From the NCBI GenBank assembly GCA_026874595.1, contig CM049313.1, forward strand, positions 64,918,159 to 64,982,158: a DNA stretch of 64,000 nt. Direction: 5' to 3'. This document shows, piece by piece, positions 1 through 64,000 of this stretch. Positions within the stretch are counted from its first letter, which is position 1, and each line of letters starts with the position of its first letter. The notes below the pieces were generated by a model. That model worked only from the letters and a program-made list of their open reading frames with translations, made no database searches and was not told the origin of the DNA. Origin of the DNA: Sipunculus nudus. Its lineage: Eukaryota; Annelida; Sipuncula; Golfingiida; Sipunculidae. Made by a program: the position numbers and the translations under genes.

Positions 1-2561
<2,561 letters not shown>

Positions 2562-2721
2562 GAGACCGTGTGGCAGTAGAACCCGGGGTGCCATGTCGTG
2601 TGTGCGACTTCTGTAAGACCGGTCGGTACAACCTGTGTCCAGATGAGACGTTTCTAGTGACACCGCCTGACCATGGGGACCTGTGCCGCTTCCATGTTCA
2701 TGCTGCTGATTTCTGCTTCAG
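2562..2721 (+). CDS. SORD: SORD copy A, exon 4
   Basis: A 160-nt exon between acceptor TATAG and donor AG|GTAAAA. It starts by completing a Gly codon ([11 protein letters not shown]...) and ends two bases into an Arg codon. It has four cysteines spaced C-x2-C-x2-C-x7-C, the structural-zinc lobe present in many MDR enzymes but lost in mammalian SORD. It is about 85% identical in protein to 23404-23563. Confidence 0.88.
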
Positions 2722-5700
2722 GTAAAATATTTATATTCGTAAGTTGTGTACACAATCATCCATTGTTCCGACAATGACAATGCGGCAACGGCGAAGAGAT
2801 TGGTCATGTGAAATTTCATTGGAGTGTACACATGCCCACGGCACGGCAACGACAATGCGGACAGTGAGCATTTTTTTGCCGTTGGACATAATCAAACGGC
2901 GCCACTCCCATAAGATGACGTAATACAACCATGCAAGGGCATCTGTTACGACCCATAATGTAATAACCGGCCCATAATGTAATAACGGCCCATACTGTAA
3001 TAAAAACGACCCATAATGTACACTATAAATAAAATATGGGATAAACATGTCTTATATAAAAACACTTGAGCGTCACAGCTAATAAACATGTCTAGTGTTT
3101 ATAGTTAAACATGTCTAGTGTTTTTGGAAGTCACTTGTAAACATGTCTAGTGTTTTTTCAGGATGACGTCTGAATAATAGCTTAAAGACATGTCTAATGT
3201 TTTTGTAATACCTGGAAAGACATGTCTACTGTTTATATAAAAAACATGTAGCCACCATCTTAATACATGTATAGTGATTATGTTCTTGGTTGAGTGACTG
3301 ATATTAAATGACTTAACCTTTAATAATTAAAGGGTTGGTGTAACAATGGTTGGTCCATCTGGTCAATGATGTTTCTGACTGTAAAGTCTCTGGCTTGATC
3401 TGGAATTATTTAAATTGTTATGTGCATCAGTCAGGAAAAAAAATGGTCAGGCAAAAAATAAGTAATATCACTTTGTATTGTTCACTAGTGTTTTATTATC
3501 AAGTCATCCAAACATGGTCATATTGTATAGTGACAAAAACTGTAGTATCTGTTTGAAATTGACAAATATAGACAAAAATGATATCCAGACAAAACTATAA
3601 CAAATACAGAAAAAATACCATGATTAAATAATACGCAAAAGGCATCAAAATAGAATGCATAATATATGATGTGAAACAAATTAGCATTGGAAGCTGGACC
3701 ATGATTGGCCAAACAAACAGGTAAATATCAGGTGTATAATCTTATTCAAACACTGCAGAAAATCATAATTTTATGACACAAGTGAAGTCTTGGAACACTT
3801 TCAAAGAATAAGTGGAACTGCATAATATAAACTAAACAATGTAAAACAGTTGCAAAATACTAATAGAAATTAATCATACCTTATTCCTGCATTGACTCTA
3901 CAATATCCATTGCACTATAAATATATGTCACAGTTCGTGCCCTGCTAAAAATGAACAACTGGGTAGAGGTACAACAGGTAACCACTTGTGTTACTCTTAT
4001 TAAACACTGCAGAAAATCAAATTTTATGAAAGGAATGAGCTATCAGAACAGATTCGTTGCATTTTTACATGACGAACTGTTAAAGGTACACTCTAAATAA
4101 ATGTCAAGATAGAAGTTCCTAGTACAAACCATTATGATTTGTGCCCGGTAAATGGATGACCAGACAGACAGCAGACAAAAAGCAGACATATTATTTCATT
4201 TCGGCATCCAATGACAGTTTAAACTTTTGACATTTTAAACTATATTTCTTGAAGTCAACATCATCCCGCAACACAAAATGTTGCAAGATGCCCAAAATAT
4301 TGGAGTAAATCCTGGGGTAGTCCAGGTTACACACATAATACAGCATTATGAGGTAGTGTAAACCCTGAAGAATACTGTTAGTTATGGTGAACAGGTGTAT
4401 GCCATCTGCAAGGATGTCACCATACGTCATATTTCCCTGGTCGTCCAGGAACACCTTGAGGTGGTGTGCAGCATTTTTTTTGGACTTCAAGTGTCTTTCA
4501 ATTTCTGTTTCTGCTATCCCCTGAAATGACAATACATAACCACATGCATAATCAAGGCACATATAGTGATTTTCTATAGTATGGCAAAAATAATATTTAC
4601 TGAAGCAGTATGTGATAAAAAAACACAGGAGAGAACACCTGACTGCAATTTAAAGTTCCAAACCCCACTTCCCTGTAGTATCTGAATGTCCCTAGAACTT
4701 CCTTAGAAATTCAATTAACAGTTTTGATTTGTGCCTGCCCTGTTGACAGGCAACTTAATGATTGCTGCATCAGGGATAATAAAAAGGAAAATACTATCAA
4801 CATTACGTCCTGTACAACTGTCACCACCGGCTCAGTTTTGGTGCCTTTCCCTTTGTCAAAAGCCGAGCTCTTCTCAGCAAACTTGATGACAGCCAGCTGG
4901 ACCTGGCTTTCAGTTACCTTTTTAAATAGTAAGAAAAATAACAATTATTTTCTAAAGAAGTCTTTTTTTACGTTTTTTAAGTTTCTCATTATCATTCTTT
5001 ACAAGTAAAATCATAAATAATTCTTTTTCAGTGTAAAAAGCTCAAATGTTTATTATAAAATATTAAGAAAACGCATGCCCCGAATATGATGGAAAAACAC
5101 AAAAAGTACAAGTATTCTAGAAGCACAGGCAGAATATTATCTCCTGTAGAGGACTATGCAATTACCCTTTCCCCATATAAATCCTATAAGTGCGTAGCAG
5201 CACACACACACACACACATATATAGGTATGATTTGTATTGCCCCCCTCTTCCAAAGAATATATAGCTTCACCGCATATGGAAATCTTATTTAGATTTTTA
5301 CTGGAAAATTTCTTATTTTTGGGTCTTTTTTCATGAAGCCAAGGAGAGCTTCCAACAACAGTCGCAAATTCTCGCATTCCTGTGGGTAAGTAATAATGGC
5401 CCATAATGTAATAAAAAACGGCCCATATTGTAATAACCAGACCCTGCTCATATTGTAATATAATCGCAAGTTGGTAAAACGGCCCATATTGTAATAAAAT
5501 CGCAGGTAGGTAAAACGGCCAATAATTTTATAATTCATATTTCATGCAAATTAACTTAATTAATTCAAATATTGACTTCTCGTGACACGAATGTGTAAGT
5601 GAACATACAAGTATGAAGAACCACTGGATTACTTAATGACTATCTGTTTAAAACGGTGACCAAGCTAATATGAGCGAAATATGGCCATGATTCATGTCTA

Positions 5701-5754
5701 TCCATTTGTTGAATCAGTGTTTAAATAGGGTGATAAAGTATTTACACAAGATAA

Positions 5755-5805
<51 letters not shown>

Positions 5806-5955
5806 TTAATACGGCTGTAGTATTTTGGTTCCTGAATAAACCCAACAAAAACACGTATTGAATGAATTTTGGTTTGCTGAAAACACCTTAATATTTCTTC
5901 TGGCTACATTTCTAGGATTTATTTAAGCGCCTGGGTCCATTAAAGCTAATAAACT

Positions 5956-5996
<41 letters not shown>

Positions 5997-7253
5997 CCAA
6001 AATGTAAATATTTTGTCAATTTTAACAGATAAAATATACAAAACTGTCATTATCGATTTTAATGTATTTTAATTCTTTTTAAAATATAAATCAAACTTTA
6101 AATTCCAGTGCGTTTTGCTCAATGTATCATAGAGAATATTTTATATGATCTCTCGAAACCTCCCGAGATTGAGAAATTATAAATGTAGGTAAGACTGCAA
6201 TTTTTTGGTGCCCATATATGCATTGGTTAAGATGTCTTAGGTCAATATGTATAACGAGTCGCATAGATTAAGAGCTTTCAACACACATATTTGAAGTTAC
6301 GTGGATGCGAAACGGATCGGTGAGCGATTCATCCGTTTTGCGGATGGCAGAAATGCCTACATTTCCCAATAGTGCCCCGGCGCCAGGGGTGATGAGACAT
6401 ATTGACCTTCTACCTGCCTGTCGTCCTTAAAGTTTCAAAAGAGGCACGCGAAAGGGTATCCGCAAGAAAAACGTACGTACTTATGGAAACAGTTTTTGCG
6501 GACTGCGCACTATGGAACGTACGTACGTCTTTTGCGGATACGTTTTTTTGCGGATACATGGAAACACAGCTTTAAGCGTGTGCCCTGTCACGTTTTCCAA
6601 ACCGAGATAGATTTATACAGACTTACAAACAGGTTAAGATTAGTTAAAAAAGCGATTTCATCCAGTAAAAATATATATAAACCTTATTCCTTCAAAAAAG
6701 GAATCATCCAACAGAGAAGGATTAACTCAGTAGTATAATTTTTTTTTTTTAATTTACCAGGGTGACAGTATTTTGTCTACCTAAAGGATCGACGATAAAA
6801 CTATAAAGACCTATGAAAACTGCGAACGCCACCATCTGAGCCATGGAGAGTTCATCACAGTTATTATTATAACTGTTTGCACAATCCATGAAAAACCAGA
6901 TGTTTGCAATCGCTGAGCAATCGCAAGGGAAGCCTCCCTCAGCCTTCTCCACCCTAACCCGCTACCCCTGCCCCACCCCCACCCCTCAAACACACCCCCT
7001 CCCCGGTTACCCGCAAATAATCGGTGATAGTAAATATGGGGAAAAGGGAAGGAGTAAAGTTTGCTACCCAGTTACTTTGTCAGTCATATGCTATATTGCT
7101 ATTTACTATTTTTGCTTATTACTATTCATGGCATTATGTAAATGCCGTGGTCTCAAAGGAATATGAAATGTCGCCATTTACAAAATAAATCTAAACAATA
7201 TGCCTCACCCCATCCCATTGGCCTGTTGCTAGGGTTTTTCCTTGGTTAGTATT

Positions 7254-7314
<61 letters not shown>

Positions 7315-9111
7315 CCGTTATTACAATATGGGACGGTTATTACATTTAGTCGTTGTTATAACGACCTATATTGTAACAATGGTCAATATTGTAGTAAAAA
7401 TTGTCTATTTTGTTGTAAAAACGGCCAATATTATAATACTTGCCGATACCGTAATAATAAATGAGTAACATTTTAATAACTTTACCACACCTTTACTGTA
7501 ATCAGCATGTTGGGGGCTAAAATGGGCAAAAAGGCCAATATTGTAAAAAAAATGCAGTTTAGAAGCTTATGATTAAATATACGTAGACAGCATAAATGTT
7601 AACTGTTTCACTGGATTTCCATTATGACTGCATCTCTTATACCAATGAGGAACCAAATTGGCTGTCATTTTAGAAGTGATTCTCAAACGACATATCGCCT
7701 GTTAGATTTGGGATTCATTCTTGAGCTTAAACATACGTTATTACAATATGGGCCGTTTTTCCCACTTCCCGTTTTATAACAATATGGGTAGGGTATGATC
7801 ATTGCAATATGGGTCGTTTTTGTTACAATATGGGCCTTAATTACAATATGGGCCGTTTTTTATTACATTATGGGCCGTTATTACAGTATGGGCCAGTTTT
7901 ATTACAATATAGGCAGGGTATGATTATTACATTATGGGTCGTTTTTATTACAATTTGGGCCGTTATTACATTATGGGCCGGTTATTACATTATGGGTCGT
8001 AACAGCATCCTTTGCTACTTTGGTGCTCCGAAAAGGCAAAATATCGGCTGAAAGGTGTAAATAAAGTAAGGTAGACAACCTTTGTCTAGACACACGATAA
8101 TATATAACTATATAACTCTTAATTGTTATAAGGTTTATAAAATATATTCTAATGCGTTCAATTCTGTCTTCGTCTTTGATTAAAAAATTGAACTCCGTAT
8201 AATCCCTTTACTTCTTCATCTTGTCAGCTGGGTAATTAAAGGCAAAGGCAATACTTAGAAGGATGTTGTCGCTCTGAAGCTCCATCGAGATGAACGAAAC
8301 ATCCGATTTTAAATTTAATAATTTATCCGATTATAAATTTTGCCGGATTAATGTGTACCGGCAAAACGGATAGTCGTTGCCGTCGCCACTGCCATTGACG
8401 TTGTGGTTGCCGGATAACCGTATGTATGTGTACATAGCTTTACACGCACATACACACTATACCCTCCTCAGGCAGCGGTATACACTGCTGTCGTCCCAGA
8501 TCTCTTTTCGTGTAACCGCTACTTTGTATAGCAAGATTATTTGGGCTCGACCACCAGCGTGGGCAGAGAGGAAAGAAGCCTTATCAGACCAATGAAGGCG
8601 TGATATCGCATTTTGCATCCAGCTCCAAATTTTAAACAAGCGACACACGCTGTCGTTTGTCTGATTAAATCGGGTCTGATTCTCGGCCCTGTGCCAGAAC
8701 CGATGATATGTGGTATATGGTATTTATTAAAATTGCGTAGGTTGTATAACTAAGATGACCCCTTCAATATATTTTACCAGTTGTAGGATATCATGATGAA
8801 AGATAGGAACCATTTTTATTGAGAAAGCTCTGAGATCGAAAACATCCTCGAGTTGTTTTAGGCGGATTTTTAAATTTGATTTTGTTGAAAATATACTTTA
8901 TTATGACACTTCCTCTCAATTTTCAGACTACCGGACCAGGTGACTTATGAAGAGGGCGCCTTGTTAGAGCCTTTGTCAGTTGCTGTCCATGCGTGCCGCC
9001 GTGCGGGAGTGACTATTGGTCAGAAAGTGTTCATATGTGGAGCTGGGCCAATCGGTCTGGTGTGTATGCTGACAGCTAAGGCCCTGGGGGCTAGTGAAGT
9101 TGTTTTTACCG
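2562..9111 (+). CDS. SORD: Sorbitol dehydrogenase copy A, partial (exons 4 and 5)
   Basis: Zinc-dependent polyol dehydrogenase of the medium-chain (MDR) family; in known members it oxidises sorbitol to fructose with NAD+ in the cytosol (polyol pathway). Two exons are visible, 2562-2721 and 8927-9111, joined in phase through an Arg codon split AG|A. Together they carry the structural-zinc cysteines, the GDLCRF segment, the metal-site Glu in ALLEPLSV and the NAD-binding GAGPIG loop. Exons 1-3 must lie left of the window. No equivalents of exons 6-8 were seen between 9112 and the start of copy B at 13877, so copy A is either truncated or spliced onto copy B's 3' exons, with which it is phase-compatible. 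Splice sites are consensus and no stop or frameshift is present, which argues against an old pseudogene. Confidence 0.82.
2943..3020 (+). repeat. Left terminal inverted repeat of the 5-kb element
   Basis: Reverse complement of 7928-8005 with two mismatches, both in the inner third. Such high identity over all 78 bp implies recent activity or gene conversion. Confidence 0.85.
3043..3250 (+). repeat. Subterminal ACATGTCT repeats
   Basis: Six copies of (A/G)ACATGTCT plus a degenerate AACATGTAG, mostly followed by AGTGTTT or AATGTTT, irregularly spaced just inside the left terminal repeat. Subterminal arrays like this often bind transposase. The core also fits the p53-family half-site RRRCATGYYY. 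Confidence 0.7.
4191..4520 (-). CDS. Coding-like terminal exon inside the 5-kb element
   Basis: 330 nt after acceptor TGTCATTTCAG. It encodes [20 protein letters not shown], then [20 protein letters not shown], and later [20 protein letters not shown] before a stop. Composition and splice sites look like real coding sequence. I have a vague impression of uncharacterised transposon-linked animal proteins ending in a YP...LQ helix, but cannot name a family. It joins in phase 0 to 4807-4917. Confidence 0.45.
   Translation of the reverse strand, partial: GIAETEIERHLKSKKNAAHHLKVFLDDQGNMTYGDILADGIHLFTITNSILQGLHYLIMLYYVCNLDYPRIYSNILGILQHFVLRDDVDFKKYSLKCQKFKLSLDAEMK
4807..4917 (-). CDS. Coding-like exon upstream of 4191-4520
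   Basis: 111 nt (37 codons) between acceptor TTTAAAAAG and donor GGAC|GTAATG. It encodes [20 protein letters not shown] then [17 protein letters not shown]. It splices in frame to GIAETE of the next exon. Further upstream exons were not identified. Confidence 0.4.
5290..5379 (-). CDS. Coding-like short terminal exon inside the 5-kb element
   Basis: 90 nt after acceptor TTACCCACAG, encoding [20 protein letters not shown] then KIRNFPVKI and stop. The helix pattern resembles the end of 4191-4520, so it may be an alternative or duplicated last exon, or chance. Confidence 0.25.
   Translation of the reverse strand, partial: ECENLRLLLEALLGFMKKDPKIRNFPVKI
7928..8005 (-). repeat. Right terminal inverted repeat of the 5-kb element
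   Basis: Mirror of 2943-3020. On the inner side the same subrepeat continues back to about 7735 in the same orientation, so the right end is a longer array than the left. Confidence 0.85.
8006..8926. other. Remainder of SORD copy A intron 4
   Basis: From 8006 to 8514, AT-rich sequence with a GC-richer patch near 8345-8430; no gene seen. From 8515 it is homologous to the copy B intron, so it is ancestral intron sequence. Confidence 0.6.
8927..9111 (+). CDS. SORD: SORD copy A, exon 5
   Basis: A 185-nt exon between acceptor TTTTCAG and donor ACCG|GTAGGT. It encodes [18 protein letters not shown], then [20 protein letters not shown] and [20 protein letters not shown]. The Glu of ALLEP and the GAGPIG Rossmann loop are intact. 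It ends in phase 1, which suits the 5' end of the exon at 26940 (G|AC = Asp). Confidence 0.88.
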
Positions 9112-9775
9112 GTAGGTTGTAATGATTTTTTTAAATTCTTGGGACAGAATTCCATGTATTTTATGTACCTGAACAATGTAAAGAACCACAACAAGTATGA
9201 GGCGTTTAAGTAAATCTAAACTACAAATTTTAACAAACATTAAACTGCATACAATGTACAAGCAAAATGAATTCAGACATACCAAAAGGAATGCATTTCA
9301 ACCATTCGTAACGTAGCATAAACGATGGAGATATTTCCCCCATTAACTTGGCTTTTGATTTACTTACATGTGTAGCAATACTCAGGGGTGTCAATCTGGG
9401 GGGGGGGTATATATATTTACCCCCGCCCACTTTTTTGCAAGGGGGTGGGGGTGGGGATGGTCAATGTAATCATCCCCCCCACTATTCAGAGAATTATATT
9501 TATGTATTGCAAATGAAATATAATAATACATAGAACTGTAGACGTTTAGTTCCATATATGTGTAAAATATGAAAATTATATCTAGAATATTAAATTATTA
9601 AATAAATAATTAAATTATATCTAGAATTATATCTATCTGTTTAGAATCAACTTATACTGGAAACAATATACCTTATTTGATAAAACCTTTACTTCATTGT
9701 AATATATTGGAAATGTGATTTAAGTATATATATTTAAAATGTGTTACACATTTACAGGCGCTATATTTGTATATA

Positions 9776-9828
<53 letters not shown>

Positions 9829-12009
9829 ATATATATATGTGTGTGTGTCTACGAGTCACCCCCTCCCCTCTGGAAGATAAATTGTCGCCACTTGCAATAT
9901 AAAAGCCTTTACCATCAAAATTCATTTTAAATCACTGACGGGATCATAGTCGTAAAGCAGGAGTACAGAATCTGAGACAATCGGGGACTCGGCACCCTGG
10001 CACAAGTAAATAAGTATGTCGGGATCGCAAGTAGACTGTATACACACATTACAGAATTATAGAAGCGTTTAGGCAAAGCCGTGCACTGCTCTTCGGTATT
10101 AAGCGCATATATTAATATTATTATTCTACTTCCCATATTATAAATCCCCGTTTAAATCTGCCCACGGGGAGAGTCCGTGAGAGACATTTTGACTTTCTGC
10201 GCGTGCGACATGCCGATCTTCACCCTCGTCCACGGTCTCCTTCAGATTTCTTTCTGAGGGTAGGAGGGCGACATCTGGTGGACGCTGAGGCAATTATAAT
10301 GTATCATTAAAAACTGATTAAATGGTTCCGACAGTGAAAAGTGAAATATTAAAACCAACAAGTATTCAGAGGTCAAGGTATGCTTTAACGTTCCTTCAGA
10401 AGATATTTATTTCCGTAAAAAACTTCACTTGATGCTTCACTATGTCAGTCCCACTTTTAGGTAAATGTTAATACCAAAACTGCAATATCTCAGTAACTCA
10501 TTCATGGAATAGCCTGAAATTTCGTATTCCCCACTTCCAATTGGTAACTAGAATTGGGTTGTTTTTGCAATGCAAAAACAGATAAATATTTCCCCTCCCT
10601 ATGGGCCTCACATCACTTAATTTGAAGAATAATTACTGACTACTTCAAAAGTCACAGCATTCACAAATAATTTTTGTTCCGGCTGATTTGTCCTTGAAGG
10701 TCCAGGTCCAGGTCACTAGTCTTTAAACATGTCAAAACAATTGGAACGATTAGTGTTTTCAATTTGAGCAAAATATTTGGGATACTTCTAAAGTTATTAG
10801 GTTGACAAAAAATGTCTATTTCGGCCTATTTGACCTTGAAGATAAAGTTTCGGGTCACCTGCTTTTGAACTCGTCCGAAATATTGATAGAAACAATTGAA
10901 TTTTAAATTTCATGAAAAAAAATTTAATCATTCAAAAGTTATCGCGTTCACAAGAAATGACCCTTACGACGAATACAGACGACGACGGCAACGACAGACC
11001 AAACTCTACATGTCTATCCCCATGGGAGGGGAGACATAATCCCTTTTATGATATCAGCTCATAATTCAGACGGTTTTAGTTTGTATGCGACCAGCGTTGC
11101 AATCTGAAACTTTCACCTGTTCATTTTAGTTTATTGGTTATTTTGCGACTGACAAATATCAGTAATGCCACAGTATTTGCTAAGTAATCATATTGTATTT
11201 GACCTTAGACCTGAACGTGTAATGTGCTTTGAAGCTTAAAATTATTAAGCCACAACATCACAGGTCTTGCTTGTCAGTTAAGTGAGATTGGTCACAAGAG
11301 TCCCATAAATGAACTTAACATATGATTAAGAATACAAACTCTGTACATTCAAAGAGATATGAACTTTTAACTTTAAAACTACCAGCTTTTATTCTGGACA
11401 TAAAAACAACACAAAACCTTTTGCCAATTCAGATTTTTTTTATATAACATCAATTCTAAATATTTTAATTAAGTCTTTTTAAAAAGAAACAATTCATTTT
11501 ATCCATATAGCATGTTAAGGTGTCCACAATCAATTTATCGGCTGCCAACAAGGTCGTCATCCTGGGTCGTCTAGACTGGCCCAATCCATGCAATGGTTAA
11601 CATAATTTCTCCCACTATCAGAGCCATCAAACTTAATTTTGCTGTGCTGCAAAGCTAGAACAGATACTTCCATCTCGCGGCATATTAAATAACTAAATGG
11701 GTTTCTGGCCCATTATTTCATGATAAGAGCTTGCACTCAGTTACGTCTATTGGTATATGCTATCACTTTTTAATTCAGGCATGTTTGTAGCAAACGTAAA
11801 TACTAAAGCCCAGGCGGACTATGGGTCGTCATGTGACACCACCAGACTTAGAATGATGTATATATAATAGGGGTACACTGGATCTAGAAGTTCTTCCACA
11901 AAAGGATGGTGGAGAAAATTTATTACCCCCCCCCCCCCCGATCACTGGGTTCCTGCAGACCCTATGCGTGAAAATAGCTCCTGTGGTGTTTTTGGCCCTT
12001 ATGTGAAAG

Positions 12010-12510
12010 GTCAAGGCATTATCTTAATAGGTGCCCATTCACCAACCATTTGAAAAAGAATTTATGTGATATCTTGCTTCCTGTCGGTTTATATTGATGA
12101 TCTTAAGGTAATAATGATAAAGTAATAAAAGTTCTAATGAGGCCTACGTGAAGGATGTATGAACTTGTTTATCAACAACATGTTGGTAAACACATCAAGA
12201 TTTACAAACGAAAAAAAAAATATGGTATGTTGCATTCATGCGGAGGAAGTATACGGTCACCTGATGCAAAATTTCATTTGCAAAGCTCTGGCTTATCTGA
12301 CTACCCACCAGATATCCTTGTTAAATTTGTTTTAATTATTTTGGCGGGCCCCCATATATAAAAAAAAAATTTGATATATACAAAACAAGCAGCCTCTGTG
12401 CGGTGATATCCACGTTTCATGGCCTATTTTTATAATAGCTCCAAGGGATTATCTCTATTTATAAAGGTCAGATATTTGATTTGGCCCCTTTAAATAGTAG
12501 ACGTTAAATA
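12010..12510 (+). repeat. Dispersed repeat family R1, copy 1
   Basis: About 500 bp. Landmarks: GTGCCCATTCACCAACC, TTGTTTATCAACAACATG, CTCTGGCTTATCTGACT, GGCGGGCCCC, GATATCCACGTTT and TTTATAAAGGTCAGAT, ending GGCCCCTTTAAA. Also at 13400-13660, 18340-18630 (minus), 28150-28404 plus 33395-33520 (split), and 61470-61940. Confidence 0.75.
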
Positions 12511-12564
12511 TCAGCCGCCTGCATGGCTGTAGTTGACTCTTAGAGTTCTTCTAAATGTATAAAG

Positions 12565-12782
12565 ACAAGGGCGGATCCAGGATTTAGGAAAAGGGGGGCC
12601 AACCCAGGAGGACTAATGAAAATCCTAAAAAAAAGTCATCACGTCTGGAAAAGGGGGGGTCCAGGTCGCAAAATTACGTCTAAAACCCCTTAAAAAAGGT
12701 TGCTTCGGGTGAAAAGGGGGGGGGGGGGGGGGTCCGGACCCCGTGGACCCCCCCCCCCCCTCCCGCCGGATCCGCTTCTGAA
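12565..12782. mobile_element. MITE-like element with GGCGGATCC ends
   Basis: About 217 bp with imperfect inverted ends GGGCGGATCCAGG and CCGGATCCGCTTC, and long poly-G and poly-C runs inside. Same end motif as 32609-32813 and 38161-38410. Confidence 0.5.
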
Positions 12783-13399
12783 AGATTTGTGGGATGAAAC
12801 TCAGGATCTTTGTAGGAAGCTCACAACAGGACAGACTCCTACAGTCTTGATAACCCGGGTATGAAAGACTTGTCACTCAAGGCTATACAGTGATAATCAA
12901 TATAAGTATCATCCCACATTCAAGTCAAGGAGAACAATACGCCTGTCAATAATGTACTGATGTGTGGTAATTCGTTTATGTAATCACTTTATAATCAATA
13001 CAGCAAAACTGTACTGACGGATTTATATTAATCATGTTGGTACTTGCCTATCAGTGCTCATGTGCAATTTATAGTCACATTCAGTAATTCATTATTATAT
13101 TGGCTAGCATATATATATATAAATATATATATTATATTATATATATTAACATATATACCTATATATGAAAAGTTTAAATCAATCCATTTATTGTAAGAAA
13201 CGATTAGATTAGATTTTGGTGTGAATCTGGCTCATGATCCGGATTCATATTCATATAAAGGAATATTGACAAATGTAAAGTAACTTAAACACGAGTGAGG
13301 CTGAATAAGTGAATGCAAACACAGGTTTGGGAGCATCCCGCAATAGGGATATAGCGGAAGCTTGCACTTCTTAAACTAAATTTTTCCGCTTTGGATTGT

Positions 13400-13660
13400 A
13401 TTTTATAGTGTTGAGTCGTAAATTTAGTTGTAAAATATCCTTTGCAAAACTCTGGTTTGTATGAGTTACTGGCAGCTGTCATTGTTGAATATTTTATTGG
13501 ATTATTTTGACGGCCCCACATGTTATAAATAAATGGGTAAAAATAGGAACAACCTGTGAGCGTTGAGATCGATTGGCGTTTTCATAATTTGGTTTAGGGG
13601 TTATCTTAGAGGGGTTATCTTGAGTCAATAGACGCAAGATATCGGAATAGGCCCCTTACG
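13400..13660 (+). repeat. Dispersed repeat family R1, copy 2 (partial)
   Basis: 3' half only: TTTGCAAAACTCTGG, then GACGGCCCCACATGTTATAA, ending AATAGGCCCCTTACGG. It lies about 220 bp upstream of the SORD copy B start codon. Confidence 0.6.
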
Positions 13661-13807
13661 GAGACGCGCGCTAAATTGTTATGATTTTATCCAGCTGCAC
13701 ATGGTTGACCCGAATACAAAGTCTGTTTCTTTTTTGTACATCTAAGCCAAATATGGTGTTCGGTTTAACTGAGCTACCCATGATGCACTGGAGTCGCCTA
13801 TAGGCTG

Positions 13808-13817
13808 TATATTTATA
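13808..13817 (+). promoter_or_regulatory. Candidate TATA box of SORD copy B
   Basis: TATATTTATA lies 60 bp before the copy B start codon and would place transcription start near 13840. Inferred from motif and position only; the region is AT-rich. Confidence 0.4.
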
Positions 13818-13876
13818 CGTCTGCAGCTTGTATTCCCCTTTTCTCATCACGAAGTGGACGGTGACATTCAGACAAG

Positions 13877-13930
13877 ATGACAGACACAAACCTGTCATGT
13901 GTGCTGCATGGAAAGATGGACATGAGGCTG
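13877..13930 (+). CDS. SORD: SORD copy B, exon 1 (start codon)
   Basis: Encodes [18 protein letters not shown], which aligns with the human N-terminus around NLSLVVHGPGDLRL, then donor CTG|GTGAGG in phase 0. The ATG is chosen because the next exon continues the same frame and the peptide length fits the family. Confidence 0.85.
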
Positions 13931-16900
13931 GTGAGGTTTGCTCACACTTTGTAAACGGTGTGCTAGTGTGTTAAATAATAGTTTGTTTTGTGTACAGGTT
14001 ATGCGTCCAAGTATTTTGTGTACAGAGAAGGAACAGTAATCACGTGTTAAATATTGACTTTAAAACTCGAACTTCTTCCATGCAAACTAAATATAACCTT
14101 CACATATTATGTTTTCCTGATTAATATTCAAAACTTTAGTATATTTTTTACCTATTCCTACACTAAAAGCCACTAAATAAGCAATAATTCAGTTATACAG
14201 ATTCGCTCAGTTAAACACATAACTTATTTATTAAGGCCTATCAAGCTTTCTGTCTTTCTTAAAAGGGCCTAATCACTAATCTGACCTTGATTTACTATAG
14301 GTAATCCCTTGCGTGGTCATTCAGACAGGGTCCATTGTAAACTCTTGATAGGAGACTTTTTGGAATACAACTGGATCAAATGTATTCTAATTTTAAACTA
14401 CATGACAATATAAAAAAAGTATTTTTCCCGTTGATCATCTTAAACTGATATTTAAACTTGATTCAATAAAACAAAAGCACCGCAAATTGTGCATAATACG
14501 CCCGTCGCATATCTGGTGACCTCTGACCTCAATCAATATGCGTGAATTTAGCTGGGGATGAAATTCAGGTTTTGATTTTAATTGGTGAATATATATAATT
14601 ATTTTATTCAAAATCGATAATATATTTGGTAAGTTACATGGTGCCACCAAAGTCTGGTGACCTCTTACCACATTAAATATGTGATGGATATCGAATGTAG
14701 GCGAGATATAATATTGTTTGATATTTCTTGTTAAATCAAAATCCATCGTATTCTTCGTAAGTTATCGCGGCGTCACCACAAAGTAGTTTAGTGACCTCTG
14801 ATTTTGACCATATTCGAACTCGGGCGTGATAATCTATTGCTCAATAATTATGGCGAGTTTCGTGTAACCATCAAAGCCCCAGTAGGTTATAGCGGTGACA
14901 CTTAAAGTTAACGGACGGGCGGACAGGCGGACGGACCGTGGGTATACCATAATACATCCAAACACAGACGGCCATATAAAAATGTACATACGATCGAGAA
15001 AAAAATTGAGATATAGTAGTAGAACTTGCCCGCTTAAAAGTGGCTTGTTTTTACTGAGTGCTTAAATAGTGTACTATTTAAAGATTGCAAAGAATATGTA
15101 AAGGGATATATTAAGAAAAAGAATACAAAATAATACAAAAAAGATATGTTAACAAATCATATAAAAATGAACGAAATTTTCAAAAATAACTATACTATTA
15201 GCACGAACAATTTATCAGGTTAAAATTAATATATAAAGGTCTAATATTAAGTCTATTTGGTTGATTTTGAAGGGGGGGGGGGCGGGGGTTCCAAGTACTG
15301 CTACCTTAAGACTGGCTTCAAGATCAAGATCGGGGACATACATCACTGTCGTTACATTAAGAAATCATATTCAAGTACCTTTAAGGCCTAGAAATCAATT
15401 TATTTATAAAATATTGTGTAGAAGAATCAAGAGGTATCGTCATATATTTGAAAAAAAAAAATCATATAATATTTAATATTTAAGTGACTCTGAATCAAGA
15501 ACAATCTACACCAAATCAAGAAATCTGTACACTATTGAAAGTTGTTATCATTGCTTTTATTTAAACGCTTATATGTGTGAAAACTTATTTATGTAATTCT
15601 TTCTGGCAACTCTGTGATGCAGGCAGGCGTCTGTTTTGTATAAGTACATGAACTGACATCGCGGTGTTCATTCCTTCCGCTTTGGATATGTTGATAAGGA
15701 AAGTGATTATTACTACAGCTTTGAATGGAAAGTCCTTAACAAATCTGACCTGCTGTGACCTTGTGATTGCACAATCGTTGTACCTATATTAAAGAACTAT
15801 ATGAACTGACATCGCGGTGTCCATTCCTTCCGCTTGGGATATGTTGATAAGAAAATTTATTATTACTACAGCTTTGAATGAAAAGTACGTAACAAATCTG
15901 ACCTGCTGTGACCTCGTGATTACACAATCGTTGTACCTATTTAGGAACTTTAAGGTTCAATGAACGTTGTACCCAAGTCGGTTGTGATATAATATATATT
16001 CTGGGTTGCAGCGGGACATACAGGTTTCAGGACACTTTACTCTTCGTTGCTCCATAAGTAAAAGTAAAAGTTTTTATTTCTGAAGTTTCATATCCTCATA
16101 TCATTGCTGTATTGACACAGTGTTTGCATTTTTCAAGAATGATCTTGAAATCCAAATATATAAAAATACAACTGACATCCCAAAATACCATGCATTGTGT
16201 TTAAAGAATAACATTAATATAATGTTTCACATTTTTTAAAACAAATATTGAACATTGGCTTTAAACGAGTCAAGGCCACAGGTGTTACAGACACCAGTAA
16301 ATAATGATTAATGAATAATTCATTTACTAACAACCATATATGTTAGTATGGTAAAATGTACATTTTTTTTTTGGAATGTAAAACATTGCTCGAAATTAAA
16401 AAAAAATCTTCCAGACTACGCCCATTAACGATCGGCAATGCAGAAAAATTCAATAGATAAGCCTATTTAAAATGGGGTCATGACCTTTACTAGGAGAGTG
16501 ACCTTGACCTTGAATAGTTACATTATTAACAAAAATCATACAAAACCTTAAATATATCAAGAAAAAGTTGTTGGATTGGTCCAAAAATCAAATTTACAAT
16601 AGATTTTGCATAGCTCTGTCTTGTATGGGAGACTTCGGGCGCCACCTATTATTTTTTCCCTAGTTTTTGCGCCTGCTTGAACCTCATCATCGCCACTTAA
16701 CAGTAACCTTGAGCTTTATAAGTAAAAACTTATAGACACATTTTTTCATTTTATGCACATGTATCGATATCGGTTACATTATTAAGTCTATTTAAATAAG
16801 TTCATGACCTTTACCATGAGAGTGAACTTAAACTTGAATATTTTCATTTTTGGTGAAAACAAACAAAACATTGTTTCTCAAGTGGATGGATGTATTTTTC

Positions 16901-19900
16901 TAATAACACATGATAGGTGTCAGATGATAAGTTGTCGAAAAAATTGTGACCAATTTTTATGTGAACTCCATAACATTTGAAGTACTCTTCTTTTTTCTTT
17001 AAATTTGACACAAGAAATATTTCCATCAATATCTCGGATATGTTAGAAGACTGGTGACCTTGATCTTTACCTTCAAGGTAAAATCTGCGAATATTTAGGA
17101 TTTATTTTAACCCCATACCTTTTTAAGAACTACATATGTTTACTTCAAATTTGACACAAACGATTTCTACCAAAAAATTTCAACCTCGGATTTGACTATT
17201 CGAGGTCAAACCTGAAGAGTTATGGGATTCTTGTGAACCCCTAACTTTTAAATAACTGCCTTACTTTTTCTACAAATCTGATATGCGAATTGTCTCCACC
17301 AAGATGCTGGATAAGTTCCAACATTTGTACCTTGAACCTGGTGGCCTAGGCAAGTGTCAGTAAATGCTTCTGATGAAGGGGTTCTATTTTCGAAGGGGGG
17401 TTACCTTAAATGTCTGGGGATAACATGGCATCTACGATGCCAGAAATTTCTAGTTGAAAGTGTGCCTCTCTAAAATACGATCATGGAACTTGGTTACATT
17501 GGCCCGTAGCCTTACGAAGAATATATAGCATTACCTATTCCCCCCATGTCCAGCGAACAGCGACTCTGGGCTATATCATATATATTTAGTTGTTCTCTAA
17601 AGTTTAGATGTACAAACTGCTTCTTGCATCATTTTTTTTTGCATCTTTACATCATTCTCAAGGTGTTTTCTTGGTCTTCTCTAACTCCTTTTATTTCTAG
17701 GGGGGGGGGGGGGGCTCACGGAAACTACATTAAACAATTCCTGTGTCTTTGTTGTTGATGACATTAAAATTTTTATATCGAAGCAAAATTTAAAATTTCA
17801 GTTTTAAGATAAATAGAATAATAGAGAAAAAACAACAACAAACATTTTTTAGATATTACCATGTAGTTTAATGTAAGCCCGCTAGGAGGCGGGTTGATTT
17901 TAGGCCTACTGGGTGCTTAAAATATCGCATTTTTTTTAAAATAAAAAAATAAATAAATGTTATAATATCATATGAAAATGAATAAAACTGTCAAAATATG
18001 TATAAAAATATGCATATGCCTATAAAAATATGTTTGTTCAAGTGGAATATTTTTTTTACCCGACCCTATTTCCTTTGCAATACAGTTTCTATTGTAACGA
18101 GAAGCAGACCATGTCTCCCAAACTTATGCTGTAATATCTTTTTCTGATCATAAAAAAATTTGTATAATTCAATTCTTGCTGCTTCTGTGTATCATTCGAT
18201 GGTTATGTAGGGTTTATAACTCTGGTGTTCCTATGGCCTTTTTCATGCTTTTCTTTGTTGATACTGACTCCTGAAGTGTTGGCTTTTCTTGCGCCTGCCC
18301 ATGATTATACGACTGTAGACGGATATCATCTGCATAATCATAAAGGGGCCAATTCCGATATCTCCCGAACCTTTTATAAATATAAGGCAGAAAAAGCTAG
18401 TCCTACCGGCTGTTTGATTTGTTAACAGCCACGTGTTTATAACGTGGGGCCCGCCAAAGTAATCCTAACACCTTCAACTCTGTTGGAAAGTCAGTTTCCG
18501 AAAGGACGTAGTGACCTCTCATTTTCTGCACATATGCAACCAACCACCTTAGCTTAGGTGTTTTCTTTTGTTTGTCACTAATGGCGCATGTACCGGGGTA
18601 ACAATGACAGCCTAACAAGCTCGTATACATCCGTTACAGATATTATAGTGATATAAAATAACTTTCCTGAACATAAATTATCTTAAGTACCGTAAGATGT
18701 ACCCAGATTATGCAAGGAATCGCAAGTTCTGCAGAATATGTAGGAATATCGCTTACTTTAATCTTGTCCATATCCATGCTTTGTTTCTTATTCCTTTCAT
18801 TTATGGCCATCTTCATAATCCAGGCAAATATCAGTTGAAAAATGAATGCATAAAACTGACAAGCCTGTTCCAGAAAACTCCACTTTTTGTACGAATCCAC
18901 ATGTGATTCAAGAAGAGTTGTATTTTCTTGGAGAAATATATTTCTCGACACTATCAAGAGCTTTTTCAATATCAATGGATTTACTTTCATCCATAAACTC
19001 CATTCTAAGTACTATCAGAAAATTGTTTTTTATTTAAATAAAAAAATGGGGCAAATTTCACTACAATTAGCCTATATTCATTAAGAGTTTGCCTGGACCA
19101 TTGGTATATTTTTTAAGTTCGGTAACGTTATCTAAATAGTGTAACTATGTATATCATCCAATAAACAGTTCTTTATAAAGTTTACTTGTCATTTACACAA
19201 TCACATTTTTACAATCATCATGGAGAAACTATGTATAATTCAGTCAATCCCTGTGGTTTCATTTAGAAAAGTAAGTTTTGGCAAAATCGGCCAACGGTTC
19301 CCATAAAGGAGCTGACTGGTGTCAAATTTCAATACATTCAGTTTAAGGCAAACGATTTTACAATACTCAATGTTTTTATTTTTGTAGGAAGAGAGACCTG
19401 TACCTGAACCAGGTCCTGGAGGCAAGTATTCATTTTAGCTCAGTTGCTAATAGTTCATTTGAGCTATAGCAATCATCCTTTGTCGGTCGTCCGGATGTCC
19501 GTCTGTATGTCCGTCCATTAACAAGGCAAAAATCGTAACCGTTTGATCTAGAAAATTTCAACTTGATGTCAAAAAAGGTCCTCGGTAACTCTCCTGGCAT
19601 AATAAAAAAAGAAGGTCATTGGGACCTATATTTGGCGAGTTACGCGCGTTTTTGTGTATTGTATCACTTCTGAAAAAAATACAATCCTTATGCTAAAACA
19701 TTGTGCTTCATCTGCACATATAAGATTCTACCATGCAAAAAATTAGAAAATCGGCTTTGCGTATTCTTCAGAACTATTACTGATTTTAACAATTTCAGCT
19801 GTTGAGGTATGAAATTCATACTTTAGTTAAGATATCTCAGTAATGATTGCATGAATCTTTTTTGATATTCGGTAAGCTTATTGATCATAGACAGCCATTT

Positions 19901-20858
19901 CAGCTGTGGAAGTCGGGTTTTGTCATCTTAATTTTCTTTATTTTTAAGCGATTTTGTTATTTATTTTTTAAATTAAAAATTACGGCTGGCCAGTTGTCAA
20001 CAAGGCTCAAATTGTAACCTATAAATATTTTACTTAACCTAAAATTAGGCCACTGTGACCTGTATATTGTAAGGTTGCAATTGTTTTTGTGTTTACAGCG
20101 CTTTGAAATTTTAACATTACCAACTTTTTAAGTCAGCTGAGCGTCATGACATATGGGTCACTTGTTTCTTTTTAATCTGCAATATAACAAGGAGTATAAA
20201 CAGTCGGTATAAACTTTAAATTGTATGATCGTATCTTTCGTTGAATATCAAAGATTCACTCTATATTGTGGTTTCCTTTGGAATATACGTAATACTATTT
20301 AAAAACATCATTATCAGCAAACCTCAACGTATTTGGAGAGGAATTCAAATTCACCTTTATCGAAAATTGAAAAATTAAAAAAGGTTAGTATGTTTAATTA
20401 ATTGAAAAATACAGTCAGACCTTTTCTTATACAGAAGTACAGATAGCCGTTCAGTCTGTTGGAATATGTGGTTCTGACGTGCATTTCTGGACCAAGGGAA
20501 ACATTGGAGATTTTGTTGTTAAGGCGCCAATGGTCCTTGGCCATGAGTCAAGTGGAACTGTGACTAAGCTGGGTCAAGGTGTCACACACCTCAGAGTGGG
20601 TCAGTATATAATCATGTGATCTTTTTTTACGTTAATACATTTACATGTTAATGAGGTTAAATTTAGTACAGTCTTATTACATAGAACCGTTCAACAATTT
20701 TTGTCAAAATTAGGTCTGGGTATCGCCTATAAATTTCATATTGCAGTATATTGCATTTATGGTTGCGTATTGCGATACGTATTTTCATTGTATTCAGTTG
20801 ATAGGAAAAGTGTGTTTTCTGTATTATGCATACATAAATAATTCATTATTATTATTAC

Positions 20859-20897
<39 letters not shown>

Positions 20898-23800
20898 CTT
20901 TATCTTGTTAAATATGATGACACAATAAAAGTTTATGCAGTTTGGTTTATTTCACAAACGAGATACTATAATATTTCTTACTTATTGTGTTTAGTATAAA
21001 AGCCTTACATGTGAAAATAACTTGGCGGTTAGAGAACTGGCCCGTGGTTTAGCATATAGAGGGGTAGATGGTGTGCACAATCAAAGGCGTGTACCACATC
21101 GCAAGGCTGTCGTTCTTAAACAATATAACACTGTGAAATTTACTCATGATCTTCCTGCAGTCATCATGTGTAAATGAAAATTAATGACTGATTAATTATT
21201 ATGGCCATGTTCAGCAATTTTTATCTTTTTTTTGTGTTATGGATATATTTCCCCCATGAAAAAATACGTCATCGTGCAGACATGCAAATTTCCTCGGACA
21301 GACCTTTGATCTATGGTATATCAGGCCTACTTATACAATGCTTATTGACCATCTAAAGACACAGTAGAGCTTTCAATTTAAACCTGTAATTATTCCCATC
21401 CGATTTATATGTCTTTATTTGTAACAGAATTATTATTTTACTGCAAAAGATCAGTTTCAGGCAAGTTAAAAAATCGAAAAATATCGATATTTGAAAGGTG
21501 TATATGAAACACCGTGTCGCGATGTTCCTAGTGGAGGGTTGAACGCCTGTCTTTTTTTTTTCTTCTCTATTTTTCTTCTATACAGGATTTGTCTCAGAGC
21601 ATCATTTTTCCCAACATTGCACATTTCATCATCAAATTGAACGCCTGTCGCAGAAATCGCTACATGCGCGATTTTCGCCGCGCAGTGTCAAACGCGCGCG
21701 TTCACCCGCAGGTGGAAATGAAAAGGCTACATTGATACAGAGAACAAGAACGATTCTGACCGCCAACGGAAAGCCATTACTGCGCAGTAAAGTCGCGTTC
21801 ATGAAAAGTAAAGGTTTTGCCTGCGCATTCCCTCCGTGCTTTCCCGCGCGGCGAACTCCCCGGGCTCATGGAAAGGCAGCTTGAAGGGGCGTACTCGCTT
21901 CAACGAATTGGGACCCCGATGCGCTGCGCTACGAATCGACTCTTTTTTGACACTGCTACGAATTGTCAAATTTCGCAGGTCATATGTACCTCTTAGAAAT
22001 GCTTCGTAGCCCGTGGTAGATATTTCGTGTTAGATCGTAAGTTTTAGGTTAATAAATCGGAGAACATCGGGGCAAATCGTGACGCTGCGTGGGCACTTAA
22101 CCATTAGGTATCACCGCGTAAATGTTACGAAGTAACCACGATCCCTTAAGAAGTGGCTGAGACACAACTAATAAATACCTAAACAATTATCTCGAAATAG
22201 CTAAGAATCATTAAAACGTACTACGATTTAACCCAAATTACTTATGCTACATCAAGAATTACTGACAATACAGTTATGACGTATTACTAAGGGGCTATGT
22301 TAAGGCTACAAAACTTCTTAACCTTTTATGACGTTGTCTTCGGGTATAAACAAGTGTTAATCGTCCATGCATTGTCAAAGGGTCACATACTTCTCAGAAT
22401 GGGACTAACTAGAGTACGACTCAGCTGTTTATGGTTTGTGGGCATTGGAATAAGGCCCAAAATGCACCGGGGTTTCTACATACACAGATGGCTTAGGTAT
22501 AAATGCAGTGAAGAGGTTAATTTAGTCCGTTCAAATACGTTGGCATTGGAATTGTTTGACGGCAAATTGTATAAACATTGGTGGTAAGGAGCTCACGGAA
22601 TAAATAAAATTTTGTTAACATGCGCATGAGAAATATATACAGGTGTTTCCTTAAAATGTATTTTTTTTTTTAATTTCGATTTTGAAGACAAGTAGTCCCA
22701 CAATGTCAAACTGGAAGAGGTTTATAGTGAGAAGAAACGACCTCATTCATAGAAGACTGTAGAGATAGTGAAATGCAGGATATGTTGTTATAGGGTGAGG
22801 TAGAAGCATGAGGCAATGCTGCCTGTCGAAGTGGAAGAGGGGGAACATGTATATAAAACATCATACATTTACACCCTGATGTTAGAGCTACCTCTCCCAA
22901 TTTTCTGTAGCTACCATGCCACAGCAGCTCTTGTATAAGCTCGTCCATATTTTGCCAGGGAATTAAATGAAGAGAAGAGTACCAGAGTCGGACTCTCTTC
23001 GAGTGATGCAGACCTCTTTCACTCCTCATTTAAATACGTTTGTCCCAACTTAACATTGCCTATGGCAATATAAAGCTCAACAGCCTCCTAGTGAATCGCA
23101 GCAATGCATTCTGTTGTGTGGCTTGTCTTATATCATATCGTACCCAATGCCTCTATATATATCGTTCATGGCAGAAGCTCGGTAGTTCCTTGTAATTCGT
23201 TGTAACTCTTACGGCACAAACTGCGTTTTATAGTACACATAACATTTAGTAATATCTTCGTATATTCTACCTGTATATTTTGAATAGATACGAAAATTGA
23301 ATAAATTTGTTCCATATTGTTTGGCTGGGGTAAGACTCCGTAGAACCGTTTATTTATTTTTCCTTGTGTTGTCAAAGTTTAATCTGATGCTTTGATGATA
23401 CAGGAGACCGTGTGACAGTAGAACCCGGGGTGCCGTGTCTTGCGTGCGACTTCTGTAAGACCGGTCGATACAACTTGTGTCCTGATGTCGAGTTTTTAGG
23501 AACACCACCGGTCCATGGGGATCTGTGCCGCTTCCATGTTCATGCTGCGGATTTCTGCTTCAAGTAATATAATAATAAGCGCTGCTTTGTAAAGCAAGAT
23601 TTTCTGGGTTCGACCACCAGAGTGCGCCCAGGGCAAAGAAGTGTAATCAGACCAAAGTGTTCGCGGTTATGCGTTGTGCATCCAGCTCCAAATTTTAAAC
23701 AAGCGACACACGTTCTCGTTTGTCTGATTAAATTGGGTCTGATTCTTGGTCCTGTGTCAGAACCGATGTGTGGTATAATGGTATATATGAAATTTATATA

Positions 23801-24328
23801 GTTATCCATACCTAAGATGATCTCTAAATATTTTTGCCCAGTTGTAGTATTTTAAGATGAAAAGATCGAGATATTTAAATTGAGAAAGCTCTAGTTCGAA
23901 AATATTGTATGGTTGATTTAATCATACAGTGGTCTACTTATTTTAGTTTGTCGAAAAATATACTTTATTATGACAATTTCTCTCAATTTTCAGATTACCG
24001 GACCACGTGACCCATGAGGAGGGGGCCTTGTTAGAGCCGTTGTCAGTTGCTGTCCATGCGTGCCGCCGTGCGGGAGTGACTGTTGGTCAGAAAGTGTTCA
24101 TATGTGGAGCCGGCCCAGTCGGTCTGGTTTTTATGCTGACAGCTAAGGCCATGGGGGCTGCTGAAGTGGTTTTAACTGGTAGGTTGTATTTTTTTCATTC
24201 TTTGGATAGAATTCCCTTGTACTTTATCTACCTTAACAAAGTAAAGACTTACAACAAGTATGATGAGTTTATGTAAATCTTAACAATCCTAAAATTTCAT
24301 GTAGTGCATATTCGATAGAGAGATATCC

Positions 24329-24385
<57 letters not shown>

Positions 24386-27300
24386 AGCTTACCTATTCAT
24401 CTACGTAAATGTATTGCAATACTCACCTTTACCATCAAAATTCAATTTCAAATCACTGACGGGATCACAGTCGGAAAGCAGAAGCAACACACAATCTAAG
24501 ACAATCGGGTTCTCCGCACCTTGGCAAAGAAAAACGAGTATGCCGGGAGTGCTTGTAAACTTTATGCGTAACTCTGACATGCAGAATATTTGGAGATTTT
24601 TAGTGGAGTAATACGGAAATAATCGAACTGCTTTTCGGTATTAAGCGGGTGTATTAATATTGTCGTTAAAAATATATCCCCCTGTTGGAGGAGACATTTC
24701 GGAGACATCTCTGCGTTCAACAGGCCGATCTTAACCCTCGTCTACGGTCTCCACAAGATTTCTTTCTAAGAGTACGAAGGCGACATCTGGTGGACACTGT
24801 GGCAATTATAATATTTAAAAAAAAAAAAAAAACAACAAAAAAAAACAGCAACAACAAAAAAACTGATTCAATGGTACCGGCAGTGACATTCAGAAGTAAA
24901 GGTGTGTTTTAAAGTTCCTGCAGAACATATTTATTTTCGTATTTTTATCCCAGCTGACCATAGGACTATTGAGCTATAGCGATCACCCTTTGTCCGTCGT
25001 CTGTCCTCCGTCCGGCTGTCCCGTCTTTCCATTAACAAGGCACAATTCGTAACCATTTGACCTAGAAACCTCTAACTTGACATCAAAGAATGTCCTTGGG
25101 CAAATCTCCTAATATACCAAAAAAAAGGTCACTGTGAAATATATTGTGCGAGTTTCGCATGTTTTTGTGTGTTTTAGCACTTAAGAAAAAAATCAGTCTT
25201 GAGCTGCAAAACTAAGATTTTACACTCAATCCAAAAACTAAAACTTCGGGCATCAACTGTACATATAACATTGTTATCATGCGAAAATGGAAGAAAATCG
25301 ACCGCAAGTTTTTCAGAACGTTTGCGGACACAATTGAAAAATGTCTAGTATTTTCTAGTTGATGTAAGGTGATTGATACTTTAGATAAAATAACATACAT
25401 CAATAATGATTGCATGAATCTTTCTGAAAACCTGCAAGCTTATTGATCATAGATATCCCTTAAGCTGTGGCAGACTAGTGGCGCCATCTACCTTTTCTTT
25501 ATTTTTACGCCTTTTTGTATAATCAGAAATTACGGCTGGTCAGATGTTAGCAAGGCACAAATCGTAACTGCTCGACTTAGATACTTTTTACTTAAACTAT
25601 AGATAGGTCCTTGAGCAATCTCCTTGCATACCAAACAGTAGGTCACTGTGGCCTATTTTTGTGAGTTATGGCTGTTTCTATGAAAGATGCGGAAGGTCTC
25701 ACACACAGGGTGATCATTTAATTCAAAGTGTCCTCTTTGGACTGGTCAGGTTTGCTAAAGTGTTATTACATTTCCGGTTAATTTTGTTTTACATTAACAG
25801 TTAGGGAACTTTGTTATATTATCGGGTAATTTCGTATAACGTAATCGGTGAACATGTTGTTATCTTATCGGTTGATTTTGTTTTACATTATTGGTTAATG
25901 TTACATTATCAATAGTTTTTTATTACGTTATCGGTTGGTAATCAGCTATCATTTGATTTGTAATAACGTTGGTGTTACATTATCAGTTAATTTATTATTA
26001 CATTATTGGTTTATGTTACATTAAAAGGTGACTATTATATTATCAGTTGTAACAGATGTGATCGTCTCATTTATACGATACTAGCTTCTCCTTCCCGTTC
26101 ACTATTTTCAATTTGAAGACCAGTTTTAAGTATAATCCAAAATACAACAGATGGTGCTTAAATATAACGAGTCTAGATGAGAAGCAGTAGACGAGACAGA
26201 AACTATTTCAAACATATTTATACTTACAACATATTTGTTTAACAGAATCAAACTGTCTGTTGATATTCTTTGAAGAATTGAATAATTTTGAATATCTGAC
26301 TTTTTGAGTCTCAGAAAATGTCAAGATACAGCCTTAGACCCTGATGCAAGGTAACAACTGCTTTCAGCCTTGATACACAATATGTAGCGACAGGTGGCGC
26401 TGAGATAGCTATTCCGAAATATATTTTGAGAAATCACTGGAATTATGGAGAAATAAGAAAAATGATGGACACACTTTGTGTAATTCCCAACCGTAACACG
26501 CAGATCTTTATAAAATTACCCATCCATATATATATTAGAAGGATGGTGTGGTGTTATATCCAACATTTCCGATGAGACTCAATGCAATCATTTCATCATG
26601 ACAAACGGCGGTTAAAAAGCTTATCTTTTTTATCAAGTTCACCTTTTAACAAGAGGGCTTGTAGTACAGAAGATATGTCGATAATTGTTTTCCTTTTTAG
26701 AGAAAGGCCGAGCGTTGCGAGGCTGGCGGCAACGTTGGCCCAGAATTAATTATAGGGTCACCACTGGGCTTAAACAAGTGACCGCATGGCGTCATAATTA
26801 AAAATTTATGAGAATATGTATATGCTTGAACATTTTTTTGTAAAGATGAAAATTTCAGATTTCAGAAAATTAGGAAGAAACGATTTTCCGGAAACCGGCG
26901 TTCGGAAAAACGGCATTCTACTTACTGTTTTACCTGCAGACATATCAGAGCACCGGTTAAATGTGGCCAAGCGGATGGGAGGGGATCACACCATTCTTGT
27001 GACGGACAAGAGCGCCAAGGAGACTGCTAACAAAGTGTCTGAGGCGCTGCGTGGCCAGCCTGACGTCACCATCGAGTGTAGCGGCGCCGAGAGCAGCATT
27101 CAAACAGGCATTTATGTAAGTTCCCCTTACGTCATCACTGCCTTCCGGAGAGATACTGTAGCTGACTTCATATTGGCGGGGTTTAATTTCGCGGTTTTCA
27201 TTTTACCAGTTTTTCGCGTATGTTCTATTTTCGCGGTCTCATATTATACACATTATGTGAATTAATTGTATCAAATATTATGTGCATAAAATCTGATTAA

Positions 27301-28875
27301 CAAAAAATCTTTTTTTTTTAATGGCAAACAAATGTAAAGATCTGATAGTTTTTTAAAATATAAGTCTAAGAACATACACGATCTATTCTTAATCAGTTCT
27401 AATTCATGAATATTTATATTCGCGATTATTCCCCTTTCATGGATATCGCGAATTTGAAAACCTCGCGAACAAAAAAGGCAACCACAGAAATGTTTGTATA
27501 TCTTATCGCTGAAAAAAGAATTCCCCTCATATTTGTTATTTTGTACAATCTGGTATATTTCATATTTGATCAAGTCTCCTTCCCTTATCGTATGTTTATC
27601 ACCATTGTGGAATACGAAAGAAACAATGGTATTTTTTATTAGCTGACTGCACTGTTAAATAGAAAGCAAGAAATAGACTGGCCCAGCCAATGCAGGGGTT
27701 AAGACTGAATTGTTCCCGTTGACAGAGCAAACTTTCTCTCCCTGTGTTGTAATGCTCAGAACGGGTACTGCCACCTTGCGGCAAATTCCATAACTAATTT
27801 GCGGCTTTCTGATCGTCTCATTCCATCTTTGTGCTTAGAGCTGACTACGGGTTACGTCTATCTATACATGGCCTCATGTTTTAATTTACTAATTTAAATA
27901 GCAATAATAATAATAATAATAAGAAAAAAAAAAACAAACTGGCTTGGCTACACTAGACCTGACAATTCGTAAATTAAGTGATTATATGTTTGAACTTTTA
28001 TAGTTGTTTTATTGAAGAAACTATATATCTTAGCATAAAGTAAAGACAGACTAATATACACAAGTGATGATATGCAATTACTATAGAGATTTATGCTCAG
28101 TACTTTCCCATATCAAGTAAAATCCTAATTTTAACCCATTTTTGTAAACAAATACCAGAACAAATACCTATCTAACAAAGAAATAACCATGATATAATAA
28201 AGACATGTAAGGAGGCGTGTTTACCCAACTTTCTTTGCTAACCCCTCAAATTTGTGGGGCAATGTGGAAACTGTCAGAAAACGTGAGCTTTAGTAAGCAC
28301 GGTATGTGCGCCATTGTTGACAAACAGCAAAGCACGACTATACCCTATGGAGGTTAGTTTGCGTTGCATATGCGTAGAATCTGAAAGGTCACTAGTTGCA
28401 AAACGGTACTGGGTAAAAGCCGGTAGTACCGGCCGGTAACCGGTACGTACCGGCAGAGGGGAAAAGCCGGGACTTCGATTATTACAGCCAATAATGGCAC
28501 ATACACGCAAAGTTTTTATAATGATCCGATGCATACAATAATGCATTTAGAATCTTCATCGAATTACCGAAGACCGCCAATGCCAGAACAGAATTTGTAC
28601 ATCGCAGAGTTGTAACTTTTGACACTGATGCGAAAGCAGATGCACTCATTGAAAAATCAGGGTCATGAAAAGTAATAATTCATATATAAGCGCAATGTAT
28701 AACTTCGATATATATATGGAATCAAAACTGTTTCATCAGTGCGAGCAGAAGCTCTTTATAAACAAGGGAAAACCCACAAACAAAAACAAATAAGGTTATA
28801 TTTTTTTTCACAAATATGTAACATATATATATATAGTCTCCTGACAAAATATTTATATGAGTTTGTATACATGTG

Positions 28876-28935
<60 letters not shown>

Positions 28936-29201
28936 TTTGACACCCCACCAGCCCTGTTTTCATGTGGACATACACAGGCCAGTCCTGACAAGACATCAGA
29001 TTGATTAATGAGTTTAGCTGGCAAGCCAGCCCCGTTGACCTAGCGAAGGGTCACACTATCAGCTTTGTTTACAGTTAGTCACTCGCTCTGACGAAGGCTA
29101 CAGGGGTAGCTGAAAATTAAGCAACAATCTGTACATGTTATCCAAATAATATGATTGTTTGAAATGTTGGCGTTGATGTCTCTCTTCTTTTTGTGTTCAT
29201 T

Positions 29202-29264
<63 letters not shown>

Positions 29265-29606
29265 TATAAAATCTGTTTTATTAATGAGAGAGGCTGTTTC
29301 TAGTAAAATTATAAGATAATTTTAAGAACTGTTGAAATATAAAAATGCAATTTGAATTCAAGTCAGGTAAAGCTTCTGTGCAAATACTGATTTAGATGAA
29401 TCTTTGTACACATTCTCTATATATATATTATTCATGCAATATTTTTTTATAGCAAATGACGCTACAGCACTTTTAATAATCTTGGACAAACTACCGGGGT
29501 ACTCCTTCAACCCATGATGAAGTATACGGCAATACAGGCTTATTATATAGTATACAGCTATTATTTTAATGATTATTTTCATGGTGTGTACATGTATACT
29601 TATGTA

Positions 29607-29662
<56 letters not shown>

Positions 29663-31400
29663 TTCACGCTGTGAATGCATATTTGTATGCATATATTGTA
29701 AGTTTTAAAGTAACACCATGTTATTTGTATCGGTAGATATATGTTATAAAATAACCAGTATTTTTTCTACATCAAATGATAATTCAGACCGCCAGTATAT
29801 AATTTGTTTTGTTAAAGCTGCCATATAGTAAAATATTTTTAATAGCACTTGTTGTGTCGCAATTTATTCCATCAATATCACACCTTATTTACACTGTTTT
29901 GATGAAAATAAATCATTGATGAGAAAACATATCTATTAAGGACAGATTTTCTTGTTATTGTAGAAAAACATCCTTTTAAGATGGTCCCGGCTTTACCATG
30001 AGTGCATGCATGGTCCCGAATTGGTCCCGGGTCGCCTTGAGGCTCAATCGCGACCAAAAATAGGTTCAATATAAGGCGGGGAATAATGCTTAAAAAATAT
30101 TTGAGGTGAAACTTTCTCAGTTTAATTGATAGAAAGACATATACATTTTTCATTCATATTAATATCGATATAAAGTTGATATAAAGGCGTTATCATGTAT
30201 GAAACGGCCTATATAGACACCACGTCTTGGTCCCCACTTGGTCCCGGGTTGAGTGTGGCCCCCTACTGGTACTTAAAACCCCATCAGTGTGGTAATCTGT
30301 TGATATGGCTGTTTAGTAGCGTGATAATGATCCCAGTGGGGAGCCATTAATCACCGCCGAACTGCTTCCTTTGGTTGCTCAGGGAAGGAAAGGGAAAGGG
30401 AAAGTTGCTTTTTAATTGGTCACATAGATTCAGTGGTGTTTATATCCAAATGATATACCATGTATATATATAGCTGGAACAATGAATGCCATATCATGTC
30501 CATGTTCCTGCAGGCTGCTATTGATAGAGATGTCTATCTGGCTGCACTTGGTTCTAATTGGGCACAAATAGGTTTGGTGTATGACCAGGTGTAACTGCCA
30601 CTCTCATTATATATACTATGCAACAACATACAAACATGTTTGACAAAAAATACTTCCCCTGAAAACCCCACGCCCCCTCACTCTCTTGGATCTGCATGCC
30701 ATGGTTATTTAAGAATAAAATTCTCATAATCTATAGATACATGAATTATTCAAAGTGTGTTTTTATATCTGCATGGGTTCCAAATGTCATGGAAACCGGT
30801 TAATCCTGCCATATAATCAATTATTGTTGATCATTCAGATAAATTAGTTATTTTTGGAAGATAACATTTTGTTAAAAATTGAGGAAGCTGTCATAGCATA
30901 TTTTAATGGCAAAATGACATTTTATTTTTTTATTTGATAAAATGGGGGCGGAGGAACTTATATGGCATGTCCACTATGGTTTTATTGAAAAGTTTAAGTC
31001 CACCCCCCCCCATTCCACACCATGGAATGGTTATACTATGAATGTACGTCTTTTGCACCATCTATATCTTTTTCTGCATCTGCTTAATTAACAATATATA
31101 TATATTTAATAATATGTATGTGTTTATCTTTTATTTTCCACTCCATTTCCACAAACCAAACACAATGAAAGCAAGTCATTGCTAAAGTTGATTGACATTT
31201 TTATAAAAAATACATAACAATTGAATAAACAAACAACAAATATATATGCATGAAACAGTATACAATAACATGTTTTTAACCTCGACATCTCGAGTAAAGA
31301 AGGTGATAAAGGCGATATATATATATAAGAATTATATGTAAGAATAGTTATAAATGTATGATATAAAGTATTGATGTAGATTGACATTACATACTTGTCC

Positions 31401-31435
<35 letters not shown>

Positions 31436-31485
31436 TATACATTATATTTTTAACATGTTATATATAACATTATATATGTAACATA

Positions 31486-31533
<48 letters not shown>

Positions 31534-32166
31534 AATGCTATGTGAGGGTACTGCATGATCTTTAATAACAGTGGACTGTGGAACAGATCTTTTTGGATTT
31601 GACAAAAAAATAATGATTTACCGGTGAAGGTCCAAAACATATATTAGGCCTACATGGGTTATTACTGATAAAATGGTAGCTCCTCCAAATCGTAACTAAA
31701 CTCCCGTTATCTAAGTAGTGTTATACCGTGGGTTGAAACATTTGTTTGGCACCAAGTCCCCTCCCCCCCCCCCCCCCCCCCGGCATTTGGACATGCCGCC
31801 GGGTATTATCCGTTATAGACGGAGGGTGTCACTAGCCGCCACCTAGCTCCTTGTAGCTTGGTTTGTGGGGGAAGAGGATTGTTGCTATATGCTCTTGGAA
31901 AATATTATGCTTATGCGTACATGCCATTGATACTTACGGTAACTTACCTCATATCCACCGAACACACAGTCAAATGGAGGCAATCTTCTAAAGGAAACAT
32001 AAATATTTATATATATAATTACATATATAATACATAATACATTATGAATATTTATATATAGTATTAAGTAAATTTCAACTCCATCACGTTTTCTGATTTG
32101 GGTTTCGCGGTCTACACCTACGATTTTCCCAAACCAGCAGGGACATTTATAGAAATTACAGGCACG

Positions 32167-32221
<55 letters not shown>

Positions 32222-33726
32222 TGTGTGTGTGTGTGTGTGTGTGTGTTTACCAGCTGACATATGTTTAACTTGCCATGCTAAAAATATGACGAAGTATCAT
32301 TAGATACAGTTCCGCCACCAACATGCAAAGAAAAAATATATGTCACATGTCATATAAGTAAGGCGACCTACCGAGTACACCTACATAATATATTTATATG
32401 TAAGCAGAATTGATCTGCGGGAATGCAGCTGGCCCAGCGTCATGCACCCACTCATGGTGAAGTCTGACTTTAAGCACACTTCATTTTTGAAATGTAACGT
32501 GGCCCAACAAACAGAAAAAATGTAACACAAAAAAATGCATGTATATATGCATGTTTTTTTATTCACTATAATTTATGTTATTATGTGATTTTTTTGCAGA
32601 CACGAGGACCAGTGGCGTATCCAGGGGGGGGGGGTAAGGGGGTTTAACCCCCCGTATTGCGAAAAACTACCTCTTTTTGCAGTGTTTCCCCCAGTTTTTT
32701 AAAGGCTGAAAAACCTCGTCATGGTTTTGTGGACCTTTTTAAGGTTTTAATTAGTCCCTCGCGTGACCATATATAAAACCCCTCCCTTGCCAAAATCCTA
32801 GATCCGCCACTGAGAATATATTTCATCAGCCATTAAGGATAATATATAATCCTGTAAATATAAATATGTTTAAACTATTAGCAAAATACAAAAATGAAAT
32901 ATAAAATAACCTTAATAGCCTACGTGAGATGAATAACATTTTTTTAATAAATAGATATTAAATTAAATGCTAAATGATATGTCACAAAAATAATATACAT
33001 ATTAAATTATAAATCAAATAAAATACGATATATTTTTTATCTAATAGTTATTAACAATTTGTAAACGTAATGCATATAATTGCACTGGGGCCCAGATGCC
33101 GGTGGCTGGACGAAGTACGGAATACTGTATTTTACGTGACACCATGTAAAATTGGTACCGGCATTTACCAAGTTTCTACATTTCAATCAGCATTATTTCC
33201 ACCTTAAAGACATTTTTTGATCTGATAAATTTTAGGATATGAAACGTTTCATTACTTCATCGGATTATTATAAAAAACATTACATGAGTGTGCCATTATT
33301 AAATAGGCTGTAATAATCGAAGTCCCGGCTTTTCCCCGCTGCCGGTACGTACCGGCTACAGGCCGGTATACTATACCGGCTTTTACCCAGTACCTTGCAA
33401 AACGCCCTGTTCGAAACACTGGTTAACCACCAGATGTCCTTGTTGAATATGTTTTAAATATAATGGCGCCATATCTTTTATAAACATGTGGATATAAACA
33501 AAATAAGCTGTCTGTATGCGATAGGATCGATGTTTTCTGAAGTATTTGTTGGAAAGTATAAGATATTTTCTTTGGTTAACACACGTCATATATGTGTATT
33601 AAAGGCTACAAAGTCAGGTGGGGTATTGTACCTGGTTGGTCAGGGCACAGCTGAGGTGAAGATACCGATTGTAAATGCTGCACTGAGAGAGGTGGACATC
33701 CGGTGCAATCAGCGTTACGCAAACAC
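13877..33726 (+). CDS. SORD: Sorbitol dehydrogenase copy B, seven exons, C-terminus not found
   Basis: Cytosolic NAD-dependent zinc sorbitol/L-iditol dehydrogenase, polyol pathway. Exons: 13877-13930, 19388-19421, 20435-20599, 23404-23563, 23994-24178, 26940-27115, 33605-33726 (896 nt, residues 1-298). By my count the catalytic zinc site is Cys41 (GICGSD), His66-Glu67 (GHE) and Glu152 (LLEP). Structural-zinc cysteines are 96, 99, 102 and 110. The NAD loop is G176-A-G-P-V-G181, and Asp200 ends the second Rossmann strand, as expected for NAD rather than NADP. Exon borders match human SORD closely. In exon 7 the usual hydrophobic residue before the conserved Arg-Tyr is Gln (NQRYANT), which could affect the substrate pocket. 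The family is about 350 residues long, so roughly 50 C-terminal residues are missing; no matching exon was seen up to 64000. Function rests on family resemblance. Confidence 0.88.
14500..14960 (+). repeat. Degenerate tandem repeat, about 140-bp period
   Basis: CTGGTGACCTCT or a close variant recurs at about 14512, 14652 and 14788, each in a similar frame of AT-rich text. The block ends in CGGACGGGCGGACAGGCGGA and GTATACCATAATACATCC, a terminus I associate with common bivalve dispersed repeats. Confidence 0.6.
15648..15953 (+). repeat. 153-bp tandem duplication
   Basis: Two adjacent copies starting ATGAACTGACATCGCGGTGT at 15648 and 15801, differing at roughly 10% of positions. Confidence 0.85.
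18340..18630 (-). repeat. Dispersed repeat family R1, inverted copy
   Basis: On the minus strand it carries TTGCATATGTGCAG, GGCGGGCCCCACGTTATAAA and GATATCGGAATTGGCCCC in family order. Confidence 0.65.
19388..19421 (+). CDS. SORD: SORD copy B, exon 2 (34-nt microexon, GC donor)
   Basis: Encodes [11 protein letters not shown], matching human ENYPIPEPGPN. The acceptor is TTTTTGTAG. The donor is GGAG|GCAAGT, so the intron is GC-AG; the nearest downstream GT would shift the frame. The last G plus AA of exon 3 makes Glu. Confidence 0.85.
19440..20165 (+). repeat. Dispersed repeat family R2, copy 1
   Basis: Starts near GAGCTATAGCAATCATCCTT, then GTCCGTC repeats and ATTAACAAGGCAAAAATCGT. A second submodule from 19980 repeats the CAACAAGGC..TTGTAACC theme. 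Partner at 24965-25690, same strand. It fills most of SORD intron 2. Confidence 0.75.
20435..20599 (+). CDS. SORD: SORD copy B, exon 3
   Basis: A 165-nt exon between TTATACAG and GTGG|GTCAGT. It carries the catalytic-domain motifs [12 protein letters not shown] and [13 protein letters not shown], including the zinc-binding Cys and the His-Glu pair. The matching copy A exon is not in the window. Confidence 0.9.
20600..23403. other. SORD copy B intron 3
   Basis: Contains an (ATT)n microsatellite (20848-20897), a GC-rich CpG-bearing block at 21640-21960 rich in CGCGCG and GCGCAG, and AT-rich DNA. Open frames at 22297-22587 (+) and 22706-23029 (-) show no recognisable motif and are not called as genes. 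Confidence 0.55.
23404..23563 (+). CDS. SORD: SORD copy B, exon 4
   Basis: A 160-nt exon between acceptor GATACAG and donor TTCAA|GTAATA. The structural-zinc cysteines are intact ([16 protein letters not shown]). It differs from copy A at several positions (Arg-Val to Leu-Ala inside the cysteine loop; TPPD to TPPV). Confidence 0.9.
23994..24178 (+). CDS. SORD: SORD copy B, exon 5
   Basis: A 185-nt exon between TTTTCAG and ACTG|GTAGGT. It holds the metal-site Glu (ALLEPLSV), the CGAGPVG NAD loop and the following helix. Its flanking introns are homologous to those of 8927-9111. Confidence 0.9.
24965..25690 (+). repeat. Dispersed repeat family R2, copy 2
   Basis: Matches 19440-20165 along its length, from GAGCTATAGCGATCACCCTT to TAGGTCACTGTGGCC. 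It starts just after the segmental duplication ends. Confidence 0.75.
25740..26060 (+). repeat. Degenerate TTACATTATCGGTTAAT tandem array
   Basis: About ten imperfect units of 20-35 bp. The right end, ATTATCAGTTGTAACAGATG, resembles the outer end of the 2943-8005 element (ATTATGGGTCGTAACAG), so it may be a single end of a related element. Confidence 0.5.
26940..27115 (+). CDS. SORD: SORD copy B, exon 6
   Basis: A 176-nt exon between TTACCTGCAG and TAT|GTAAGT. It encodes [20 protein letters not shown], then a charged helix, then [20 protein letters not shown], matching human EVTIECTGAEASIQAGIY. The leading Asp (split G|AC) is the NAD-selecting residue. This is the first 3' exon present only once in the window. 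Confidence 0.9.
28150..28404 (+). repeat. Repeat R1, 5' half, interrupted
   Basis: Carries GTTGACAAACAGCAAAGC and GTTGCATATGCGTAGAATCT, then GAAAGGTCACTAGTTGCAAAAC, where the inverted-repeat element enters. The 3' half resumes at 33395. Confidence 0.65.
28405..28550 (+). repeat. Left terminal inverted repeat of the 28405-33394 element
   Basis: Pairs with 33245-33394. The outer 20 bp are identical. The middle contains stacked CCGGTA motifs that could fold. Confidence 0.8.
28878..29659. repeat. Three (TA)n arrays
   Basis: Tracts at 28878-28932, 29205-29269 and 29610-29659 inside the 28405-33394 element. Open frames across them (YIYIYI peptides) are artefacts. Confidence 0.9.
31400..32246. repeat. 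(TA)n, poly-C and (GT)n tracts
   Basis: (TA)n at 31400-31440, 31482-31530 and 32168-32218, the last running into (GT)n to 32246; a poly-C run at 31763-31780. Confidence 0.9.
32609..32813. mobile_element. MITE-like element with CAGTGGCG ends
   Basis: About 205 bp with ends CAGTGGCGTATCCAGG and CCTAGATCCGCCACTG (inverted, two mismatches) and poly-G after the left end. Nested in the 28405-33394 element. Confidence 0.6.
33245..33394 (-). repeat. Right terminal inverted repeat of the 28405-33394 element
   Basis: Reverse complement of the left end with small indels after CCGGTA and near AATAATGGCACA. Confidence 0.8.
33395..33520 (+). repeat. Repeat R1, 3' half, interrupted
   Basis: Resumes with TTGCAAAACGCCCTGTTCGA, then CCACCAGATGTCCTTGTTGA and ATGGCGCCATATCTTTTATA, in the order seen at 12240-12370 and 61700-61810. 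Confidence 0.65.
33605..33726 (+). CDS. SORD: SORD copy B, exon 7
   Basis: A 122-nt exon between acceptor TTAAAG (weak pyrimidine tract) and donor CAC|GTGAGT. It encodes [20 protein letters not shown] and then [15 protein letters not shown]. It ends in phase 2, so a further exon is required. Confidence 0.87.
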
Positions 33727-35217
33727 GTGAGTACACGCGGTCAACACAAAACATACAAAAGTTAACATTTTGGAATAACATTAACAAAGATGAAACATTG
33801 GCTGTGTTTTGGGGGAAAAAGCATGGATTTATGTTTATTATAAAAAGGAGAATAATTAAATGATTATTATCTGATCTTAATAATAACTAGATTGTGTAGT
33901 CAGAGCCAACAAACCTCCCCCGGATATGTGTATACTATAGGTGTTACGCTTCAGTAACACGGGTTCTCCTGGCGAGTGGCATAACAGATGCTACTCCCTA
34001 ATCCCATGAATGGGTGGATTATTCCTCGGTGTTCTGATGGTATATAAATATATATAAACATGGGCTTTTACCAAGAGATACAGTTTAAGCCAAAAAAAGT
34101 AGGGCTATCAGGCACCGCCCCCGACAATTTTATCCCCGCGCATCCAAAAATTTTTTTTTCGAAATTTACCGATTTGTGCTCAAGCCTTTCTGTTTAGCGA
34201 AGCAATTTTTTAATTATTATGTTGTCCCCGGTTCATATGAAATTTTGATTAAAAATTAATGATTAAAAAGGTAAAAAAATCGGTCTCCCTCATTTATAAT
34301 CAGGCCCAACCTGTTTTTTGGCCTTAAGCTGCAGGCCTGCAAAATCACTCTTATTATAAATAGAGTCGCTCTTTTTTGAGGATTTCCTTAAAATTACTCT
34401 TTTTCTCACTATTTTCTAGCAACAATCTTTTTTCCACTCTTTTCTTCAGTGAAAGAATTTCGATATATATATAATTTCCTTCCTGCTATAGCAGATCCGT
34501 ATGAACAAGAATGGGACACTTCGCAATTTTTGTGTGCGCAAATGTTCAGCATGTGCCACAACGTTAGGAAAATGCTCTTATCTTCATGCAGGGGGATGAC
34601 CACCAAAGTGTGTTTCTGACATTGGGTTTAATATATACATTTATACATACACGTAGCATGTTTTACTCTACTTTTTATTATTTAAGTCTTTTGAACTCAT
34701 TTCAAAGTGTTTAGTAATTGCCTTTTCTTACCATTATCAATCATTTAAATTCACTTGTAACGGGGAGTTAGAAATAACACTTTCCCTCTCTCAACTGTAA
34801 AAGGTTGTTAACATTAATAATTGTTTTACTCATGAATATAACGCCTGTATATTGTCATGCACAAATAAAGTGATTTGCTTCAATTCAGTTCAGAGCTACT
34901 TGTTTTTGTTTGCATGCTGGCATCAATCTGTACAGTGTCATAAATAACTCTAAAGAACGCATGCCCATCCAAAGTATTTTTAATTCACGTGAAATAAACG
35001 GCATTTTTTTTAGAATATAATGATATCTGCCTATATTTTGTTCTAATTCTTAACTTACTCCTGCACACAAGTGGAAATAAACTTACACCCGGCGCGATAA
35101 GAGTGCTAAACATTAACAGAACGCTATCTGGTGGCCGTACCGTGCAAATGTCAAGCTTCAAACTTGTGTTTCTTCAATGTTTTCTCTCCTTGATTTGGAA
35201 TTGTCGGCGCAAGGTCG

Positions 35218-35266
35218 GCGTGCGACTTTACACAGTTAACACTTTGACTGTGTTAAGTCGCACACA
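35218..35266. repeat. Inverted repeat hairpin
   Basis: Arms TGCGACTTTACACAGT (35221-35236) and ACTGTGTTAAGTCGCA (35248-35263) pair at 15 of 16 positions around an 11-nt loop. Confidence 0.6.
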
Positions 35267-36805
35267 GAAAAATAATATGTATAAAACAGGTAACTTGGAG
35301 ACAGTATAAGTCCGTGTGCCGGAATGATTTTGCAGGGAAACTTTTCAATTTGTATAAATAAATCATAGAATCATGGCCTAACCACACATCGGTTTATGAA
35401 ATAAGTTTCCAAAAACCATTATACTAAACAAGAATAAAATTCTATATTATCTTTATAATTTATATTTTATGTTTTTTTTTCTCGATCATACAGTCACCGA
35501 AGTCAAAATGGGCTAAATATGCGCTGTCAATTTTTTTATTCTTAACTATTCTTTGAGAAAGGTGGCGCCGCACACTATAGAAACAAAGGGTAGCACGTAG
35601 TTCCATTAAAAAAAAACCCAAAAAGCAGCCCCACCCCAACCCACCCATTCCATGTTTCGACTACCCTAATAACGAAGGCTCAAAGTGACAAGCGCTTATT
35701 ATATATTCAATACATGTTACATGTGTATTATATATATATATTAGGCAATTGCACTGCTTTTCTATTAATGCTGCATTTCTGACAGTGTCATACGGGGATG
35801 ATGAGTTGCCTTAGCGGAGGTCTGCGCTCTATGAGTGCTTTTCTAGATTATGATAGGTATATATTGTACAGTATACATATTTTCATTTGTCTTCGTATGG
35901 TCCTTCGTTAGAACTCACCCTCTAGTACCGGCAGATCCCATAATTTATTCTAGCTCAGGTAGACATAAAATGGCCCCCACTGAAACCAAAGTAGGTCCTA
36001 CAGCCACACACTTTACCACGCAGGTGTGCAAACTGAATGGTTGACTTAGTCCACAATCCACTCCCATACAATTTATGTTTGACAAATCTACACTTATAAC
36101 AGTCATTTCAAGACAACCTTGCTCCCACATGATATTTATTGCATGAGATGGCAAACATATATATTTACTATAGCACCCTTATCACAGGACAAGCACTTCT
36201 TGTATTTTCCAGGAAATGTGCTGTTGTACACTCTGCCTTGTTCATAGTAAAATAAAAATACGAAGAAAATAATATATATATATATAATATTTATAATAAT
36301 ATATATTGACGCCAGACACAACTTGTGTTTAACCTTTTCAAATATATAATAGCTATGTCAGTTGTTGAAATAAGGCTTGGTATCATTCAAATAACATTAG
36401 ACGGATGCATGTCTCCGTTCTTTCTCTTTTGTTTTTATAGTCTGGTTACTGGCTTTAGGTAATAAATGAATACACTAGGATGGGCGGTCATTCCAGTCAC
36501 CGATTTGACGAAGAGGAGCAAAGTTCAGACTCTATGACTTGGGGGGGGGGGGGGGGGGGGGGTTGTCCATGTGAGATTACACTTCCATGTTACTCTATCA
36601 CTCCATTCATCTTTGAAATGCCCATAACTATTTATTGTTAAAAAGACTCATAATGGTTTACATAAGAATCAGAAACCTAACATACTCAAGCTTTATGGCA
36701 TCACTGACGTTTGTATTAGGTCCTATTTAGTTGTCAGGTCATATTATATATGAAGTCGCCATTAATATTACTAAAATTCATTATATTATACATCATGTAC
36801 TATTA

Positions 36806-36851
<46 letters not shown>

Positions 36852-37277
36852 TCTGAGATTTTCTCTTTTCCCACGATAATATTGTCAATGCTATAAAAAC
36901 AGTCATTATCATTCTGTACTTTTTACCTTAATTATTTTACTTTCTTTTTCTCACTCTCTCTCTCACACATACACATACACCTTTTATCCTTTCCCTCAAA
37001 TATATTATTTTTAATCAATCAGATCCTATCAACAAAACAACTGTTTCCTGTTTTGCGTGTCCTTATATTCATGGTTGCTGTAAGGAACACCTTGTTAGGT
37101 TTGCTGTACGGTTATCTAACCTAATTAAAGGGGGGGGGGGCACGGTGCAGGTGCTGTACTTTTGACACAGCCCAGCCCAAGCTCCATAACGTCAGAGTGG
37201 GTAGTCATGGGCTTTTTTATGTATTTTGGTCCATTGTAAGGAGAACATAAAAAATAATAAAGGGGAGATAGCCTAAG

Positions 37278-37412
37278 CTATAGATGCCCTCGAAGCCAAG
37301 CAAGACTACAAGAACCGGAGGCAAGACGAGAACTTAGAAGATCCAGCAGAGCAGCTGCACCCACGACCAGTCAATGACGAATGTCTGAACCGCCCAGCCA
37401 CCAGCATAGTTT
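37278..37412 (+). other. Coding-like fragment ending in a stop
   Basis: Frame reading DALEAKQDYKNRRQDENLED then PAEQLHPRPVNDECLNRPAT and a TAG. Charged, non-repetitive and GC-richer than its surroundings, with a possible acceptor (AAGCTATAG) at its start. No family recognised; could be a transposon pol remnant or chance. Confidence 0.25.
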
Positions 37413-38160
37413 AGCACTTGTCTATAACTCTTAAAACGAATATTTCAAGAGCAATCTTAATTATCTTCATAATCTGTTATACGGTTATTTCTCCACCAGA
37501 AAGAATATCGAGAATCATCGCAACTGAAATGTCTGTTTAAGAAGTGAACTCACCAAGGATTAAGTTTAACAATATCCTTTACCACGTGATGCCGGGAAAG
37601 GTGGGCTATACCCCTAATACGGACTTTTGGTAAGTCACATCAGGACACATACCACACACGCATTTGTGCATGTGCAGCATCCTGTTTTCCATTATTAACT
37701 ACATGAGGACAATCTCATGCTTGTCTTATTAAAATATGAAAGACTAGTTACCTGGTTTGCCTTGCTGCCGGGAATTGTAACAAGTTTTTGTGTGGATTTA
37801 TGTACACAAAGCCCATGGTCGGAAACTTACAAAGTTACCCATGGGGACACAGAGGATATAGCATGAATTACACTGCATTTTCCATACATATCCCACAGGC
37901 TCTATAGCACTGATCTTAGATTTTGCAGCTCCATCGAGAAATTAGTGTATTATCATGTCTTAGTTATATTTAGCCACTGATTACTTCACTTTTGTATAAT
38001 GGGTTTATTGTAATACCGAAAACCGTTTAGGTTCATCAGCGTATTTATTACGTTTAGGTATTTATTGATTACTGGAGTACTGGGAAGATTTGCACGCCGG
38101 TAATAAAAATTAATGCAGTCTCAGAGTTATTGTCCCTTGTAGGGTCACAGTGGGATCTCG

Positions 38161-38410
38161 AGGGGTGGATTTAGGGGCGCCTTTTTCGAACTAAAATAGA
38201 AATAGAAATCTCACACGTTAAATACCGAAAAGAGCTCCAAGAATACCCCCAGATCGCGCCATTATATATGAGTTTTCAAAAATAAAATGTCTACATCGCG
38301 TGTGGGGATATCTCTCTCCCAAACTATCTCAGTCTGCCTTAACATTTGTAACAGCCCCCCCCCCCCCAAAAAAAAAAAAAAAATCTAAAATCGTGTATCC
38401 GCCCCTAGTA
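38161..38410. mobile_element. MITE-like element with GGGGTGGAT ends
   Basis: Left end GGGGTGGATTTAGGGG, right end ATCGTGTATCCGCCCCTAG inverted, with poly-C then poly-A near the right end. Confidence 0.45.
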
Positions 38411-39178
38411 TCTCCACACGCATCATCAGAATCAAACTGACCAAGCTGAATTTATCCCACCGAACCAGAACTTAGGTTCAAAACTATGGGCATTGTTTAT
38501 GAACAAGGCTTAATTTGTCACTGCTAATACGTGAAGTACAACTAGATGTACGCAGTTACGAAGCGGTCATTGGAAAGCCCCGGGCGATAAGGGGGGAACA
38601 GGTATGAACTGTACGGCCTTGGAAGTAAGGGCCAGGTAAAAAAAAAATATCGCACTACGGCGAAAGGGGGATGGGGGCCTAAACAGATCCAAAAACAAAA
38701 TATGTTTTACCCAAATATGGATAATAAGTAGCAATAAGTAGTACTGATTAACATGTTCGGGCTTGCTCTGCCACTGTATAGGAAAAACGCGTCTGGTCCT
38801 TCCTCTTTTTAAAGACTAGATAAAGGTAGTCGTTGATATAGAACCTGTACACCTCCCTACATAACCAAGTGAATGCCATTTATTTCTTGTCTGGTACACC
38901 ACCACTTTATTACTATGGAACAGCATAACGATACCAAAGTAAACAAGCAACTTATCCCGGCATCAGCGGTAATTTTCAGTGCATGCATGCAACTATCCAG
39001 CGATAGAAAAAAGGCCATCATGTACAGTACGATTAATATAATTATAAGAATAAAGTATGTATAGCTGCCACTATATAATCATCCAAGGGTGAAGTTTCTA
39101 TATTTCACTTGATTAAAAAAAATCATATTCGTCATACCAATTGTTTCCCTTCTGTTTTCCTAGAATCCTTTAAACAAG

Positions 39179-39284
39179 TCCTTACCATCGGTACGTGTTA
39201 ATGTCCTTACCACTGGTAGGCCTACGTGTTAATGTCCTTAGCACCGGTACGTGTTTATGTCCTTACCGCTGGTACGTATTAATG
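39179..39284 (+). repeat. 25-bp tandem repeat, four units
   Basis: Four units of GTCCTTACCACCGGTACGTG plus TTAAT, the second carrying a 6-bp insertion. The array lies just past the donor of the orphan exon. Confidence 0.75.
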
Positions 39285-39297
39285 GTGCCGCTTTCAC

Positions 39298-39760
39298 CTG
39301 TTTGTGTGTGATCCTGTCTTGCAGCCACACGATCTTTGAAAATTTCCTTTTTGGAATTCTTTTGGTAGTTCCATCTTCCTGGCTATGGGAGGAGAGCCGT
39401 GCATGCCCTTCTTGAGAGCGTCATAAAAAGCGCGGAGGTCGGGGCTCGGGCTGCGTGAACGGTCATCTGCCTCAGGCGAACGAGCGTCCTTTTTAGAGAG
39501 TCGGCCATCTTGTCGCCTCAAATCTGGCGCTGATCCCCCATACGAACCTGGCGGCACCGACAAAAGTGACCGCGGGGATGGACTTCTCCCGCGGTCAGAT
39601 AGATCAACAGATGATCCGTTCTTTGAACATGGTGAAAATCCTCTTGAGGGTCTATAATCAGCCGATCTGGGTCTGCTGGAATCGCTATATGCGTTCAAAT
39701 GATTTGGAGTCCCTGACTTTTGCCTTGCATTGCTCTTATGTGAGCCAATACTTGTGTCAA
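39298..39760 (-). CDS. Orphan coding exon, Ser/Arg/Pro-rich, unknown gene
   Basis: Open minus-strand frame with GC-rich, codon-like composition unlike its AT-rich surroundings. A consensus donor AACAG|GTGAAA is at 39297; the likely acceptor is ATCCATATAG, giving 463 nt in phase 2-2. It encodes a disordered basic-acidic stretch with RGRSPSPRSLLSVPPGSYGG and RSRSPSPDLRAFYDALKKGM, ending near KMELPKEFQKGNFQRSCGC. The SPSP motifs are typical phosphorylation-rich cytoplasmic or nuclear linkers. No family is recognised and no partner exon was found. It could belong to a gene extending across the SORD 3' region, or be a retained fragment. Confidence 0.5.
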
Positions 39761-41114
39761 CTATATGGATATCGGGGCATGCCATTGCAAAAGCCACGCT
39801 CACCTTGTGTCACTCTTGGAAAATGAGTCGATTAAATATTGTTTTTCTCAGCTTTCACTCTTTTGTCACCTAGTATATATGCCCGGTGTGATCTATTGCA
39901 AGCTCGGGGCACTGGTTAACAAGACGCCTGCAAACGTGATGGTTTCAGTCCTGTGTAACTCACACTTCTAGCGGCATTCTTACCGCACACGTAGCTCAAT
40001 CCATTGTTCACTTTCATATAACAGCCAGTCTTAAGAATTGGCTTGGTCTTATATCTGATTGGTATCAGTATAATTTGTTGCACAGATGATAAATACTGCT
40101 AGCTGTGATATATCATATGTGGTCGCAACTGCCCGGGTCGTAGGCTCGTCTGAGTGGTTACTACTAAAGTACATATACCTCATACCAGTTTTTACACGAC
40201 GTACCCATTAAACTCGACTTACGGCTTACGAGCACACCTGCGGGCGTGTCATTTTTTGTGGTTTACCTATATATGTCAATAGAAAATATACGCCACTTAT
40301 AATGTACTTAGCAAGTTATTTGCTCAAGGTATATAACATGTTGCAACTGGATCATACCCTAAGTCACTGTGTTGTATTTATACGTGTGTGTATTTATGAA
40401 TTTAAGATACATGACGTGGTACAGACGGAGTGCCCGTACATTACTAATCTATATTTCCACGGGGCTATATTAATTGTATTTGAAACATGCCTTTTTTTAA
40501 ATAAAACTAAAGGGTGCCAACATATGACCAGTGCATGAATTCAATTAACAACCAAAGGGATGCCAAAGTGTACAGCTTTCTACGTTCGATGAAAAAGTAC
40601 ACTTGGTAATGCAATTTTTGACCTCGGAAAAACAGAAGTATATCAAGTATTTTAAATTTAGTAAAACATCTGATATTTAGTGATTTATATTAATATCATA
40701 AAAGAATTCCGTTTTCTTATGCACCGCTGGCGTTTATTTTGAAACCCCCTCCCCGTATCAAAACTTGCTCTTTTTTATTTTCAGTGGATATTTAACGATC
40801 CTTAGCTCCAACCTCTCCGGCTTTTCTGAATAAAACCAAGAAATAAAATTATAAAGTTTCCTTTTGTTATGTTGTGTAATTACCTGTTTTGCCAAGCAAT
40901 TCTATTATTATGTAGTCAACTGATCATACGTTTATCGAATAACAAGATTAGGTACAAAAAATCGCCCGCCGGCTCTGATTGCTGATGACAGTGCCTGAGA
41001 AGCCAACCATTTTTTCTGTTACATATGTTCACTTAGACGGAGAATAAACCACTTCATATTTTGTCTATTATATACTGTTAGCTATATACTACTAAAATTG
41101 TCTAAAATAACTTG

Positions 41115-41182
<68 letters not shown>

Positions 41183-41612
41183 AAGGAAAAGATTAAATTA
41201 AAAAAAAGTAATTTTCATATCATAATGCCCATCAATCGCCAACCAAATCTCGAATTTCTGGATCCACCACTGAAAGACTAATTAAAGTCCAGTTTATTAA
41301 TTGTGATGTTTAATTATATTTTGCAAACTGCGAGCAATGGATTAATCATTTAAATGTCTGACTGGAGCACAGCGAATATGAAATAACAGAAGGGCAGTGT
41401 TGGGTACAGGAAGTGATGAGAAATGGTTTAAAAGCCCTATTTGTTCGCTCTTCTGTCAAGCAGAAGTATTAACTAGATGTATATCTGATATCGCAGAGCC
41501 GTCGCTAAAAAACAGAAAACGTTAGGTGAGCATTGCTGTCTTTGACCATTTATTTTATAAAGCTGATTAGCAGTCTTTTATGTTACAAATATTTACAATG
41601 ATGTTCATAGTT

Positions 41613-41706
41613 ATAATTTGTTTATGCTGGGTGTATGCGGCATATCTTATCAACTCCAGATAATTTGTTTATGCTGGGTGTATGCGGCATATCTTATCAA
41701 CTTCAG
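41613..41706 (+). repeat. 47-bp tandem duplication
   Basis: ATAATTTGTTTATGCTGGGT and the following 27 bp occur twice in direct succession, differing at one base near the end. Confidence 0.9.
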
Positions 41707-43343
41707 AAGGCGGGCCTTTCGTAATATCCGCAGTACTTTATTTCATGTATGGGAGGAGAGTTGTTTTATTATTCATCTTCCGTCGTCTATATTGTAAAAA
41801 TATCACAGGCTCGGCCACGTGTACACCGATACATAAACCTAAAGCTATCTCGGAGGTTCCATTGAACTCTAAAATCAGATACAGACATAGTACTTGATAT
41901 CCTCTTGGTTTCAAAGAACATCGCAACACTCAACTTGCAATAATTACCCTTCACAAAAATTCGCGAGCATTAAATACTCGTAATACTCAGATATATACAC
42001 TCTTTTTATTATCCATGGCCCATTTGCCCGGTGTGCATTATATATAAACTCGACGTGTTAGTCGCACCAGTAGTTCTCCTGTCTATATTATATATCGATT
42101 CAGGCCATGCGAAACTTTCTCCTTTCGGACCGATTTTGGTTGCCCGCTCAAGCGAAACCAAATACTATATTTGGGTTTAACAATCCAGCTTACTGAGAGA
42201 ATTTGAAGAAGATAATCTCATGGTAATACGAACGTGCCTAATTAGCACGATACTCGAAGTCTAAATATGTCAATCATATAAAGAACACAAGAAGCCTGCA
42301 GAAAGCAAGACCATTGTTTGTCCACTGACGCATATTGGCATGTACGGAGCTCAAATAAGATTCTTATACAAACATAATTTGAACAGATGATAAGACATTT
42401 AAGTATATGCATTCAAATTTTATACACTAAAACATTATAGATGACATGTACAGGGCTTATGGATGCTTACCTAAGCTTTCTGAGTCGTGCTAAATTCATA
42501 TGGAAGCGTAGGGCCTACAAGGTTTTATGCGCGTGCATACAAGAAATAAAAGTCCGACATTCCAGAGCGTGCGGTTAGGTCCTTGTGGTGCGTAATATAA
42601 AACTTTGAGCCGTATTGGAAACACACTAAAGCGTGTAACGGATTTTTGGCATGTAAAAACTCATCAGATATATCTAAACCACGGCAGGTCACGATTAAAA
42701 AATACATTTTATTTAGCCATAGGATGTACCTGCTGACCCCCTTACTCTCAGAAGGACTGATTATGACACGCTAGGTGAGAGTTGTTTCAAGGCATATTTG
42801 ATGCGGTGGAACGACTTTATGATTAGGAAATATAATAAGTCACATCTGGAATAGGCTGGTATATGTGTAATGTAGACAGAAAGATTTTTTACCGAATTGT
42901 AACAGATTTTGATGTATTTTTGACCGTCCCAAAATCCCTACCAGGATGATGTTTCTTTTGAATAGAAACGACATCTGGCGGTAGGATGAGCCTTTACTGC
43001 CTGTTGGCTGCCGGCCTATGGGCAACAGTTGTTCCTTATCAGTCAGGCTATTCGTCCGTCCGTCGGGCCCTCCGTCCTTCTATCGAGCGTATATATCATC
43101 CCAAGCACTGTTTTATTAATTGTCGTTAATTTTTTTCATTGAAGTACAAATTTCTGATTGTAGGCCCTAGATCTACTTTCGGACTTAACCGGACACACCC
43201 GGTTGAAACCTCACATTGTGCACAGTGTAAATATTAAGGGAATTTTAGAACTGAACAATCTGTAGCATTCACCACACAACCAGACCCGTGTATGGCCCAC
43301 CTTTAAGACCTATACGTCAGAGCACCAATAAATGTTGACATGG

Positions 43344-43404
<61 letters not shown>

Positions 43405-45455
43405 TGCAAATTATACTCATATGAAACATATGAAAGACAATTATATTTAAAGCCTCGGTATATTTGTTGGTCGATGATATTGAGCTATTTGGCTTACTTA
43501 AAGGAATATAAGTGGTTTTTCATCCCTTGAAGAGAACAAAACTTGTTATTTTAGAACTACATATATCCAAAATTGGAACATTAAACTATACTCTGTTTCA
43601 CAATAGGACAATTGACGGCGGGGGGGGGGGGGGGGGGGGGGGGGGGTAGAGAGAGAATGAGAGAGAGGAAGTGAGAGAGAGATTAATTTCAGTCAGACAT
43701 TTCCCTGGTTTGATAGCTACTTCCCTCGCGTTGATAAAGCCGAACTAGAAATCTACATTTTAAGGAACTCATGCCTCCGCCATGTCGGTGGGATGGTCAC
43801 TATTATAGGATGCTCGCAAACCCGTGTTTCCTTCACTTATTCGCCCCATGTTACTGAATAATCCTTCTTAACGTTACTGGATCCGGATCATATGCCGGAT
43901 CCACAACAAATTCTAATCGATTCTTCGTGGGCCCATTCCCGGAAAGCCCTGAAAATTTAATGAGTTCGTTCTTGATTGCGTGAGTTATGTTGTAAAGAAA
44001 CACACAAACACACGCACGAAAGGAGATGAACGCATATTCTCTTTCCGGTGTCAATAATATGAGACTCAGAACATGTTAACATGTTAATGAGAGTCCCTCC
44101 GAATTGGAGGCAGACAGTCCCTGTCACATCCATCGCTGATTCATACATATATCGATCGACCATAAAACACAATTAATGGCACTGGGTCACCAAGATACCG
44201 GAGCATGTAACTGGACGACAATTACCCCTTTTATTTTATTCTCAGTGGGAAGTAACCTTCGCTCGAGCTTATTTTATTAAAGGTACATAAAAATTCACAA
44301 TCAAATATGCATTTTCTCGCACCGTTAGATCATTTATTTCTTACTTATTTTGCGTACATATTAATATAATCTGGTTATTCTTTCAACGAAGGTTTCTTAT
44401 GACGCCTCCCAGAGAGGTGTTAGACCTTATGTATCTACAGGCTGCTAGTAAACATAGAACATGGGCCATTATTGACATACAGAAAACAATGTAATTGAAG
44501 GTTATTGCATGGTGGCATAAATGAGGAACTGGAAAGGAATATGCTAAAGGCCATTTACAAAACTCCGCTTCTTCTGACTTGCTGCCAGATGACCATGTTG
44601 AATGCGTTTTTATTATACTGTAGGGCTCCCACATGCTTAAAACACATAGATATAAAAACAAAATTAACAACCTCAACATCCTTACAATTACAGAATACAG
44701 ATTCACTAAACGGTCTATGCACATTTTCATAATCTGAAGGACTAAAATAAGAAAATGATATACTCTAATGTTTTGATTTGATCTTCATCATTTTCAAAGA
44801 AAGGAAAGGAGGCCAGTGGTGCCATACCCAGAATCATCAATTTGAAAAAAAAACGGATGGAGAACTATTTATCCACAGTGTGAAACTGTTATTTCTTCCG
44901 AGTCACAAAGTGTGAGAGAAAGAGAAAAAAAGGGATAATCCAATAACTATGGAGAAAAACCTGATTTTCTAATGTATAATTACACGTGTGAATTATTTAG
45001 AAACTTAACACCAGAATGTTCAAAAAAGCCCTTATTATTTAAAAAAATAGTCACTTCATATCAGTTCTAGTATTTTTAAAGAATATTGATAATCATCAAG
45101 ATATATAAAGCTTGTTTTCTATGTATTCCTATGTAGTGTCAGCTGAGAAAATAATCTTTATCATTTGAAATAATTAAAAAAAATCAAATCAGAGTTTTAG
45201 TTCTGTAGGAGGGAGGTAGGATACCTTCAAGATGTGTTTAACATGATCAGGTAAGAAATAAAGAGACATTTCGGTATTAAACAATACAGATACCCTCCAT
45301 AAAGACATAAGACGATATGTATTTTCAGACTTTCCTTCAAGCTCATAGCTTTAAATGGCCATAGTTAAAGCAGTGTTGCTTTAACATGTGACGCAGTATG
45401 CTTCAATAAATATAGTTAAACAGATGGAAAACAAACACTTGATGATAGATTGATG

Positions 45456-45461
45456 TTTAAT
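45456..45461 (-). terminator. Possible poly(A) signal of the secreted-protein gene
   Basis: ATTAAA on the minus strand about 200 nt after the stop codon. No better AATAAA was noticed nearer. Weak evidence in AT-rich DNA. Confidence 0.25.
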
Positions 45462-45657
45462 TAGATATAACCTGAGACAATATCTGGGCCTATGAAATTT
45501 CAACAATGATTGCTTGGTATGTTTGTACTAATTAAATCAAGGATGAAAATTAAGTCTTTTCTTGATATATGTTACTGTGTCGTTATGTTTCAATTCGGAT
45601 CCTTGATACCGTCGGTGACATGATAGGAAACTGTCCCTTTTAACGCCATCGCCCTGC

Positions 45658-46494
45658 TCACCCAAAGGGAGGTCCGCCTCCAGGAGCTCCATTACCAAAA
45701 GGCCCACCTGGTCCTGGTCCGTTTCCGTTTGGGCTCGAAAAAGGAGGTCCATTTCCAAAAGGAGGTCCATTACCACCTGGGCCCGAAAAAGGAGGTCCAT
45801 TACCACCTGGGCCCGAAAAAGGAGGTCCATTACCACCTGGGCCCGAAAAAGGAGGTCCATTACCACCTGGACCCGAAAAAGGAGGTCCATTACCACCTGG
45901 GCCCGAAAAAGGAGGTCCATTACCCCCTGGGCTCGAAAAAGGAGGTCCATTACCACCTGGTCCCGCAAAAGGAGGCCCATTACCACCTGGTCCGTTGCCA
46001 CCTGGTGCCGGGAAAGTAGGTCCTTTGCCACCTGGGCCCGCAAAAGGAGGTCCATTGCCACCTGGTCCCGCAAAAGGAGGTCCATTACCACCTGGTCCCG
46101 CAAAAGGAGGTCCATTGCCACCTGGTCCCGCAAAAGGAGGTCCGTTTCCATTTGGTCCCGGAAAAGGAGGTCCCGAACCAAATGGTTCTTCATCTGCCTC
46201 TTCATTTTCCAAAACGAAGCCTCCTTCGGGTATGTCCCAGTTCCCTGGAAGGTTTCCGGGAATCTCTGGCTGATTGGTCTCTTCCGGCTCCGGCATCGTG
46301 TCAATGAGATAGTTGCACATGTAACGAACTTCGTAGTCGTGACAGCGGCATCCCATTTGCTGTCTGGCGTGATTACACCGGAAACCCCACGACCCCATTT
46401 CCACGTATTGTTCTGATGGGCAGTAGGCGGGGTTGGGCGCTGCTGTTTTTACATTATGCTCTGTGCACAGAGGCTGTTCTCCGCCACAAGCAAC
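45658..46494 (-). CDS. Secreted protein gene, exon 7 (WxxW-like end, acidic linker, GPPF repeats, stop)
   Basis: A terminal coding exon of 837 nt with acceptor TTATACAG. It starts VACGGEQPLC, runs through SEQYVEMGSWGFRCNHARQQ and CHDYEVRYMC (the conserved end of WxxW domains), then a Glu/Pro-rich linker, then about 13 copies of PGGNGPPFAG or PGGNGPPFSG, ending GGGPPFG and TGA. The low-complexity, aromatic-spaced tail suggests a self-associating or mineral-matrix segment (inference). Confidence 0.87.
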   Translation of the reverse strand, partial: VACGGEQPLCTEHNVKTAAPNPAYCPSEQYVEMGSWGFRCNHARQQMGCRCHDYEVRYMCNYLIDTMPEPEETNQPEIPGNLPGNWDIPEGGFVLENEEADEEPFGSGPPFPGPNGNGPPFAGPGGNGPPFAGPGGNGPPFAGPGGNGPPFAGPGGKGPTFPAPGGNGPGGNGPPFAGPGGNGPPFSSPGGNGPPFSGPGGNGPPFSGPGGNGPPFSGPGGNGPPFSGPGGNGPPFSGPGGNGPPFGNGPPFSSPNGNGPGPGGPFGNGAPGGGPPFG

Positions 46495-49400
46495 CTGTAT
46501 AATTACACGAAGAAGTGATTACGGTAATAATACAATGTAACGGTATTTACGGCGGTTCTGTCTGCTAAGGTGGTACAATTTCAACACAGAAATGTGACAA
46601 TGTAGTTTACCGTTAATCTATAATAGATTATTACACCTTCGCCAGATTGTGAGGAATCTCGTTAACTTTTGGTTACTTAGTTATCTGATTTGTCTGTTAG
46701 TGTCTTTACTAGTACACTATAAACTGTGTTAGATGTAAAACGGTGGACGGCAGTTAATTCCCTTGGAACAAATCTTTAAATTTTGGAGAAAAACTACATT
46801 ACCATAATATGTTTATAATATAAATTTAAAAAATCTCTATCATTATGAGTGTCAAGAAAATCATTTATCTTATTTATACAAAGATTTATAAAAAAAGGAT
46901 CATTTATTCGGTGTACTAAGGTGTTGTGAAGAAACTATATATTTATGTGCTTAAGATATTATTAAACGGTCATTTATATAGTTTTTTAAGGTTTGTTGTG
47001 CTTGGTGCATAAATGACCTTGGGGGCGGGACCATTATGTAATAAATAGGGCTGTTTAGTATGATAAGTATGTTTTCCAGCCAGCAAGCTGTATTTACATG
47101 TGTAGCGGGGACACAAGGTCAAAGGTTAAACTGGACCAGACCAGTACTGTCTATGCTGTTATAGAGAGTTCAGACAATGTGTAAAGCATATGACCTTGAA
47201 GTGGCTGTAACATCATGAGTGTAGTCAGTACTTGTCAACAATCCAACAGAGAAAGAAGGGTCCATTTTAGTGGAACGTTATAATAACATAGAGTTACCAG
47301 TAGCAGCAAGTACTCATGAGATCAAAATGAAATACTGAAACTTTTCACGTTTTCAAATACCTTGGGATATTAAGAACTCTATATAAGTGGGATTTTGTAT
47401 TTGTGTTTAAGAGACTGAGAACTGCCTGGTCGACATAAAACAAAAAAAGCATAAGGATCACATGTAATAAACGACCTGCATGGCAAGCCTTAAGAATTCA
47501 GTGAACAATCAAATTGACCGCAAATCTATTGATATAAGAACAGAAGTGTGATGCGCCTGTAAACTAAAAAATAACTGTTCGTGTGTGTGTTGGACCTATA
47601 GAAGAGACAAAACCAGAAGGAAGCCATGAATGAATCATCAAGGACTGTGTGGTACAATTAACTATAATATATGCATTGCTTGAACACTTACAAATCTACA
47701 GATCGTAGGTAGAAAGCTATTCTATCTTGAATAGTTGATAAATGGTATAGGTTATTTTGACCTCTGTGTCCCATATGAATTATGCTAGGTTAGGTATCAA
47801 TGTGGAATGAATTTTGTTATATAAATATTTGTTTTGTACGTTGGCTTTGTTTGTTGTTTGTAATCCTTTAATGCTTTGTAATCCTTTAATGTAAGACATC
47901 GTCGCCTTAAATAATGAATCAAAATCATTTTATATATACTCAAATCGTGACAATGAGATAGGGCATTCCTATTTCGGCCGAGGAATAAAACCTAACATTG
48001 GTAAAAGGGGCCCCTTTTGCACTAGAGCTGACTTTACCAAAGCTTGATTAGAACCTTGGCGGAGTTGTTGGTCTCTGACTGCTCTCAAATAATGACAAAT
48101 ATATGACAAATTACCTGCCCTTTCCACCACTCTTCACAGTCACACTGGTCACCTGGTGTCGGGGTATAGGTACTGCGGGCGGTCGACCAAAAACCTATTT
48201 AAAGAAACAATCTAATCACTTTTGGGTATTACTTTTAGAAAAATTGTACATATATCTTTGTAAAGAACAACACAAAGCTAGAATGAGAAAATTTCTTGTT
48301 CCTTTCTTTTGTCAATATGTGGCATTTCACATTTTTAGATTTTTTACTAGATCCTCGGCTGGGATTTGAACCCACGATCTCCCGTTTTTTTAGTTGCGCT
48401 TAACTTCTAGACCACAGAAGCTGCATGATGGATATTTCTGTATTGTTGGTACCCTTAAAGACAGATATGTCTGCGATGGAGATTAGCAGAAGTGACTGGT
48501 GAATATGTTCCAATCATGACCCCCTCAGTATCAATATTATTTTACACTGAAGCATTCAAACATGATAGTTGGTTTTATGCACGCTAGGGTTTCAATATTA
48601 AAATATATGCGAAAGGGAACTTATCAGGATAATTAAATGGTCGTGAATAAGCGCCCTATAAAAAACATATCTTGGGCATTACCCGTGCATGTAACGCCGA
48701 TAGAAATACGATATCAACGATATCAATATTTCATGTCACCTGTCAATGAACAATCAGAATCACAATTCGTTCGATATTTCCTTGGCTTCTTTATTGTTAA
48801 CAATTTGCTGATAAACCAAAAAAAGACTGTCTCGCTATTATTCTGTACGCAATGAAGCAACTCATAATCTTATATACCCTGCGTAGGTTTATGTACGGTG
48901 AAATTGCGAAAACCTTAATGAAACACTGAAAAAGGGAAATTCGAGAAAAAATCCGTATATACCGGTGCACATGCTGCTAGTCCGGGGTTAATGAAACACG
49001 TCAGGCCATTTGATGCTGATCAGGTGCGGCTTTAGAAGGGGCTCAATGTAAGCGACATTCGTCTTCGACACAAAAATTACTAGTAATGAACGTTTGAAAG
49101 TTGGAAAAAAATATATTGTTAGGGGCCAAAATATTTTTGCAACACAATATCTGTCAATGACAAATGCACTTGACATGGAAATATTGCTTTAACATTATTC
49201 AAAAACCATTACTTCGAAATCAACTAATAAAAGAGGCATTTGCAAAATAAACAAGTGATGTTGACTGTAGTCTTTGTTCGAGACTTGACAAAAGTCGACT
49301 CGGGTCAAGACGCGAGTCCATATTTCAAGGACTCGAGTTAATTAACCAAGGCTTGGACTCGACAGTCTTTGACATTGTAGATCAAGACTCGAGAAAAAAG

Positions 49401-52400
49401 GCTAGATTGCTCCTGAGGCTAGTAGAAGATAAACTTGGTCACCAAAGGTCTGAAGTTGAATTTGGAAAACATCCATAAAGATTACCAATGTAAACGTTTG
49501 ACAGAAATTTGCAAACACAATTAAATATGTACCAACGGACCTATTTGATTATTTTCTAGACTTGTCTATCCGGAATTACCTCCAGTGTGTCAATATTTTA
49601 TGGACCGCTAAGTATATGTGATTTAATTTTTTTTACTTTGACTTGGTTTCTTTCTGATTCAAGACTCTAAGAAGGTTGGACTTGAACAAAAACTTCAAGG
49701 ATTTACTAGCCATGTGGAATTACCGCCAGTATGACCATACTTTACGGACCTCTAAGTATATGTGATTAAAGTTTCTTTAAGAGTCGGACTCTAAGAAAGT
49801 TGGACTTGGAACTACACTTCAAGAATTTACTAGCTATGTGGAATTAACTCCAGTATGTCCATACTTTACAAAGCTCGAAGTATATGAGATTGAACAATAA
49901 AAAAATTAAGCGTAAACTAACATAAAAAATGGTTATCTCAATTTGATGTAAAAAAATACAAATTTCTACTTGGACTTGGTTTCTTAAACAGTCGGACTCG
50001 AAGAAGGTTGGACTTAGATTCGAACTTAAATGATTTGACTAGCCTCGACTCGGACTTGCACTCGGACTCTTTAAATGTGCACTCGACTACATCACTGACA
50101 TAAACAATGAAAACGTGGCTGGGTCTGCAATGTTTAATACTTCGTGGTCTCACCTGGCAATGCACAGCCAACTTCTTGGTAACAGTGATACACTGACGCT
50201 ATCGCCAGTTGGTTGAAGATTCCAAAGTTGTAACATGTCGGGCATTTTGCTGCGATCAAACCTACAAGGTAGATGCGATCTTCGGAGGCGACCAAAACAG
50301 GGGAGCCGTATACGAACGCTTCCTTCCCGGATGGAATGTTCCAGAACACACGAGAACAGATATGTCCGTGATAAGGATCCCACGAAGGCCTACATGAAGT
50401 GTGCTCCAGTACCTTGTGGGTGATGGTAACCTTCTCCGTGGGACCCGTCCCCATGACACTCATCGCCAGGCCGCAGTACTTGTAGAGGTACGTAGGCCCG
50501 TGTCCGGACAATCTCAGCATCCCGAAATCCGGAATTCGCTTGATCATCTTGAGGAGAATGTCAAGAAAACTTGGAGGAACAGAAGGTTTGGAAGAGCTGG
50601 AACTAGAGCTGGTGCTTTGAAACAATGTGCTCGACACGGTCAAGACCACAAGGTCGCAGACATCAGGATGACGAACTACTCTTTTAATAGATGCCGTCTT
50701 CTTTTCTATGAGGTCGCATCCTAACGTTTCAACCCTGTTGATGAGAAAAAGAAGAAAATCATTTCGTTATTTTATTGTAATATTTCGATATAATGACATT
50801 AAATATGAAGGATTTATGTGATATATTCTGTCCTAAATAATAAAGAACATGAGAAGAAATACACTGGACCACTTGTACAAATCAGATGTTCGTTCGACCA
50901 TCGAGTATGGAAATCTGATTTTATGAGCATAACTAACAGTAAAAAAACTCGAAAATGTCCAATGCCAAGCTGCTAAGCTAGTCACAGATGCACTTCGAGC
51001 AACCAGTTATGTAAACTTTCACCTGAACATGTCTGGCATACTTAAGAAAGCCGACGAACAAAATCAAAGTTATGTTTATCCTATAAGTTATTACATTGCC
51101 TATGCCTAGCTTTCATGTCACGATAAATGTGCTCGTCAGTCTCAAATGTTACTCCTATGAACCTAAGAAACACAAGTGAGATGCGCAAGTCTCGTGCAAG
51201 AACGGAGAAATACAAATCATTCATTTCATCTTGCACAGTTCTATGGAAATCATTAGACTAATCATTAAAACAAGCAGTTCTTTAAATGCTTTAAAATTTT
51301 CTGTGAATAGATACCTTTGCTTAGCATCCGATCCCACATTATATTACAGCTATAGAAAACGACAGCAGAATATTTAGATTTCAAGACTTAGATTCGTCAT
51401 AGCTGTCTTAAGGATCATTTGTACACACATGGTCTGTCTGAAAGTGACCGAAATCCACAATGTCGAATGGTTAAAACATTTGTTTTTTTTAATGTGTCCG
51501 AACTACGAAGTCGCACGACAAATGCAATGGAGTAATTACAAAACTTTAGCACTGATATCCTTACTTTATTCACGTCTAATTGGGACAGACGACAAACTTA
51601 TAAATTAATGACCGTCTTAATACATAGGTCATTGAATTTAAGCTTAACAGTTATCCAATGTATACTTAATCATGCATTCGCATATCTTTAATCAATAAGA
51701 CGCTTCTGTGCTGACCGGTAAACTGAGTAAATACAACTGAAGGATACCCGACTTATCATTAATATTTAGATTCGTTTGAACAGATACTGACAGTTTTCAG
51801 GTATTTTTGTAATTATTCATGATTTCATATAAGGTTAAGGTGATATAATATCTTAATTTCGTGAAACGTCTACCCAGGTAATATATAAATCATTGATCAA
51901 TGTTTTATTTGCATTACAAATGTATTAATCAGGCTTTGCTGAGTGTTCTTTCTATCTTATCCTGTATAATATTGATAGATACAGTATCACGCATAATCGA
52001 TAAAAGATTTTCTCGGTTTTCATATTTCAACATATCGATATTAAATGCTTTGCACCGTTTGCTTATTAGACAGAAAAAATTTAAAAATATTGTAATATAT
52101 TGTTATAACGGATTTATGTTATATATGTTATATGCACTATTCGCTTTAATGTTAGACTTGTAAAAAAGTATTTCTGTATTGTATGTTCGGAGAGTACTTA
52201 TAGTATTTAGCATTTAAGCGCAATTTGTAAAATAAAAAAAGGAATACATATGTTTAAACCAACCATTTTTGGTTTAACTTGTTCCTGAATACTCGTGCAA
52301 TTCAAACTGGGAATCGGAGCACCAAACGAATAACCAAACTTTGGCAATACACGCCCATACACTAATACAGGGTTTACGCTTTTACAGACATCGCTGTACA

Positions 52401-55129
52401 TAGAAGTACGAATTAAGTTATTGTTACTTAAAAGTGCTACTTTTAAGTAATTTTACATCACTTGTCCCATGTCTTAATTATTGACGCCATCTGGTATTCA
52501 TTGATTGAAACAATGGAGCTACACATGACGACATATCAGAATTATTCAGGAGACATTGATCCAATCATGTCCCTCGTTTACGGTCCGTCTACGCGGTGGG
52601 GAAACTTTTAGGTCAACCGTCTGGCGACGGGAGACGTAATTTAGAATCTGACCGATCAAATAAAGGCTTGTAACCTTGTTGGTTTCCTGTACATGTGTTC
52701 TTGTTGATAATACTTGTGAAGAGTTTTGTCAGTTCTGTCAACTGTTTAGTATGGTAATTATGGACTTGATTGGCCGTTATGGTTTTGGTCCCATCACATG
52801 TGCGTCTGTTTTAACTCCATGATGCAGCAGGCCAGGAGACCACCTGCATGAAGCAAGGTCTCTACTCAACTGAGTTTGCGACCGGGATCCCGTTAGAAGG
52901 TCGACATTGGATATGAGTGTGATTCTATAATCTGAGACACTAGCAGATATGGAAAGAGAATTTACCATTCAATCTAGGTTGTAGAAATATATACATTTGC
53001 ATGTCCTTTCGTATCTACATAACTGCAAGTTTTACATCAAGTGGGCAGGACCTTCTACCAAGCTTTAACAATGAATACCCGCACTCGCGCACGCATGGGT
53101 GCACTCACACACGTACACTCACACACACACATTTTCTTGCAAAATAAGTTGTTTTTTTTTTATTTTTATTTATCTTAAATCGAGGGGCCAAAACTTAGAA
53201 GCTTTAAAACTTGTGGAGCTCACTGCAAAGATTGATTATCACCCAGTGTGGATATGTAGTCTCGGACTACAGTTCTCATAATTTTTGTTGTGTTAATTGT
53301 GGCATATTTAGAGCTGTAAAACCTAAGGACTGGCAGTATAAATGTTTCGGCTTATTAATTAAAACATTTTAAATTTGGACCAACCTTTTGGTCATTGGGT
53401 GATTTGAAATTTAATCTGCTGTCTTGTTTTGTATTATCTAGGGAGAGATACGGGTATTTGACTCTGTTTGGGGCTGCAACGTTAGCCCAAAGCTTACTCA
53501 TTACACTTACTCGTATCTGTCCGTGTCGTCATCAACCACGCACGTGCTCAGCGTAACAAGGGTGGCCTTTCCCATCAAAATCCCCATACACTTGTGCACC
53601 CCGTCGACCTTGACCTTGGCAATGAGGCACTTAATATCCAGCCCGTCGGGGTTGAGCAATTTGTTGTACAATTCATTCTTGACATTCTGGCAAGTGTCGG
53701 CTGTATGCCCTGTCGTGTAATATACCCAGAAATTATTTTCAATTAAAATTTGCTTTCATTTATTATTTTATAGCATAGTGCTGATCATTAGAAATAAAAG
53801 TGATTTAAACTTACGTACAACTTATAAATTCCCAAATAGCGGGAAAGTAAGAGAAAAATTACACAATAAAGACACGAAACAGAACAGATGTTTTTCATAA
53901 CAGGGCCCTGTTTAGAGACATTTTTTTTCAAAGGAAAAGGTTGCTTCCTACAGACTTCTCATATATAGTTTTGATAAGTATATACATAACTGATGAAAAA
54001 AAAATAGTTTAATGTTTTTTTTTTACGTTTGACGACCGTACATAATAATAGGTCAATAATAATAGTGATGATAATAATAATAATAATTATTATCATCATC
54101 ATCCTTATCATCAACATCTTTTCGGTATATATTTATATTGGGTGGCTACTAAGGAAAACGTTTTGTTCATTAAAACATAGATAATATACTTATATATATA
54201 ATATGACACATATAATATAATATAATATAATATAATAATATATAATATAATAATATATAATAGAATATAATAGAATATAATATAATATATCGGTGAAAAT
54301 CATAACTAGTATAGATCAGCGTCGTTAATCCTTTTTTGTAAAATGTGGCGGCGGCACTGCGTCTCCTCCGTCTGTTACCACACATTGGTGCTGGCGCCAT
54401 CTGAGGAGAAGTCCATCTATTTACTTAACGACCCGCCATAAAGGAGGGCATCATATCTCTCAGACTCGCAGACAGTCCACGTTCAGACGGCAGTTTTCTA
54501 AGCTGGTCACATAAATACACACAAGACTTATTGACTAAATCATCTTTCCATGGAATGAGCCTTGTCGGTACTTTTTCTAAACGACTATCCGCCCTATGTA
54601 TTGTATGTATTCCACCCAGGCCAAGGCCAGATGATTGAATCATGCATACTGATATATTCACATGATATTGCAGCACATGTTCAGAATAAGGCTGTCTGTT
54701 GAATATAAGAAATTATACTTGTGTAGTTACACCAAGCCATTCTCTATATCAACGCAGAAAAAAATGAGTTTATCGTTGCCACCGGCATCCCTCTTTGTCT
54801 TACTGACAATCTTGATGCCAGGTTTCATAAACGAATTATGTAAATTTTATAAATGCCTTTCCGTTCGTAGTTGATACGTTTTATCGCATTTTTATTTAAT
54901 GACTGCTAATCGCATTTACATTTAAATTAGTCGAAGCAATTATAAATGCTTGTACATGTATTTGAACCCATACATCGCCTGACGACACCTCGGTCGAGAG
55001 ACCACATCAAAACACCGATCACTTTGTACGGGTCCCGATTGTTTGTCGCCCTTAATACAAAACTCGCTTACACGACCACCTCGCAAATGCGACCCCTTTA
55101 TCGAGGTCCAGATGCTGGTCGTAATTACG

Positions 55130-55190
<61 letters not shown>

Positions 55191-55794
55191 TACAAAGTCA
55201 GGTTACAAACTTTTTATATGAGTGATCGATGATTTTAGTTTTAATACTTATTGCCATAAAAGAGTTCTTTTTGAAAAGTGGTCAACAGCACATTGAAATT
55301 TTCACTGCAATGACCGCGCCCTCATCCTCAAATATGAGTTGTATAAAGACTGCTGTTTGTTGAACGAGATATCTGCTTTAATGGGTGCTATAATTGTTAT
55401 TATTGTTAGTCTTCGGAACACGCTCTAGCATTTATGGTTCATCTTATATAAAATGAATTATTAGATGAATTGGAAGATGTTCTAACATATTTTAACAGCC
55501 TGCAAACTTAAGATCGCAACCTGTGACAACTGGAGATCTGTTATAAGGTAAGGACTTTGGACTTGACCTACCGGAAATTAAAAGTAGCGATTAAGAAACT
55601 TTGTTTTACTGAAGATTATTGATAATCTTTTGATAAATTCCATTATTTACAAATGGATTAAAACTGATGAAGTGTTCACAGTCTGCATATTTGACAATGA
55701 TATATATATGGGTGTGAGCTCACAAAGTCGGTACTCGCGCTATGTCCAGCATAATGTACGCAGAGCATTCGTGAACATACGATATTTATGTGTC

Positions 55795-55843
<49 letters not shown>

Positions 55844-58800
55844 TTTATTTAAACAAACACAAAGAAATTTCGCCTTTGATGCACCTCTCTCAGCTATTTT
55901 AAACTGCGAATTACTGCCTCCAGCGTTGATTTATGTGCATATTGATGTAAGTCATATGCTGCCCGCATCCGGAGTTGAGGAAAATAAAAGGATAAATCCC
56001 AATGGGAAAACTGTTTCTCTAATTAAGAGGAAAAGACGAATTGCGTCCCCAAAAAAGGAGTCATCGTTACAGCACAGCTATTCTTTTTCTTTCTCTTTGG
56101 GAATCAGGCTGCACAATTTTGTACTTCTATGTGGTCTTCACTTTTGTGTAATGTATGCGGTAATTTGTGTAGTTTGCAAATATATGGCTCTTGGTACTGG
56201 AAAATTTAGATATAAAACCTATAAAATATTAAATTACATCCATATTTTAAAAGGACTTACTTGGACAATTCACCTGGCGATTGTCACATTTCCTGACCTG
56301 GAAATTACTTCCGGTACAGTTACTTCCGCCCTGGCATGTTCTTTTTCTCATAGAGGAACCGACTCCAGCACAGGTGACGGTGCACGGGCTCCAGTCTCCG
56401 TATTCAGACCATGTCCCTGCAGCTGTACATGGTGTAAACTCAGGTCATGTAATGTATTAGATTATAAAATATATAACATAATATGTTAAACACTATGAGG
56501 AAATATAACTGTGTGTGTACATATATAAATAAATATATATAATATTACAAGTAAATAATAATACAATAATACAAGTTCAGTGTTTATAAATAACATATGC
56601 ACATACATGCCTTTCCGTAAACAAAAAAGAATACCAGTGACAATATAGAACGTTTCTCATCATATAAGCCTTTTTTAACCCCCGAAGACGCGGCTTTGAC
56701 CTTTTTCGGCGAACTATTATCTGGGCTAATATGGCAGCGCCCTTTATACCTCCAAGGTTGGAATACGAATTCGGCCTGGGAGTTCCAAGTAGGCAAGAGC
56801 ATGTAAAGCAGCGCCATGTTTTTTATTTGCAAAACTGTGCTCCGTCTGATTTGGCGCCTTGTGGCGCTGCTGGGCGTGTTTTTACTATGATCGTCGGATA
56901 TATTACCCCAAACATGCTTTCAAAATGCTAATACAAACGAATGGAACAACATATGCTTTGCTGAATCGGTTAATTTTATTTATTTTTTGGGGGGTAGGGG
57001 GAGGGGTGGAGTATTCTGATAAAAGTGCCAGATATTATCTTTATTTAATATATGTCAGAAACCAGAATGGGCCTCTTTATTAAAATTATTCAACCTAGTG
57101 AGAGAAGGGCATAATTCGCCAAGGGGGAGGTTGGTGGTGGGGGGGGGGGGGGGGTTAGCACCGGGTTTCACAGGTGATTTACACCTTCTGCCGTGTGTAA
57201 TGTGTAATGAAAATTATGTCACTCATTGTTGGTTAAATCAACCTATATCTCTAGAAGAGGTAACACTTGTAGTAATAACTGAAACGCAAAAAGTCGAAAC
57301 GTATGGATAATATTCCAAAGATTAATCAAATGTAGAAACGTCATATCTTTTTTTTTCAAATTAATTACGTTTTGCTTGAATAATGGAGTAATACCATATG
57401 ACTGGAAAGAGTCCGTCAAAGTCCCAGTGCCTAAAGCAAGTACAGACTGCATGGAGCCTTTAAATCATACAGGGACTAGTCTGTTGTCATGTATCGGGGA
57501 AGGTCTTGTGTTAGGTAATAGAGAGGAGAACTGTGAATTATTGTGATGCTTTCTCAATGATCGCAGATGAACAAAATGGTTTTCGAAGTGGTCGGTCTTG
57601 TATTGATCATATAATTGTATTAAGTAGTATGATAAGAAATCAGTTAGCAAACGGCGAGGAAACGTTTGTTGCCATGGCGGACATGGAAAAGGCTTTCGAC
57701 TGGATAAATAGAAATTTACTTTTATATCGTTTAATAGAGTGCAATATTGATGGCAAGATCTATAATGCTTATAAAGTTATTTATACGGACACAAAAACCT
57801 ATGATCGTATAAATAAATATATGAAAACTAAATGGTTCGGTGTGTCTAGTTGAGTAAGACAAGGAGACCCTCTGTCATCTACATTGATCAATATATTTGT
57901 TAATTCCTTGGTAGATCACCTCAAATTGTTGGATATTGGCATATAAAACAATAGCGAAACCGCGTGCATGTTATTATACGCGGAGGACATAGTACTCTTT
58001 GCTGATTCAGAAGGAGATTTATAGACCTTAATTTCTCCTTTGTAATCACTGGTACAAACATAACAAAGTAAAAAAAGTAATTCATTTTAGAAACCGAAAG
58101 CAAGGATTAACACAATTTAAATTCATGCTTTATTGTCAGGAATTAGGGATAGTTAGTAATTATAAGTATATGGGACTTTATTTAAATGAGCATATGGCTT
58201 ATTATGAGAGTTCAGGAAAAAAACTGATCGAATCCTGTCCGAGGGCTTTAGGCGCAAAAATATCAAAATTCAAGAAAATAAAAATATAACGTATAGTATT
58301 TTTAAAAGTTGTACCATTCAGATGTAGCTCCGGTCATCCATCGACCATGCTTCTGAAATTAGGGGATTCGCCAAAGCGCCTGCATGTGACAGAATTCAGC
58401 AGAGAGCAAACAGATTTTTTCTGGGGTAACACAAATTTTGTACTATTCCGGCTTAATATGGTGAGACGGGATGGTTTGATTGAAGGTGCAGACGACTTGA
58501 TTATAGGATTTCGATTATTATCAAAACACACAAAACTTTGGTCTTCGGAGATTGATCAATTCCTTTGATAATATGAACCTACTTAATCTTTACACTGATG
58601 TTAAACCTTGTCCATTAACACAAGCAAAGGAGAATATAAAAGAACATTTTGACAGTAATTGGTTGATTAATTGTGACAATATGCCAAAGTTACGAACGTA
58701 TGTGAAGTTAAAATCTAAAGTGAGTACTGAAGGATACTTAACTATAATTTAACCACCCTTGGCCCAACTATAGAAGAATATTACCTTTAAAAACAGAAAC

Positions 58801-61205
58801 TGGACTTTTTAAGAACATAAGGGATTCAGAGACAGGGCGGTACAGAAAATGAAAATAGAAGAAAGACTATGTGAACTTTGTGAAAGTAATAGAGTAGAGG
58901 ATGAGGTTCATTTTATCTGTCAATACTCAGAAAGGAGGAAAGAGTTGTATGGCGCTATAAACGACAGGAATCAAGAATTTATTTGCCTGGATGATGAAGA
59001 TTAATTCATATACCTAATTGTAAATGAATTTGAAAGAATGGCTGGTTATATAAGTGACATATGGAACATTTGCACCAACACATTGTTTAGATAAAGAAGA
59101 CATGTTCGGTCTAATATGATAGTTTTCTTTTATATATGGTATTTCAACCTGCATTTTTTAACTTGTTAATTAATTTGTGACATATAAGTCCAGGAAGGCT
59201 GGGTGCACATTAGAATATGTATGTATATAGATAGGATGTTAAAAATATGATGTTCAATGCAAGCATCACTAGCGGGAAAGTTCGGTCAGCTTTTATGTCA
59301 TCCCGTAAAACACCCTTTAAAGAGTGTTCTGCAATCAGAACAAGACAAATTATCCCAGGAATCACACTTTGGTGAGCTTATTCCCTGGGCCACAAAGTCA
59401 CGTTGGACGAGCCCCCTTTTTATTTGGAAAGACAAATTGCTCAAGAAAATATCGGGCCGATCCGTGATTCGAACCCATGTCGGTGGCGCACATGTCCGGC
59501 GTTCGAACCGCTTCGCTAGAAAAGTAAGCTTCACAAGCGAGAAAGTTCGGTCCGCTTTTATGTCACCCCGTAACACAGGTCACCAAGGACGTTTTTGGTC
59601 TGAATTAGGTGCCCACTTGTGGAAACAGCGCGCACCATTGTAGCGTATTGCACCGTTTTTTATAAATCGTTTGGGTAATCTACCAAATTTAGTACTACTT
59701 TACTTGTGTTATGAACAACCTTAATACTTACCCAGTTCTATCTTAATGCTGTTAAAGGTGTTTTTTTCTTATATCTGAGGTGTATCAAATAAAAATAATC
59801 TTGAATCATTATAAAAATAAGCCAAAGTGCGCCGATCCCACGATGCACAGACAGGTTGTCTGTCTTGGTTATAACCACGTGTTTATAACAGGTTTGTGGC
59901 TGTCAAAAAGGCCGATCGAACCTCAAACACGTCCCTCAAAGACATCTAGCGACAGTCATAAGAACCAGAGATTTGCATATGAGAAAATATTTTAATGCTT
60001 CATATGCTGACACTAAGAAAAGCTGTAGAGCGCAATCCACCTCCTTTACTCAGCGGTCACATGATTTTTCTGTTTGTCAACGTGGGCGCGTACACCATGT
60101 TTATCACGTCAGAGTCGTCAGTCACAGAGGCGTTATAAGAATTTTTTTTTTAGCAGGAAATATTACGGATCGTTAATGTGTTCCTAAAGTAAGCAAGAAA
60201 TCATATATACTATATACAAAAAAGGCGGGTGATTATAGCTGACTTTTAATCAGGAACGGGTTTGATAGGATAATGATTTGAATGAAAATTGTGACATGAC
60301 ATAATCAACCAGCGAGCATCAAGAATTTTTGGTGAAGGATGGGTTAATCGGGGGGGGGGGGGGGGGGCTGAGGGGTGATTTCTCACAGTAAGGGGTGGTT
60401 TACCCCTCTGACCTCCACCCCTGTCAACGTCCTGGACAAATATGCAAAGGGAAAATTGACATAATATGGTCGAATAATTATTCAAGGGCACTGACACTAT
60501 TATTACATCTCTTATGTGCTATATCCGCAGCTGAAATTCTAATCAAGGATTATTTTCATTGTGATGGGCTTCACATTTATCAACATAACCTAGACAGTAA
60601 TTTTTTGTCCCGGCGCTGTGTTAATTACCCAGACAACATGTGACTGAAAAAGTAAAACTAACCTTCGTATCCAGTGATCGTTTCGAAAATTATGAGAGTT
60701 GTCAGTACAATGGCATTACAACCTAGTTTCTGCAATAAAAAAGAGAGAACACAACATTAATTTGATATATCTGCGACAAGAATAATAATTAAATTATATG
60801 GTAGACATGTTAAATTTGCGTGAAATCTTGTGCGTAATTGAATGAGTGAACCCTCGAGAATATTAATGATAAACAATAAAAAACAATAAACATTTGTTTG
60901 AAACGAGTGTCCTCTTGATTTGATATGATATTATGCTGTGATATGCTGTTATAGGAAAACAACGAATAACATATATAGCTAATTGTAGGATGGTTACATG
61001 GTCAAACAAATGTATAAGTTCTTATTAATTATAGAATGCACATATTGTATGATTTACGCCATAAATTGCGTACATTCAATGACACCAGCCATAGAATATA
61101 CAAATAGACTTACTACACGCGTGACTTTGTTCTTCCTGTAATAAAGCGAATTGCGAGTTCAGTGCTGAAATATTGTTTGACATTACTCACATCTATCTTT
61201 TGCAT
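45658..61205 (-). CDS. Secreted TSP1 / inactive trypsin-like / WxxW-like protein with GPPF-repeat tail, complete
   Basis: Seven exons in transcript order: 61205-61191, 60729-60663, 56422-56261, 53709-53511, 50734-50154, 48194-48115, 46494-45658. Phases agree at every junction and the sum, 1941 nt, is one open frame of 646 residues plus stop. Layout: signal peptide 1-25; TSP type-1 repeat about 30-80; trypsin-like (S1) domain about 85-340 lacking catalytic His and Ser; Cys-rich segment 355-420 ending CHDYEVRYMC like WxxW domains of CILP and gel-forming mucins; an acidic linker; and Gly-Pro-Pro-Phe decamers to the C-terminus. I infer an extracellular matrix, mucus or shell-matrix protein rather than an enzyme. 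CILP also pairs WxxW with TSP1, but in reverse order and without a protease fold. I do not recognise a named gene. The introns are full of repeats. Confidence 0.85.
45690..46195 (-). repeat. Coding 30-bp minisatellite
   Basis: About 13 near-identical 30-bp units encode the GPPF decamers of exon 7. Units fall into two runs: those ending Phe-Ala-Gly (46020-46180, plus one near 45965) and those ending Phe-Ser-Gly (45750-45960). This suggests local unequal exchange. Irregular units are at 45970-46020 and at both ends. Confidence 0.9.
46495..48114. other. Secreted-protein gene intron 6
   Basis: AT-rich, no repeat array or exon recognised. Confidence 0.5.
48115..48194 (-). CDS. Secreted protein gene, exon 6 (linker)
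   Basis: An 80-nt exon between TTTAAATAG and GGGCAG|GTAATT. It encodes FWSTARSTYTPTPGDQCDCE then EWWKGQ, a Thr/Ser/Pro linker leading into the Cys-rich domain. Phase and open frame fit both neighbours exactly. Confidence 0.75.
48355..48420 (-). mobile_element. tRNA-derived SINE head
   Basis: Minus strand: a box A-like segment TGGTCTAGAAGTTAAGC and box B GGTTCAAATCC, spaced as in a tRNA gene. No pairing acceptor stem is evident, so this is a SINE or tRNA pseudogene rather than a functional tRNA. Confidence 0.55.
49270..50095 (+). repeat. Diverged tandem repeat rich in GACTCG/GGACTTG
   Basis: TGTGGAATTA-type boundaries at about 49571, 49718 and 49841 set off three units of roughly 125-250 bp sharing CCAGTATG, CTAAGTATATG and GAAGGTTGGACTT. 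Flanked by shorter GACTCGAG-like motifs. Confidence 0.6.
50154..50734 (-). CDS. Secreted protein gene, exon 5 (rest of S1 domain)
   Basis: A 581-nt exon between CATCAACAG and CCAG|GTGAGA. RVVRHPDVCDLVVLTV matches the HP...DIALL strand and keeps the catalytic Asp. A Ser run (SSSSSSSKPSVPPSF) is a likely surface loop. Later come HICSRVFW, then EAFVYGSPVLV where active proteases have GDSGGPLV (Ser missing), and YLVGLIAAKC before the final helix. This makes it a catalytically dead serine-protease homologue. Confidence 0.85.
50735..53510. other. Secreted-protein gene intron 4
   Basis: Contains an antisense LINE remnant (50840-51640), then AT-rich DNA without recognised features. Confidence 0.55.
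50840..51640 (+). pseudogene. Decayed LINE C-terminal fragment
   Basis: Reading across frames gives YIRPLVQIRCSFDHRVWKSD-like text, then LENVQCQAAKLVTDAL, NLRNTSEMRKS and ARTEKYKSFISSCTVLWKSL, phrases typical of the 3' end of jockey/CR1-type LINE polyproteins. Many stops and frameshifts. No complete domain remains. Confidence 0.55.
53511..53709 (-). CDS. Secreted protein gene, exon 4 (N-terminal half of S1 domain)
   Basis: A 199-nt exon with donor GA|GTAAGT. It encodes the first strands of a trypsin-like barrel, CLIAKVKVDGVHKCMGILMG then LVTLSTCVVDD. The family's VTAAHC is VTLSTC here, so the catalytic His is Thr. A second AG nine bases into the exon could give an isoform three residues shorter. 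Confidence 0.8.
53710..56260. other. Secreted-protein gene intron 3
   Basis: Contains ATA/ATC microsatellites (54055-54110), a TATAA-type array (54205-54290), (TA)n at 55132-55186 and 55798-55836, and an open minus-strand stretch at 54425-54676 with no recognised family. Confidence 0.55.
56261..56422 (-). CDS. Secreted protein gene, exon 3 (thrombospondin type-1 repeat)
   Basis: A 162-nt phase 1-1 exon, the usual way TSP1 modules are encoded. It contains TWSEYGDWSPCTVTC, then RKRTCQGG, ending CDNRQVNCP: the WSxW-like tryptophans, Arg ladder and six cysteines of a TSP1 fold. Donor A|GTAAGT. Confidence 0.9.
57240..59090 (+). pseudogene. Decayed non-LTR retrotransposon reverse transcriptase
   Basis: Pieces in order: CLNNGVIPYDWKESVKVPVP, then DEQNGFRSGRSCIDHIIVLS, FVAMADMEKAFDW (RT motif with catalytic Asp), VRQGDPLSS, LLYAEDIVLFADSE (the YADD box altered to YAED), a thumb-like region, and a C-terminal Cys/His cluster CELCESNRVEDEVHFICQYS. 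Stops at 57851, 57942 and 58021, plus frameshifts, make it non-functional. Inserted antisense in intron 2 of the secreted-protein gene. The class is LINE (jockey/CR1/L2 group); exact clade undetermined. Confidence 0.85.
59259..59578 (+). repeat. Pair of 55-bp direct repeats
   Basis: 59259-59313 and 59524-59578 share AAAGTTCGGTC, GCTTTTATGTCA and CCCGTAA with about 80% identity, too long and diverged for a target-site duplication. Confidence 0.6.
59466..59519 (-). mobile_element. tRNA-like SINE head
   Basis: Minus strand shows box A-like TAGCGAAGCGG and box B GGGTTCGAATC with about 33 nt between them. Flanked by the direct repeats at 59259-59313 and 59524-59578. No acceptor stem seen. Confidence 0.45.
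60663..60729 (-). CDS. Secreted protein gene, exon 2 (signal peptide core)
   Basis: A 67-nt exon between TTATTGCAG and GAAG|GTTAGT. It encodes KLGCNAIVLTTLIIFETITG, a basic start, hydrophobic core and small-residue end typical of a signal peptide, with cleavage likely near Thr-Gly-Tyr-Glu. It ends in phase 1. Confidence 0.75.
60730..61190. other. Secreted-protein gene intron 1
   Basis: 461-bp AT-rich intron; nothing else seen. Confidence 0.55.
61191..61205 (-). CDS. Secreted protein gene, coding exon 1 (start)
   Basis: Encodes MQKID, then donor GAT|GTGAGT in phase 0. This start gives a proper signal peptide with the next exon. A purine is at -3. The ATG at 61219 is out of frame and opens a short uORF instead. 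Confidence 0.7.
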
Positions 61206-61219
61206 TTCTTTAAACACAT
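61193..61219 (-). other. Short uORF overlapping the start codon
   Basis: An 8-codon reading frame (MCLKKCKR) starts 14 nt before the main ATG and ends after it, so a ribosome using it would bypass the main start. It matters only if transcription starts upstream of it, which the TATA position implies. Confidence 0.45.
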
Positions 61220-61264
61220 GATGGATTCAGAGAGAGTATCAACAAAATGTAAATACGTCATGTG

Positions 61265-61274
61265 AATAAATATA
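61265..61274 (-). promoter_or_regulatory. Candidate TATA box of the secreted-protein gene
   Basis: TATATTTATT on the minus strand, 60 bp upstream of the start codon, giving an expected transcription start near 61240. Motif and spacing only. Confidence 0.4.
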
Positions 61275-61469
61275 CTTCATTAAACAAGTGTCTTCATATT
61301 TCCATACGCCATGGAAATTACACATTCGACGTTTTAGAATATATGATGTATATACATTTTATACATAATAATTCTATAGAATGTACTGAGCCAAACATTA
61401 ACACATTCTAGAGTTTTCCATGTTATTCCTATACGACATGCATATTCGGATAATTAGACGAACTATTCT

Positions 61470-61940
61470 GTATATAAAAGGTGACCATTCACCTACCTTT
61501 TGAAAAAAAAATTATGTGAATTCTGGCTTCTTCTGTGTATATATTAATGATCAAAGGGTAAATCTCGTTATGAAAAGTTCCAATAAGGCCTTCCTAAACA
61601 TTTTATGAACTTGTTTATCAACAACATGTTTATAAACACAGCAATGTTGACAATAGGGAAAAAAACATGTAACTAAGGTAGTAGGTTGCATATATGGGCA
61701 GGTCGAAAGGTCACTTTTGGCAAAACGCCATTTGCAAACTCTGGCTTATTTGACTTGATGAATTTGTTTTATATTGGCGGGCCCCTACATATTATAAACA
61801 GTTTGATATAAACCAAGCAAGCGGCCTGTGTGCGATGATATCCACGTTTATCTGTCTATTTTTTTTATTAAAGCTCCAAGGGGTTACCTTTAGTTTATAA
61901 AGGTCAGATAGGTGATTGGGCCCCTTTAAGTGTATGCTGT
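61470..61940 (+). repeat. Dispersed repeat family R1, intact copy
   Basis: Complete in family order, including AAGGTCACTTTTGGCAAAAC, which is the undisrupted version of the site entered by the 28405-33394 element. Confidence 0.75.
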
Positions 61941-62558
61941 GTTCGATGGTAGATCTAAAGATGGTTCAGACTCAATATTCGATCAAGATCTACCGACGCA
62001 TGCACTCTGCTTGGAATAAAAAATAAGAAAATGAAAGATGAAATAGATGCTCCTCTATAATCCTCGTATCATACCGATTGTATATTTTACCAATTCCCTG
62101 ATCTACCGATAAGCGCCTACAGCGTTGTTGGGTCGACTGAGGTTTTCAACTTGTAACACCCCAGTCCCCCAAAGGGACTGTAAATAAAATCAAATAAAAA
62201 TGCAAATTTCTTTTAATACTTAAAACTGCTCGTAAGTTACCTGTCCCAGTCCTGACCTACACTAGCTAGCATGTTAATTTAATTCTTCCGTTGAAGTTAA
62301 TCTTGTTGGTTAGATGCTGCATTATATAGTAGCTGGTGGAACGTCTAAAATTTGTAATTGTTTATGTACATTTAATTCTTCTTTTTATTTAAAAAAATAA
62401 AATTGATAATTAAAATTTTGCCTGTTTTTCCTGTTGATATAATAGAATCATGTTACATATAAATATATAATAAAATATTTTTTAATATATTATCAATATA
62501 AATATGAATGATGACAGATCGGCCTGTGCCAAGTTGAAATCTTATTCACAGAAATTCG

Positions 62559-62851
62559 GGATCGGATATTGGGTCTGACCCATCTTAAGTTCGGTTATTG
62601 GGTCTGACCCATCTTAAGTTCGGTTATTGGGTCTGACCCATCTTCAGTTCGGTTATTGGGTCTGACCCATCTTAAAGTTCGGTTATTGGGTCTGACCCAT
62701 CTTAAGTTCGGTTATTTGGTCTGACCCATCTTATGTTCGGTTATTGGGTCTAACCCATATTAAGTTCGGTTATTGGGTCTGACCCATCTTAAGTTCGGTT
62801 ATTGGGTCTGACCCATCTTAAGTTCGGTTATTGGGTCAGACGCATCTTAAG
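62559..62851 (+). repeat. 29-bp tandem array, ten units
   Basis: Unit GTTCGGTTATTGGGTCTGAC plus CCATCTTAA. Each unit contains the inverted repeat TGGGTC-T-GACCCA. Units are nearly identical; the last is most diverged. No spacers, so not a CRISPR array. Confidence 0.95.
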
Positions 62852-63378
62852 ATTGTTAGATTGGAAGATGGCGTGCAACATATGAATATATATATATATA
62901 TATTAGTTCGATTTTTGAATAAAAAAAAGCCAATGATCGATTAATAACCGTTACATTAATACCTTCTATATAACCATGAAATCTGATGTACAGAATTACA
63001 CCTAAATATTGACCAAGAAAACTGATTTGTACATCAAACATCACGCGTAAAGGTCAAGGTCACGGCCAGGTGACTTTTTGGCTGCTCGATGTTCAGTTTA
63101 AATGTGGTTCGCTGCTTCCGGTCTCTCTTATATATCTCTGGTAATATTAGAGTATTTTTCTCTTGGCGACATGACTTCTTTGCGTGTATACATAACCGTT
63201 GGTGATCGATTATGAAAAAAAACAACCATTTTAAAAATTATTATCAAAATTATATATTAGGGCTGTGTATCGAACACTAATTTCGTATGGTAATATATAG
63301 ATATATTGCGATATGTGATAACGTACTGCCATACTTATTGCGATATTTTCATTGTATATTATCTTTATAGGAAAAAAG

Positions 63379-63436
<58 letters not shown>

Positions 63437-63859
63437 TTTTCAATATTATTATAATCAATCATTTTTGGTCTTTGTAAATGTAATGGGACCATTACAGTTT
63501 ATGCAGATCAGGTTTATTCAAACAAGTTAACACGAAATATGACAATACTTTACTTTCTCATGTTCTTACAAGTACTTATTTGTTATTGATAGGACTGAAA
63601 AAAACATTTAAATCAAAGCTTACTTCAGGCCTTTTACACACATGCACCACATTATTTCGATGTCTACATTTTTAACATAAACATTATTTTTACTACAAAA
63701 ATTATTTTTAGGCACGTTTAACGAAATATCTAAAAATATCGATATTTGAATACTTATCGCGATACGCATTATGCGAATCACCGTACCACGAAATACCGAT
63801 ATGCTAGTATCGATATTAACGCCCACTCCTAATATATATGTCATGGTTCAAATGGCAAT

Positions 63860-63978
63860 CTGGTACAATTGGCAATTGTACCAGTACAGATCGCAATTGT
63901 GATTGTACTGGTACAAATGATAACTGCCAACTGTTCTGGTACAACTGGAATCTTAACCGGTACAATTGGCAATTGTAC
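63860..63978. repeat. Cluster of exact GGTACAATTG palindromes
   Basis: 63860-63884 is a perfect 12+1+12 palindrome around GTACAATTGGCAATTGTAC, and the same core recurs as 9+1+9 at 63960-63978. Between them CTGGTACAA variants are scattered. Confidence 0.85.
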
Positions 63979-64000
63979 TAAGGGGTCATAATGAATGTCT

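Follow-up and report, generated by a model that had tools for sequence, protein, structure and literature searches.

Read from its sequence, a seven-exon gene on the minus strand of a Sipunculus nudus chromosome is a degenerate member of an S1-WxxW family, in which His57, the GDSG motif, the activation stretch and the second tryptophan of the WxxW motif have been lost, while at least one other member of the family, the C1 gene, is apparently intact. We propose, with about equal confidence and doubt, that the product of this degenerate member is now secreted and non-catalytic, a matrix or mucus protein whose tail is elastomer-like. The gene lies in a stretch of 64,000 nucleotides (the window; C8:64918159-64982158), and genome comparisons were made with the 1.43-Gb assembly. 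The encoded protein runs from a hydrophobic N-terminus through a TSP1 domain (residues 33-75 in Pfam), an S1-like region (82-341), a WxxW-like region (342-431) and a linker to a C-terminal repeat tail.

The gene had been proposed in a preliminary description as seven exons forming one open frame of 1941 nt with matching phases. This model, from 61205 down to 45658, was rebuilt exactly and confirmed; it encodes 646 amino acids and its sole stop is terminal (Table 1). Entry phases are 0, 0, 1, 1, 2, 1 and 0 for exons 1 to 7, and all six introns are GT-AG.

Table 1. Features of the gene model, in window coordinates.
Feature	Position	Strand	Description
Exon 1	61205-61191	(-)	Start codon, MQKID; phase 0 end at GTGAGT
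Exon 2	60729-60663	(-)	Hydrophobic stretch AIVLTTLIIF, residues 11-20; putative signal peptide (hydropathy only)
Exon 3	56422-56261	(-)	One TSP1 domain; phase 1-1 exon
Exon 4	53709-53511	(-)	S1-like fold, first part; entry phase 1, exit phase 2
Exon 5	50734-50154	(-)	Remainder of S1-like fold; Ser-rich insert; phase 2 entry
Exon 6	48194-48115	(-)	WxxW first half: WSTA in WxxW position; EEWW
Exon 7	46494-45658	(-)	WxxW second half, linker, repeat tail and stop
Exon 7, WxxW second half	46494-46306	(-)	CGG..CHDYEVRYMC; Pfam Mucin2_WxxW match
Exon 7, acidic proline-containing linker	46305-46180	(-)	Read from sequence
Exon 7, GPPF[A/S]GPGGN repeat tail	46179-45661	(-)	173 aa
Stop codon	45660-45658	(-)	ATTAAA 197 nt downstream, about 45461

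Ranked against all GT sites of the window, four of the six donors fall in the best 0.5% and the other two in the best 4%. Among the acceptors, that of exon 2 is in the top 1.4% of the window, followed by those of exon 5 (top 5%), exon 6 (12%) and exon 3 (23%); those of exons 4 and 7 are ordinary, 40% of the window's AGs scoring as well. Relatives back the boundaries of exons 4 to 7. Within 60730-64000, exon 1, which has no support from any relative, is the only place where an ATG leads through an open phase-0 stretch of no more than 150 nt to a GTRAGT donor. The weakest points of the model are exon 1 and the junction between exons 3 and 4. Exon 6 is short and its acceptor is not obvious; its counterpart in L031, which reads GIWSEWFDFS..ESWW, agrees with it in entry phase and in the residue of entry (GT ATA TGG versus GT TTT TGG). 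An alternative exon 6 starting at 48172, joined to a GTATTA donor of exon 5, is also open (1932 nt) and was rejected because L031 favours the 48194 start and the GTGAGA donor is the better of the two for exon 5. A chance chain of open reading frames was rejected as the origin of the model, since the boundaries of exons 4 to 7 are common to relatives and the donors are strong.

Several other elements are found in and around the gene. Intron 2 contains a reverse-transcriptase fragment (RVT_1, 57515-57850 (+); 29.7 bits, cut-off 29.6), intron 5 a 124-bp tandem pair (49663-49891), and a 29-bp unit is present in 10 copies at 62562-62851, about 1.4 kb upstream of exon 1. Searches for tRNAs and Rfam families gave no match. 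As regards a tandem family, no paralogue of the gene occurs within the 64-kb window.

Across the genome, an S1-WxxW locus was defined as an S1 place with a WxxW match downstream on the same strand within 10 kb. Nine of 33 S1 places (32 from the genome search plus this gene) are paired in this way and correspond to eight loci including the present one, against a chance expectation of 0.004. The other 24 have no WxxW match downstream within 10 kb; one has a WxxW upstream. Besides this gene, the loci lie on C8 at about 69.26, 72.94, 73.00 and 73.04 Mb, that is, four on the window's own chromosome, on C12 (13.99 Mb), on C16 (7.66 Mb) and on C1 (107.68 Mb). Some members are weak and were counted by position: the WxxW matches at C16:7658053 (E 6.9), C8:69262745 (0.45), C8:73005064 (0.16) and C8:72935125 (0.02), and the S1 matches at C8:69266260 (E 0.38) and C8:73043434 (E 0.09). 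Because the pairing recurs at eight loci, the S1-WxxW core is not a one-off chimera; the earlier impression of an unfamiliar, isolated combination is not borne out, the C1 member having the catalytic residues as well as a canonical WxxW.

The C1 gene provides the closest structural comparison. Its first exon read (L052), CGGSLITRRHVLTAKHC, carries His57 and contains APRGAYPW, no preceding exon having been found; the L050 exon holds Asp102 in FDIAILKL and Ser195 in CHGDSGTAM; the L053 exon, AWTRWYNADSPGGGGDFE, has a canonical WxxW (WTRW..GDFE); and the L041 exon extends from VPCGG to CPYEVK and then stops. The entry phases of these four exons (1, 2, 1 and 0) are those of exons 4 to 7, with boundaries at corresponding residues, and exon 5 has the same boundary and phase 2 entry as both L050 and L051. 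The first of these C1 exons can be left only through a GC donor. Once joined, the C1 protein matches Pfam Trypsin at 3.2e-45 (profile 7-220 of 220) and WxxW at 6.9e-11 (1-88 of 88); one residue is possibly missing before the second half of its WxxW, where the joined protein was ended at HQ and the DNA allows HQP before GTGCGT. Among the relatives, His57 was read in C1 only, and Asp102 and Ser195 in C1 and C12. Over S1 and WxxW together, this protein and that of C1 align in 332 columns with 22% identity (E 6e-11, for one subject only). In a global alignment of the S1 parts, z is 5.0 and none of 500 shuffles scores as high; for the C-terminal half, 8 of 1000 do. Exon 5 DNA matches only itself in the genome, and a six-frame protein search with this exon found no genome relative better than E 0.455. 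The match at that value, L026:1501-1698 (C12:76423228), is exon-like, reads VTVTRTVIDHVTC..LWVFWKIPGNK and is perhaps a distant dead-S1 relative.

In motif order, in the introns shared with the C1 gene, in the spacing of Cys122 and Cys138 (16, as for C42-C58) and in the Asp102 place, kept as Asp175 in CDLVVLTV, the S1-like region resembles S1 proteases and their homologues. It differs from them in having Thr137 at the His57 place, according to a gapless alignment between Cys122 and Cys138, and GKEAFVYGSP instead of the GDSG of Ser195, the serine place being Glu286 or Tyr290 depending on the alignment. It also has a Ser-rich insert, and the N-terminal activation segment (IVGG..PW) is absent from exon 4. 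Since the catalytic His and Ser are missing, the protein cannot be an S1 peptidase.

The inactive trypsin fold suggested in the preliminary description is supported mainly through the C1 relative, but Pfam Trypsin (PF00089) stays below its cut-off of 20.6, with 15.9, 17.4 and 14.8 bits on three pieces (profile 16-80). These piece matches cover the N-terminal part only, and no Trypsin match is listed for the whole protein. A comparison by hhalign with three S1 proteases gave a probability of 6.8% and an E of 0.0053 over 58 columns. With a three-sequence S1 profile, the N-terminal part outscores all 809 scored shuffles (1000 made), while 226 of 862 shuffles do as well as the C-terminal half, which therefore does not rise above the background; with a four-sequence profile (L050, L051, trypsin and chymotrypsin), exon 5 is equalled by 10 of 838 scored shuffles and the C-terminal half by 7 of 875. 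By profile alone, the C-terminal half of S1 could not be detected. A sequence search of the PDB returned, besides noise, Factor D only (E 0.38-0.58) for the S1 part, and noise only for WxxW. By sequence search alone a dead S1 is plausible, if unproven; it is the architecture shared with the C1 gene, more than any single score, that argues for an S1-derived origin of the region.

For the WxxW-like end, Mucin2_WxxW (PF13330; cut-off 22.4) gives 26 and 24.7 bits on pieces, and the match on the exon-7 piece, above the cut-off, spans profile 33-88 of 88, but the whole protein scores 19.6, below it, and the motif itself is lost, Ala replacing the second Trp in WSTA; relatives have WSEW (L031) and WTRW (L053). 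Elsewhere in the genome, the WxxW piece matches at 19 places with E values of up to 10. Further WxxW copies include L024, identical with L040 (C9:20322407), which has an in-frame stop in the domain, and copies at C16:27.36-27.43 Mb. CILP combines TSP1 and WxxW, and also has an Ig domain. The order TSP1 before WxxW is common to CILP-type proteins and the present one; here, however, an S1-derived domain lies between the two, a repeat tail follows and the second Trp is missing. As to an Ig domain in this protein, Pfam yields at E up to 10 nothing but a weak CATSPERB_Ig-like match (E 0.3).

Beyond the WxxW region the protein departs from its relatives. The frame of this gene runs on for 218 residues after the last WxxW cysteine, whereas 18 of 19 other WxxW loci reach a stop 2-10 residues after it; the exception is L022, an EGF-linked WxxW with 14 residues to the stop, perhaps read into an intron. 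These stops, read from DNA, look genuine, and among the loci with readable ends only L041 and L044 are S1-paired. Each of the pairs L023/L039 and L024/L040 denotes a single place and entered the count once; L024 has its in-frame stop, and L049, which has no such motif, was omitted. The C-terminal extension looks specific to this gene. Its repeat tail contains 39% Gly and 30% Pro, with GPGGN occurring 10 times and GPPF 15 times. Among residues considered for cross-linking, the tail has a single Lys and lacks Tyr, Gln and Cys, which counts against the matrix reading. When 150 of 451 candidate matches for the tail in the genome were scored, they yielded, besides the tail itself (263 bits), 39 matches of 21-41% identity, the best at 63 bits, which are read as compositional.

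The repeat, as previously claimed, is real, and the model frame is the best of six for synonymous excess. That the repeat can be read without stops in several frames of either strand is in itself no evidence. Of 26 differences among 12 repeat units, 15 are synonymous when read in the model frame, where 29% would be expected; a plus-strand frame follows closely with 13 of 26 (28% expected). Because the copies share history and that plus-strand frame is so close, the p-value of 0.002 is indicative only.

Repeats of this kind invite comparison with silks. A silk-like class has been delimited by a threshold of 25% Gly in an 80-residue window, according to the accessible part of PMC4944945; here the maximum is 41%, and 133 of 541 such windows reach the threshold. 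With the silk-like structural proteins of that text, the present one has in common a Gly-rich low-complexity region within a putatively secreted multidomain protein, but its signal peptide is putative, it has no silk homology and its repeat is a Pro-rich decapeptide. The GPGGX repeats of flagelliform silk are described, in the portion available of PMC6168590, as amorphous or beta-spiral and elastic, together with an elastin-like threshold for proline and glycine. The GPGGN repeats are like those of the flagelliform spidroin without homology; here, in contrast, GPPF[A/S] alternates with GPGGN and forms a short tail on a globular protein. A literature search for GPGGX in molluscs found no paper.

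The reading as a secreted matrix or mucus protein is favoured over its rivals because the catalytic His and Ser are lost and the tail is GPGGX-like, with Gly above the threshold. The putative signal peptide would send the protein out of the cell. TSP1 domains and serine-protease homologues generally serve as binding modules, and the TSP1 and dead S1 fold may do so here. The WxxW half-domain, in which the cysteines are seen, could act as a disulphide-rich cap. With P and G every few residues, the tail would form no regular sheets or helices and would be disordered, elastomer- or gel-forming; its mechanics in a matrix or mucus would follow the GPGGX rule of flagelliform silk. More tentatively, and with doubt outweighing confidence, an S1-WxxW protease gene may have become in this lineage a structural, elastomer-like protein, in which the former enzyme is the folded anchor of a silk-like tail, the catalytic site having been lost and GPPF/GPGGN added past the usual WxxW stop. 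The shell or byssus role raised at the outset is a guess.

The byssal TSP-1/vWFA protein of Pinctada fucata (PMC4597212, in the part accessible) shares with this protein TSP1, a signal peptide (putative here) and a Gly-rich repeat part; it has 24 TSP1 domains, vWFA and GGSS repeats, and the domains listed there include neither S1 nor WxxW. WxxW is not mentioned in the accessible sections of a giant-clam shell proteome paper (PMC8217771), which counts against the matrix reading, and none of the terms sought occurs in a snail mucus paper (PMC8158898). Among the matches listed, an S1-WxxW protein is unnamed in titles and abstract openings, which is no proof of its being unpublished.

Insect serine-protease homologues act as decoys or cofactors. 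A soluble regulator of this type, in which the dead S1 would be a decoy or cofactor for active proteases or inhibitors and the Pro/Gly tail a flexible stalk or surface-binding segment, is conceivable here, although we consider it unlikely. The presence of an apparently intact paralogue in the same genome makes a decoy of the live enzyme possible, and Asp102 is kept; a decoy, however, would be expected to keep its surface, whereas in this protein the activation region and active-site motif have diverged and the WxxW motif is lost.

The TSP1 domain itself is upheld by the profile search: TSP_1 (PF00090; 1.2e-9; cut-off 21.6 bits) scores 38.7 bits on the exon-3 piece and 34 on the whole protein, and the domain has six cysteines (Cys 41, 45, 57, 63, 73 and 80). 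Its connection to the S1-like region is the point at which two genes could have been merged, a TSP1 gene (exons 1-3) and a separate S1-WxxW-tail gene (exons 4-7). Only phase and a GTAAGT donor link exon 3 to exon 4, whose acceptor is ordinary; in C1, the roughly 3 kb that precede the S1 exon (L052) contain no TSP1 match with E < 1; and TSP1 exons are very common in this genome, with at least 150 matches (150 of 1749 candidates scored). Exon 4 and its C1 counterpart nevertheless both enter in phase 1 and therefore require an upstream exon ending in phase 1, and exon 3 ends in that phase across an intron of 2.55 kb, so that we hold a merger of two genes to be improbable. Both the TSP1 that precedes the S1-WxxW core and the tail that follows it could be peculiar to this gene.

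Least probable of all, and to our minds very doubtful, is a decaying gene or pseudogene whose S1 and WxxW parts are eroding and whose open frame is a remnant: hallmark residues are indeed lost from both parts and exon 5 has no close paralogue, but the 1941 nt contain no internal stop, the donors are of consensus type and the repeat has its synonymous excess, even if the copies depend on one another and a plus-strand frame has almost as large an excess.

Other features of the window and assembly are recorded here. The same translated ORF occurs in opposite orientations at 1730-2083 (+) of the window and at L009:4656-5024 (-), with ORFs named by eye as Polinton/Maverick-like between them, in L009-L011; one end of such an element apparently lies within the left end of the window. 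About 26-48 kb beyond the right end, VWA-like ORFs (by eye) and several TSP1 exons at L014:6176-6868, L015 and L016:7097-7735 (+) are perhaps pieces of one VWA/TSP1 gene. Within the window, an exon-like ORF at 26798-27262 (+) matches ADH_zinc_N at 30.3 bits (cut-off 31.8), and a 171-aa Ser/Pro/Arg-rich open frame at 39297-39809 (-), in a GC-richer stretch, has no Pfam match at E up to 1. Long ORFs of 391-537 aa with Trypsin matches lie on contigs C61-C90 and C117; many of the scores recur identically on different contigs, as though the assembly included several strains of a single bacterium. The idea of a chemosynthetic symbiont behind these bacterial-looking contigs was dropped, as the assembly holds no RuBisCO large chain.

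If the conversion of an S1-WxxW protease gene proposed above is true, this gene would let the descent of a non-catalytic structural protein from an extracellular protease family be traced in a single genome. The apparently intact relative, together with the introns that it shares with this gene, would then represent the state before that conversion.
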